DNA from: Cornus controversa | Taxonomy: Eukaryota > Streptophyta > Magnoliopsida > Cornales > Cornaceae | Direction of reading: 5' to 3' | NCBI GenBank assembly: GCA_026545225.1 | Contig: CM048850.1 | Location: 24,354,297 to 24,418,296, forward strand | Length of the DNA: 64,000 nt | Shown: positions 1 to 64,000 of the stretch, piece after piece | Layout of the letters: every line of letters begins with the position of its first letter | How positions within the stretch are numbered: the first letter of the stretch is position 1 | The notes under the pieces: generated by a model | What the model was told of the DNA's origin: nothing | The model's input: only the letters and a program-made list of their open reading frames with translations | Database searches by the model: none | Program-made: the position numbers and the translations under genes

Positions 1-103
1 ATTTTTGACGGTTTTTAAAAACCGCCGGTAATGACTTCAAATTTTCGGCACTTCCAATACCACCGGTCAAAAATCGCTGAAAAATACTAAATATGTTGTA
101 GTG
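1..103 (-). mobile_element. CACTA-like transposon terminus, copy 1
   Basis: The stretch ends in TGTTGTAGTG (94-103), whose complement CACTACAACA is the classic terminal motif of CACTA (En/Spm) DNA transposons, followed by TCA, which could be a 3 bp target duplication. Just inside lie short GACGGTTTT / AACCGCCGG motifs in both orientations, the subterminal repeat pattern of this superfamily. Only one end is visible; the body would lie upstream of the window. The same end, with the same outer flank, recurs at 63,622 and in altered form at 31,064. The insertion therefore predates the duplication. Confidence 0.6.
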
Positions 104-599
104 TCATGTCCCAATTATGCGGATTAATGTATAAGAAAATCATGTGTTATATAGTAGGCAATTTCAGGCACTTTTTTTTTCCTTCCTATTTTCTTGAAGA
201 AATTTATCCGTTTATGTCCCGTATTGACAAATTTATCTGTTTATTTGAAAAATGAAAGATGAAAGTTATATTGACAAATGAGCGTATGAGATTTTTCAAA
301 AAGACATAAAAAAAATAAAATTGAATGGTAGCCTGACATATGTGCAAGGAAGCACAAATACGATATGAGTACGACTATACGACAAATTTTAGAAAAAAAA
401 CAGAATAAGGATATGGTATGATACAACAATTTAAAAAAATAAAAAATTATAATTCTATATATGCATAAAAAATTAATTTTATGTTATATACATGATTGTA
501 ATTAACATTTCTTTTTAAAATATTATGATTAACGAATAAAAATAAGAATTATAAGTCTCATATTTCATAATTTGCATGAATAAATTTTGTACTAAATCA

Positions 600-639
<40 letters not shown>

Positions 640-1905
640 TTCTTTTTTTTAATAAATTTTAAACTTCTCTTAAGATTATTCTATAATATTACTCTTAGAA
701 AAGACATGTTTTAATATTCAAAACTTGTTAAAAATGTGTTTTAAAATATTTGAGAAATATTAGATACGTGATCGAATTATTTGAGAAGTATTGCATACGT
801 GCTAGAAATAAAAATATATATATTTTTAAAATTATGGATATATTTAAGAAGTATTAAACACTTATCTGTGAGTATTAGTATATGAACACAATATAAATAC
901 GTTACTCTTATAGAAGTATCGATTCTCTAATTTTTATTTATTCTTTCTTCTTCTTCTTCTTTCTCTTCTTTAAATTTCTTCTCCCTGCACTCATGTATAA
1001 TATATGTGCAGTAATATATATATATTTTTTCTCTTCTTCTTCTCAAAATTTATTATTGTAATTTCATATACTTAATGTTTGTATTTTTTGTTTCTAAATT
1101 TTTCTTGATTTTTGCACTATTAATGCGTTTATTATTGGTGTAACGGTAAAATTACTCCATTCAAAAGGATCCAGTGAGAGATAAATTGCGAAACATACTG
1201 TCTGACTGTAGCAGAGTGGTACACATTACTTTTTCTCATGGCTCATGTAATTCTTACAAAACATCTAACCCATTGAGAGTCTCTCCCTGATGGAGGAAGA
1301 CTTGAGAAAAAACCTATTTTCTTATAGAATCTTAACCGCATAAAGTTTTTCCAGTGGGATCAAAAACTGACTTTTGAAAGACACAATGTAGACTTTAGAA
1401 ATTGAAGAGAAAGACTTTGGAAAGTGACAAAAAGACTTTAGAAAGAAAAAATTGTACAAAATATCACGGAACAAAATTAGAAATATAAAATTCAATCAAT
1501 CAATATTATGACATGGAGTAGATATTAGGTGAGCTAGACATACCACTACGCTATTGATATGCTCACATACCAATAAAAATACACAATTCAATGAAAGTAG
1601 TCCGACTCACCCAATATCTTCTCCGTGGCTTGGCTCAATTCTCTGGTGCGTGGTAGGGTTATCTTGTCAAGTTGGTGCCCAGCATTCCAAGTCAAGGGTT
1701 GCATCAACTCTGTATCAATTCTTATCAATAATCACTTTATTCCTAGTGCACAACTGTCCATTTCTGATGTTATTACAATTATTTGGGATGGTGCATTGAA
1801 CCCATCAGTAAGAAAAATTGGGTTTTCCAACTATGATGAGTCACGAGTGGTGCTTATGATTTTGATTATTCTACAGCCTTTTTCTATGAATGTAGATGTA
1901 GACTA
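104..1905. repeat. Duplicated module A, copy 1
   Basis: An AT-rich stretch that recurs almost base for base at 31,065-32,835 and from 63,623 to the window end. The matches include the CTTCTTCTTC tract near 945, the run around 1,140-1,300 and the block at 1,550-1,900. Open frames inside are short and not shared between copies, so no gene is called. A (TA)n microsatellite lies at 602-639 and is absent from copy 2. Part of 1,140-1,180 (TAACGGTAAAATTACTCC) resembles the A-box end of tRNA-derived plant SINEs, but no B box follows. Confidence 0.75.
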
Positions 1906-2811
1906 TGCTAAGTGGCATTGCCAGAGAGAATAGTCGGTATTGCAGATCTAGTGCTTCTTCAACAAGGAGAAGAGGGGGAAGACGAGCACAAGCATCAACA
2001 ATAGTCGCTATCAGAGACACAATATTAGCAATCATAAAATCCACGAGTGTTTGGTTTCGATATTTTGAATTGGTTTTGTCGGTTCAATAGAATCACCAGC
2101 TGAACGATTGGATATCAGTGAAGTTGTAACTAACTTGCATGCTATTAGGGATAATCTTTTTGAAACACGTTGAGGTAGAAGAGAATTACAACTGCAATTT
2201 AATCATAAGTAAGCTAGGTATGACCCGATCCCGTGTGTGCTTGCATTTCTATGCTATGATTGCCATAAGTAACCAACTTTAATTTGCTCAAGTAGTACGA
2301 AGAAGATGCTCACTTCACAAATAAATTTTAGTTTTCTGTAACTTCTTTTATTTTCCTTTGCTTCATGTATTGGAAATTTTCTTCTCTATTGTACTATTTT
2401 TTATTGTCTACTTCTATTTTTGGATGGTCATAACTTTTCCCTCCTTCTTTCTATTACCAATTATTACAATAACTTCATTAATGAATGTGAAATACTTTAA
2501 ATTCAGAATTTCACAAGAGTAGCAGCTACAACATATATGTTGATATCAACTAATGATCAAGGTTGTCAAAATTGGTTTTGCGAGAAAGTCTCATTGTATT
2601 TTTGGACTGGATTCACAAAATGTGGAGGTAAAATGCACTGTATATTTCTATGCTTAATGTTGTTTCGTGTACATAGAAAATCAATTATTGGTGAATTCTT
2701 CATTGAGATATCAAGAATTTTGCTTGGCAAGTGTTGTTGGTTCTATCCTCTCATATGTGGTCAAGCTAAACCTAGACACCCTGCTGTTATCACCCTAGAC
2801 TTTAAGAGGGT
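1906..2811. other. No gene recognised
   Basis: AT-rich sequence without a convincing coding frame. The last ~60 bases carry CCTAGACACCCTGCTG, which recurs at 18,549 directly before another copy of module H. It therefore belongs to the shared junction sequence upstream of H. Confidence 0.5.
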
Positions 2812-3145
2812 GTTTCTTGTTAGGTGGTCTTCTACCGTGTGGATACAAAGGAGGAAGACAGTGCGTAGGTGGTGATGAGTTTGAGTTGGAGCATTCACTT
2901 TCATGTAAGTGCTCAAAATCGTAAAGGGACAAACGATTGAGACAGGAACACTTAATAATCTCTTTTCGTTACTGTAACTGCTCAAAAATGTATAAGGACA
3001 AATGAATAAAACAAAAACATATGATAATCTCTTTTCAATATCCTTGAATGTAATAAAACTAAAAATCCAAAAGTCCTATTTTTCTTCTTTTCTTTCTCTA
3101 TTTATAACCTCCTTCCTTTTGTCTTTTTCCTTTCTCTTCTTCGCA
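2812..3145 (+). promoter_or_regulatory. Module H copy 1, promoter-like with TATA box
   Basis: One of four copies of a ~340 bp module (also 10,547, 13,036 and 18,583) beginning near TTCTTGTTAGGTGGTCTTCT. It ends in a pyrimidine-rich leader after a TATA-like box (TATTTATA at 3,099-3,106). Layout and composition resemble a plant core promoter plus 5' leader, but no recognised coding exon follows. This is the most divergent copy (TATTTATAACC rather than TATTTATAGCC). Promoter function is inference. Confidence 0.4.
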
Positions 3146-3808
3146 TCCGAAGGATAGATATTTTTTTTTTGCAGCAGGATCAGAAAATCTCTCGGTGGCT
3201 TCAATGGATGCCGATGAGCTCTCTAGAGTGCTGGGACATGAAGGCACGTGTCTAACCCTAGAGCTAGCTTCACTTTCCTCAATTTGCTTCTAATTCATAT
3301 TCTATTTAAACTTTCTAGAGAGAGAAAATACACATTCAAATTTTCGATTGCTCTGAATCCAACACAAGAAAAGATTTCCAAATGCTCGTTTTTAGCTGCC
3401 CTGTTTTCTCTCTCTAGCTCTGTACTGAACTATCTATTTGGCAATCAAAGATATTCGAACTGATATGACCAAGGTGTGTGTGCTTGTGTGATATTTGTTG
3501 CAAAGACCTGGTATAAATTTATTTTTGTTTCTTAAAATTCACTTTAGTTGATCTGTAAAAAATTGTGAATTTTTAGTGTGAGAAAAAGAAATTCATGAAG
3601 TTCAATCTTCAACAACATCACTAGAATGGTCACTTGTACCTGTTCAGTTCACAAAATTTTCAATACAGAGGCCTCTTAGGATAAGGCTTGCACTCTGAAC
3701 ATTGATTGTTGATGTTATATCCTTTCTTTTCTTTTTTGATAATTGATGTTATTTTGATCAAATCTTGTTAATCTCAATTTCCAAATGGTTTGTTTATGTC
3801 TAAGTTTT
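3146..3808. other. No gene recognised
   Basis: Contains a CACGTG core at about 3,245 and a leader-like CT-rich stretch, but no extended frame or exon with good splice sites. The piece has no visible second copy in the window. Confidence 0.4.
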
Positions 3809-4080
3809 ATCTTGCGAAGTTAGCGTGCAGCAATCCAAGTAAAGGGTTGCATCACTTCTTATCATTAATCACTTTGTTCCTAGTGCACAACTGTCCATTT
3901 ATTTGGGATGGTGCATTGAACCCGACAGTATGAAAAATTGCGTTTTCCAACTATGATGAGTGGTGCTTGTAATGATTAGATTATTCTACAGCCTTTTTCT
4001 ATGAATGTATATATAGACTAGCTAGGAACGTAGAGGTCACTCCCATCAGTACGCATCAAGGCCAATCAATTGTATGTACC
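3809..4080. repeat. Partial copy of the 3' part of module A
   Basis: Matches 1,665-1,905 and 32,545-32,830, for example AGTGCACAACTGTCCATTT and TTTTCCAACTATGATGAG. An internal deletion removes about 40 bases. Its right end (AGGAACGTAGAGGTCA) matches copy 2 of module A but is missing from copy 1, so it derives from a copy-2-like source. Confidence 0.7.
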
Positions 4081-4416
4081 CATTATCCTCTCCGGCGATA
4101 GTTCTCCTCCAATATCTTTCAGTAGTGACGGACGCTATTACACTGGATGACACCAATCACTAGTAATTTGCAAAACCCCAACCAATCAGTCACTTTTGAC
4201 TGTTAATGCTCTCTATCTCCTCTGCTGTTTCCTTTTTGGTTTCTGATTTTCATCTTTTTTCCTTTTTTCTTCTTTGTTCTTCCCCCACAAAAAGCTGTAG
4301 AGGCCTCCCACCAGCAATATAGCACCACAAACACTGTCATAAAATCAAAATGAAAATTGATCCCTATCAATATTTAATCAAACCATTGAGGATTTATATG
4401 TATATATATAAGCGCA
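4081..4416. other. No gene recognised
   Basis: Short single-copy stretch between the module A fragment and the WAT1 block. It includes a pyrimidine-rich tract at 4,200-4,290 and has no coding signal I can support. Confidence 0.4.
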
Positions 4417-5129
4417 CACTGACAAGCATGAGGACAACAAATTCAAATTTATGACGAGTCAATATATATCGACTTGAGGGCCCTATATGTATGAATTTCA
4501 AATAACATGGTTCAAAAAGTTATTTAAAATTTATGTTGAGGCCTCTAGCCCGAGGGTCGAGCCCTACTAGGGATATGTTGTGAATATTGGGTGTGCTTGC
4601 TGTAACTTCTAAAAATAAAGAAATTAATAAATATAAAATGTCGATAGAGATTCCAGTAGCGCAAGGATTGCAAAAACAAATATAGTATATATTCTATACC
4701 TATGAATTAATACTCTCATGGGCTTTCGGATTCAATTTCAATAGCTCACATGACCAATATTGTGGGTGTGTGTTTGCTTGAATTTTCAAAAAAATAAAAT
4801 GTTTTCCTTTCAAATCTATTGATTTATCAAATACAAAATTAGGATCATACTAGCTTAGATAATCACCTTGTGTGTGTGTGTGTGTGTAATGGCAGATAGG
4901 GATATATATATATATATATATATATACCTTCCCCAATGGACTGAACATTGCAGTGAATACAGAGCCTTTCTTCTCTACAGCCCAAACTTGCAACCAGTAA
5001 GTAATCTATCACTATTACACCCTGCATTTTTCATCAATTTAAGTTACTTAACAGTAATTATAGAGACAGAAAGCATCTGCAATACTAAAGTATGAAAATA
5101 GCCAGGCATGTGCATACAATTGTATTCCT

Positions 5130-5177
<48 letters not shown>

Positions 5178-5286
5178 CTCTTTGCATCTTAGGTGTTGTA
5201 TATTATGATGTAATAGATGAGACCAAAATATTCAAACATCAGCCAAATGATAGGAATGACAAGAATGGGTGGAATTAATGACATTT

Positions 5287-5355
5287 AAATAGTAGGCTAG
5301 TGGTACTTTCTCCCATTCAAAAGTAAAAGGTCGAAGGTTCAAGCCATTAAAGACA
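5287..5355 (+). mobile_element. Possible tRNA-derived SINE relic
   Basis: GCTAGTGGTACTTTCTCCC followed about 35 bases later by GGTCGAAGGTTCAAGCC resembles the A and B boxes of a tRNA-derived SINE promoter. The second copy lies at 15,136-15,190. No clear tail or target duplication was made out. Confidence 0.3.
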
Positions 5356-5674
5356 AAATGGATATGAGAGCTTTAAATAGGAAAAGAAAAGTTCGCATTC
5401 TAATAGCTCTTGGGGGCACACCAATTTGTGAAAAATGGTGCATTTGCTTGGCGATTTCCATTGATGAACGATGGAAATTAAGAAAGCTAATCTAATTGGG
5501 ACAAAACCATTACTATAGACACAACAAAGGTTTCAACGTTCTCAAATTATAGTACCATCTTAAGATGCGTTTTCACGGGATACAAAAAATGATTTCTCCA
5601 ATTTATAATTAAGTTTATTGATTGATTGAAGCAATGATCAGCGTTGTAATGTAATAGTGAATGAAGAAACATAC

Positions 5675-5892
5675 ACAATAGAACACAGATAAAATATTAA
5701 TGTCCCATCCAAGCTTCCATGACAATAAGTCCCTATCCACTGCAGCAGCCCAAAGTGCTGAAAGTATGCAGCTGAAGAAGCATTGTATTGTTGTAAAACG
5801 TAGTTTCACTGGATCTTGCTTCACAATAGAGCCCTGAGAAAACCAAAGTTAATTGAAAAAAAAGAATCGATTCATTTATCAAAGAGAGGTTG

Positions 5893-5933
<41 letters not shown>

Positions 5934-7245
5934 GACCTGCATAATAAGCCGCAAGGACCATGTTATGGTGGCTGCAAGCATGAGAAGAGAACCTTTTATC
6001 CAATCCTCCAAGGAAACGTACTTTGTTGATGCCTTCAAAACTTTTCTTTTGGTATTGTAAGTCAGTATATTAGAAGAAAAGGTAGTTACAATCAGAATCC
6101 CATGGGATTACAGATCAAAGGTAAACAAAAGAAAAAATAAAACCAATTGGAATAGAGAGTCTAAGTCAATAGTAATGAGAACATAATGAAATCATCATCA
6201 AAGGATCAAGTCATTGGGTATATGGATTTGCAGTAAAGAAGATAAGAATTAGAAGTAGCAACCAGGCATCTGTAGCGTCAGTAAAATTCTTACTGATGTC
6301 AGGTTGCTGCTAAAATTCTTACTGAAAGGGAACCTAGTTCTCAATCCTGCAATCATGAGTTAGGGAGATGTCAGGTTGCTGCTAAAATTCTTACTGATCT
6401 GCAGTCTCTGAAAGTGCAGCAGAGAAGTCTCAGCTTGATGATTTCTATGATTAACTTGATAGTGATGTGTTGTTGAACTTTATCCTTGAGTTCCTCTCTT
6501 TCCATATGTAATAGATACATCCTGCAAGTATGAGTCTATGTGAAAGGAATTTTAGAGAATGGTCCTAATTAGATGATGCCCAATTGAGCAGATCAGGCCA
6601 ATAATTAGCTGGGCTTTGGAAGTTGCAGAGAGTTTGAAAATGATTCCAAATTTCTGAGCTGAATTTACATTAAAAAAAATGTGGTTGTGGGATTCAACAA
6701 CTGCAAGGCAAAAGACAGCATTTATTGAGTGTAGTTTTCTTGGACATACAAGGGCTGTCAAGTGTGAAAAGCCTGCCAAGTGCAGCAAGCCACAATATGA
6801 AGTTTTGTCTGGGAATTTGGAGGTTGGTCCATATCAAATGAGTCCAGTTTAGGTTAGGTGGAGGAGGGGAGATAGATTCCATGGTGAGATGAAGTGAGGA
6901 GTTCATTTTGTTCCACAGAAAGGAATCAGTTGATTGATGTTAAATGGTGGTAGAAGATTTGGATTTTTGAGCTCAGGCATTAGTCTTTGAAGGCTTGTTT
7001 GTATTGACCATTATTCCTCAGAGAGCTCACCTTGGTGTATCTACCAATGGCAGTGCAGTAGTCTTTGAAACTTCCTTATGCATACTTGATTAAATTGGAG
7101 GTCCCTTGAGAAAAGTATACACCATAGCCCCTGAAAGACCTACTGCACAACCCAACACTTATTACTATTCCATGTCCATTGCCTAATGAAAAACACTTCC
7201 CATCCTGAAATGTACGTTCGAAACCATTTATATACACAAAGATAG

Positions 7246-7280
<35 letters not shown>

Positions 7281-7802
7281 AAACAAATATAAATATATAT
7301 ATTAGTTTCTTTTGTTACCTTAAGACAACAGCCATGATAAAGACCATGGCAGGAATTGTGTTCGTCATTGCTGTGGCAAATGTTGCAGAGATGTATGCTA
7401 GTAGAGATTCAGAGCCATGGTAATCCTAAAATTCCCCATACATGAAGGATTGTTAGAAAAAATTTAATATTATATATGAGTTCAAGATACACTCTGATTG
7501 TATATTGTAAAGTAAGTCCAAAATTTGAATATAACAATGACAAAAGTAAGCACATCCCTAAATAAAGAAACAAAAAAGATCTTGCAAAGTAAGTACCATG
7601 ACAGGGGAGCAGATTTCTTTCTACAAATTTAGGAGAAAATCACCATCAAGAATAATCATGCATAAGTTCAAACATATATACACACATACAAAGAAACACA
7701 CATAGGTGGGAAACCATAAAATTAAACTTTCAAGGAAGAAAGCAAATGGAGCTAAGGCAAGTGTGGCGAATCGTTATCGATAAGTGACAAGCACAGGAGG
7801 CT
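5675..7802 (-). pseudogene. WAT1-related (EamA/MtN21-type) transporter pseudogene, copy 1
   Basis: WAT1-related proteins are ten-helix EamA-fold membrane transporters. Exons read on the minus strand: ~7,802-7,727 (VTYR, a stop, then RFATLALAPFAFFLE); a mini-exon 7,620-7,597 (RKKSAPLSW); 7,425-7,319 (ATFATAMTNTIPA, the family's helix-3/4 signature); 7,204-~7,090 (VLGCAVGLSGAMVYTFLKG); ~6,047-5,937 (YVSLEDWIKGSLLMLAATIT); and 5,833-5,675 (RFTTIQCFFSCILS, SWKLGWDINILSVFYC). Most inner boundaries keep GT/AG. The last exons, coding helices 8-10, are missing. Lesions include TAA after VTYR (family has a sense codon here), a frame break before ATFATAMTN and stops in the fourth exon. Most lesions are shared with copy 2, so decay came before duplication. 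Family assignment is firm; the subfamily is not. Confidence 0.8.
6552..6920 (-). mobile_element. LINE fragment (reverse-transcriptase zinc-binding region) in WAT1 intron, copy 1
   Basis: Minus-strand frames give LIWTNLQIPRQNFILWLAAL followed by a shifted frame with VESHNHIFFNVNSAQKFGII. This is the zf-RVT region found downstream of the reverse transcriptase in plant L1-type LINEs, where the usual pattern is C..C...ES..HLFF.C..S..VW. The cysteines are lost and at least one frameshift separates the halves. It lies in the intron between the fourth and fifth WAT1 exons and is present in copy 2, so the insertion predates the duplication. Confidence 0.65.
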
Positions 7803-8011
7803 TTGTTCCTTCACTTACTGCTGCTACAATGTTAGACTACACAGACCAGTGAAACTCTCTCTGCCAAATATTTTACACTTCCTAACATTCTAAAAGTCTG
7901 TTATCCGAAGAATGACAACAAACACATTAATATTGTAGGTATTGATTTTTGTTATAACTACATAATAGGATAAGCTAGATTAATAAGTTCCAGTGTGTGT
8001 TAAATATACAA

Positions 8012-8045
8012 TTGATAACAATTGCGGATTGCCCACCAGTCTCCT
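8012..8045. repeat. Junction repeat R1 (left flank L8, right flank R8)
   Basis: Shortened copy of the ~60 bp direct repeat containing GATAACAATTGCGGATTGCC. Left flank is AAGTTCCAGTGTGTGTTAAA (type L8); right flank is CCACCTCAACCAATGCC (type R8). About 35 bases (GGACGGACGGGCCC and following) present in R3 and R4 are missing here. Confidence 0.7.
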
Positions 8046-8379
8046 TCAAAAAACCACCTCAACCAATGCCATAACCAAACTGATCAATCAATAAACATAC
8101 ATGATTAATTGCCGTCACAGTACTCTACTAGAATACATCAACAATGACATTACGTGATCTAGGGTATACCAGTTTAGTTAGGCTTGGTCATTTATTTAGC
8201 TCTGCCTCTCATAACATGTGAAGCCCTTTTCACTGTATGACTTTTCTTTTTCAACAAAATTAATGAAAGCCTTCTCATCAAGACTTAAAAGGGTCAAGTA
8301 TTCCATGCGAGACTTTGTTTAAACAACAGGTCAGTGCATAAACTAATTGATCCTTTCAAAGAAAAAGAACCACCCCCCA

Positions 8380-8420
8380 ACACACACACACACACACACA
8401 CACACACGCGCGCGCGCGCA
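8380..8420. repeat. (CA)n(CG)n alternating purine-pyrimidine tract
   Basis: A run of about 13 CA units passes directly into six CG units, giving roughly 40 bases of unbroken purine-pyrimidine alternation. It lies in the part of block W that is missing from copy 2. Confidence 0.9.
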
Positions 8421-8707
8421 GATTAAAATAGTCCATATACACTGATAAATGGAATACAGAGGATGATAAAAAAAAACTACACCAAGAATAGAACCAAAGG
8501 ATATGGTCCTTGACCAAAAGAAAAGCAAGCAACCAACCATATCAAAAGCGCTCTCACACTACAAAGAAAAAAAAAAGAAGAAAAAAATAGGACATTGCTC
8601 CAAGTAATTACCCAACTACTTTGATGCTCCAAACAGTCTACTAACAATCCCCACTTTAAGCTCAGGCAAACATTTAGCTTCAGAACAAACAAACACACCA
8701 TGTCAAC

Positions 8708-8805
8708 CTATGCCCAATTTCCACTACCCCTTCCACGGCCACCCATTTGTCCACGCCCACGACCATAACCTCTATCACCACCCCTGCCTCTTTCATATCC
8801 AGCAC
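8708..8805 (-). pseudogene. Orphan last exon of an RGG-box RNA-binding protein
   Basis: After an acceptor (TTTTTGAATAG, minus strand) a frame reads GAGYERGRGGDRGYGRGRGQ and then MGGRGRGSGNWA, then a stop. Such an Arg-Gly-rich tail is typical of the C terminus of RNA-binding proteins, for example G3BP/NTF2-RRM or glycine-rich proteins, where RGG repeats bind RNA and can be methylated on arginine. No upstream RNA-binding exon was found within 1 kb, so this looks like a captured exon rather than a gene. The parent family cannot be told from the tail alone. It is absent from copy 2 of the block. Confidence 0.55.
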
Positions 8806-9779
8806 CTATTCAAAAACAGTTATGCGAATTAATTAACCCAACAGTGCATGTATTATAAGCATTACCACATCTTGTATGAACATGAATGAATGAAGAAACA
8901 AGCGTAGATTCAGGCTCATCAAAGAATAGATGCCATCTGAGAATTGAACATCAAAGTAGGGGAAGACAACTGGAATTTAAGACTTCCCAGCTGCCTGAAT
9001 TTACGTCATTAACCAGCTACCCAACACTGAGAAGCCAAAAAAATTTTTGAATCAAAGAAACCCAAAATATGTGCAAAATCATCATTTGGAATCCATTTAC
9101 AGACCCTAAATAACCTATATAGTAGTCATCATAGGATAGCCACTTGCATCCTCCTATGTCTCTGATATGGTTTTTAGCATAAAAGGAAAAAATAGAATAG
9201 CCACCATTTTCTGCCAGTAGATTAAATTTGTCGTCACAGTAATGCATTGGAATTAACCAGCGGCACAACATGATGAACTAACAACTAGAATGCATTCACA
9301 GAAGCTATCTAAAGAATGACCCAACAGTACCGTGATCCATGACTGGAACAACCCTTATATAGCATAACTGTGATTAAAAAACATGGCAATTGCCAATTGA
9401 TATACCTCGTGTGCCACATGTCATCCAATGGCATTTACCATCCATACTGTGTACCCAAAACTAGTGTACCCATCTCTCTCCCTCTCTAGGCTTCGATGGC
9501 CATCACAGTGTGTCTTCACCATCAATTCTGATGTCCGTGCTCTGCTCCACTCGGTCGTATTAATGAGGACGATGAAGAAGGATAACCATAAACTGAAGCA
9601 AGGTCGCAATATTGTGGGAAACTTTGGGCATTTTGTTAATTCAAATTGTGCATAACCATGTGAGAGATTGGACTCCTCTCGCGGTAATTGAATTCTGGCC
9701 ATTTGAACTATCCAAGATCGTTTCACAATATGAAATAGAGAACCACAAAATTGAACCAAAAGATGGACACCATTTGGGG

Positions 9780-9833
9780 ATGATAACAATTGCGGATTGC
9801 CCACCATTCTTCTTACCTCTCTCCTTCAAGAAA
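9780..9833. repeat. Junction repeat R2 (left flank L9, right flank R9)
   Basis: Full copy of the ~60 bp repeat running through CTTACCTCTCTCCTTCAAG. Left flank is GATGGACACCATTTGGGG (type L9); right flank is CCATAAACACGATCTGC (type R9). Confidence 0.75.
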
Positions 9834-10281
9834 CCATAAACACGATCTGCAAATAATTAATTGCATGAATTTAGAGTTTGTAAATCATTTAATACGTACT
9901 CCAAAAAGTGTAGCAGATGTGTTGATTGTTCGTTACCAAGAAAATAAAATAAAACAAAACAAAAAATGACAGAATATGTTTTTGTCTTTTGGAAAGGTAT
10001 GCCACATGATTCTTGGGTCTCTTGCTTGAGGACAAAAACAACCGCACAACTCTCTCTCTTTCTCTCTCTTAATTAACAATAGGTGTCGGGCGGCACTGTT
10101 TCTGGGTCATGACGCCAACCACTCTGTCCGTACATTTTTCAACCATGGTCACCTTATACTCCTCCAATCAATTTCAATCCTTTCCTATTAAGGAAAAATA
10201 AAAAATACTGTAGTAATTAATTGGAATCAGCATCAGATGTACCCCAGAATCATCCTCTCTGTTGAATCCTCTTTTTAATTG

Positions 10282-10321
<40 letters not shown>

Positions 10322-10345
10322 CATACACATACAGATATCTGAGCA

Positions 10346-10546
10346 ATGACAAATAACAATAACAATGCGGGTTCATTCGAGGCCTTCCTAGAAGGCTGGA
10401 TAGTTCGTCAAGAACACAATTTTGACGAGCTCCTCACTGCCCAGCAAAACTTACACGAGTCTAGTGATGAGTATCTCATAGACCTCACATCACGAGTGCT
10501 GTCTAACTACCAGCAATACTATGAAGAAAAGTCCATACGAATTTTA
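10346..10546 (+). pseudogene. DOG1-domain protein, N-terminal fragment, copy 1
   Basis: From the ATG the frame reads MTNNNNNAGSFEAFLEGWIV and then RQEHNFDELLTAQ, ending in VLSNYQQYYEEKS. This is the start of the DOG1 domain shared by DELAY OF GERMINATION1-like proteins and TGA factors (pattern F..F...WL..Q...L.EL......SD..L..L....L.HY..YY..KS). The family normally has over 200 residues; here homology stops after about 63, where the sequence passes into module H and meets a stop seven codons later. The same breakpoint occurs in copy 2 (12,835). About 500 bp of original 5' flank is kept, with a (TA)n tract just upstream. A functional protein is unlikely. Confidence 0.75.
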
Positions 10547-10900
10547 CGTGCTTCTTGTTAGGTGGTCTTCTACGGTGTGGATACAGAGGAGGAAGACAGT
10601 GCGTAGGTGATGATGAGTTTGAATTGGAGCATTCACTTTTATGCAAGGGCTAAAAACGTAAAGGAACAAACGATTGAGACAAGAACAAAAAACGTACAAA
10701 GGACAAATGATTAAAACAAAATCGCGTGATAATTTATTTTTCAATATCCTTGAATTAAGGTAATAAAACTCAAAATCCAAAAGTACACTCTTTTTTTTTT
10801 CTTCCTTTTCTCTCTCTCTATTTATAGCCTCCTTCCTTTTGTCTTTTTCCTTTCTCTTCTTCAAATGCGGAGGATTGATATTTCTTCTTTGCGGCAGGAG
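10547..10900 (+). promoter_or_regulatory. Module H copy 2, promoter-like with TATA box
   Basis: Starts within TACGTGCTTCTTGTTAGG, right after the DOG1 fragment. It contains CTATTTATAGCC (TATA core about 10,819-10,826) and a CT-rich leader that ends near AATGCGGAGGATTGATA. The short frame after it (MRRIDISSLRQEV) is not recognised. It converges on the minus-strand OXS3 copy that follows. Confidence 0.4.
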
Positions 10901-11042
10901 GTGACACGAGATGGCTTAGTGGGCTTTTGCCTGGGAGAGGTGTTGGGTTTGTGGGTTGGGTTTGGCGATATGGGCCTTAGTGTTTGGGGGGTCCACATTA
11001 TTGCATTCAAAGCTGCTCATAGTTTCTGCCAGATTCGAGGTA

Positions 11043-11618
11043 CTAGCTTCTATTGGAGTTAGCAGCTCTCTTTGACATCCCACCACTACTATTTCTCAAA
11101 GGATAGCTACGATTCTTGTGAAAGAAAATGTTGTGAGCAAGCAAGTTCTTGCGTTTCCTTGGATAGATATTTTCCGACTTTGCAATGTCTTTGATGGAAG
11201 AACAAGATGAGGCATCTGCAAGACTAGTAAAAGATTTCGAATTGCCACAGTAGAACTTAGATATGCCCTTCTTGATCGGTAAGATTGCCTCCAAGGAATC
11301 CATAGTGTCCAATGATTCTATGTATGAGCTTTGAACCTCATCGTCGCCAGAGTCACCATCGCCGTCCGGGGCCCCACCGGACGAATCACTATCCCTCCCG
11401 ATCGACGACGAGCTGGATGACTCCAACTCCTCTTTAAGCTCTTGAACTGCATTCTTGGCCGTCGTAGTACCAATTGGTAACTGCCGATCAGCGACCAAAA
11501 TCCCGTTTACCTGCCTGCGAGCCTCTGGTGAATCATCGATTGGTGTAAAGGACATTCCATGGACGAACCCTGAGCGTTCAATCTGATTACCAGTATTACT
11601 CTCGAGAGGGATTGACAT
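11043..11618 (-). pseudogene. OXS3-like protein, copy 1, C-terminally truncated by a 4-base insertion
   Basis: The OXIDATIVE STRESS 3 family comprises small nuclear proteins linked to stress tolerance. Hallmarks in order: ESSSSSSIGRDSD (residues ~67-79), LDTMDSLEAILPIKKGISKF (~103-122), KSFTSLADASSCSSIKDIAK (~128-147) and a basic PRKRKNLLAHN stretch (~152-162). The start MSIPLESN is shared by copies 3 and 4. Compared with copies 2 and 3, four extra bases near 11,053 shift the frame and bring in TAG, so the tail STSNLAATMSSFE is lost at 191 residues. A TATA box lies ~190 bp upstream of the ATG. The family core is intact, so some activity cannot be excluded. Confidence 0.75.
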
Positions 11619-11803
11619 GATTACAAAAAGTCAATCAAAGCACACAAACAGAATTATACAAACATCGATTTGTGCATATATGTATATAGAATTATAGAAA
11701 CGATATATTAGAGAGAGAGAGAGAGAGGGAGAGAGAGTGAATAAATTGAGAAAAATAAACCCTTATCATCATCCAGACACGCTTACGAACAATACATAAA
11801 AGT

Positions 11804-11813
11804 CTATTTATAG
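11804..11813 (-). promoter_or_regulatory. Putative TATA box of OXS3 copy 1
   Basis: CTATAAATAG on the minus strand, ~190 bases upstream of the OXS3 ATG, with a GA/CT-rich leader between. It is kept at the same distance in copies 3 (22,727) and 4 (60,549). Confidence 0.55.
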
Positions 11814-11954
11814 GTACATAATTTTGAAGGCTAAGTAAAATTAGGAAACAAGAAATCCTAGTCCTAGATGGTTTAGGAGAAAGTGAAAGAAACTTATTAG
11901 GAAAAAATATATAATATATATTAGGAAATATATAATCTAGCAGTCCCACAAACT

Positions 11955-12148
11955 CAAAGTGTAATACCCTGTAATTTTGGAAGTTTTTTAATTTTAATTT
12001 AAATGCTTTATTTTGGAGATTTTTTTTATATTAGTGGTAGTTTAAACCGCCGAAAAATGACTTCAAAACCGTCGAAAATCTGCCAAAAGATTACCGACAG
12101 TAATGATTAATTTTTATCAACAGTTTACTATGAACCGCCGATAATGGG
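11955..12148. repeat. LTR-like start and CACTA-like subterminal repeats upstream of OXS3 copy 1
   Basis: TGTAATACCCTGTAATTTTG (from 11,957) resembles the 5' end of a Gypsy-type LTR. Beyond it lie repeated GTTTAAACCGCCGAAAAATG, AACCGTCG and TTACCGACAG motifs in both orientations, as in CACTA subterminal regions. The stretch stops abruptly at 12,148, where a copy of the 7,970 sequence begins (GATAAGCTAGATTAATAAG). Longer versions lie at 22,877-23,100 and 60,705-60,935. Confidence 0.5.
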
Positions 12149-12222
12149 ATAAGCTAGATTAATAAGTTCCAGTGTGTGTTAAATATACAAGGACGGACGG
12201 GCCCTACTGATAATGAGGATGA

Positions 12223-12277
12223 TAACAATTGCGGATTGCCCACCATTCTCCTTACCTCTTTCCTTCAGGAAACCATA
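12223..12277. repeat. Junction repeat R3 (left flank L8, right flank R9)
   Basis: This copy combines the left flank of R1/R4 (TTAAATATACAAGGACGG) with the right flank of R2 (AAACCATAAACACGATCTGC). That is the expected product of recombination deleting the DNA between R1 and R2. Confidence 0.75.
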
Positions 12278-12762
12278 AACACGATCTGCAAACAATTAAT
12301 TGCATGAATTTAGAGTTTGTAAATCATTTAATACGTACTCCAAAAATTGTAGCAGATGTGTTGATTGTTCGTTACCAAGAAAATAAAATAAAACAAAACA
12401 AAAAATGACACAGAATATGTTTTTGTCTTTTGGAAAGGTACGCCACATGATTCTTGGGTCTCTTGCTTGAGGACAAAAACAACCGCACAACTCTCTCTCT
12501 TTCTCTCTCTTAATTAACAGTAGGTGTCGGGCGGCACCGTTTTTGGGTCATGATGCCAACCACTCTGTCCGTACATTTTCCAACCATGGTCACCTTATAC
12601 TCCTCCAATCAATTTCAGTACTTTCTGATTAAGCTTATACTCCTCCAATCAATTTCAATCCTTTCCCATTAAGGAAAAATAAAAAATACTGTAGTAATTA
12701 ATTGGAATCAGCATCAGATGTACCCCAGAATCATCCTCTCTGTTGAATCCTCTTTTTAATTG

Positions 12763-12810
<48 letters not shown>

Positions 12811-12834
12811 CATACACATATAGATATCTGAGCA

Positions 12835-13035
12835 ATGACAAACAACAATAACAATGCGGGTTCATTCGAGGCCTTCCTAGAAGGCTGGATAGTTCGTAAA
12901 GAATACAATTTTGTCGAGCTCCTCACTGCCCAGCAAAACTTACACGAGTCTAGTGATGAGTATCTCATAGACCTCACATCACGAGTGCTATCTAACTACC
13001 AGCAATACTATGAAGAAAAGTCCATACGAATTTTA
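12835..13035 (+). pseudogene. DOG1-domain protein, N-terminal fragment, copy 2
   Basis: Near-identical to the fragment at 10,346 (VRKEYNFVELLTAQ instead of VRQEHNFDELLTAQ; the rest is the same), with the same break after YYEEKSIRILR into module H. Here the frame runs further, to residue 86, through module H (FCWVVFYGVDTEEEDSV), which is not DOG1 sequence. The 5' flank is duplicated too, with one extra ~30 bp internal repeat near 12,610-12,650. It arose by duplication of the already truncated gene. Confidence 0.75.
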
Positions 13036-13360
13036 CGTGCTTTTTGTTGGGTGGTCTTCTACGGTGTGGATACAGAGGAGGAAGACAGTGTGTAGGTGAT
13101 GATGAGTTTGAATTGGAGCATTCACTTTTATGCAAGGGCTAAAAACGTAAAGGAACAAACAATTGAGACAAGAACAAAAAACGTACAAAGGACAAATGAT
13201 TAAAAAAAATTGCGTGATAATCTCTTTTCAATATCCTTGAAGGTAATAAAACTCAAAATACAAAAGTACTCTTTTTTTTTTCCTCTATTTCTATTTATAG
13301 CCTCCTTACATTTTTGTCTTTTTCCTTTCTCTTCTTCGAATCCGGAGGATTGATATTTCT
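13036..13360 (+). promoter_or_regulatory. Module H copy 3, promoter-like with TATA box
   Basis: Same module as at 10,547, with CTATTTATAGCC (core ~13,292-13,299) and the CT-rich leader. It follows the second DOG1 fragment and converges on OXS3 copy 2. Confidence 0.4.
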
Positions 13361-13510
13361 TCTTTGCGTCAGGAGATGACACGAGGTGGCGATGTGGGGA
13401 TGTCAGATTAAGTCTTTCTTATTCGTCGGCGGCATTGTGCTTAGGGTACAATTTGGGATAGTAAAGTGTGTGGGCTTAGTGGGTTTAGTGGCCTTAGCCT
13501 GGGAGAGGTG

Positions 13511-13807
13511 CTAGGTTCGTGGGTTGGGTTTGGCGATATGGGCCTTAGTGTTTGGGGGGTCCACATTATTACATTCAAAGCTGCTCATAGTTGCTGCCAG
13601 ATTCGAGGTACTTCTATCGGAGTTGGCAGCTCTCTTTGACATCCCACCACTACTATTTCTCAAAGGATAGCTATGATTCTTGTCAAAGAAAATGTTGTGA
13701 GCAAGCAAGTTCTTGCGTTTCCTTGTATAGGTATTTTCCGACTTTGCAATGTCTTTGATGGAAGAACAAGATGAGGCATCTGCAAGACTAGTAAAATGTA
13801 TATTCAC
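13511..13807 (-). pseudogene. OXS3-like protein, copy 2, N-terminal half missing
   Basis: Homology begins at FTSLADASSCSSIKDIAKSE (from ~13,798 downwards) and runs through YTRKRKNLLAHNIFFDKN and SKRAANSDRSTSNLAATMSS to a TAG at 13,511. The N-terminal ~125 residues and promoter are gone: at 13,799 the sequence switches to module F. It lacks the 4-base insertion of copy 1, so its tail shows the longer ancestral reading. Confidence 0.7.
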
Positions 13808-14286
13808 TTGGTATTGAAGGTACTGTTATTCAACATAATAACATATATACCTCTTGGAATATGGAAATGACACGTGTCTTGGGATTGTATGCGAAAACTT
13901 GGTTAAGAGAATATACAATTTTAATAAATAATTGGAGATATGAAACATTGATATTAAACGTCTTCTAATCTAGTGATGTTAGGTCGACAAAAATCATAAA
14001 GCACTAGTATTATCTGAAATACTAGCAGACAAGTAATGTTTAGTTTAAAGGATCTGCAATCTGGTTTATCATTTAAAACTAATAATATGTCATTTTCTGC
14101 AGTTCATTCTTTTGGGACGGACGATGTTAAACAACCATTTGACTCAACTCCTATGATTTTGTATTAATGCTTGGGAAGAAATGGATTACACAAGGAAAAT
14201 GGATTAGGTTTCTCTCCAACCAAATGTCACAAGGGAACCAGGAGATGATATTTGTGCTACCTGTTTGCATCCTTACCTTTCGGTAC
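13799..14286. repeat. Module F, copy 1
   Basis: Matches 24,366-24,857 at high identity, from TGTATATTCACTTGGTATTG to ACCTTTCGGTACA. At its left end it is joined directly to truncated OXS3; the shared AAAATGTATATTC at 24,075 suggests a microhomology join. At its right end it is joined to block W copy 2. No coding frame is shared by both copies. Confidence 0.8.
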
Positions 14287-14766
14287 ACTAACAAGCATGA
14301 GGACAACAAATTCAAATTTATGATGAGTCAATATATATCGACTTGAGGGCCCTATATGTATGAATTTCAAATAACATGGTTCAAAAAGTTATTTAAAATT
14401 TACGTTGAGGCCTCTAGCCCGAGGGTCGAGCCCTACTAGGGATATGTTGTGAATATTGGATGTGCTTGCTGTAACTTCTAAAAATAAAGAAATTAATAAA
14501 TATAAAATGTCGATAGAGATTCTAGTAGCGCAAGGATTGTAAAAACAAATATAGTATATATTCTATACCTATAAATTAATACTCTCATGGGCTTTCGGAT
14601 TCAATTTCAATAACTCACATGCCCAATATTGTGGGTGTGTGTTTGCTTGAATTTTCAAAAAAATAAAATGTTTTCCTTTCAAATCTATTGATTTATCAAA
14701 TACAAAATTAGGATCATACTAGCTTAGATAATCACCTTGTGTGTGTGTGTGTGTGTAATGGCTGAT

Positions 14767-14805
<39 letters not shown>

Positions 14806-15515
14806 CCTTCCCCAATGGACTGAACATTGCAGTGAATACAGAGCATTTCTTCTCTACAGCCCAAACTTGCAACCAGTAAGTAATCTGTCACTATTACACC
14901 CTGCATTTTTCATCAATTTAAGTTACTTAACAGTAATTATAGAGACAGAAAGCATCTGCAATACTAAAGTATGAAAATAGCCAGGCATGTGCATACAATT
15001 ATATATATATATATGCACCTCTTTGCATCTTAGGTGTTGTATATTATGATGTAATAGATGAGATCAAAATATTCAAACATCAGCCAAATGATAGGAATGA
15101 CAAGAATGGATGGAATTAATGACATTTAAATAGTAGGCGAGTGGTACTTTCTCCTATTCTAAAGTAATAGGTCGAAGGTTCAAGCCATTAAAGACAAAAT
15201 GGATGTGAGAGCCTTAAATAGGAAAAGAAAAGTTCGCATTCTAATAGCTCTTGGGGGCACACCAATTTGTGAAAACTGGTGCATTTGCTTGGCGATTTCC
15301 ATTGATGAACGATAGAAATTAAGAAAGCTAATATAATTGGGACAAAACCATTACTATAGACACAACAAAGGTTTCAACGTTCTCAAATTATAGTACCATC
15401 TTAAGATGCGTTTTCACGGGATACAAAAAATGATTTCTCCAATTTATAATTAAGTTTATTGATTGATTGAAGCAATGATCAACTTTGTAATGTAATAGTG
15501 AATGAAGAAACATAC

Positions 15516-15733
15516 ACAATAGAACACAGATAAAAGATTAATGTCCCATCCAAGCTTCCATGACGATAAGTCCCGCTCCACTACAGCAGCCCAAAGTGCT
15601 GAAAGTATGCAACTGAAGAAGCATTGTATTGTTGTAAAATGTAGTTTCACTTGATCTTGCTTCACAATAGAGCCCTGAGAAAACCAAAGTTAATTGAAAA
15701 AAAAGAATCGATTCATTTATCAAAGAGAGGTTG

Positions 15734-15782
<49 letters not shown>

Positions 15783-17522
15783 TGGACCTGCATAATAAGC
15801 CGCAAGGACCATGTTATGGTGGCTGCAAGCATGAGAAGAGAACCTTTTATCCAATCCTCCATGGAAACGTACTTTGTTGATGCCATCGAAACTTTTCTTT
15901 TGGTATTGTAAGTCAGTATATTAGAAGAAAAGGTAGTTACAATCAGAATCCCATGGGATACAAAACAAAAGGTAAACAAAAGAAAAAATAAAACCAAGTG
16001 GAACAGAGAGTCTAAGTCAACAGTAATGAGAACATAATGAAATCATCATCAAAGGATCAAGTCATTGGGTATATGGATTTGCAGTAAAGAAGATAAGAAT
16101 TGGAAGTAGCAACCAGGCATCTGTAGCTTCAGTAAAATTCTTACTGATGTCAGGTCGCTGCTAAAATTCTTACTGAAATGGAACCTAGTTCTCAATCCTA
16201 CAATCATGAGTTAGGGAGATGTCAGGTTGCTGCTAAAATTCTTACTGATCTGCAGTCTCTGAAAGTGCAGCAGAGAAGTCTCAGCTTGATGATTTCTGTG
16301 ATTAACTTGGTAGTGATGTGTTGTTGAACTTTATCCTTGAGTTCCTCTCTTTCCATATGTAATAGATACGTCCTGCCAGTATGAGTCTATGTGAAAGGAA
16401 TTTTAGAGAATTGTCCCAATTAGATGATGCCCAACTGAGCAGATCAGGCCAAGAATTAGCTGGGCTTTGGAAGTTGCAGAGAGTTTGAAAATGATTCCAA
16501 ATTTCTGAGCTAAATTTACATTAAAAAAAATGTGGTTGTGGGATTCAACAGCTGCAAGGCAAAAGACAGCATGCATTGAGTGTAGTTTTCTTGGACATAC
16601 AAGGGCTGTCAAGTGTGAAAAGCCTGCCAAGTGCAGCAAGCCACAATATGAAGTTATGTCTGGGAATTTAGGGGTTGGTCCATATCAAATGAGTCCAGTT
16701 TAGGTTAGGTGGGGGAGGGGAGATAGATTCCATGGTGAGATGGAGTGAGGAGTTCATTTTGTTCTACAGAAAGGAATCAGTTGATTGATGTTAAATGGTG
16801 GTAGAAGATTTGAATTAAATTGGAAGTCCCTTGAGAAAAGTATACACCATAGCCCCTGAAACACCTCTTGCACAACCCAACACTTTTGCTATTCCATGTC
16901 CGTTGCCTAATGAAAAACACTTCCCATCCTGAAATGTACGTTCGAAACCATTTATATACACAAAGATAGATATATATATACACACACACACACACACAAA
17001 TCATATATAAATATATATATTAGTTTCTTTTGTTACCTTAAGACAACAGCCATGATAAAGACAATGGCGGGAATTGTGTTCGTCATTGTTGTGGCAAATG
17101 TTGCAGAGATGTATGCTAGTAGAGATTCAGAGCCATGGTAATCCTAGAATTCCCCATACATGAAGGATTGTTAGAAAAAATTTAATATTATATATGAGTT
17201 CAAGATACACTCTGATTGTATATTGTAAAGTAAGTCCAAAATTTGAATATAACAATGACAAAAGTAAGCACATCCCTAAATAAAGAAACAAAAAAGATCT
17301 TGCAAAGTAAGTACCATGACAGGGGAGCAGATTTCTTTCTACAAATTTAGGAGAAAATCACCATCAAGAATAATCATGCATAAGTTCAAACATATATACA
17401 CACACATACAAAGAAACACACATAGGTGGGAAACCATAAAATTAAACTTTCAAGGAAGAAAGCAAATGGAGCTAAGGCAAGTGTGGCGAATCGTTATCGA
17501 TAAGTGACAAGCACAGGAGGCT
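15516..17522 (-). pseudogene. WAT1-related (EamA/MtN21-type) transporter pseudogene, copy 2
   Basis: Same exons as copy 1: ~17,522-17,447, ~17,338-17,315, 17,143-17,037, 16,928-~16,815, ~15,898-15,788 and 15,674-15,516. It shares the TAA after VTYR, the frame break before ATFATAMTN and the missing 3' exons. The fourth exon keeps AKVLGCARGVSGAMVYTFLK, closer to the family consensus AKVLG than copy 1, where this part has decayed to a frame with stops. The first ~540 bp is almost identical to copy 1. Not expected to make a transporter. Confidence 0.8.
16403..16770 (-). mobile_element. LINE fragment in WAT1 intron, copy 2
   Basis: Same zf-RVT relic as at 6,552 (AVESHNHIFFNVNLAQKFGI), duplicated with the block. 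Both copies carry the same losses of the zinc-binding cysteines. Confidence 0.65.
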
Positions 17523-17758
17523 TTGTTCCTTCACTTACTGCTGCTACAATGTTAGACTACACAGACCAGTGAAACTCTCTCTGCCAAATATTTTACACTT
17601 CCTAACATTCTAAAAGTCTGTTATCCGAAGAATGACAACAAACACATTAATATTGTAGGTATTGATTTTTGTTATAACTACATAATAGGATAATCTAGAT
17701 TAATAAGTTCTAGTGTGTGTTAAATATACAAGGACGGACGGGCCCTGCTGATAATGGG

Positions 17759-17814
17759 GATGATAACAATTGCAGATTGCCCACCATTCTCCTTACCTCT
17801 CTCCTTCAAGAAAC
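17759..17814. repeat. Junction repeat R4 (left flank L8, right flank R8)
   Basis: Left flank AAATATACAAGGACGGACGG, right flank CCACCTCAACCAATGCC: the unrecombined counterpart of R1 in block W copy 2, but full length. Confidence 0.75.
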
Positions 17815-18464
17815 CACCTCAACCAATGCCATAACCAAACTGATCAATCAATAAACAAACATGATTAATTGCCATCACAGTACTCTACTAGAATACATCA
17901 ACAATACATATAACCAACCATTGTAATGCATTGGAATTAACCAGCTGCACAACATGATGAACTAACAACCAGAATGCATTCACAGAAGCTATCTAAAGAA
18001 TGACCCAACAGTACCGTGATCCATGACTGGAACAACCCATATATAGCATAACCGTGATTAAAAAACATGGCAATTGCCAATTGATATACCTCGTGTGCCA
18101 CATGTCATGCAATGGCATTTACCATCCATACTGTGTACCCAAAACTAGTGTACCCATCTCTCTCCCTCTCTAGGCTCCGATGGCCATCACAGTGTGTCTT
18201 CACCATCAATTCTGATATCCGTGCTCTGCTCCACTCGGTCGTATTAATGAGGACGATGAAGAAGGATAACCATAAACTGAAGCAAGGTCGCAATATTGTG
18301 GGAAACTTTGGGCATTTTGTTAATTCAAATTGTGCACAACCACGTGAGAGATCGGACTCCTCTCGCGGTAATTGAATTATGGCCATTTGAACTGTCCAAG
18401 ATTGTTTCACAATCTGAAATAGAGAACCACAAAATCGAACCAAAAGATGGACATCATTTGGGGA

Positions 18465-18520
18465 TGATAACAATTGCGGATTGCCCACCATTCCCCTTAC
18501 CTCTCTCCTTCAAGAAGCCA
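18465..18520. repeat. Junction repeat R5 (left flank L9, right flank R8)
   Basis: Left flank GATGGACATCATTTGGGG matches that of R2. Right flank CCACCTCAACCAATGTCATA matches that of R1 for ~30 bases before the sequence changes to CCTAGACACCCTGCTG. This is the reciprocal combination to R3. Confidence 0.75.
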
Positions 18521-18582
18521 CCTCAACCAATGTCATAACCAAATTGAACCTAGACACCCTGCTGATATCAAGAATTTTACGT

Positions 18583-18925
18583 GCTTCTTGTTAGGTGGTC
18601 TTCTACGGTGTGGATACAGAGGAGGAAGACAGTGCGTAGGTGACGATGAGTTTGAGTTGGAGCATTCACTTTTATGCAAGGGCTAAAAACATAGAGGAAC
18701 AAACGATTGAGACAAGAACAAAAAACGTACAAAGGACAAATGATTAAAACAAAATCGCGTGAAAATCTCTTTTCAATATACTTGAAGGTAATAAAACTCA
18801 AAATCCAAAAGTACTCTCTTTTTTTTATTCTTCTCTCTCTCTCTATTTATAGCCTCTTTCCTTTTGTCTTTTTCCTTTCTCTTCTTCGAATGCGGAGGAT
18901 TGATATTTCTTCTTAGCGGCAGGAG
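18583..18925 (+). promoter_or_regulatory. Module H copy 4, promoter-like with TATA box
   Basis: Starts at TTACGTGCTTCTTGTTAGG and has CTATTTATAGCC (core ~18,844-18,851). The DOG1 fragment found before copies 2 and 3 is absent; CCTAGACACCCTGCTGATAT precedes it instead. The downstream sequence leads to the OXS3 3' region, interrupted by the solo LTR. Confidence 0.4.
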
Positions 18926-19040
18926 GTGACACGAAGTGGCAATGTGGGGATGTCAGATTAAGTCTATCTTATTCATTGGTGGCCCACGTCGTTGTGGTTG
19001 GGGTACAATTTGGGATAGTAAGGTGTGTGGGTTTAGTGGG

Positions 19041-21840
19041 TGTAGAGACCGTGCCCAATTTTGGCCAGTTTCTTTCAATTTTTGTCATTTATCACTTTAA
19101 GCACATTTTAAATGATGTTTAACATGTTTTGAATGCGGGGAACGTATTTAGAAGGTTGGAATATGGTTTTGAAAAGTTTTGACAACTTTTGAGAAAGTTT
19201 GACTTTTTGGTCAACGGGGGCCCGGGATAAGGTTAAGTGGGTCCGAAAAATCCGGGAAATTTTACTTTTAGTTATTGACTAAATGAAATGTTTAGAGTGT
19301 TAAAGAAGTGATTTCGGGTCAAACGAAGTTTTCGAGAATTAATTCCGAGCTCGGGAAGGTACATTAAGTGGCTAGGGGTAAAATGGTCATTCCGCACCCC
19401 TAGGGTTGAGATAGATATCAAAAAGGGTCTGAGACATTTCATTTTACAGATCTCTCTCTCTCTCTACGTATCCCACTTCATCTCTCTCCCTTCTCTCTAG
19501 AGTTTGAGGGCCTTGAGGTGTGATTTGGAATATCTTGAAGAAGGAAAGAGTGTAGGGGACATCAAGGGCATCGGTTTGAACCGATCAAAGTCTCCATTTC
19601 GTGAAGTTGAGAAAGCTGGAATTTCTCAAAGTTGGATTCAAAGCTTGGGAATTTGAGGTAAAGGTGCTAGACTCATCTTTACTTTGATTCTATAGGTCAC
19701 ATACTTGTGACATGAAAGGTATATTGGGATTTCTTGAGTTTAGGGTTATGTATATGTGTATATATGTATACCAATGTGATTATGCATGTATAAATGTCTA
19801 GCATGTTGGTTAGAACTTATATGTGTTGTGTATGTGCAAATGAGACTATGAATGTTCTTGATGAAAAATGTGATCATTTGGTGAAAATATGAAAAATGTG
19901 AGTTTTATAGACTTGTGCATAAAAGATATGATTTTTCTTATGAAATGCATAAGCATGATGATTTTCATGGTATGAGTGTGTTGACATTGTGACAAGCTTG
20001 AGATGAGAAAGAAAAGTGCATTGTTTTGACAAAAGCATTGCATTGTGTGGGTTTTGTGCATTTATTTGATAAGTGTACATTATATGAAAAGCGAGGTTTT
20101 TGGGGCATGTGTGAGAATTAATAAGGGTATTGAACTCTAGGGTGCAAGACCCAAAACTTGGCCAAGCGGGTGTCGCTTCCGTCGGGTTAGTAGCCCAAAA
20201 AGCGTGAGCAGAGTATGTGGTCCCGACGTGACCCTTACTACGGATTGTGATAAGCGAAGTCCTCAGTTGAATTGATTTCTGACTTTACGTGGCGTGAGTT
20301 ATATATGTATATATTGTGGCTTGCTCAATTGGATATATATATATATATATATATGTATGTAAATACATTAAGATGTGAAGCATCACACATGATTTGAAAA
20401 ACGTGTTTGTTTATGGGTTAAAAACATGTATACTTGTCATGTAGACATGTAGGGATTTCATATACATTCATGCATGGCCGCCTGAGTTAGAGTGGGGTTG
20501 GGTGGATCATTCCTACTGAACCGCAGTGTTGCTCACCCCCGTTTATATAAACTTTTTCAGATAAGGCGCCAATGGAAGACGGAGTATGATTAGCTCTATG
20601 GATATGTTGAGCTTATTTTTGGACTTTTGCTCTTTGGAGATGTAGATAAATGTCCATGCCGGCTTGTGGCATGTAGACAATGGTTGTGGTGTTGCCTTTA
20701 CATTTGTATCTTTTTGTGTATGTGAAATCCAAATGTAGGTGCCACACTTGTAAGAAAGTGATTTTTGAGAAATGTATGTATAATGGCTTCCTTCATTTGA
20801 GACTTGTTGAATGTATGCAAAAAGGGCCATTTGAATTCTTATATGTATGGTCCCATGGATTATGTATCGATTCGGAATTTAAATGGATGAATGTATTCTT
20901 TTGTCTCTTGTATCTTAATTTCGTGGATATAAATGTTTAGAGTTGTGGATTTATATGGAATCATGGTTGTAGGATCTCAATGTATAAGTTAGATTGTATG
21001 GTTGGGTTAATGAAAATCACCTTTGGAAAAAAAAGAGGATGGTTTGGTTCACTTGAATTTTATGTGCAAGGTGAACTTAGGATGAGTTTTCTATAATTAT
21101 GCAAGATTTGAGTTTCAAATGTATAGATTGATGTGTGAGTATGATTTTTTATCAATGGTAGATGATTTATATGAGATATGAATGATCTAAGGTGGTTTGG
21201 TTGAGATTTGGGTTCAATTTGATCTTGTATAGGTGTTTGGGAAATCTGGGCAGTGCATTTCGATTAATCGAAATACCCATTTCGATTAATCGAGATGCCC
21301 ATCTCGATTGATCGAAATGGTTGCGAGATTTTATGAATTTTCAGGCTTAATCTCGATTAATCGAAGTCTCAATCTCGATTAATCGAAATATTGCAGGTCC
21401 AAGGTACCGAGGGGGTGTTTTCTTCGATTAATGGGGTCAAAATCTCGATTGATCGAGATTACTATTCACAACAATGTTCAAAAATTGTCCAGACTTCGTT
21501 TCGATGCAATTTCTCCGTTTTAAATCGGAATTGAGCGTGATTTTTTTTTAAATTGAGTATTTTTGAAATCTCTATCCAGTGGTATAGGTGTCATAATCAA
21601 ATTCCATCTGTGTAAAAAGTTGAGGTCCAGAACTTAGTGGTTTATATGCATGGAACCAAAGGTAAAAATCATTTGCAAGGGCCTTTGATGATCTAATGCC
21701 ACTTGAAGGGTGTGCATATAGAATGCTTCCACAATAGAAATGATTATAATGAGATTAAGGTGTGGGAACTTGAGGTGAAATTACGGATTCACCCCCGTTT
21801 CCTTCGCTCCTAACCGGGTGTCGGAAACCGGGGCGTGACA
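19041..21840 (+). mobile_element. Solo LTR, 2,800 bp, with 5 bp target-site duplication
   Basis: Begins TGTAGAGACCGTGCCC and ends CGGGGCGTGACA, so it has TGT...ACA termini, and it is flanked on both sides by GTGGG (19,036-19,040 and 21,841-21,845). The uninterrupted target is visible at ~13,450-13,490 (GTGGGTTTAGTGG). No gag-pol, primer site or second LTR is present, so unequal recombination between the two LTRs of a full element is the likely history. The 3' part is related to the reverse complement of 40,536-41,650. The size and the CGCCCCG-type terminus suit a Gypsy (Tekay/Del-like) LTR. It contains seven TCGATTAATCGA-type palindromes at 21,260-21,454. Confidence 0.88.
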
Positions 21841-22543
21841 GTGGGTTTAGTGGGCTTAGCCTGGGAGAGGTGCTGGGTTCGTGGGTGGGTTTGGCGATAT
21901 GGGCCTTAGTGTTTGGGGGGTCCACATTATTGCATTCAAAGCTGCTCATAGTTGCTGCCAGATTCGAGGTACTTCTATTGGAGTTGGCAGCTCTCTTTAA
22001 CATCCCACCATTACTATTTCTCAAAGGATAGCTACGATTCTTGTCAAAGAAAATGTTGTGAGCAAGCAAGTTCTTGCATTTCCTTGTATAGGTATTTTCC
22101 GACTTTGCAATGTCTTTGATGGAAGAACAAGATGAGGCATCTGCAATACTAGTAAAAGATTTTGACTTGCCACGGTAGAACTTTGATATGCCCTTCTTGA
22201 TCGATAAGACTGCCTCTAAGGAATCCATAGTGTCCAATGATCCTGTGTACGAGCTTTGAACCTCACCGTCGCCAGAGTCACCATCGCCATCCGGCGCCCC
22301 GCCGGACCAATCACTATCCCTCCCGATCGACGACGAGCTGGATGACTCCAACTCCTCCTTAAGCTCTTGAACTGCGTTCTTGGTCGTCGTAGTACCAACC
22401 GGTAACTGCCGATCAGCGGCCAAAATTCCGTTTACCTGCTTGCGAGCCTCCGGTGAATCATCGATTGGCTTAAAGGACATTCCATGGACGAACCCTGAGC
22501 GTTCGATCCGATTACCAGCATTACTCTCGAGAGGGATCGACAT
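21755..22543 (-). pseudogene. OXS3-like protein, copy 3 (most complete), 3' end read into the solo LTR
   Basis: Starts MSIPLESNAGNRIERSGF; carries ELESSSSSSIGRDSD (~residues 64-78), LDTMDSLEAVLSIKKGISKF (~103-122), SKSFTSIADASSCSSIKDIA (~127-146) and SKRAANSNRS-like sequence, then STSNLAATMSSFECNNVDPP. It is the only copy with both ends of the conserved region and no internal stop. The last ~30 residues (from about FRHPVRSEGNG) are encoded by the end of the solo LTR, so the stop at 21,755 is not native. It has a TATA box at 22,727-22,736 and a GA-rich leader. It could be expressed as a chimeric protein; the native C terminus is unknown to me. Confidence 0.7.
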
Positions 22544-22726
22544 GGTTACAAAAAGTCAATCAAAGCACACAAACAGAATTATACAAACATCGATTTGTGC
22601 ATATATGTATATAGAATTATAGAAACGATATATTAGAGAGAGAGAGGGAGAGAGAGCAAGCGAATAAATTGAGAAAAATAAACCCTTATCATCTTCCAGA
22701 CACGCTTACGAACAATACATAAAAGT

Positions 22727-22736
22727 CTATTTATAG
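22727..22736 (-). promoter_or_regulatory. Putative TATA box of OXS3 copy 3
   Basis: CTATAAATAG on the minus strand, ~185 bases upstream of the ATG at 22,543, as in copies 1 and 4. Confidence 0.55.
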
Positions 22737-22876
22737 GTACATAATTTTGAAGGCTAAGTAAAATTAGGAAACAAGAAATCCTAGTCCTAGATGGTTTAGG
22801 AGAAAGTGAAAAAATCTTATTAGGAAAAAATATATAATCTATATTATATAATCTAGCAGTCCCACAAACTCAAAGT

Positions 22877-23100
22877 GTAATACCCTGTAATTTTGGAGGT
22901 TTTTTAATTTTAATTTAAATTCTTTATTTTGGAGATTTTTTTATATTACCGGTAGTTTAAACCGCCGAAAAATAACTTCAAAACCGTCGAAAATCTGCCA
23001 AAAGATTACTGACGGTAATGGTTAATTTTTACTAACAGTTTACTATGAACCACCGGTAATCACTGACGGTTTTAAAAAAACTGCCGAAAAAATCCCCTTT
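22877..23100. repeat. LTR-like start plus CACTA-like subterminal repeats, OXS3 copy 3 side
   Basis: TGTAATACCCTGTAATTTTG followed by repeated GTTTAAACCGCCGAAAAA, AACCGTCG, ACTGACGG and CTGACGGTTTTAAAAAAACT motifs in both orientations. Full counterpart of 60,705-60,935; the copy at 11,957 is cut short. Confidence 0.5.
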
Positions 23101-23689
23101 TTTTTTTTTTCCTTCCCTCCCATCACTACTTTCCGACAACATTAGTGTACATTTTGAAATCACCAAAAGCAATTTAAAAGGGAGGGAGGGGTCGGAACAG
23201 AGATGGTTTGTTGAAGAACTCTGATAAAGTTACAGGCCCCGTTATTATTTGTATTCCTAGCTTAACACAGTGTTGTGCATGCAGAACCACTCAATTGGAA
23301 TGGCAATTCCTAGTAAATCTCCACTCAGTTAAAAAACAAAATTACTAAATCTCCACTCAGTTAAAAAATAAAATTAACCCAAAAAGAATAGATATACAAT
23401 GAAGAAAAACAAGAGAATCAAGACATCTCATGTTCTGAAAAATAGGCAAGAATATCTCATTTTCATTCCATCGCATATAACAAAAATTCACATCTAATTA
23501 ATAAAATAGTAATTTGAAACATTTCTTCAATTGTAAATATCCACAAACTACAACCAACAATTTGGAACAAATACATGAATCAACTTAATTCTATGCACAA
23601 ATTCACTTCAACTTATCTGCAAAAAATCTTATACAGAGTTAAATATAGTATGAGCATTCTTTTGCTGCTGCTGCAGAAAGTTAGAACCA
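23101..23689. repeat. Module E, copy 1 (non-coding part)
   Basis: Matches ~60,930-61,520, including a local repeat of AAATCTCCACTCAGTTAAAA (twice in both copies). AT-rich and intron-like; it lies downstream of the minus-strand PP2C relic. No frame is kept in both copies. Confidence 0.75.
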
Positions 23690-23945
23690 CTCCATTGGTC
23701 AGATATAAACGACAATGACGGTGATGTTGTCAACAGAACCACTCCATTGGTCTGATATAAGCGACAATGACAGTGATGTTGTCAACTTTACCTCCCACGT
23801 ATTATTTTCCAGCTTTCTGAACAGTCAATTTCAAACGGACTACTTCTAAATCTGTCCACAGAACAACCGTGAGCAAACCATACTAGAGAACAAGCTAATT
23901 GTTGTGGGATGTAGTCTTCTTCTACACCATGTTCCACCAATTCTT
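23690..23945 (-). pseudogene. PP2C-type protein phosphatase, C-terminal fragment, copy 1
   Basis: Minus-strand reading gives ELVEHGVEEDYIPQQLA, then after a frame break VQKAGK, a stop, YVGGKVDNITVIVAYIRPME. GGK.DNITVIVAY is the final motif of PP2C Ser/Thr phosphatases; its Asp-Asn pair binds catalytic metal. There is a TAA where copy 2 reads Glu, and a ~53 bp tandem repeat doubles the segment coding DNITVIVAYIRPMEWF. The rest of the phosphatase is absent; the corresponding 5' sequence resumes only at 29,431, past a ~5.5 kb interruption. Confidence 0.65.
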
Positions 23946-23955
23946 TCGCCATTTT

Positions 23956-24365
23956 CTTTTATTTTTATTTTGTATTGAGTCGTGTGTCCTCACATTAAAT
24001 CACACTCCAATTCAATATAAGTTTCTGCATGTACGTTGCTATTACAACTTTAAATAATTTTTTAGCAGCAAGTCTATAAAATGTATATTCACTTGGTATT
24101 GAAGGTACTATTATTCAAATTAATTCATATTTCAAAAAGTTTTCTACAGCTAATTTTCAGGCCTAGGCCCAAAAGAAAAGCCCAAAATTAAATAATTCTC
24201 CTACTGTATAACAATTAAATGCCCCGTTATGCTCCTTGAGCTTGCAAAAGGTCCAACAACAGAATCATGACATTATACTTCCCAAATGGCACTTAGCAAG
24301 ACCAAAACAATTTGGTTTCTTTGCAAAATAAATATAGTATGAGCATTCTTCAACATAATAACATA
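23956..24365. other. Mosaic of repeated short segments, no gene
   Basis: Contains a first short copy of the left end of module F (24,079-24,118). A stretch from 24,118 onward (TTTTCAGGCCTAGGCCCAAA) recurs at 25,433-25,730 with moderate divergence. Confidence 0.5.
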
Positions 24366-24857
24366 ATGTATATTCACTTGGTATTAAAGGTACTATTATT
24401 CAACATAATAACATATATACCTCTTGGAATATGGAAATGACTCGTGTCTTGGGATTGTATGCGAAAACTTGGTTAAGAGAATCTACAATTTTAATAAATA
24501 ATTGGAGAGATGAAACATTGATATTAAACGTCTTCTAATCTAGTGATGTTAGGTCGACAAAAATCATAAAGCACTAGTATTATCTGAAATACTAGCAGAC
24601 AAGTAATGTTTAGTTTAAAGGATCTGCAATCTGGTTTATCATTTAAAACTAATAATATGTCATTTTCTGCATTTCATTCTTTTGGGACGGACGATGTTAA
24701 ACAACCATTTGACTCAACTCCTATGATTTTGTATTAATGCTTGGGAAGAAATGGATTACACAAGGAAAATGGATTAGGTTTCTCTCCAACCAAATGTCAC
24801 AAGGGAACCAGGAGATGATATTTGTGCTACCTGTTTGCATCCTTACCTTTCGGTACA
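24366..24857. repeat. Module F, copy 2
   Basis: Counterpart of 13,799-14,286. Here the sequence continues to the right past GGTACA into TCCAATGCATTTCTGAA, so this copy is probably closer to the ancestral setting. Confidence 0.75.
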
Positions 24858-25136
24858 TCCAATGCATTTCTGAATAGGTTTAGACATGATGAACATAACA
24901 CACATCACCACTGCAAAGACAATCATAATCAACTAAAATTCTCTATTGCAAGTTCCCATAAGATCGCTGCAATTGTTTACAAGTGCCAAAGTGATACAAA
25001 ATGCCTCAACAAAATCAACTATAACATCTTTTCCTTGGCGCTCAAAATCATCAGAGATTACAACATTGACAACTATTTTACCACAGTTGGCTAGAACACC
25101 TAACCATTTTTTTTTTCCCGAGGTCAGTCGCGACAC
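24853..25136 (-). pseudogene. Two possible exons of an unrecognised minus-strand gene
   Basis: A minus-strand frame from 25,136 reads KKWLGVLANCGKIVVNVVIS, then DDFERQGKDVIVDFVEAF. A second possible exon at ~24,919-24,853 sits between TGTCTTTGCAG and GTAAGG. Hydrophobic and charged residues alternate in a protein-like way and there is no stop for ~65 codons, but I do not recognise the family and no other exons were found nearby. Confidence 0.25.
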
Positions 25137-27340
25137 TCTTCAGCTTCAGAAACCTACTGAACTAGTGCTTTTATTTGAAATTGTTTATACATTCTGCAAC
25201 AATCAAGATCTCAAATCAGCAAAGCTAAAAGATCCCCAGCAAAGCTCACTGCAAATCGCCAGCTCTGGTACATGTTCATAATTAATTCATTACATCTGTA
25301 AAAGAGTCATCAGAACTGGAAGGCTATATCTTGCACACTAAATAACAAATAGATATTGGTCATAATAAATGGTTATAAAAATGTCATGACAGAAAATCTC
25401 ATGACCCAAAACCACTCAAGTAAATGGATATCAAATTAATTCATATTTCAAAAAGTTTTCTACAGCTAATTTTCAGGCCTAGGCCCAAAAGAAAAGGTTA
25501 ATGCTGCCAAACAACAAGTATAATTCACCAGTTTCCACAGAGAGAACGATTTCATCATTAAGATAACAATGTCAGAGCAGAAAATCAACAAAGCAAAGCT
25601 TGTTATAACTCTCCTATTGAACACAGAGGTCTATGTCCTGCATCATTAAAATGCCCTCTAATGTTACTTGAGCAGGCAAAAGGACCAGCGACAAACCACA
25701 TCATTATACTTCCCACATACATACAATCACAAAGAATTTTCATATTAGTTTATGCAAAATGCGGGGGGGAGGAGGGCGCAAAATCACAGTACCAATATTT
25801 CCCTCGCCTAACAGCACCTTAATAATTGGTCATCGGTCAAGACCAAGATGATCCCTGACATTCCGAAGAACATGTTTTTGACCATTGAGAAATGCTAACC
25901 ATCCTGGCCTCCCCTTCCATTTCCAATCTTTAACTTATGCATCCCTTCATAATAATAACTACTTGGCAATGGATTTGCACATTCTTCGAAACCCTTTTCA
26001 CCATAACATTGCCCTTCCCCATTTTTTATCTTTTTCAACACCTTCCTAAGGAGAAAACCTTTGGAAGACTAACCAAACCAACTGTAAATACCAGCATCCA
26101 TTCTGCAAGACCTAAGAATCATCCAAGTTCATCTTTGTGGTTCATTATTTTCATTAAGTTCGTTCTTGCCAAATTAAAGTATTTGTCAGTGCAGCACAAT
26201 TGTCAAAGCTAAAGGAAAATTTTGACACATCTCAACCAGGTGAACAGAATCAATACCACAATGAGACACAGACACCTATAGCTCTCTGACTGATACTAGT
26301 GTGAAAGATGTATATTACGAGTTCAATAATTGAATGATATTACAAGTTCAATAATAGAAAGGTGTAATACAATATACTCAGAACTTTGAGCATTTGAGTG
26401 GATCTCATTGTATAATGGAGGCACAATACTCATACGCCCTACCATCATGTGAGGCATTTAAGCTCTAAAATTATTCAAAAAAGGAATTTGCAGGTTATTG
26501 TAAATAACCTCCAAGATAACCTTTTCTTGTAGCAGTGATGTTTTATGTTTTATTAATAAAAGAATATTGTTTAGAAAATGTAAAAAGATCGATTAAAAAA
26601 TTGTTCTCACATTCATAATTCATAGAAGAAATAAAATTACTTGTTGACTTTTTTGTTACAACACAAACACCCTAATATAATGTTCCAAAACATCTCATTG
26701 AACTTGATGAGTAAGTTGAACAAAAAGTAGACCAAGGATTTGAAGGCAATGGAGTGTGTAAATGCAAAAACATACAAAATATATCACAAGTAGGGTATTA
26801 CCAAGGTTTTAAATTGGTAATTGCTTCCCTAATGGTACCAGTGGCAATGACGTGTATTCTTCCATGAACCACACATCTATTGCCTTCTAGGGTCCCATTT
26901 GGTTCTTGGAAAGAATGAGCAGAATTGAAGGAAAATACAAAAAAGAAAGGAAGTCATTTTCAACATTTTCCTTTCCTTGCCACAGAAATCTGAGAATGAA
27001 ATGTCCAATAATATAGGTATCTGGGAAGGTCTAATTTGGCTTGAATCCACTACTCAGAATGATTTTTTTTCTCTTTCATTTTTAACCCTAAAAGAAATAA
27101 ATTCCAAGCAACAGATGATGAAGACCCTAGTAAACAATATAAACAGAGTGACCAAAACTGATTTAGATTTCAATTCATTATCGATAAATAACATATATAT
27201 CCTTCACTCTCTTCCAAAAACACAATACCACAATTCAATATAATCTAGAAGTACTAATTCTAACAGAAGTTAGATTCGAGAACAACAGTGCCCAAATTAA
27301 TTCGTAAAACATGGAATAAATTCATAAACAACATGTTCAC

Positions 27341-27371
<31 letters not shown>

Positions 27372-28489
27372 TGAACTTTACTAAAATTGAACAATAAATA
27401 AAAATCAAATGTAGAAATCGAACCTAAACCTCAAAAAGAAGAGCTCGATGTGTCAGCGAAGATAATGTTTATGTATATATATAACCCGTTATCTTCTCAT
27501 AACGAAGATCATGCTCATATAGAGAGATGTAGAGAGAGAAATGATAAAGCAAGGGCTCACCCTTTTTCCTTCTCCCCCGGAGCTAGAAATTAGGTCTGCA
27601 AATGTCGAGTTGAATGGTGGTTAGCGGTCACTGCAAATGGATACTTGGCAGCACAACGACACCGTTTCAAATCATCAGATGTAATCTTCAGAACAACTTA
27701 TTAGTCTCAGTTTCACAAAAGCAAAATACTATGAAGAGTGCAAGTCCATAGTAAGGAATCTGAGCTCCCTATAGAGACCGTTGGAACATAAAGAGTAGTG
27801 AAACTACAGATCACGGCTGCAAGCTATAGATCACGGTCAACACTCTCTTTCATTTCATAGCTCCACACTTTCTTCTCTCTCTCTCTCTCTCTCACCATGC
27901 ATTGGTTGGTTAATATGATATTTGACAGGCTATTCATTCTTTTCTATCATAAGCCATATCTTCTACTAAGTTTAATGTTTTAAAATAATTTTTTATCTCT
28001 TCATTTCATAATAATTTTGATCTATCCCTTTGTCTCTTGTAATACATACATACCAATCTCTCTCTTCTCACTAAGTACATTTATAAGTTGACGCCACCTA
28101 AATCTACTCTTTCTTATTTTTTCGCTAATAAGTCATATCTAATTTCTCCCTAATCCTTTCATTATTAGTCTTATCTTTTCTAGTTTTTCTGGCATCCATC
28201 TTAACATCCGTATTTTTGCCACATGGATGCGTTGTTCGTGTTTCTTTTTTTAACACCTAACATTCTGCCTCACATAAAATAGTTGGTTTGTATAAACTTT
28301 TCCTTTTAACTTATTTGGTATTCGTTTATAGCATAAAATTTGTTTAGGTAAAGCTTACATGATTTCTAAACTATTAATTATTAACTTTTTAGAAGTCATT
28401 AAAAATATGTTCTATTCATTTTTTAAACTAAAAGATTTAATTAATTTCTATTATCTTACAAATTGGTTCTTCAGTGTTTACTTGTATGG
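25137..28489. other. No gene recognised (3.3 kb)
   Basis: AT-rich with only short frames. Noted inside: a second copy of the 24,118-24,310 segment at 25,433-25,730, an (AAT)n tract at 27,341-27,369, a GTCCCATTTGGTTCTTGGAA stretch at 26,890 like a MITE end but without a clear partner, and a leader-like stretch with (CT)n at 27,870-27,895. Confidence 0.45.
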
Positions 28490-28790
28490 CTCATTGTTGA
28501 CAGGTTCTACGCCTTTTACAAGTAAGGAATTCAATAAACTATTTAATTTGAGGTATCTTCAAATAGATGGCGGAAAACTAATTGAAAATTTTAAGCATCA
28601 TATGTCACAATTAAGATGGCTTCGTTGGCAATATTGCCCTGGTCATTTCAAAGCAACCCATTTTAACGTGAAGATCTAATTATACCAACATTGGAAGCCT
28701 ACCGAAAGAGATTGGTGCCCTTTCTCGGTTCAAAATCCTCACTATGCATGAATGTGACCATCTTTAATATATCAGGGTTATCCTCCGGTC
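28490..28790 (+). pseudogene. LRR fragment of a TIR-NBS-LRR (flax L6-type) resistance gene
   Basis: One frame reads FNLRYLQIDGGKLIENFKHH, then MSQLRWLRWQYCPGHFKATH, then stops. A shifted frame continues IGSLPKEIGALSRFKILTMH. The LRWLRW..CP..F....F pattern and the IGSLPKEIG leucine-rich repeat are typical of the LRR of L6-like TNL intracellular immune receptors. TIR and NB-ARC domains are absent, and there is at least one frameshift plus several stops. TNLs are confined to dicots among flowering plants, which helps place the organism. Confidence 0.6.
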
Positions 28791-29044
28791 TGGTATAATT
28801 TTTGTAGCAAGCTGTTTGATGGCATGCTTATTTATTTATTTATTTCTTTTTATTTATCAATTCAGGTTATGGTTGTAGGTTATCAAATAACCTGAGTACG
28901 TATCAAAATTGACTCTCCTAATAAGAAAGGGGTGAATTTAAGTATGCGTGAGTACCTATCCGTTAGTTCATTTGATTACATTTGTTTATAACATATACTA
29001 TTGTTTTAGATATTTCTATCAGAAATTAAACTTTTGGGGAAGCA

Positions 29045-29428
29045 ATGCACTCGGGGCAGATTTCAGGAATGCAGATTTGTAGAAGGGCTCCAAAAATCTC
29101 TCATCTTTTCTTTGCGGATGACAGTTTGTTGTTCTGCAAGACCGATGAAGAGGAAGTTAGAAAGGTGATAGCTATTTTGAAGGCATATGAGGCGGCGTCC
29201 GGGCAAGTTATCAACTTTGAAAAATCAGCCACGTTTTTAGTAAAAATACAAAGGATAGGGATAGAAGATTTTTAAGAGGATTACTTGGTATTTCCAACGA
29301 AGGGATGCAAGAAAAGTACTTAGGATTGCCTTCAGTGGTGGGTCAATCGAAGAAAAATGTTTTCAATTTTCTAGAGCAAAAATTAAAGAACTAAGCAGGG
29401 GGGATGGAAAGAAATTATATGCACATTG
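29045..29428 (+). mobile_element. L1-type LINE reverse transcriptase fragment
   Basis: Reads PKISHLFFADDSLLFCK with the F.ADD catalytic motif of the reverse transcriptase (~residues 19-28), followed by AASGQVINFEKS. In a shifted frame come GLLGISNEGMQEKYLGLPSV and KKNVFNFLEQKL, the standard order in plant L1 LINEs. Truncated at both ends. At 29,428 the sequence switches into module G within ATTGTCAAACAATCC. Confidence 0.75.
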
Positions 29429-29430
29429 TC

Positions 29431-30957
29431 AAACAATCCATCACTTCCAGCAACAATGACATCTCCCAGTTTTACTGAAACGGTGAGCTCCTGTGGCTGG
29501 ATCAAATATTTTTAATTAGTACCAAATCAAAATGTTAAAATTAAAAGAACTATATAAGAATAAAAGTTTGAACTTAACACCATATATAATAAATAGTAAC
29601 TTATAAGCTTGTTATATATATATATATATCCAAGTAGTATATATTGTAGCGACTCTTAATTCTTCAGGGGACATTAATTTATCCCATTTGACCTTGCAGT
29701 GTTAATTAATGTTGAGCCTAAATAACAACCATAGATTCCAAGTGACTGGCTTCACAGTAAAAAAATTATCTTTCTACCTCGTCACTGTCACTGTCACGTT
29801 AGCAAGCCAAGACACTTCAATAATCAGTGCATAATTTGAACAATTGACTTAATTGAGATGTTTAAGAAGATAATCAGTGCACTCTCTTATTCACACACCT
29901 TTGACCTAATACATAAGCAGCAGAAGCATACATGAGTATCTCTAGAATAAACACCCTAATCAGTATCTAAGGAAATTGAACAATTGAGATGTACTATAAA
30001 GCAGATATACATAAATTAGAAACTGCATTGCAGTCTGCAGACAGAGAAATTAGGTAGAAATTAGGTAGAAATTTATACTTATTTTATTCAGAACTACAAA
30101 AAATCTATATTTAGTGGGAAAAAAAAACATAAATTAGAAACTGCATTGCAGTCTGCAGACAGAGAAATTAGGTAAAAATCTATATTTAGTGGGAAAAAAA
30201 ACTGCACAAAATCTATGAAAACATGCACACAAATGATTTAATTCAACTCTTCTGTACAACTAATATCCACTTCAAATTGAAACATGACCTCAAAAGCCTA
30301 ACTAAGAAACCAAATTAAACCTCAAAATAATCAATACACCATTCAATTACAAAACTATTAAAAAAAATGATTTAGAAGATAGATAGAAAAACACATGCAG
30401 GTGTATTTCATGATACAATCAAACAGGTTCAATCAATCACCTAATCCAGAAGTCGATCGATGCCTTCTTAATCAATCACCTAATCTAGAAGTCGAATCAA
30501 GCTCCAACCTCAAGTGTTCGAGCTCGGCTTGGTCAGGTTCACGAGCTTTTCGAGCTCGGCTCGAAACTCGTAAAGAGATACAGATATTACACACACATGC
30601 ACAGATCTATCATACACATATTACACACACGCATATGCAGAATGCACATATCTGTCTAAAACTAAATTTCCATCAAAAGAAATTTCATACAAAATTATAA
30701 AAAGTAGAAATACCTGGAAAATCACCGATCTCGTCAAAGCCTCTGCTCCGATCTCGCCAAAGCCATCGTCACCGTCCTCCCGTGCCACGAGAGAGAGAGG
30801 GACTTAGGATGTAGTCGTGAGTTGGGACTTAGGATGTTGAGAGATGAGTGCGGGCCTTGCGGCTAGGGTTGAGAGTAATTGAGTGGTTAAAGAATATATA
30901 TAGATGGGCTTTCAGAACATGGGCTTAGGTTTGAGCTATGTTAATTCTCATGGACAT
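29431..30957. repeat. Module G, copy 1 (PP2C upstream part and 5' leader region)
   Basis: Matches 61,784-63,300. Its left end encodes, on the minus strand, a piece of PP2C (GDVIVAGSDGLFDN-like reading). Its right end resembles the 5' end of the same gene: minus-strand TATA-like box at ~30,891-30,903, CCCTAGCC leader, and ATG GCT TTG GCG at ~30,765. Here a ~24 bp internal repeat puts a TGA into the first exon. A ~115 bp spacing repeat (30,012-30,056 and 30,129-30,176) is specific to this copy. Confidence 0.7.
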
Positions 30958-30967
30958 GGTTCCCTTT

Positions 30968-31064
30968 ATTTCTGACGGTTTTAAACCGCCGGTAATGACT
31001 TCAAATTTCTGGCACTTCTAATATCACCGGTCAAAAATCGTTGAAAAATACTAAATATGTTGTG
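30968..31064 (-). mobile_element. CACTA-like terminus, copy 2, damaged end
   Basis: Same subterminal motifs (CTGACGGTTTTAAACCGCCG) as at 1-103, but the end reads TGTTGTG instead of TGTTGTAGTG: the three bases TAG of the reversed CACTA are missing. The outer flank TCATGTCCC is intact. Confidence 0.6.
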
Positions 31065-32835
31065 TCATGTCCCAATTCTGCGAATTAATGTATAAGAAAA
31101 TCATGTGTTATATAGTAGGCAATTTCAGGCACTTTTTTTTTCCTTTCTGTTTTCTTGAAGAAATTTATCCGTTTAAGTCCTGCATTGACAAATTTATCTG
31201 TTTACTTGAAAAATGAAAGATGAAGGTTATATTGACAAATGAGTGTATTAGATTTTTCAAAAAGACATAAAAAAAAATAAAATTGAATGGTAGCTTGACA
31301 TATGTGCAAGGAAGCACAGATACGATATGAGTACGACTATACGACAAATTTTAGAAAAAAAATAGAATAAGGATATGGTATGATACAACAATTTAAAAAA
31401 ATAAAAATTATACTTCTATATATACATAAAAAATTAATTTAATGTTATATACATGTATTGTAATTAACATTTCTTTTTAAAATATTATGATTAACGAATA
31501 AAAATAAGAATTATGAGTCTCATATTTTAATAAATTTTAAACTTCTCTTAAGATTATACTATAATATTACTCTTAGAAAACTATATTTTAATATTCAAAA
31601 CTGTTAAAAATGTTTTCTGAAATATTTGAGAAATATTGGATACGTGATCGAATTATTTGAATAGTATTGCATACGTGCTAGAAATAAGAATATATATATT
31701 TTAAAGTTATGGATATATTTAAGAAGTATTAGACACTTATCTCTGAGTATTAGTATATGAACACAATATAAGTACGTTAATCTTATAGAAGTATCCATTC
31801 TCTAATTTTTATTTATTTTTTTCTTCTTCTTCTTCTTTCTCTTCTTTAAATTTCTTCTCCCTGCACTCATGTATAATATATGTGCAGTAATATATATATA
31901 TTTTTTCTCTTCGATCTTCTTCTCAAAATTTATTATTGTAATTTTATATACTTAATGTTTGTATTTTTTGTTTCTAAATTTTTCTTGATTATTGCACTAT
32001 TAATGCGTTTATTTATTGGTGCAACGGTAAAATTACTCCATTCAAAAGGATCTAGTGAGAGATAAATTGCGAAACATACTTTCTGACTGTAGCAGAGTGG
32101 TACACATTACTTTTTCTCATGCCTCATGTAATTCTTACAAAACATCTAACCCATTGAGAGTCTCTCCCTGATGGAGGAAGACTTGAGAAAGAACCTATTT
32201 TCTTATAGATTCTTAACCGCATAAAGTTTTCCAGTGGGATCGAAAAATGACTTTTGAAAGACACAATGTAGACTTTAGAAAGTGAAGAGAAAGACTTTGG
32301 AAAGTGACAAAAAGACTTTAGAAAGAAAAAACTGTACAAAATATCACGGAACAAAACCAGAATATGGAATTAAATCAATCAATGTTATGACACGGAGTAG
32401 ACATTAGGTGAGCTGGACATACCACCACGTTATTGATATGCGCACATACCAATAAAAATACACAATTCAATGAAAGTAGTCCGACTCACCCAATATCTTC
32501 TCCGTGGCTTAGCTCAATTTTTTGGCACATGGTAGGGTTATCTTGTCAAGCTGGTGCCCAGCATTCCAATTCAAGGGTTGCATCAACTCTGTATCAATTC
32601 TTATCAATAATCACTTTATTCCTTGTGCACAACTGTCCATTTTTTATGTTATTGCAATTATTTGTGATGGTTGAACTCATCAGTAAGAAAAATTGGGTTT
32701 TCCAACTATGATGAGTCACAAGTGGTGCTTATGATTTTGATTATTCTACAGCCCTTTTCTATGAATGTAGATGTAGACTAGTTAGGAACGTAGAGGTCAG
32801 TAAGTATCAAGGACAGTCAATTGTATGCTCACATA
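31065..32835. repeat. Duplicated module A, copy 2
   Basis: Counterpart of 104-1,905 without the long (TA)n tract, continuing ~70 bases further (AGGAACGTAGAGGTCA). No conserved reading frame. To the right, 32,836-33,179 shows no gene. Confidence 0.75.
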
Positions 32836-33179
32836 TCTATATATATGTCTACATCAAAATATGGAAAAGTTGAATAAAAATCAGTATATATATGAAGCCT
32901 ACTAAATTGAAATCCTTAGATCATGCAAATCGCTAAGTGATCGCAACTTGATGTTTTCTTTTTCACTCATAAATTTTGGTTAATACTTGAAATTCCTGAA
33001 ACTTCAATCAAGCCCACAGGTATCATATATATTACAATCTTAGTTGAACAAGCTTGACAGTTAATTTTGCTTAGACTATTATTGCTAGCCACAATTGCAA
33101 CTAGAATAATTTTTCTTCTCAAATATATGCTATTGATCACCTGCTTAATTTTTAGATTATATTTTAGTGAGAGTAAAAA

Positions 33180-33290
33180 TGCTACGATTCTTGTCAAAGT
33201 AAAGGTTGTGAGCAAGCAAGTTCTTGCATTTCCTTGTATAGGTATTTTTCGACTTGGCAATGTCTTTGATGGAAGAACAAGATGAGGAAT
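33180..33290 (-). pseudogene. OXS3-like fragment, copy 5
   Basis: A ~110 bp piece whose minus-strand translation is SSCSSIKDIAKSKNTYTRKC followed by KNLLAHNLYFDKNRS, the central-basic part of OXS3. Both ends are abrupt and no promoter or start is present. It lies just right of module A copy 2. Confidence 0.7.
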
Positions 33291-33504
33291 CGAGCTTATG
33301 TACCATTGAACTCGTCTCGATCTAAATCAAAAACGCCCAATTTCAAGTTTTGAAAATCTAAAATTTTAAAGTCAAATTCCCATTAATCTACCCAACCGTT
33401 CGTAACCAAATTTTCAAAGATTGTTCTAGGAAGCAAGATCTACCTATTGATCGGAACAAAAACCCTCAAAATGGATAAACACAGTAGACCCAAATTTCAT
33501 ATTC

Positions 33505-33508
<4 letters not shown>

Positions 33509-33564
<56 letters not shown>
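33509..33564. repeat. (AT)n microsatellite, ~28 units
   Basis: Uninterrupted AT alternation; the longest perfect dinucleotide run in the window. Flanking sequence 33,291-33,508 and 33,565-34,109 has no gene; a 14 bp perfect palindrome (TTGGACCGGTCCAA) lies at 33,710-33,723. Confidence 0.9.
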
Positions 33565-33566
<2 letters not shown>

Positions 33567-34109
33567 AGATGTAGTGATAATTGAGGCAAAGTGAGGGAAA
33601 TATGGAGAGAAAAGCACACAATAGAAGGATAAACATGCATTGAACAAAAAGCAAACTTCAGCTTTTAACTCTGCTAGCTGAACCTAGCTGGACTGGTCTA
33701 GCCTTCATCTTGGACCGGTCCAACTGGATAGCTTGACTAGTTGACCAATTTTGGAACATGATCTTCAGGAGCATCTCATTCCAATGTTTAGGACATGAAT
33801 CTTGACTAAATATTACCAGCCAATCATTGCTATCTCCATGTTTGTATTATATGTATAATTATACTGTGAGAATTTCTGGATTGAAGTGTATCTCATTGCA
33901 TGTGCAATGCAAGGGCATCACTATAGATAACCAAATTCTATGTTGCACATTAATATAGTCTTCATTATGTAAATATTTCCTACACAGTGGCTGTCTTGCG
34001 TCACTTTCAAGGAGTGGTGGAAGGCTTGACACAAGTTTAAATTAAGCTGATATCTATTCACAATAATTTTAAGATGTAATAACAAAAGTCTTACAAGGAG
34101 ACATTCCAT

Positions 34110-34795
34110 GATGCATGTTCTTTGCTGATGACATAGCGCTATTGGATACTTCTATAGAAAAGCTAGCAATAAAATTAAAAATGTGGAGAAATGTATTAGA
34201 ATCAAAAGGCTTAAAAATTAGTAGGACTAAAACATGTACACAAAATGTAAATTAAGTAAAGAGTCAGAGATTGACTATATAGTAATAACTTAAAAACCAA
34301 AGGATTAGCAATTATTGATATTTAGGATCACTACTACTAAAGGATGGAGAGATAGATGGTTGACCTAATTAGTAGAATTGGATCAGGTTGAACAATTGAG
34401 GCAGGCTAGTGGTTTTTATGCAATAAAAGAATAAAGGAAAAATTTATATGTCAGTTATTTGGCCAACTATCTTCGACGAGATAGGGTTACTAATCAGAGT
34501 GTGAGAGAGAAATTTGGAGTAACACCTATTGGTGATAAAATAAGAAAAAGTACCTTTAGGTGGTATGGACATATACATTGGAAACATATAGATGCACATG
34601 TAACAAGAGGAAGACTAGTTTTCTTAGAAGGTAAGAGACGGAGAGGTTTACCAAAACTAACATGGGGTGAAGTTGTTAGAGATGATTTTAAAAAGTTGAA
34701 CATAGTAGGAGAGATGACTTGTAATAGGAAAAAATGAAAAAGAGCGCTCATGTGGCTGACCCCATTCATATGGGATTAAGGTAAGAATGATGACG
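34110..34795 (+). mobile_element. RTE-type LINE, 3' end relic
   Basis: Starts with FADDIALLDTS (reverse transcriptase catalytic motif) and LKISRTKTC. After several stops it continues TNQSVREKFGVTPIGDKIRK, STFRWYGHIHWKHIDAHVTR and KRRRGLPKLTWGEVV, the typical C-terminal end of plant RTE-clade LINEs. It ends at ~34,795 in a GAC/GAT microsatellite (ATGATGACGACGACGACGAT), the usual RTE tail. Strongly 5'-truncated with internal deletions. Confidence 0.8.
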
Positions 34796-35040
34796 ACGAC
34801 GACGATGATTTTCTGTGTCAATTTGATGGCTTGCTGGAGTTTTGATGTTGATTTACATATGTGGACATCATTTACTCTCTAATCATTGCTGAGTATTTTC
34901 TTGTTTCTATGTTTTTGAAGTACAACAGAAATTTTTTCACCTAACTTTTTGAGTTTTTGGTCTTATTATATACCATTTTCCAGGTTTCCTAATTCTCCTG
35001 TAACTTAAATATATATATTGTCATTTGCCTTTTCTATCAG

Positions 35041-35415
35041 GTTGGCAAAACTGGCTTCTCAATAGGTGCAGCCAAAATGGCAAAAGTCTTCTCTTTAGTG
35101 ATTGGGCCTGGTGCTGGATACAACTTGGTGAGTTACCTAGCTAGCAATTGGCCTTCTAATTTAGGAAAATTGGTTTGAAAATGTCGCCACTGTCTATATT
35201 CAGCTATATCATTATTCACTCTTTTTTTCTTTTTTCCTCTCTCTCTTCACCCCCCCCTCCTCTCTCCTTTTTTAAAACGACACTTGGTTTTAGGATTTGC
35301 ATAGTTCTTATTTCATCTATCTTGGAAGTAGCTTGTTTTTCCCATCCTGCTTTTGACATAGGAACTAAACTCAGGCTTTTCTTTATAATTATGTTTTTTT
35401 TACAACACTATAAAG

Positions 35416-35456
<41 letters not shown>

Positions 35457-35694
35457 TATTTATTATTTTTAACAAGAAACCAGTCTGGTAAACTGATTAT
35501 AACTTCTACTTTGACACTTGCAGAAGTCTAATCCCTTGCCACAAGAAGAGAATCTGATATCGACCCAGAACATCAGTGAGTCAAAGGGGTGAAGCATATT
35601 CCAAGAGCAACTCCGTGCTGAGCGCGAGTCTTTCAAAGCTGTCTTTGACAAGAGGCGACATAGAATTGGAGGCCTTGACGTGGAAGAGGAATAA
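35041..35694 (+). pseudogene. Two terminal exons of an unrecognised gene, one premature stop
   Basis: Exon 1 (35,041-35,127) follows CTATCAG and precedes GTGAGT; it reads VGKTGFSIGAAKMAKVFSLV, then IGPGAGYNL. Exon 2 starts at 35,524 after TTGCAG and reads KSNPLPQEENLISTQNISES, KG, then TGA (35,590-35,592). In the same frame it continues SIFQEQLRAERESFKAVFDK, RRHRIGGLDVEEE and TAA at 35,692. The splice phase is 0 on both sides. Coding quality on both sides of the TGA argues for a recent nonsense change, plausibly TGG to TGA. I do not recognise the protein. The intron holds an (ATT)n tract at 35,418-35,462. Confidence 0.5.
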
Positions 35695-36230
35695 TTTTGT
35701 AAAAGCGGATTCTTCAAACTGTAGTCAATGGTAGATTTTTGCTCACTCTCTTAGCAGTTATGGTGCTACAGTCCATAGGAAAAGAGGGAGAAAAGTGGGT
35801 GTTGTTCAGACCCCCCTCATACATTTGGTTATAGTTTTGGTTGGAGGGAGATTGAAGGTCTTCCATGTCTATAACATTGATGTGTTACGAGTGATGTGAG
35901 CATCTGGTTTGGGATTCATTTGAAATGGAAAGAACGGAAGGAAGAGAAAAGGAAAGTTTTAGGAATTAGAGCAATTGGGTTGACAACTTTCGAGATCAAA
36001 ACATGTTGTAATTGTTCCACGTTGAGTTGGTTTAGTTTGAGTCTTTTTGGCCTGTCAATAATTTTAAGTCTACTGATTTTCTTGAGTTGTAATTGAAGAC
36101 TTCGATTGAGGAATGCAAATTGTAAGGTAATCTTTGATGGATGGATGTTATCTAGATTTAAGTTAAGCTTGTTACTAGGGTGATATATATATATATATAG
36201 ATATTTGTGCTTCTAAATGCTCATGGTGTA

Positions 36231-36262
<32 letters not shown>

Positions 36263-36986
36263 TTCATTATAATTCCAAAATAAAAAATGTTTTAAAAAAA
36301 AATAATTTTTATTCCATAAATTAGTGTGTGAATTTGAGCTCATTCGAAATCTCACTTGACTACAATTTTTTTGGAAGCCCACCCTACCTTTCTTTCCCTC
36401 CCTTCTATTTTTATTTATTATATTTTTGTTTTTTTTTATTATTATTTTTTTCTTCTTGAAAAAGAAATATATAAAAAAAAGAATAAAAAAATATAATATT
36501 TTTATATTTTATTTTTTTCATGACAGGTTCTTATGATGCACTGCTTCTTTTGATGCCACCATCAAACACTCTTACAAGAGGAACAATAGCTTTGTCATCC
36601 AGGTAAGTACCTAATTCTTCTACATCATTTTTTTTTTCTTTTTAGATTAGGAAAACATAGTTTTTTTTTAGGTTGATAACTTTCACATGCAAACTATAGG
36701 ACAGAATAACTTAGAAATATCCCTAAGGTCACACTTTCTTCATTTTTTTTTCTTTTATTTTTTGTTCTTTTTGTTAAAAAAAAGAAAAAAGAAAAAACAT
36801 CACACACTCACTCATTTTTTTATTTTTATTTTTATTGCTTATTTTGTTGTACATCTTTAAATTAACATTTTTTTGTGAATTTTAATTTAGGATTTTTGTA
36901 GTAATGCTCTTTTTATTGTTTAAAAATATTTATAAAAGTAGAGCTAACTCTTGGTAACTCCAGTGAGCACCTTCCAACTTCACAAT
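35695..36986. other. No gene recognised; one isolated exon-like piece
   Basis: AT-rich with (TA)n at 36,183-36,199 and 36,233-36,256. An open piece at 36,527-36,602 sits between a good acceptor (TTTTTTTCATGACAG) and a strong donor (GTAAGT) and reads SYDALLLLMPPSNTLTRGTI. I do not recognise it and found no partner exons. Confidence 0.35.
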
Positions 36987-37074
36987 GTCTAGGAAAGTTC
37001 TGTCTAAGGAGTGTGGACGTACCGTCATTAAGCAGGCCAAGTGCCTCTCCACACTTTCCTAGGAACTTTCCTGG
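36987..37074. repeat. Imperfect inverted repeat (hairpin-capable)
   Basis: TCTAGGAAAGTTCTGTCTAA (from 36,988) with GGAGTGTGGA pairs with CTCCACACTTTCCTAGGAAC (from 37,045) followed by TTTCCTGG. The arms are about 30 bases, with a loop near 28 bases. It lies in the non-coding part of an LTR element. Confidence 0.6.
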
Positions 37075-39126
37075 TTGTGTTGTTGGCAGACCTTAACTGG
37101 TAATCCTCGAGTTACTTTAATAAAATAAAATAAAATAATTGTAGGAGTTGTAATTTTATTTATTTATTATTTTTTATTTGTTGAAAAAAATAAAAATGCA
37201 AAAATTGCATTTTTTTTCATGCATAATATTGAACTTTTCATGTGATTACTAATGCTTCATTTTTGTTTAATGAAAAGTTAAAGTAAATCAATTCATTCTG
37301 ATTAAGGTAATATTCTTCCAACCTTCTATTTATGCTTAATTGTTATTTTGTCTAACATTGAGGACAATGTTGAGTTTAGGTTTGGGGGTACGACATTAAA
37401 TTTCTAAATTTTCAGAAAAACGTTGAATTTGTAATTTTTTGAAAAATGTTTTGTGAAAATGGTAATTTTCACACTATGATTTGATTTTTTTTTTAAATGT
37501 GTATAAAATTTTAAAATAAAATCTTTAAACTTTAGTGCATTAATAAGTTCTTAAAAGTTAAGATTTTATCCTATTTTTCAGTTAGAACAATTTCATGAAT
37601 TTCTAAAACTCAGAAGAAAAAAAACAAAATTCACTAAAGCCCCATAATACGATTTGAAATTGATAAGTGACTGCATGTTAAATTTCTGACGAATAAAAGT
37701 GGAGATTTAACTCAGTGAGGTATTGTACCATTCTTTTTTATTTTGAGGATTATATGCTAATCACTCTATTTTTTCTTGAATTTCACATAATTTTGTTGAT
37801 TAGTCTCATTATTTCATTCTTTTGGTCAAATATTAAGAATTCATCATGTTATGCCACATAATTTGTTTTTTGAGCTCATGTATGTTGAAGAACTATACCT
37901 ATACTTGAGAAATGATTTTAGGCCATCTTTCATTGTTTGAGCCTTTTAAATTTTATTTTTCTTTCTCTTTCTTAGTTATGAATTACCACTTGTTAACCAG
38001 TTGAGCTTTTTGCCCATTCTTTCTTTTATAACCATATTTTTTATGATTTTTCGAGAATGGATGTGATAATCAGTGAAGCTTTTTGGTCTAGCCTTTCTTT
38101 TATAACCCTTTTTAGGTTTTCCGAGAATGGATGTGATCAATGTACAAGCGGGTGAAAAAAAAAAAAAAAGTAGAAGAAAAAGAAAAAAAAAAGAAAGAGG
38201 GAGTATAATTGTTGATGAGATTTTGAGAAGTGTATATAAAAAGAAGTGAAATAGAAAGCACTTAAATGACAAAAGTTTGGAAGAAAAAGTTGAAAGTAAT
38301 ATGCTCCAAGTGAGTTAGTTCTTCCCAAGCATTCTTGAATAAACCGTACCATTATCATTATCATTTTTTTATCTTCCTTTTACCTAAATTTACATCCTAA
38401 TAAAAGTCCTTTTTGATCTTAAGGATAGTATAGTTCGGATATGGACATGACTAAGTTATATTGTTGTGTGGTATAAATTCTTAATATTTGATATTCCTTT
38501 CATGAGACCAATGCATTTTCTTGAAAATTCGTTCTTTGTTGAAAATATGTGAGGTAATTTGCATTTGTTCTACATTATTCTACTCACATATACTTGAGTG
38601 CAAAATTACCCAATCTTTTAGTGTTCAATTTTGAGTGAAATATCATAAGTGAGATTTGAAATCAAAGCTAATTTTCTAAGAAAATCTAAAATGCAGTTGC
38701 TTTAAAATTGAGAAGTATATTATTGGTGGCTATTCACACACACACTCTGAGTCAAGAATAGTAATGAAAATTTTTAACTTTTGAATAGTATTTAATCTTT
38801 TCTTTTAATTTTTTATTTCGCACTAAAGTGGAATAATTGAGTTGTTCTTGATTTATACACATTAATAGAAAAAAAAAATCTGAGTGTTAATTACCATTTT
38901 TTGATGTTTGTGGGTATCATTATTTAAACCCTCACGAGGCTATAGCTCGTCCACTAGGAGTAACCTAGGGGTTTAAGGCCTTATTGCATATGGTAAATGC
39001 AATCGAAACAGCCTGCAAAAGTAGCACATCTTTAGTTAGGAGTTAAATAAAAGTAGCAGTTTTGTGCTCTAATATCTTTTGCTTGTATTTGCTAGAGGAC
39101 TAACAAAAGCTAGTTTGGGGGTAATT
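37075..39126 (+). mobile_element. Internal 3' region of an LTR retrotransposon with polypurine tract
   Basis: Non-coding, AT-rich. ACATTGAGGACAATGTTGAG followed by TTTAGGTTTGGGGGTA (~37,357-37,391) is a stretch often seen after the pol gene of plant Gypsy elements. A polypurine-type run (AAAAGCTAGTTTGGGGGT) ends at ~39,122, directly before the LTR. No gag or pol frame was found, so the element is 5'-truncated or a non-autonomous form. Confidence 0.55.
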
Positions 39127-40381
39127 TGACAAGTGCACAAAACATGTTATTTTATATCTCAAAATAAGTCTTTAATTACTCTTTTACTTTATTTAAATAT
39201 TCTTATCTTTGCATTTTGTGTTTTATAGGAGTTGATTTCCAAATAAGAATAAAGCAGCAGAAAAGGCCTAAAAAGGATATATATATAGCCAAAGATAAAC
39301 ATCAGAAAATTATAGGAGAGATAGTATTCTGTACAATCTACTTCACAAGAAGTCTCAAGTTCAAAACTTTGCAAAATACTTTTTTGCACGGCCACGTCTG
39401 CAGTCCAGAATTCAAATTAAAGATATGGAGATCAAATATTAGATATTTAAATTCAAAATTTTGTATTTTGAATTTTTGTTTTTAAATTTTGTATTTCAAA
39501 TTTTGTGTTTTGAATTTTTGTTTTTGAATTTTGTATTTTAAATTTTTCCTACCTAAACCATTCCCCTTTAACTCTATAAATAGGGGGTCTTAGGGGATGG
39601 TGAAGGGAGTTAGAAATTGTAGAGAAATTATAGAAAAAATAGTGTAATTGTTTTATTGATTCAATGATGAGTAGTAGTTTCATTTCTATTTGTTTGTTTT
39701 CTATTAATATGCAAGCGTAAACATCCTTCTCAAGGGAGTGATGAAGCCACCATGGCTGAAGTATAGGTAAGTTGTTTTATTTTCTTGTCTACTTTTTCCT
39801 CCCAAGAGCATTCTTCTACTCTTCTATTCTGGATTTTATTTTCTAAAATTAGAGGAAGGATTTTTCGTGTTTGCCAAATAATGGTAATTCGAAGAATGCC
39901 TACCTCTGTTTACCTAGCCAATGTGCATCAGATTAAATAAAGAATGTCTCTCTCATATATAATCAAGTTATTCTTTTTTATTTCATATTTTTCTTCATCT
40001 TTCCAAGTTCTAATTGGATTGGTGAAGTGTATTGGTTATTGGAGGAAAAACTAGATAAGAATATAATAAAAAAACTTTATTTATATGGATCCATGGTGGT
40101 GAATTCTCTTTCCTTGAGATTTGTCCCATCATTTGATCTAAGACATTTAATATTAGTTTTTATTATTAAATAAAAAATCAGAATTTTATTTTTTAAAATA
40201 TTCATTTTTCATCTCAAGAGATTTAGGTTTTGAAGTTTAGACTTGTTACTGATTCTCACTTGAGAGTGGTTCGACCCTGCTTACTGCTATACAGTTTTTA
40301 GTAAAGTTTTTGCAGTCTTTATTTTTTTTTGTACGAAGTGTAGAAAAGTAACGACAAACATCAATTATTCTACACTCGTCA
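39127..40381 (+). mobile_element. 3' LTR, 1,255 bp
   Basis: Begins TGACAAGTGCACAAAACATG and ends CTACACTCGTCA, so it has TG...CA termini, and it follows a polypurine tract by a few bases. A TATA box (CTATAAATAG, 39,574-39,583) lies in a CCCCTTTAACT context as expected for the LTR promoter. A matching 5' LTR is not in the window, so no target duplication can be checked; the five bases after the LTR are ATAAC. Confidence 0.65.
39574..39583 (+). promoter_or_regulatory. TATA box of the 3' LTR
   Basis: CTATAAATAG followed by GGGG, ~450 bases into the LTR, where U3/R boundaries commonly lie. Confidence 0.5.
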
Positions 40382-40535
40382 ATAACCTTTTCTTTGTTCA
40401 AATCTTATTAGTGATGCACATGTAAATTATTAAGGACTTTATCACATAAGAGTACAAAGATTAAAAAAGAGTACAATTACAATTACAAAAGTACTCTCTT
40501 AAACCCACCCCCACCATCACTATCCACCGTCGTCC

Positions 40536-42305
40536 TGTCACGCCCCGATTTTCGACACCCGGTTAGGAGCGAGGGAAACCGGGGTGAATCCGTAATTTCA
40601 CCTCAAGTTCCCACACCTTAATCTCATTTTAATTTATTCTATTGCGGAAGCATTCTATATGTACACCCTTCAGGTGACATAAGATCATCAATAGCCCTTG
40701 CAAATGATTTTCACGAAAATCGGGCATGATCCATTCCAAATAATCAGCTCCTGACATGTTACACCTGCTTTACAATTCATATGGACACTTCTGAGCACGT
40801 GTCCCCTCAACATTTCTACAACATGCATAATAAAATCAAAAATATACCTGCCTCAGTCCTTGAATGTCCGTATTACATCTATACATCACATGAATGAAAT
40901 ACATCTGAAGGAACTGAATCACCATAATCGCTCCATACATCTAATCCAATGTCCTAATTATACACTAAATTCTAAAGAATTTAACTACTACCTCTGCCTC
41001 TGGTACTATAAGTCTTCTAACTGACTCCGTAATCAGCAATACCTGCAAAATCTGGGAGGGGGTGAGCTCAAAGGCCCAACAAGATATGTAGAACTGTACT
41101 ATCATCGCAGCAGCAGGTCGACCCTCACATATTCTCAAAAATATACATGCACTTAAATATATCATGATATTTAAAGTCATGCCCCTCCTATCATACATGA
41201 ACCAACAATGCATATGACAGTTCTAACACTTATGAACATTTAAATCTAATACACCTGATTTATGAAAATCGTTTACAACATGTTCAAGAGCAATACACAT
41301 CCAGTATTCATATGTATAGAAAACATATATATATAGAGGCATTACATGAACGATGAAAATCAAATACCACGTCACCTACTCAACAAGATCCATTGAATCA
41401 TGCATAAATGCACATGCTCATGCATTTTTACCCAAACATTTACATTTTTCAAATCATGCATGATACTTCACATAAAGTGCAAATACATACGTATATAACT
41501 CACACCAAACTAATTCATAGGGGGCTTTCTCATCACTCCAATAGTAAGGGTCTCTTCGGCACCCAAACTCTGCTTGTGCTTTATCGGGTTACTAACCCAA
41601 AGGGAGCACCTCCTCTTGGCCAAGTTTTGGGTCTTTCACCCTAGGGGTCTTCCCCTTATCTTAATTTCACACTCCTGCCCCAAAATCATATATATATTGC
41701 ATAAAATCACACCTATGCACTTATCCACACCATGAATGCATTTTTGTCAAATTAATGCATTTTCCTTCCATCTCAATATTGTCACAATGTCATCACACTC
41801 ATATCATGGAAATCATCATGCTTATGCATTTTCAAGAAAATTACATCTCTCATACATAAATCTATAAACATCACCTCTTCACGTTTTCACCAAAAAATAC
41901 ACTTTTCATCGAAATCATTCATAATCACATTTGCACATACACAACATATACATAGATGTCACATCTTGCATATAATCACATATATACGTATATTAGCATA
42001 AATATAATCATACTTTCATTCCAATCATGCATTTTACTACGAGCAACCAACATGCATTCTTACAACCATATACAATCACGCAAATATATATATACACATA
42101 TATATATATATATATCATGTCACCCATATAGGTAGTAAAAACATACATAACATTTCACATATATATTTACGTATACTCAACTCATGCATAAGAATCATAT
42201 ATGCATGCAAGGCAACATCTAGCTAAATATACATATATAATTTAGCATACTTTACATGGCTCAATCCCTAAATGTGCATATAACAATGCTCTTACCCTCC
42301 AAGCC

Positions 42306-42338
<33 letters not shown>

Positions 42339-43915
42339 CTACCCACATATATATATCCTCACATCCCACGTATATATATATATAATATCCACCTTTATAT
42401 ATATATGCACACATATATATATATATACAAACGCCACGTATGAACAAATTAAGAACATACGTAAAATTACTCAACATAATTAAAATATACATAGGAGATA
42501 GAGGCAAGAATCAACTTCCTTAGCTCCCGTTTTGCCAAGTCCGCGCTTGCAAAGCGGTCCTTTTCCATGTCCGGTCCGGTCTAGTCTTGTGTCAAAACCC
42601 ACCCGTACAATCCATCAGGCCACTTCGTTCCCTTTTTAATTTCCATGTTTGGCCCAATCAATGTTAGGAGCCCAGTTCATAAGCCACTTTCAATTGACCC
42701 AATTTAATCCAAGTTGGCAGCCCAAGCTCACCATCTTCTCACAATCCATTTCCTTTTTCAAATCACCCACTGTCCAAGTTCAATCTCACGCCATACCAAA
42801 CCCAATCCATAAATCAAGTTCAGCCCACTTCTAGTTCCATTGGAAATCTAACACAAACTCAAGGCCTAAGCCCAATGCACAACTCATCATCTATATATGT
42901 GTACATATGTATCACCACTACTATGTATATATCAATGCACAACCCATAGGTTTCGGCGCCATTCGAAACCACCAAACCCCCCAATCAAAGCCCTAAGCTT
43001 CGGCACTATTGTCGACTCCAAAGCCGAACCCAAATTCAACCTCCATGATCAAGCACCATAAGTTTCGCAAATCCAAGCTAAAACAGCCCCTAACCAAGCC
43101 ATTACCCTGTTGCCAAACAACCCAAAACAACCATTGTCCAGCCACATCGCCAAAACCCAAATTTCAAAACTCCGCCGGAACCAACACTACGAACCACCAC
43201 GGACCACCTCTGTCACAAGCCCCAAACAGCCTCATACCGCCGTCTGAAGCCACCGCCGTGTCACGGCCAAACAACCCAACACAAGCCACTGGCCACCATC
43301 ACCGGCAGCCCCTCATCGGTACAATCACAGCTAACCACCAACCAAACCCGTACCCAGCCAGCTCCATCAACCCGAGTTCCCTCAACCTCCATTGAAAACC
43401 ATTCAAAAACCCAAACCCACATGGAAGAGCCCAATCCAGCACCTCCAACAGCCCACACGGCCGTTGCCATCCACGGCCGCAACAACCGAAACCACCAAAC
43501 TGAACTCAGATCAACCACACTCCAAAAACCCAATTTTTTTGAAACCCACTGCCGAAACCCATGTTCGGCACTACTAAGATCCAACCACCACAGACCCATT
43601 CGAAGCCTCTGTAGCCAAACCCAATCGAGCTCAGTGCAGGATCGAACCAAGTGAAGCCACCTCGAGCCGTCGCCGGAGTACCACCTCGACGGTCGTACTC
43701 AGCCGAACCCAACACGACCCAGTCGTGTCTTCACGCTACCACCACCTTCGGCCATCACAACCGGAGCTAGCCACCATCGACACCACCTCACGCCACCACC
43801 ACAAACGCTCCAGCCACCGCGAATAGCCGGCGCAGGAATCAGCTGCTCCCTCTCCCGATTTCCCTTTCTTTCTCTTCCTTCTCGGCTAAATGCTTGCATG
43901 TGATCGGTGAACCAA
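40536..43915 (-). mobile_element. Large Gypsy-type LTR in reverse orientation, related to the solo LTR
   Basis: Plus strand begins TGTCACGCCCCGATTTTCGA at 40,536, the reverse complement of the 3' end of the solo LTR at 21,840. It stays similar for ~1.1 kb (GGAGCGAGGGAAACC, AAGTTCCCACACCTTAATCT, TTGGCCAAGTTTTGGGTC). Beyond ~42,500 it carries a C-rich, Pro/Ser/Thr-type low-complexity part not found in the solo LTR, with frames on both strands that do not resemble proteins. The far terminus is uncertain: I could not find TACA plus a matching CGTCC target duplication. CA/TA microsatellites cluster at 42,300-42,430. Confidence 0.6.
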
Positions 43916-44039
43916 CTATATATTATTCTGCTACGAAAATAATAAATAATATAAATTTAACTTAAGCTACTCACCTCCTTTTTATTCACAAAATCTCTTA
44001 CATTTCTCAATTTGTACAAATAAGGACAAATATATGTAA
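43916..44039. other. Short AT-rich spacer
   Basis: Nothing recognised between the inverted LTR and the minisatellite. Confidence 0.4.
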
Positions 44040-44391
44040 TTACTGAAAATTATACCACTTTCTTCAATTTTGTCAAATTTAGATTAATTAGTCAAGGTCA
44101 AGAAGGTCAATTAGATTAATTGATGAGTTTAAATTATTTAATCTGAACATTTAGTTTTATGATAATAAGTTGTTCTTTACTGTCCTAACATAACTAGTAT
44201 AATAAATAATAGTTAAAATAATAGTTATAAGTAATATAAGTTAGATCACTTTTTTATATTTTGTCAAATTTTGATTAATTAGTTAAGTGTCTAAAATATC
44301 AATTAGATTAATTGATGAGTTTAAACCATTTAATTTGAACATTTAGTTTTATGAAATTAAGTTTTTCTTTAGTGTCCCATGATATATAGGC

Positions 44392-44584
44392 CCCATTTGG
44401 CAAGGCTTTTATGCAGAAGAAGAGAAGCAAAAGTTAAATGAGGAAGCTAGTACTCACCAGCTTCCTCTGAACACTCTTTTTGAATTCCGAAACTCTTCAG
44501 CCTTACAAATTCAAACACTCTTCAAAACGGCTTTTGAACTTGAAAAGCCGAAAGTCGCTTTTCAAAAACCAATCCAAACAGGGC
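44392..44584. mobile_element. MITE-like element with GCCCCATTTGG ends
   Basis: Starts GGCCCCATTTGGCAAGG and ends CAATCCAAACAGGGC; the ends are imperfect inverted repeats (GCCC..TTTGG). About 190 bp with no coding capacity, AGCTTCCTC-rich in the middle. It lies immediately after the second minisatellite unit. Confidence 0.5.
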
Positions 44585-44599
44585 GTTTGATGAGTTAAA

Positions 44600-44800
44600 G
44601 AGCAGGTTGACAACTATACCTGTCCTAGCTACCCCTTATAGCAGAATTGAGTACTTGGCATACACCGATGCGTCATTGCAGGGTCTGTGATGTGTGTTGA
44701 TGCAGGAGGAGAGACTAATATCTTATGCTTCATGTTAGCTTTAGCCTCACGAGCTTAATTACCCAACTCGTGATCTGGAGTTGGTAGTTGTGGTGATAGT
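44600..44800 (+). mobile_element. Gypsy (Ty3) RNase H fragment
   Basis: The plus frame reads LTTIPVLATP, YLAYTDASLQGL, stop, CVLMQEERLISYAS, then HELNYPTRDLELVVVV. This matches the start of the Ty3/Gypsy RNase H domain, whose usual pattern is Y.DAS..GLG.VLMQ....I.YAS..L..HE.NYPTHDLEL. The catalytic Asp of YTDAS is present; the glycine after QGL has become a stop (GGA to TGA fits). Confidence 0.75.
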
Positions 44801-45496
44801 ATAACATATAATACTTATAAGTAATATAAGTTAAACCATTTTATTCTATTTTGTCAAATTCTGATTAATTAGTCAAGTGTCTAAAACAATTAGATTAATT
44901 GATAAGTTTAAACCATTTAATATTCAATATATAGTTTTATGAAATTAAGTATTTTCTTTAGTGTTCCGAGATATATAATATAACATGTAACATTTATAAG
45001 TAATATACGTTAGACCAGTCATTTTATTTTTTTATCAATAATATTTTAACATTAATATATATTAGAATTTAAAAATATACAAAACATGGGAAAGTTAATC
45101 AATTATATAAAACTTAATTTATATTAATGTCAAGAGAAATTGATGATGATAAATTTAACTAATCATATAAAGCTTAATATTGTATTAATGTAGAGAGAAA
45201 TTGATAATGATCTAAAAATATGTTAATTAAATGAGATGTAGATTGAATGTTTGTTCCGAATGCTTTATTATTTGAGTGAGATTAATATTTTTATTTGATT
45301 TGAAGATAGTAAAAGTTGTGTTATTGATTTAATTATTTAGTTAATATTATTAATAACTTTAATTTGTTATATTCAAAAAGAGAGAAAAATATTATTGTAA
45401 TTTAATTAATGTTTCAAACTTATTTAAAAAAATGGCCCAAACTTTCAATATATTAGAGTAAATATTATTATTGTGGCAATTATATATAAAAGTAAG

Positions 45497-45600
45497 AGTT
45501 GGATCAGTGGTAAGAGTGATTAAGTTGCTATAAACCTGCAAGTCCGAGATCAACCCGTGTTGCGTAAACGATACACAACACAAATAAACCATTTCCAGAC
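45497..45600 (+). mobile_element. tRNA-derived SINE relic
   Basis: GTTGGATCAGTGGTAAGAGTG resembles the tRNA A box; CTGCAAGTCCGAGATCAACC about 35 bases later resembles a degenerate B box. A ~29 bp sequence with TAAACGATACACAACACAAA at 45,559 recurs with one change at 45,645, and might be a long direct repeat left by insertion. Confidence 0.45.
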
Positions 45601-46036
45601 TTGCAAGCCGAACCCGAAACCGAAATTACTCCAAAAGTTGTGCTGCGTAAACTATACACAACACAAATAAGAAACTTACCAAACTCACAATTTTTGACTG
45701 TTTTTTGGGAAAACAAAAATGTTAAAATGTTTTTCTAACTTACCAAAATGTTTTTGACTTTGCAAAACAAATTCATAAACTCTTCTAATCAAACTAATGG
45801 ACCTTAACGAAGTCAACAAATATCACATTGGGCTTGGGTTGGCCAGCACTTCCACCAGTTTCCCGGTCCTAATACCCTTCTACCCTTCAGATCGATCACT
45901 CTGTCACAGAGCTTGCCATTAAAAGTTCTCCGCCGTCGCCACCGCAACCGCAACCGACGCTAGTGCCACCATCGTTGATGAGTTCATGGTAAGAACTGAG
46001 GTCTGATTTATTCTCTTTTACTCCACCTGTTTATCT

Positions 46037-47213
46037 ATGTCTCTGGTTGAAGTCATCACGAAGGCTTCGGCCAATCTCTCACCACTCACTTCTCAATCAG
46101 ACTACCCCATCATTCTCAACTCAGAACCCATTTTACTTAACTTAAAGACTGAAAATGAAGACCCAAATGACACATCACTCGTAAAACGAGTTGAGCGGTG
46201 GGAAATTTCGCAAACTGATTCTGAAATCATGGAGTTAGGGAAGAAATTCTTTAAACTGTTAAAACGAAAGCTCAAAAACCCTGATTTCAGTAGGGATGAG
46301 TTTATTGGGAGGTTGAATTCGTATCTGGAGAAAAATAGAGAGAAAATAGGAATTTCATTTCGGGCCCAATCCATCAGATGAGGGGTATACTCGTGAACTG
46401 ATTGAGAAGCTAGGGTTTTTGATGGGTCGAGAGGTAGTGGGCTTGGTTTTGGAGGCGTGTATTGTTTTTGGGGTTTGGGAGTTGGTCGAAACCCTAATAG
46501 TTCATGGGTTTATTGAGCATTCGTGTTCTTCGAATTTGGTTTATAATCTAATTGAGAAGAAGAGGTCGGATTTGGTTTGTTTGTGTGTCAAGCATGTGTC
46601 GGATCTTCAAGCGTCAGATATACTTTGCATTTTGAAGTACTTTCTTTCGCCGCCTAAAGATGCCTATAAAACTATGGTTAGTGTGGGGAAGGAATGGGAG
46701 GGCCAAGCATTAATGGCCATAGAGAAGGCGACAGACAAAAGTCTTACCGGAAAGAAGTTGTGCTTGGCGAAGGAGGCCTCAATTTTACTTATGGTGGCAC
46801 ATGATGAGTTTTCTCTTTCAGAGTTGTGTTTGCATTATGTGCTAGCCTCCTCAAATCTCGATGAAGTGGTACTGTCATCTTGTATTAGTAAGTTGAATGG
46901 CTCAGAAATGATGGGTTTGATTCATTATCTGGGGAAGTGGTTGAAGAAGTACGAAAAGTTTCCTCAAGCTAGTCCTTGTCCTAAAGCGTCATCTGCACTT
47001 GGGTTGAAAGCTTGCGAATTCGTCCCTGTGCTTGAAAGCATTGTCAGGTGTCTTGGGTTGGTGCTGGATGAGCATTTTTCTTCACTGGTCTTGCATCCGG
47101 AATTTCATGAGGAGCTGAGATCTATAGAGGGACTTATTAATTCATTAACATCAGAAGCAAGACTTAGTTGTTTTGTGACAAACGTAATTGAGAATTTGGG
47201 AACCGATTTTTAA
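46037..47213 (+). CDS. Probable nucleolar protein 11-like (NOL11-type) protein, single exon with one frameshift
   Basis: Part 1 (46,037 on) reads MSLVEVITKASANLSPLTSQ, VKRVERWEISQTDSEIMELG and ...EKIGISF. One base later the frame continues GPNPSDEGYTRELIEKLGFL, MGREVVGLVLEACIVFGVWE, ... ILCILKYFLSPPKDAY, LCLHYVLASSNLDEVVLSSC and KWLKKYEKFPQASPCP to TAA at 47,213. Without the extra base (between ~46,350 and 46,361) it would be ~391 residues, which suits the short single-exon plant proteins I associate with the NOL11 C-terminal region (rRNA processing in the nucleolus). The family name is from memory of such sequences; the protein-coding nature is clear. The alternation of charged and Leu-rich helices suggests an all-alpha repeat fold. 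The frameshift may be a real lesion or an assembly error. Confidence 0.65.
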
Positions 47214-48347
47214 AGGTGCGAAATCTGAACCTGGACTCATTTCTGTTGCTGCATCATGCTGTCTCTTCCTATTTCAATTGTAAAATTAAGCACAATCTTA
47301 ATCATGATGTAATCACTGTGTTAATCTTAGTGCCTATTTTTGAGATAGCAATTTTAATTATTTCTATCTTCGGTCATTACAGTGACCGTTTTTCTTTAAA
47401 TCAATTGTTTATTGCTTTGGCGGCAGTGGTTGTGAATTATGGATTTTGAATTTTAGATGGTTGAAAGAAATACGTCTAAGGTGGACTTAGTTTATTGGTG
47501 GTGATGGTGGTGGTGGTGGTGGTGGTGGTGTTGAATAATCACTTCTTTTGGCCTCACCAGTGACTATTTATTATATGTGCTCTCTAGTCTCTCCATATCA
47601 ATTTACACTAGAAGAAAGGAGTAACAACTTTCTACCAAAAGCAGCCCTTGACAATTCAATAATGTTACAGTTACTATCAAATTTTAATACAGGGATGTTA
47701 AACATCATGGAACTAGAGAAGTACAAGAAATTAAAAAATGAAAAAGATTACCGCTAAAGCAAAACAAAATTCTTTAGACAATTTATATGAAAATTACGCA
47801 CAAAAGAGGGTGAAAAAATCGTTTACAAATTGAACAAAATAGGCAAAAAGAGTAAACAATAGTCATTTAGAAGAAATAGGCGAAAAGAGTGATATTCAAG
47901 AGGAGAAGAAATATTACGGTGAGGAAAGAAATGAAGCTAGGGGTGCGTTTAGTAACAGGAATATTTCTTGTTTTTCTGTTCCCATCCTCTAAAAAGGTAA
48001 AAACAAAAACAAAAAATATGTTTAGTAAAAATATTTATGTTCTCTGTAATAAAAATGTTTCTTATTTTTGTTAAAGAAAGTGGAAACAAAAAAAATGTGT
48101 TTCTCTTGTTTTTCTTGCTATAGCACAGGAACGTTTTTTTTTTTTTTACTGTAGCGGAGCCAACTCTTTTATTATCGTTTCTCGTCTTCTTCTCAATCTC
48201 AATCGTCATATCTCTTCTCTTCTTTTTTTCAATCAGACTTCTTCTCGATCAGACCACTTCTTCTCTGTGCTTCTCTAATCGGACCACTTCTTCTCTGTGC
48301 TTCTCTAATTGGACCAAGATCGCAAGATCGCCGGCTTATCTCTGCCG
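47214..48347. other. Intergenic; (GGT)n tract and A/T-rich element
   Basis: (GGT)n at ~47,507-47,530. Near 47,940, GGGGTGCGTTTAGTAACAGG opens an AAAAACA/TTTTTGT-rich stretch that may be a MITE, but I found no second end. A ~31 bp unit (GACCACTTCTTCTCTGTGCT) is repeated at 48,251 and 48,282. No gene. Confidence 0.4.
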
Positions 48348-49018
48348 ATGACGAGCAACGAGAGACAACAACGGCCGAACGTTTCAGATTTGTTATTTCT
48401 TGGCAAGGTGTGTTCTCTCTTCTCTATTTTTTCTCTTTTTCTCTCTCATCTATTCTGTTTATCACCATCAAAGTACTCTTGATTTGGGTTAGGGGTTGAG
48501 GCATAGGAAATGCGAATTACTGATGGTGATTTGGGTTGGGAGTTGTAGAAATTTCGTATGGAGTTTAGGGGCTGGATTAATGGCGGAACAAAGAGCGAGA
48601 AACAGGTCACAAAACAGGGGATTGTGGGTAACGTTCAGTGGTGAAAGAATGGTGAGGGGTAGGTGAAGTGGCTGGTTTTGAGTTGTAGAGAAATGGGTTT
48701 GGTGATGGTGATTGTTTGGTTTAGGTAGTGTTGCGGGTGAAGAAGATGGGTCTTCTATGGGCTTGGGCATGGGTAAAGGCTGATGGTCTTTGGAGGTATA
48801 TTATGTTCAATTTCTGGGGTTGAGTTGGACTTAAGAGAATTGTCAAGTTTCTTGTGCCTTCTATATATGAAATTATTTTCCCATTCAATTTTAGAAAGCT
48901 TAAACCTTGATTTATGTATGTGTTTTGACAGCCTAGTTCATTTTTTTTTTGTCTGCTGTTGGATTTTTTTACATCAATGCACTAGAAGTGTCTCTCATTT
49001 GCAGATGAATGATCATTG

Positions 49019-49055
<37 letters not shown>

Positions 49056-49500
49056 ATGTTATATCATTTTGATCACAGAACTTACTACTGATATTCTTGT
49101 GTGCTCCGGAACATATCCCTTGTGTTTGTATTTGACTATTTGTGACTTTGTGTGTGTGGCTTAGGAGTTGTGTCGGCCATGTGTATAGTAAAAATAAAAA
49201 TTAATAGAAAAAAATATATTTAATGAGAAGCTAGAAAAAGAAAAGTCATTCCCTATATAAAAATTAATATGTATGTATGTATAGGAGGCAGAGGTTGTGG
49301 CGGTTCACAGGAAGGGAAGTGTTTTGATGGAGTATGAGTTTTTTCCAGGGAAAGAATATGGCAGAAGCACTTGTCACAAGGACTTGAAACTTGGGTTATC
49401 AGAAGGTTCAGTTGCTGGGGAAGCTTCTTGTTTCACTACAACAGCTACTGGTGTTGATGCCTCTAATTCCGTTGATTTACCTCTCAAGCTTTCTTATTAG
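48348..49500 (+). CDS. Unrecognised two-exon small gene (~91 residues)
   Basis: Exon 1 (48,348-48,407) reads MTSNERQQRPNVSDLLFLGK and ends at a GTGTG donor in phase 0. Exon 2 (49,285-49,500) follows TGTATAG, opens in phase 0 and reads EAEVVAVHRKGSVLMEYEFF, PGKEYGRSTCHKDLKLGLSE and so on to a native-looking end VDLPLKLSY and TAG. The 877 bp intron contains a (TA)n tract at 49,021-49,050. The upstream CT-rich stretch could be its leader. The pairing of the two exons is inferred from matching phase and spacing. Exon 2 looks coding; I do not recognise it. It could instead be the last exon of another gene. Confidence 0.4.
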
Positions 49501-50150
49501 CATTACCCAAAATCTCTCTGTTTTTCTGTTTTTTGTCTTTTCATAAAGTGTGTGTATAAAACGAATACTTGGTGTGGATGGTGTGGTCTCGTATGCAATT
49601 TCATGATATGCAGGACCAAGAGTAACTGATTTGCAGCTTGTATTAAATAGTGTTGCAGGAGGGGCTTAATCATCTAATCTACATAGCTCTCCACAGTTTT
49701 GGACGTGTAATTGAAAACTTTGTTCTTAAGCCCTATATTTTCTCCATTCAAGAACACTCTATTTTATTGGAAAGGTGTCAACTTTGTTGAATTCTACCTT
49801 TATTATTATGCAGTATGTATATGAAATTGATATTTTTTTCAGTTCAAATGGCTGCATTTACAGTTCCTATTTCATTTATATGGATCCGGTGTATGTGAGA
49901 CGGGTATGTGTATCATGTTCTTGACTGCTGGAAGTTGTACCTTCATAGCTTCATGTAAATATGGTACTCTTTGTGAATACCAGTTAATTTCTATTAATAT
50001 CACATACCAAAAAAAATTCTGTTAATATCCAAGAGCCTTTTAATGGAGGAGACTAATTACTTTCTTTCTAGAGTAACTTCTTTTAAGTTGTAAAGCATCC
50101 TTCAATTGTATTGCTAGAATTTGTGACTTGAATATTGTTTGTTATGGTAG
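49501..50150. other. Intergenic or intron, no gene
   Basis: AT-rich with pyrimidine tracts leading up to the TATGGTAG acceptor at 50,150. No exon recognised. Confidence 0.4.
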
Positions 50151-53100
50151 TTTTGACAGAAAAGGGACGTCTTTTCACCCCGAACCTGGTTTCAATAAGC
50201 ATAACTATAGAGAGGAACATGGTTTAGCCTTTGAACCTCAATATGTGCGGAGTAATAGGAATGAAGAACCTGGGCAATCTCGTTATGGTCAAGTAGAAAA
50301 TTCTTTTCATTCATCCTTGCAGACAAGTGGAGACAGTGTTGTTATGGCTGGTGGGTCAACCAATGTCAAGCAGGGCCGGCAAGGTCAAGATGTGGCAGTT
50401 CAGTATAATTCAAATTATGGAGATGGTTGTTTATCAACTGTACAGAAAGGTGAGTTCAATCTGCAGTCGCATATGTCTGAGTCTCAGAGTTTGCCTTATC
50501 CCACTGTGGAAATTCCTAATGACAACTATTAGGATCGTGATTTCCGACGAGGTTACCCTCTTGAGGCTACATAAGCAAAGGAATCCCAGCATTCTCATCC
50601 TACTATGTGGCAGGGGTTGTCGGGGTCGGGTGCACCATACCATGAACAGACAGGAAAATTTCAAATGGAGAACCACAATTCTAACAATCAACTGCCGCAT
50701 CCGCCAAAACATGATTTTCAATCCCCAGGACAACCAAGTAATAGGAGACCATCACTTGAAGTGAATGTTCCATCACAGGATGGGAATGGGGGTGCAGTTG
50801 GACATCAAAGTTTGAGCAAACGAGGTGGTTATGTACCAATTGCCACTGGTGGTAGCATGGTTTTGGAAAATTTCAGTACAATGCAGGCTTCTCAGTTATT
50901 TGATGTTCACCCTCCTCTTCCTCCTTCTCCGCCGCCTCCTCTTCCAGTGGATCCTCCGCGGCAGCCTTTATCAGAGTCACTTATCTCAGCTTCCCCGCCC
51001 AAAAATTCCTCTTCATTGTTTCCCATTCCTATCAGTTATTCAACTACTGTGCCATCATCATATCCTCCTGTTCCAGACCAATCTTATGGACAGCCCTATT
51101 TTCACAATAAACCACTTCTGCATGTTTCGACTGGCTTTGCTACTGAGGTATGGATGCCAAGTCTGAATCTCATGCTCATTTTAGCATAAGGAAACTACAT
51201 ATTGAGAGAGAAATTGAAATATTGCAGCATTTTGTCTATAGTGCATTGTGTTAGATATGCAAGTGCCTGAACGTAAAATAACTTATTGTGTAAATACACT
51301 TGAGAATATAACGCATTAGCCTCCGTTTTGCTGCTGAGATGTGGAAAATAAATAAAATATAAAATGTAATAAAAATTTCCTTGATCTTTTGGTTTCATGG
51401 AATGAAATACTTACCTCATCAAAAGAGGGGGAAAAGCCTAGCCTGCTAAGATAGTCAATGTCAGTTTAAGGTTCTGCATTGGATTGACAGGATAGACTCA
51501 GAATTAAATGCTGTTAGCAAGTAGGAAAACATAATATTCTGTGGACTGAAGTAAAAGAAGCTATGGTACATTTATTGATATTTTTTAATTGTTAAAGTAA
51601 CAGTGAATAAAAGTGAGTGCACTTCTGAACCAGTAAATTTTGTAGAATGGTCTGTTATAATTCATTCAAAGAAGATGCCAAAAAGCATACATGCCTACAT
51701 TTGTGAAGAAATGAAAACATAGAATAGATCCCAGAAAGAAGGATATGTAATTTTTTTAGGAGAAGTTAAAAATGACAACTGAATTTGCAGAATTCATTTG
51801 GAATTGGATTTTATGTTGAAATTTGATAAGGCAATCAGAGTCTCTATTTTTTGCTTGATTGCACCCCATTATTTATGTAGTGGCTAAATGATCCCGAAGC
51901 TCTTGTTTTACAATAAGAATCTAACCTGCTAGTCAATTATTTTGTATGGCATTACTTATCAGTTTTTTATTTTTATTTTTTATGGACGAGAATATGATAT
52001 TTTAGCTCTTGGAATTAAGGAGCGTGTCAAAATTTCTTTATCCTAACAGGAGGGGTCAGATCAGATGGAATCCCGCTAACTTGGAGATTTATTGGGAGTT
52101 GGATCAAACTTTATGGTGAGGGATTGAGAACTGTAGGGCTGTACCATATGTACTGAAAAATAACAACAATGGGTTGAGTGAAGCTATCTCTTGTGTGCGC
52201 TAAATAATGAAAAGAAAAAAAAAAGTTTTGGTTTAGGATCTATATTTCTTTGATTTGGTGTTTGAAATTGATTGTGTCAGCGACCCCTTTTTTGCTGACT
52301 CGTAAACTGGGGACACCTTCAAGCACTCTAGCATACGTCAGATTGAATGAAATTTGATGAAAGAGATGATGGTAGAATGCTTTATCATCTACAAGTGTTT
52401 TTTTTCCCTGGTTTCCAGGATGGGAAAAATGACTAAAATGCCCTTGACTTTAATGGTCTAACAAATATGTCTTGAGTATGATTTTTGGAAATCAGAAAAA
52501 GATTTTAAGATAACTATCAAAATGCTTTAAAGAAAGCACAGAAATTGCATGTTTTCCTTATAATATCCAGAAATTTGGTCAAAATGACTTGTATTCCTGA
52601 AACAGGAGTCTACTCCACATCAGGTGTTCGTTTGTTGATGAACACAGGATATTAAAGAATCTTACATGTGGTCTGGTGTAAACCTAGAGTTGATCGGGTG
52701 TAGATAACTAGGCATACGTGATCAGGATCAGATAGCGGCCACACTTGAGCTGCAAGCATAATGAATGATTTTAGAGACTCATTTCTGAGCTGTTGTACCA
52801 CAAGGGTTTATGTTTGATTGTATAACTAGATTTACTCCACCAAATTCTAATCAACTATATTTTTGTAAAGATCTTTTGTTTCGCGGTCTTGGGAGACACG
52901 AACAGGAGATCTAAGACTCTATGAAGGGTGTCCAAAGACTTTTTATGTTATTCATCGTTGTTTAGGAGTAGGAGGTCTAGGTTAGCGATCTATAAGCCAC
53001 CCTAACCATTTAAGTCCAGTAGATTGTGTTTTAATCGGGGGACTATTATGAGGGTATGTTCGAGGTAATCCAAGCTCCGCTACTCATTTTGAGTACTTTT

Positions 53101-53931
53101 ACATTTTTTAATTTGTCTCTTAGCTTGTTGACTAAGGGCTCTTCCTACATCCAGAGAAAACTGGGTGTTGGGGAAGTCCAAAAATCAAAAGGTTCATATT
53201 TGTCGTATGTTGGATCTCTTTATCATGTTTTTTAGTTTTCTTAACTAAGTTTTGTGTTTTATCCTACGAGTATTGTTCATCAATTTATTTACCGATCATG
53301 TCTCATGCCAGGGATGGGATCATCTCTCTCTCTCTCTTTTCTTGCTTTCTTTCTTTCTTTCTTTCATGCCTTTGTTAATATTTGTTCCCATCGGTGCTGA
53401 ATGTTAGTATTATTTATTTCTTTGCTTGATAAAGAAGAGAGATTTTACCCCCAAATCCCAAAATACTGTGTAGAAACTGCAAATGTTGGCATCAGCTGCA
53501 TCAAGGGGTGCAATATTTTCTAAAGAATATTTTCCCTTCTTTTGCTATAATATAATTACCGAATCGAGTCTTTGGTGATGAAAGATCAGAGCTAAAATAA
53601 AGTAGAATTAGATAACCCATGTTTCCTAGTGGTCTAGCACTAGGTGGCACTTGAACAAATGTTAGGGATAAACCAAAATTACATGTTGGTAGGTTCTGAT
53701 TTTGATTATCTATGCAATAAACTTAACATATTTTTGAAAAATTATCATTATTTGTATAGGATCCTCAAGCTACCCATAGGACATCTTCTAAGAAATATTT
53801 GGGTGAGGACAAACATTTCCGAATGATGTCTTCAGATAAGCTAGAAGTTGTCGATGCTTCTCATATATTTATGCAGCCGCATCGGGAGGAGCGGCCCGAT
53901 CACTTTGTGATAATCCTTCGTGGGCTTCCAG
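50151..53931 (+). pseudogene. YLPM1-like P-loop kinase-domain gene, truncated, two premature stops
   Basis: YLP-motif proteins join a Pro/Gln-rich N-terminal region to a polynucleotide-kinase-like P-loop domain. Exon 1 (50,151-51,147) reads FDRKGTSFHPEPGFNKHNYR, GQGQPSN-type Gln/Asn-rich sequence, a proline run (PPLPPSPPPPLPVDPP) and ends HVSTGFATE before GTATGG. Exon 2 (53,760-53,931) reads DPQATHRTSSKKYLGEDKHF, VVDASHIFMQPHREERPDHF and VIILRGLPG and stops at a donor in phase 1, exactly inside Walker A (GLPGSGKS). TAG (50,530) and TAA (50,572) interrupt exon 1; both fit CAG/CAA (Gln) with C-to-T change. The kinase core exons do not appear in the following 10 kb. Confidence 0.75.
51148..53759 (+). 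other. Intron of the YLPM1-like locus
   Basis: 2.6 kb between GTATGG and TTTGTATAG. Contains CT microsatellites (CTCTCTCTCT then TTTCTTTCTTTC at 53,325-53,365) and no recognisable element coding. Confidence 0.5.
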
Positions 53932-54856
53932 GTAGCTTATTTTAATTGTTGCATATATATATATTTTTTAAAATTTTGTTCATTTTTTTTTTATAAGTAA
54001 AAAAAAAGAAAGTGTTGGTTTGAGTGCTCATACTGTTAAAGTATTGCACATTTTTTATACTAACTTGACATGGGATGAATCTAGATATTATTTTATGTAT
54101 TATTCTATTCCCTTTTGTTGGTTTAGGCTATTGTTTTTGACAAGTGTTAATTCAGGGTAAGGGTGGCAAAATTCGACAAAACCCACCAACACGACTCGAA
54201 CTTGACACGATTAGACCCGCCAAAATTCTTAAATGTATTCGTGTCAATCCGTTTAACCTGTTTAATTAATCGTGTCGTGTTTTGGAGTTGCCGGTCAAAA
54301 GAATCAAACCTCTCATAATTTGAGAGTTTGAAATAATAGGACGATCTTGTCAATCTTTGAATAGGACATGAACAGATTAATAAAATAACAATTTTACTTA
54401 AAAAGAATTTGGCTTCCTCAAAGGAGGTTTTAAAAGCTAACATTTTTTTACTTATCTGAAACGGACTTTCTAACCACCGGCTTCTTAAAAAAATCCTATA
54501 CATATATGTAGCCAAACATCACACTTATTGTTTAAAAGGAGTTTTTAAGTGTGGAAGGACTTTTTGAGGCCCCAGGAAGCTCCCCCAAATGGGGCGAAAT
54601 TTCTTGAGAACATTTTTGCCTGTAAAATTGATGATTGATGAATTAGGGAACATTGGAGTCGACCCAAACAACCTTGTGATCGAACAACAATCTGCAGTTG
54701 AGTATAGAAGTTTATGATACCAACTTGAAGTTTGGGAGTTGTCAAATTTCAACCATATGGTACGACAATATGAATATTAGGAATGTAAACATTCTTTATT
54801 TGTGTTTAAAACTCAGCACATGAAGGACATGAGATATAGTTAAGGTAGTAAAGAAA
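53932..54856. other. No exon found; dispersed GTGTCGTG-type repeat
   Basis: CACCAACACGACTCGAACTT followed by GTTTAACCTGTTTAATTAAT and CGTGTCGTGTTTTG (54,180-54,290) is a dispersed repeat type common in plant intergenic DNA. No SGKS-type continuation of the YLPM1 kinase domain is seen in any frame. Confidence 0.45.
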
Positions 54857-55090
54857 TGTCACCAGATTTAGTGATAGGAATTAAATCACCATTTTCTGGG
54901 CGAACAGATGCAATGGGAACTTGGTACAATATATTAGTGTTGGTGACAGATGAAGTAGATGAAGCCATGTGATGGGTTGCACATGTATCAATGATCCTGC
55001 AAGGTGAGGCAAAACAAGAATGTGTTGGTTATACTGCTCAACAATAAGTTGAGAAGTTGAAGCAGAGCTTTCAAGAAGATTATATTGAGC
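54857..55090 (-). mobile_element. Copia gag-protease fragment
   Basis: A minus-strand frame reads RIIDTCATHHMASSTSSVTN, TNILYQVPIASVRPENGDLI, PITKSGD. This matches the Ty1/Copia protease (W.(I/L)D(S/T)GAT.H(M/I)) and the segment after it. The catalytic motif is changed from DTGA to DTCA, so the protease would be inactive. A frameshift separates the upstream gag-like part (LIVEQYNQ). Confidence 0.7.
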
Positions 55091-55384
55091 ATATATTGTT
55101 GGCAGCACAACGAAAAAAGGCTATTGGTAACATTGATATATATATGGCTTCATGGATTACAACAAGACCATCATAATGAGGCTCATATTTACAAAATAGG
55201 AGTCTCTCTGATGCTCTTCTTGTAGAATAAGGTTATATATCTTGCTAACAGTAGGCAGGCATGCAGGGGATCCATTAATAGGATTTGGTTACAAACGCCT
55301 GAGAAAGCTACATAAGTTTTCTTACTGCTGAAGATCGACTTTCATTGTACCACAAGAACAACTTGTCCCAAAGAGCCTTCATTT

Positions 55385-56070
55385 TCGATTCTCACTTTCT
55401 TCCATTAAATTTCCATTCATTTCTATTCTTCCACAAGTGCCAACAAATAAAAGCTCCCAAGCTGAAAACATGTTCGTATTTATCAGCCTTACTTTACAAA
55501 TCAGATAAATGAACTGGTATTCTTTCATGGCAACACTGCCAAAGACAGAAGAGAATTTTCCTGCATGTTTTAATTTGCCAAATATAATTCGATCCTGATC
55601 TAAATTCCTGACCATGGCTGCAACTGCCCTCTTCTCTACTCTGTTTTAATAGAGAAAATTCCATCTAAAGTGAAGCTCCAAACCCTAGTATCAATACCAC
55701 TCATTTCTCTAAGAGGGATGTTCAAGATTAAATCAGCATCTCTCTTATTAAACGACTTTTTCACCATATCATTCTTCCAAGTTCTAGTGGACTGATGAAT
55801 TAAATCAGCCACTAACATAACAGACCTTCCATCTATACTTGTTGTAACAGCAGGGTTTGAAACACCTGGGAGCCAATTTTCACCCCAACAATTTGACTGT
55901 AAGGTCATCAGCTATTTTCCACCACATACCACTGGACACAAAATCCTTAGTTGAAAAAATGATTCTCCAATCCCATGAAGCTCTTGCACCACACTTAGCC
56001 TCCAAAAAGGACTGATTAAGCCAGTATTTTTGCCAAGGAAGAAGGAACATGTAAAGCGTATGTAGGTAGA
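55385..56070 (-). mobile_element. L1-type LINE, post-RT region
   Basis: The minus strand reads SFLEAKCGARASWDWRIIFS, ENWLPGVSNPAV, VADLIHQSTRTWKNDMVKKS, ADLILNIPLRE and TRVWSFTLDGIFSIKTE. This is the conserved stretch between reverse transcriptase and zf-RVT in plant LINEs (usual: FLEA..G..PS..WRS..., D.WLPG, V.DLI......W....., IL.IPLS, D...W.....G.FSVKSAY). At least two frameshifts. Not the same copy as the fragments at 6.6 and 29 kb. Confidence 0.75.
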
Positions 56071-56702
56071 GCTGCTAAAACAGATTTGGCAAACACCTTG
56101 TTGGGTATATGCTATAGTTCTGTAATTCTAATTACTGTACGCGTTTGGGTGGGATTCATGATACAAGGTTATAGGCATTTAGGAACGAATTTTTGAAGGT
56201 AGGCTGGTCATTACTCCTTGCGTAGGTCCAGAATGGATGCATAGTTTGGTTTCAGCCCAAGTAAGACTTGCAATTTTCAACTCTTCCCGTTCTTTCATAT
56301 CATTAAAACATTAGTGAGATGTTCTTGTTTCACAGCTACATTCACAAATGTCCTCACAAACTCAGCTCTACCGGATTAATACACCGACTGATATGCTCAA
56401 TCTATTTTCAAGGCACATTGGACTCTAAATGTATAACAAAACCTCTTGTCAATTGATATTCATCCATAGATTTAACACATAAAAGTTAATTTGTACCATT
56501 GAGTTAGACACTTGGGCAGACATTGTATATTTTCTGTCATTGGGCTGCTAGGGGTGAGAGCGTGTAATGCAGAGAATATAAAACCAGCATGTCAAAATTT
56601 AACTAATAAATTTGCTGTCAAAATTTACTGATTACACAAAATATTGACTATTAATTACCATTTACTGATGAAGTTTACCACATTCATCTTACTTTTTGGC
56701 AG

Positions 56703-57047
56703 AAAGCTTCGAGTCATTACTCCTTAGTTTTTGATGCCATGTACACACCAAAATGGACCAGACTCTTGCAAGAAGCAAAAGAAACAGGAGCCAAAGTTGT
56801 TTTTGGGATGGTGATGTTCATCAATCAAGCATTTGTACAGTTTGAAAGTTTCACTGGCTTGCCCGGTAAGACGAAGCCAACAAGCTGTTTGATCTGTTCC
56901 AAGCAGATATTGAGTTTCTTTCTCATTTTGGTTCATTTTTCTAGTGCAGCACCAAAAGCACTGATTAGGGAAACTCTTGCAAAAAACACACAAGGAGCTG
57001 CTTTCTTGATCTCTGCTTGCAGCTGGATGGACACTTATCCATTATAG
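56703..57047 (+). pseudogene. 3-dehydroquinate dehydratase/shikimate dehydrogenase, last two exons only
   Basis: DHQ dehydratase/shikimate dehydrogenase is the bifunctional plastid enzyme of the shikimate pathway. Exon 1 (56,703-56,865) follows TTTTTGGCAG and reads SLVFDAMYTPKWTRLLQEAK and MFINQAFVQFESFTGLP, matching the enzyme's C terminus (VFDAVYTPK.TRLL.EA, GLEMF..QA..QFE.FTGLPAPKELF). An 84 bp intron (56,866-56,949, GTAAG...GTGCAG) splits the alanine codon of GLPAPK; exon 2 reads APKALIRETLAKN and runs to TAG at 57,047. The intron is a multiple of three without a stop, so unspliced RNA stays open. All upstream exons, with both active sites, are absent. QAF replaces the usual QAY. Confidence 0.7.
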
Positions 57048-59852
57048 CTATTTCATTTCAATCTATGAGTTTTGTTATTTAGCTGTTAAGTTCTTCTGTT
57101 GTACAATCAATTCCTATTTCATTTATGTATGAATGAAACTAAAGATGAATCCTTTATTTAAATCATATTCTGCAAAATGTTGAGATAACATTTTTGGCAT
57201 ATGCAATAAGATTCTTCACTTTGATATAACATTTAGATTTTAGAGGGTTAGTTAATTGCATGTTTGAGAACTTGATTCCAAGCCTCATAGCCATAATAGT
57301 CTATCTAATAAATCTCCTGTCAACATATTCAAGTAATTAATCTTTCAGTTCCATGAATTTGAAAGATTTGTAGTCGAATACCGTTTTCATGAAATGTAAA
57401 ATAGGATCCAAAAGTCCATTTATTTATAATTAACCCTAAACTAAACTAAACTAAACTACCAAATTGAAGGTAAATTTGTGGCCTTCAAACACATACATGA
57501 CTGATAGTTTAAAGGTTTCTGAGAGTTTATAGTTAGTTTTATCTGGTGAAAGCTAAAATAGAGTGGTATTTTTCCATAATTTGATACTAAGAAAAACTCA
57601 CTAGCTCTCCAGATAAAAGAAAAAAAAAAATTGCTAAAATCAATAGAATCGGGTAAATTTTCTGACCAGTTGATTCTGATATCATGCTACTGAAACCTTG
57701 TATCAAGATTGGAATGCAAAGAAATAGGTTATTGTTGTACTCACTATTTGATTTTTATGAAAATTTGAGTAACTTGAAACAAGAATGAAATCAACTAGTG
57801 ATAAAAGAATTTACACTAAAGTGAATTTTCTTTTATATTCGTTGAACCAATAGTCATTAAGCACAAATCACAAGAAGAAGTTCAAAGCCATGAAAGCTCA
57901 AAGCATGTCCTTAGAATCTTATATGGGTTCCATTTGAGTTATTACATTAATTGTTATTTTGTATCTATACATAGGAAACTTCATTCAAAACAATCAACTT
58001 GGATCGAGTTGTTCAAAAAAGGGGAAAAAAAAATTTATAAGTTCGAAATCGAAACTGAAACCGAAACCCCTCTCAGAGAGGTAATGGTCTTTGAAGTAGT
58101 AAGAATCCAAAACCTCCATTATTGACCGTGTGTGGTCCATAACTCCATATATAAGTTATTCAAATTAGTAGACAATTTTAATTGGAAGAAAGAGTGGACA
58201 TTGCCTATGTGAATTCATCACTCTTAAGAAATATCTAGTGTAAATTATATTATATATAATTATGTTGGCGGGTTTCATCAATTATTACAAGTTTATTAGT
58301 CTCTCTCTGGAGAGAAATTATTACAGTCTTGGAATCATTGGTATCAGCCAATTACAAATTGACACGCAATATAATAGAAAATATCACTCCATCAATAATT
58401 AGATGTGTTAGGGATACAATACCCTTGAAATATTCTATACTTTCTCTAACTTGTGATTAGCTTGAACTCAATGGTTCGTGAACATCTAATAATTTCTCGT
58501 GTATTGATCATCCAAGAATGAATTGTTGGCATTTTTTTTAATAGATGAATTAATATATTCTATTCTATTGCACCAAAACGCGTCATTTCGTGACTTAATC
58601 AGGGACTCTTATTTACTCTCTCTCTCAAGGTGGTTCTGAAAAACCTTGTGGTAAGATTGGAATGAAAGAATTATTGGTCATAAAGTAACTTTATTTTTCG
58701 GAAATAATTTTTTGTACCAAACATCCAATGTAACAAATCCAGAAGATTGATATGTTTTTTTCCTGATAGTCTCAATTTAGCCATTAGCTGGACCATGTTA
58801 TAAAAAATTACCCAAAATCAAAGATTACTGTGGTCCACTATTAAAAAATTACCCAATTTTTTTTTGAAATTCTAACGCAAATCAATGTACGAAACCCAAT
58901 TCATAATCAACAAACAACAAAATTCTAAAAATAAATTTATAAAAAAAATACTAAACGATATTGACCAACTGATAACTTTTTCTTTTATTTTCTAAAGTTG
59001 TAACTCAAATTCAACACCCTTCCTGCCTCAATTTATTACAGCACAGTACAATAAACAAGATAATTCAACAAAACATACTCAAATATCCTAACTCGATCGT
59101 GATTTTTAAGAATGTTTTTTTGTATTCTAATACTTTTGATTTTTTTTAACACAATCAGGATGACCATCTCATTTTAATCACAAAACAACATTGAATTTTT
59201 TTTGTGCCGCTCGAGAAGAACTTCTTTGGTGTTTTAGGTAATTTCAGATCGAGGTCGATTCGTTATATGCTTACGTCACTTTATTTCTATTGTTATTTCA
59301 ATTCCATTCACTCTATCCCTCCTCAAAAGTGCATCTTTTGAAAACTCTGATCTTTTCTCAGATCATCCAACACAATAAAAATTTTTGTATCAAATTTAAC
59401 GCAAAACAATTAAATAAACAAAATAATATTAACAAAATACACATACGTACCTACCTAAATACGCTAACTCGTGATTTATTTGGAGATTTTTAAAAAATTT
59501 AATGATTCATAGAAAATTTCAACACAATTATGATGACCATCTTAATTTAATCACTAAACATGTCAATGAATTTTTATCACAGTACGTGTTGGAAGCAACT
59601 ATTATCCTTTTTGGACGGAAGTATTTTCTTGATCATTTTCATACTTTCAGCTACTATATATAGTCTTATCTGAAAACAGAAAACAAAAGAAAAGAAATAC
59701 TCTCGGCAACTATATGATATTGTCGGTGATGTATTATCACTACTTGATGCATTAACTGTTTTAGATATAAAGCAACGGAATCACTCGCGTTGATAATCGT
59801 GGAATCATTTTACACAGCCGAGCCTTGTGCGTAATCGCGTTGATTATCGCGG
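57048..59852. other. No gene recognised (2.8 kb)
   Basis: AT-rich, short frames only. CTAAACTAAACTAAACTA at ~57,432 is a short pentanucleotide tract. Two segments (59,080-59,230 and 59,460-59,590) share phrases such as CACAATCAGGATGACCATCT, suggesting a diverged local duplication. Confidence 0.45.
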
Positions 59853-60367
59853 AATCTACGATTCTTGTCAAAGAAAATGTTGCGAGCAAGCAAGTTCTTG
59901 CGTTTCCTTGTATAGGTATTTTCCGTCTTTGCAATGTCTTTGATGGAAGAACAAGATGAGGCATCTACAAGACTAGTAAAAGATTTCGACTCACCACAGT
60001 AGAACTTAGATATGCCCTTCTTGATCGGTAAGACTGCCTCCAAGGAATCCATAGTGTCCAATGATCCTTTAAAAGAGCTCTGAACCTCACCATCGCCAGA
60101 GTCACTATCGTTGTCCGGCGCCCCACCGGACGAATCACTATCCCTCCCGATCGACGACGAGCTGGATGACTCCAACTCCTCCTTAAGCTCTTGAACTGCG
60201 TTCTTGGCCGTCGTAGTACCAACCGGTAACATCCGATCAGCGGCCAAAATCCTGTTTACTTGCCTGCAAGCCTTCGGTGAATCATCGATTGGTGTAAAGG
60301 ACATTCCATGGACGAACCCTGAGTGTTCGATCCAATTACCAGTATTACTCTCGAGAGGGATCGACAT
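59853..60367 (-). pseudogene. OXS3-like protein, copy 4, C-terminally truncated
   Basis: Starts MSIPLESNTGNWIEHSGFVH at 60,367. It keeps ELESSSSSSIGRDSD, LDTMDSLEAVLPIKKGISKF, SKSFTSLVDASSCSSIKDIA and YTRKRKNLLARNIFFDKNR, then runs into unrelated sequence at ~59,856 (stop at 59,810). The upstream leader is open in the same frame as far as 60,688, but MSIPLESN is the start shared by three copies. This copy has the family consensus LPIKKG, unlike copy 3 (LSIKKG). It lacks the SKRAAN tail. Promoter and leader are present. Confidence 0.75.
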
Positions 60368-60548
60368 GGTTACAAAAAGCCAATCAAAGCACACAAACAG
60401 AATTATACAAACATTGGTTTGTGCATATATGTATATAGAATTATAGAAACGATATATTAGAGAGAGAGGGAGAGAGAGAGACCGAATAAATTGAGGAAAA
60501 TAAACCCTTATCATCATCCAGACAAACTTATGAACAATACATAAAAGT

Positions 60549-60558
60549 CTATTTATAG
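60549..60558 (-). promoter_or_regulatory. Putative TATA box of OXS3 copy 4
   Basis: CTATAAATAG on the minus strand, ~180 bases upstream of the ATG, at the same place as in copies 1 and 3. Confidence 0.55.
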
Positions 60559-60704
60559 GTACATAATTTTGAAGGCTAAGTAAAATTAGGAAACAAGAAA
60601 TCCCATTCCTAGAGGGTTTAGGAGAAAGTGAAAGAAATTTATTAGGAAAAAATATATAATCTAAATTAGGAAATATATAATCTAGCAATCCTACAAACTC
60701 AAAG

Positions 60705-60935
60705 TGTAATATCCCGTAATTTTGGAAGTTTTTTAATTTTAATTTAAATGCTTTATTTTGGAGATTTTTTTATATTATTGACGGTTTAAACCACCGAAAA
60801 ATGACTTCAGAACCGCTGAAAAATTGCCAAAAGATTACCGACGGTGATGGTTAATTTTTACCAACAATTTACTATGAACTGCCGGTAAATCACTGACGGT
60901 TTTAAAAAAACTGCCGAAAAAATCCCTTTTTTTTT
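60705..60935. repeat. LTR-like start plus CACTA-like subterminal repeats, OXS3 copy 4 side
   Basis: TGTAATATCCCGTAATTTTG, then GACGGTTTAAACCACCG, AACCGCTG, TTACCGACGG and CTGACGGTTTTAAAAAAACT in alternating orientation. Direct counterpart of 22,877-23,100. Followed by module E copy 2 to ~61,576. Confidence 0.5.
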
Positions 60936-61576
60936 TTTCCTTCCCTCCCATCACTACTTTCCGACAACATTAGTGTACATTTTTACATTTTGAAATCACC
61001 AAAAGCAATTTAAAAGGGAGGGAGGGGACGGAACAGAGAAGATTTGTTGAAGAACTCTGATAAAGTTACAGCCCCCTGTTATTTGTATTCCTAACCTAAC
61101 ACATTGTTGTGCATGCAGAACCACTCAATTGGAATGGCGATTCCTACTAAATCTCCACTCAGTTAAAAAACAAAATTACTAAATCTCCACTCAGTTAAAA
61201 AAAAAAATTAACCCAAAAAGAGTAGATATACAATGAAGAAAAACAAGAGAATCAAGACATCTCATATTCTGTAAAATAGGCAAGAATATCTCATTTTCAT
61301 TCCATCGCATATAACAAAAATTCACATCTAATTAATAAGATAGTAATTTGAAACATTTCTTCAGTTGTAAATATCCACAAACTACAACCAACAATTTGGA
61401 ACAATTACATGAATCAACTTAATTCTATGCACAAATTCACTTCAACTTATCTGCTAAAAATCCTATACAGAATTAAATATAGTATGAGCATTCTTATTCT
61501 TTTGCTGCTGCTGCTGCAAAAAGTTAGAACCACTCCATTGGTCAGATACAAACGGCAATGACAGTGATGTTGTCAA

Positions 61577-61848
61577 CAGAACCACTCCATTGGTCTGATA
61601 TAAGCGACAATGACAGTGATATTGTCAACTTTACCTCCCATGTATTCTTTTCCAGCCTTCTGAACAATTTATTTCAAACGGAGTACTACTAAATCTGTCC
61701 AGAGAATAAGCTAATTGTTGTGGGATGTAGTCTTCTTCTACACCATGTTCCACCAATTCTTCAATCTCGCTTATATGCACATTGCCAAACAATCCATCAC
61801 TTCCAGTAACAATGACATCTCCCAGTTTTACTCAAACGGTGAGCTCCT
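61577..61848 (-). pseudogene. PP2C-type protein phosphatase, C-terminal fragment, copy 2
   Basis: The minus strand reads VKLGDVIVTGSDGLFGNVHI, SEIEELVEHGVEEDYIPQQL and STPFEIN; after a one-base frame break it reads VQKAGKEYMGGKVDNITVIV and AYIRPMEWF. GDVIV.G.DGLFDN and GGK.DNITV are PP2C motifs whose Asp residues bind the catalytic Mg/Mn ions; the DGLFDN Asn/Asp context has become DGLFGN here. The frame break is shared with copy 1. Unlike copy 1, this copy runs unbroken into module G, so it shows the older arrangement. Confidence 0.7.
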
Positions 61849-63300
61849 GTGGCTGGATCAAATATTTTTAATTAGTACCAAATCAAAATGTTAAAATTAA
61901 AAGAACTATATAAGAATAAAAGTTTGAACTTTATACCATATATAATAAATAGTAACTCATAAGCTTGTTATATATATATATATATATATCCAAGTAGTAT
62001 ATATTGTAGTGACTCTTAATTCTTCAGGGGACATTAATCCCATTTGACCCTGCAGTGTTAATTAATGTTGAGCCTAAATAACAACCATAGATTCCAGGTG
62101 ACTGGCTTCACAGTAAAAAAATTATCTTTCTACCTCGTCATTGTCACGTTAGCAAGCCAAGACACTTCAATAATCAGTGCATAATTTGAATAATTGACAC
62201 AATTGAGATGTTTAAGAAGATAATCAGTGCACTCTCTTATTCACACACCTTTGACCTAATACATAAGCAGCAGAAGCATACATGAGTATCTCTAGAATAA
62301 ACACCCTAATCAGTATCTAAGGAAATTGAACAATTGAGATGTACTACAAAGCAGATGTACATAAATTAGAAACTGCATTGCAGTCTGCATACAGAGAAAT
62401 TAGGTAGTGAGCATACTAGTGACAATTTATACTTATTTTATTCAGAACTACAAAAAATCTATATTTAGTGGGGAAAAAAAACTAATGATTTAATTCAACT
62501 CTTCTGTACAACTAATATCCACTTCAAATTGAAACATGACCTCAAAAGCCTAACTAAGAAACCAAATTAAACCTCAAAATAATCAATACACCATTCAATT
62601 ACAAAACTATGAAAAAAAATGATTTAGAAGATAGATAGAAAAACACAGGCAGGTGTATTTCATGATACAATCAAACAGGTTTGAGAAAGCACTAGAAAAT
62701 TCACACTTAATCCAACACAGAGAGCTTCGGAAACTCAAGCAATCACCTAATCCAGAAGACGATCGATGCCTTCTTAATCAATCACCTAATCCAGAAGACG
62801 ATCGATGCCTTCTTAATCAATCACCTAATCTAGAAGTCAAATCAAGCTCCAACCTCAAGTGTTCGACCTCGGCTTGGTCAGGTTCACGAGCTTTTCGAGC
62901 TGGGCTCGAAACTCGTATAGAGATACAGATATTACACACACAAAACACACACATGCACAGATCTATCATACACATATTACACACACGCATATATAGAATG
63001 CACATATCTGTCTAAAACTAAATTTCCATCAAAAGAAATTTCATACAAAATTATAAAAAGTAGAAATACCTCGAAAATCACCGATCTCGCCAAAGCCATC
63101 GTCACCGTCCTCCCATGCCACGAGAGAGAGAGAGAGAGAGGGCAAACACAAAATACAGATCGGCAGTCGTGAGTTGGGACTTAGGATGTAGAGAGAGGAG
63201 TGCGGGCCTTGCGGCTAGGGTTGAGAGTAATTGAGTGGTTAAAGAATATATAGAGATGGGCTTTCAGAACATGGGCTTAGGTTTGACCTATGTTAATTCT
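61849..63300 (-). repeat. Module G, copy 2, with a probable first exon
   Basis: Counterpart of 29,431-30,957. A 30-base open piece at 63,099-63,070 (minus) reads MALARSVIFE and ends at GGTATTTC in phase 0. It lies ~150 bases downstream of a TATA-like CTATATATTC (63,247-63,256) and a CCCTAG-containing leader. This may be the first exon of the PP2C gene or of a separate captured gene; no middle exons are recognisable. A ~39 bp unit around ACGATCGATGCCTTCTTAAT is present twice here (62,745-62,820) but once in copy 1. Confidence 0.5.
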
Positions 63301-63439
63301 CATGGACATCGTCCATTTTATTTTTAAAAAGTTTGGCAATGCATTTTGTTGATTTGGTTGGGCTGGTCTAAAGTTATAAGTTTAAAATAATATGTTCATT
63401 ATTTGTGGCTGTTCTAAACAAACTGCTGCTAAGCCAATT

Positions 63440-63622
63440 ATTTTTGACTGTTTTCAAGAAAGTGCCGGTATTCTTAGTCATTTTCGGCGGTTTAAAATAA
63501 ACCGCTAGAATTCTTAGTCATTTCTGACGGTTTTTAAAAACCGCCGGTAATGACTTCAAATTTTCGACACTTCCAATACTACCGGTCAAAACTCGCTGAA
63601 AAATACTAAATATGTTGTAGTG
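63440..63622 (-). mobile_element. CACTA-like transposon terminus, copy 3
   Basis: Longer version of the end at 1-103: GTCATTTTCGGCGGTTTAAA and CTGACGGTTTTTAAAAACCG blocks, then TGTTGTAGTG at 63,613-63,622, followed by TCA. ATTCTTAGTCATTTTCGGCG and ATTCTTAGTCATTTCTGACG form a short tandem repeat inside. Confidence 0.6.
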
Positions 63623-64000
63623 TCATGTCCCAATTCTGCGGATTAATGTATAAGAAAATCATGTATTATATAGTAGGCAATTTCAGGCACTTTTTTTTTC
63701 CTTTCTATTTTCTTGAAGAAATTTATCCTTTTAAGTCCTGTATTGACAAATTTATCTGTTTATTTGAAAAATGAAAGATGAAGGTTATTTTGACAAATGA
63801 GTGTATGAGATTTTTCAAAGAGACATAAATAAAATAAAATTGAATGGTAGCCTGACATATGTGCAAGGAAGCACAGATACGATATGAGTACGACTATACA
63901 ACAAATTTTAGAAAAAAAAAAACATAATAAGGATATGGTATGATACGACAATATATAAAAAATATAATATTATACTTTTATATATACATAAAAAATTAAT
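63623..64000. repeat. Duplicated module A, copy 3 (cut by the window end)
   Basis: Matches 104-480 and 31,065-31,440 nearly base for base, so the duplicated series continues past the window. Confidence 0.75.

Follow-up and report, generated by a model that had tools for sequence, protein, structure and literature searches.

The closest described systems include two from maize. In the available part of the account of the P1-wr cluster (Goettel and Messing 2009, PMC2686159), a tandem array is framed by chimeric p2/p1 and p1/p2 units, a 50-bp filler drawn from two nearby sites lies at an end-joining joint, and both amplification and exchange between repeats are described. For composite flanks of the maize p1 alleles, the part available proposes end joining and then unequal crossover (Goettel and Messing 2010, PMC3014980). 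A further known case, of indels of at least 285 kb between cultivars, has as its signatures, in the excerpt available, two genes 96–98% identical versus a repeated triplet. No matching paper came up when the literature was searched for plant arrays that carry reciprocal products. The array described here lies in a 64-kb window (the whole stretch of DNA that was analysed) and appears to have grown by a process of known kind, as at P1-wr: its mosaic of flanks probably arose mainly from end-joining repair inside the tandem array, with one exchange at a short repeat.

A 20-base core occurs in the window at 8014, 9782, 12221, 17762 (one mismatch) and 18466; with up to three mismatches allowed it gives five matches in the 64 kb, against no match across 100 dinucleotide shuffles, confirming the sequence-only reading that a repeat of about 60 bp is present five times. 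The repeat common to R2–R5 is 62 bp long (Table 1); from R1 two pieces are missing, and a 34-bp stretch (8013–8046) and the right end remain. The flank classes given in that reading were likewise upheld, R1 and R4 being L8/R8, R2 L9/R9, and R3 and R5 carrying the two complementary combinations (L8/R9 and L9/R8 respectively). Matches of less than 80 bp were left out of the self-comparison of the window. The similarity of R1 and R4 reaches beyond 900 bp leftwards and, on the right, covers 93 bp up to insertion C; R2 and R5 have L9 in common over 536 bp (16 mismatches), and R9 aligns between R2 and R3 over 702 bp (15 mismatches and three gaps totalling 50 bp). The L8 tract of R3 (about 73 bp) and the R8 tract of R5 (27 bp) are both short, and each ends at a further abrupt junction. 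No flank-class-specific bases were seen inside the repeat, which places the switch within the 62 bp and no more finely. The left edge of the repeat in R2 and R5 also forms a joint to L9, with 0–1 bp overlap.

Identification of the repeat as a known RNA was rejected, as none of 4227 Rfam families matched anywhere in the window at gathering scores, and the core had 0 exact matches to viral contigs. The idea of a protein exon was likewise rejected: 25 residues read through repeat and R9 had no PDB match up to E 10, and this reading is chimeric because R9 is the DNA of a separate gene. The ORF in segment G, which we take to be OXS3-like, had no Pfam match. No inverted ends were found in the insertion at 19046–21838 when 19030–19109 was compared with 21780–21859 at 18 or more of 25 bases. 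A weak R8-like match lies at 9220–9259 (E 0.23).

Table 1. Positions of the repeat copies, their flanks and neighbouring segments in the window
Feature	Positions	Strand	Description
R1	8013–8056	+	Repeat with two internal losses; L8/R8, ancestral class
C	8151–9238	+	Inserted 1,088 bp separating R8 from L9 in R1's unit; 13 bp in 14 other copies
L9 at R2	9239–9774	+	Precedes R2
R2	9775–9836	+	62 bp; left L9, right R9 (piece E); both joints derived
R9 (piece E)	9837–10538	+	DOG1-domain gene: upstream region and truncated 5' coding part, about the first 63 codons
G	10913–12144	+	Contains minus-strand ORF 11043–11630; truncated end abuts R3's L8
L8 tract at R3	12141–12213	+	Meets segment G at the 4-bp overlap TAAT
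R3	12214–12275	+	62 bp; left short L8, right R9 (piece E)
Piece E, second copy	12276–13027	+	Adjoins R3
L8 at R4	17682–17754	+	Ancestral left side
R4	17755–17816	+	62 bp; ancestral context L8-repeat-R8-13 bp-L9
R8 at R4	17817–17909	+	Ancestral right side; L9 begins 13 bp on
L9 at R5	17923–18458	+	Precedes R5; ancestral place, 13 bp past R4's R8
R5	18459–18520	+	62 bp; start of 89-bp stretch matching repeat and R8, directly 3' of L9
R8 tract at R5	18521–18547	+	27 bp; 4-bp overlap CTGA (both parents) with X/Fl sequence
Fl	18548–18571	+	24 ancestral bases in R5's unit, L012 and L013; not at R2 and R3 units
F block	18572–19045	+	Right of R5; further copies at 10539–10923 and 13028–13488

One search of the array's own 772-Mb genome found at least 26 copies of the repeat (genome-wide repeat searching gives lower bounds). 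When blocks were mapped in the stretches retrieved, low-complexity words, nested rows and long-block matches of less than 70 bp or with E above 1e-6 were left out. The order L8-side, repeat, R8 is found in 17 of the 26 matches listed, and among these 14 of the 17, on three contigs, pass from R8 through 13 bp into L9. L8-repeat-R8-L9 is one contiguous ancestral sequence. That 14 copies run on in this way shows that L9 is the downstream continuation of that sequence and no alternative left flank, and, the order being ancestral in the relatives, the L9–repeat and repeat–R9 junctions are two separate derived joints. Among the stretches retrieved, the repeat follows L9 again only in two copies of R5-type and three of R2-type. 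Elsewhere L9 is followed by the tail GCGTGAGACGATT or a close variant (L012, in three places, L014, L018 and L021), which at L015 lies a few bases off L9; the tail is also present three times at L013 and partially at L019, and the L017 copy is without it after L9. The L016 copy has a third left flank.

At L012, and equally at L013, the final copy of three has the order L9-X(634 bp)-Fl-F-G, although neither locus is pristine, L8 being mostly deleted and L9 altered internally (e.g. positions 1–154 at 94–95% and 331–536 at 75%). Fl is identical at 24 of 24 bases between R5's unit and both of these loci and is missing at the R2 and R3 units. As a candidate filler copied from R4's L8, Fl has an 11-bp match, which shuffles reach in 1 of 1000 cases for the R4 neighbourhood, 3 of 1000 for the 1 kb upstream and 24 of 1000 for ±5 kb; this origin was rejected and Fl taken to be ancestral because 17 bp of it recur exactly at 2770 and all 24 at L012 and L013. 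The 17 bases between R8 and L9 at R4 were also tried as filler and rejected, having no significant source and being native in relatives.

Three of the five joints overlap by 0–4 bp (L9–repeat by 0–1 bp, R8–Fl and G–L8 by 4 bp each) and at each of the other two, repeat–E and E–F, there are 3 unexplained bases of neither parent, because of which the apparent overlaps there (2+1 and 1+2, respectively) were disregarded. From their bases the joints appear to be of end-joining type, with overlaps between zero and a few bp or with a small number of added bases. In place of the 634-bp X of L012 and L013, R5 has 89 bp matching R4's repeat and R8 (94.4%, 5 mismatches), an insert resembling nearby sequence at a deletion site as in end joining with filler. 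We propose that the repeat belongs to the interior of one dispersed ancestral sequence, read in the array as L8-repeat-R8-L9-X-Fl-F, and that in an ancestor of the R4/R5 unit X was lost and the 89 bp (the repeat and 27 bp of R8) took its place, giving L9/R8 as at R5, probably as a single patch templated about 700 bp upstream. A variant of this R5 step within the same explanation would have taken two events, a 704-bp tandem duplication of repeat-R8-L9 (0–1 bp joint) and then a deletion starting 27 bp into R8 and reaching Fl, at the CTGA overlap. The R4–R5 spacing is indeed 704 bp and both joints are of end-joining type, but one patch insertion would suffice, and a longer-R8 intermediate after the L9–repeat joint is absent among the 26 matches listed, so that we regard the two-event variant as possible but the less probable course.

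After the patch at R5, the second step would be the joining of piece E to the right edge of the repeat and to F. The 702 bp of R9 resemble the 5' coding part of an intact DOG1-domain gene on contig C1 together with the region upstream of it. There (L020) E stands without the repeat and lies within an intact ORF of 189 aa, whose DOG1 domain matches at E 6e-24 (profile positions 3–77 of 77). Since R2 has both derived joints, an R5-like or R3-like form would have preceded it, unless it arose in one complex step. A third step, one exchange inside the 62-bp repeat by unequal crossing-over, single-strand annealing or template switching, would give the fourth combination. The order that we infer runs from an R5-type unit through insertion of E (R2) to exchange with an R4-type repeat (R3), and is somewhat favoured over one with an R3-type first and R2 as the exchange product. 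Afterwards duplications of larger blocks would have multiplied the arrangement.

The sequence-only reading had taken R3 and R5 as the deletion and reciprocal duplication products of unequal crossing-over between R1-type and R2-type repeats, which would require later truncations. All four flank combinations do exist and the switch lies within the common 62 bp, and the reciprocal origin could still hold had R2 formed in a single complex event and had a deletion afterwards cut the R8 of R5 at the CTGA overlap, next to another unit's Fl. The flanks, however, do not continue as in the supposed parents, since R8 at R5 and L8 at R3 break off so soon. The parents do not precede the products either, L8/R8 being ancestral and L9/R9 carrying two separately derived joints and no Fl, and because R5 keeps the 24 ancestral bases that both R9-bearing units lack, it did not come from an R2-type by simple exchange. 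The two products of one crossover, moreover, go to different chromatids and part at meiosis, so that a second event is required to bring them together on one chromosome. We therefore consider reciprocal exchange quite unlikely. The mosaic itself is real, and R3 may be the product of an exchange inside the repeat (R2 equally so); R1 and R2 as parents and R5 as the reciprocal duplication product are not supported. Only one exchange is needed, giving either R3 or R2, and a reciprocal R3/R5 pair is not required, though it keeps a small chance.

Divergence is 2.1% for E (R2/R3), 3.0% for L9 (R2/R5) and 2.6% for A (R1/R4), values that do not separate the events in time. Site patterns in E and F are mostly private, two E sites grouping R2 and R3 against L016 and L020, and such base changes do not resolve the order of events. 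All joints might have formed at once in one burst of replication template switching (MMBIR-like), with which the overlaps of 0–4 bp, the 3-base additions and the similar divergence of A, B, L9 and E (1.5–3.0%) would agree; the spread of block mismatch rates in the window from 1.2% to 8.1%, the R5-type units without E and the third left flank at L016 make such a burst improbable. An assembly artefact, with tandem copies collapsed or misjoined, is suggested by the array being tandem and by block identities of about 98.5% between its other copies and the window and of 99.8% among those copies, but is very improbable given that the R2, R3 and R5 joints each recur in array copies about 1.5% from the window and that units inside the window are 1.2–8.1% apart.

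The preferred explanation, patchy end-joining repair with one exchange, leaves some room for a further idea, to which we give a small chance: the repeat edges were reused as joining points for DNA that was foreign or copied (E on the right, L9 and the third flank of L016 on the left), possibly marking a fragile site. If so, a fragile short segment of a dispersed sequence would seed gene-fragment capture and array growth. More generally, the neat pattern of both reciprocal products can arise without reciprocal exchange, and the ancestral flank order is decided by relatives elsewhere in the same genome. The case is instructive but is ordinary genome evolution, the swaps coming, it seems, mostly from patchy repair of broken DNA, and it offers a clear worked example of a DOG1-domain gene fragment (upstream and 5' coding part) landing in a tandem array. 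In the gap patching of plants, reportedly described by Wicker and colleagues in 2010, a gene fragment from elsewhere is said to lie at a repaired break, and E is likewise a gene fragment at a joint. In the indels of at least 285 kb between cultivars both mechanisms were also read from breakpoint signatures, as far as the excerpt goes. The maize p1 alleles were, in the available part of that report, compared together with phenotypes (PMC3014980), whereas here there is one genome. The array resembles P1-wr, as the available part of that account presents it (PMC2686159), in being a plant tandem array with filler at an end-joining joint and exchange between repeats, and differs from it in that the units there are 12-kb Myb genes, whereas here a cut-off gene fragment is involved and the common segment is only 62 bp.

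Flank alignment around the five occurrences of the repeat core in the window bore out the flank classes of the sequence-only reading (left types L8 and L9, right types R8 and R9). The repeat common to R2-R5 is 62 bp long, R1 being shorter by two losses. R1 and R4 share the left flank over more than 900 bp and the right flank over 93 bp, and R2 and R5 share L9 over 536 bp (16 mismatches). The R9 flanks of R2 and R3 align over 702 bp (15 mismatches). Against R4, L8 at R3 extends for 69 bp (four mismatches; 73 bp at most) and R8 at R5 for only 27 bp (two mismatches). The two supposed recombinants are therefore precisely the copies whose foreign flank is short.

Features of the repeat units and their surroundings (window coordinates unless stated)
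Feature	Position	Strand	Remark
R1	8013-8056		L8/R8
R2	9775-9836		L9/R9
R3	12214-12275		L8/R9
R4	17755-17816		L8/R8
R5	18459-18520		L9/R8
Fl	18548-18571		24 bases
Copies of G	22995-23110; 60820-60950		extend beyond the G/L8 joint point
Open stretch in insertion C	8711-8809	-	RGG-like residues; by eye resembles the final exon of a gene for an RNA-binding protein
ORF	21755-22555	-	266 aa
Related ORFs	11043-11630; 59810-60769		
Segment between F and G, R5 unit	19046-21838		2.8 kb, without counterpart at the R2 unit; related sequence to parts of it lies inverted near 40535-42019
Third left flank	L016:4979-5116		by eye, two TTTATTTCGACAA-like arms in inverted orientation; may be a small inverted-repeat element
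Longer-range repetition	1-1905; 30968-32780; 63520-64000		92-94% alike where aligned; suggests a period near 31-32 kb

One search of the window's own 772-Mb genome with positions 12200-12320 gave at least 27 matches, and all 27 listed fall in the window or in 13 extracted stretches. Among those listed 26 carry the repeat, the remaining match, on contig C1, having R9 only. The L8 side, repeat and R8 stand together in 17 of these 26 listed copies: R1 (three), R4 (two), six at the related stretches L012 and L013 (L8 mostly deleted), and one each at L014, L015, L017, L018, L019 (L8 partly deleted) and L021. The others listed are R2-type (three), R3-type (three), R5-type (two) and a single repeat/R9 copy with a third left flank at L016. 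R8 is followed by 13 bp and then L9 in 14 of the 17 copies; in the other three, the R1 copies, piece C, which measures 1,088 bp in the window, occupies the 13-bp place. As R8 thus runs into L9, L8-repeat-R8-L9 is the ancestral order, and L9 is no alternative to L8 on the left side.

Beyond L9 the relatives, L017 excepted, read GCGTGAGACGATTATC or something very similar. At both L012 and L013, the last of the three copies has 634 bp of this continuation (X) leading from L9 to Fl, then to F (the block right of R5) and segment G; L9 is internally altered in the copies carrying X. The R5 unit lacks X and has in its place 89 bp matching repeat and R8 (five mismatches to R4, 94.4% of 89), with overlaps of 0-1 bp at the left joint and CTGA at the right. 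Its Fl is identical to L012 and L013 at 24/24 bases, whereas the R2 and R3 units have no Fl, piece E (R9) directly adjoining F there. Exchange alone therefore cannot turn an R2-type unit into R5. We read R5 as a deletion plus a templated patch, the nearest variant being a 704-bp tandem duplication followed by deletion. At R3, L8 meets G in a 4-bp overlap (TAAT), another joint of the end-joining type.

C1 (L020) matches positions 4-699 of the 702 bp of E, without the repeat (88.1%, gaps counted), and over aligned bases E differs from C1 by 4.0% at R2 and 4.2% at R3. On C1 the matching sequence belongs to an intact ORF of 189 aa that encodes a DOG1 domain (E-value 6e-24), of which it covers the upstream region and roughly the first 63 codons; the copy in the window is truncated and its DOG1 match is weak (E-value 5.3e-4, with 20.6 bits where the cut-off is 27). 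Three bases of neither parent lie at each end of E, which may derive from C1 itself or a relative.

Joints were coded with the ancestral unit as 00, R5 as 10 (L9 joint), R3 as 01 (R9 joint) and R2 as 11. If each joint arose once, one exchange would be required, and R2 would need a prior form of state 10 or 01, barring its origin in a single complex event. An R5-type unit in which E replaced 51 bp would give R2, and exchange would then give R3; we think this the somewhat likelier history because of its smaller deletion. An equally long history, in which E replaced ~1.3 kb of the ancestral unit (R3) and exchange with an R5-type unit gave R2, has a little under an even chance; base changes in E and F do not decide between the two. 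The earlier proposal, unequal crossing-over of R1-type and R2-type repeats with R3 as deletion and R5 as reciprocal duplication product, fits R3 at most.

Counting the window's own, the contig holds at least three R1-R2-R3 blocks and at least two R4-R5 blocks; those outside the window are ~98.5% identical to it (two of them 99.8% identical to each other). Since the joints recur in these outside copies, they are not a single misassembly. The 266-aa ORF and its relatives, which we take to resemble OXIDATIVE STRESS 3-like proteins, gave no Pfam match, nor did the open stretch inside C.

The maize P1-wr cluster (PMC2686159) has the same ingredients as here: an array framed by chimeric units, filler with two source sites close by, and exchange between repeats. 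On wheat 2D, both mechanisms have been read from breakpoint signatures (PMC6097286). Given these likenesses, we take the locus as another example of a known process.
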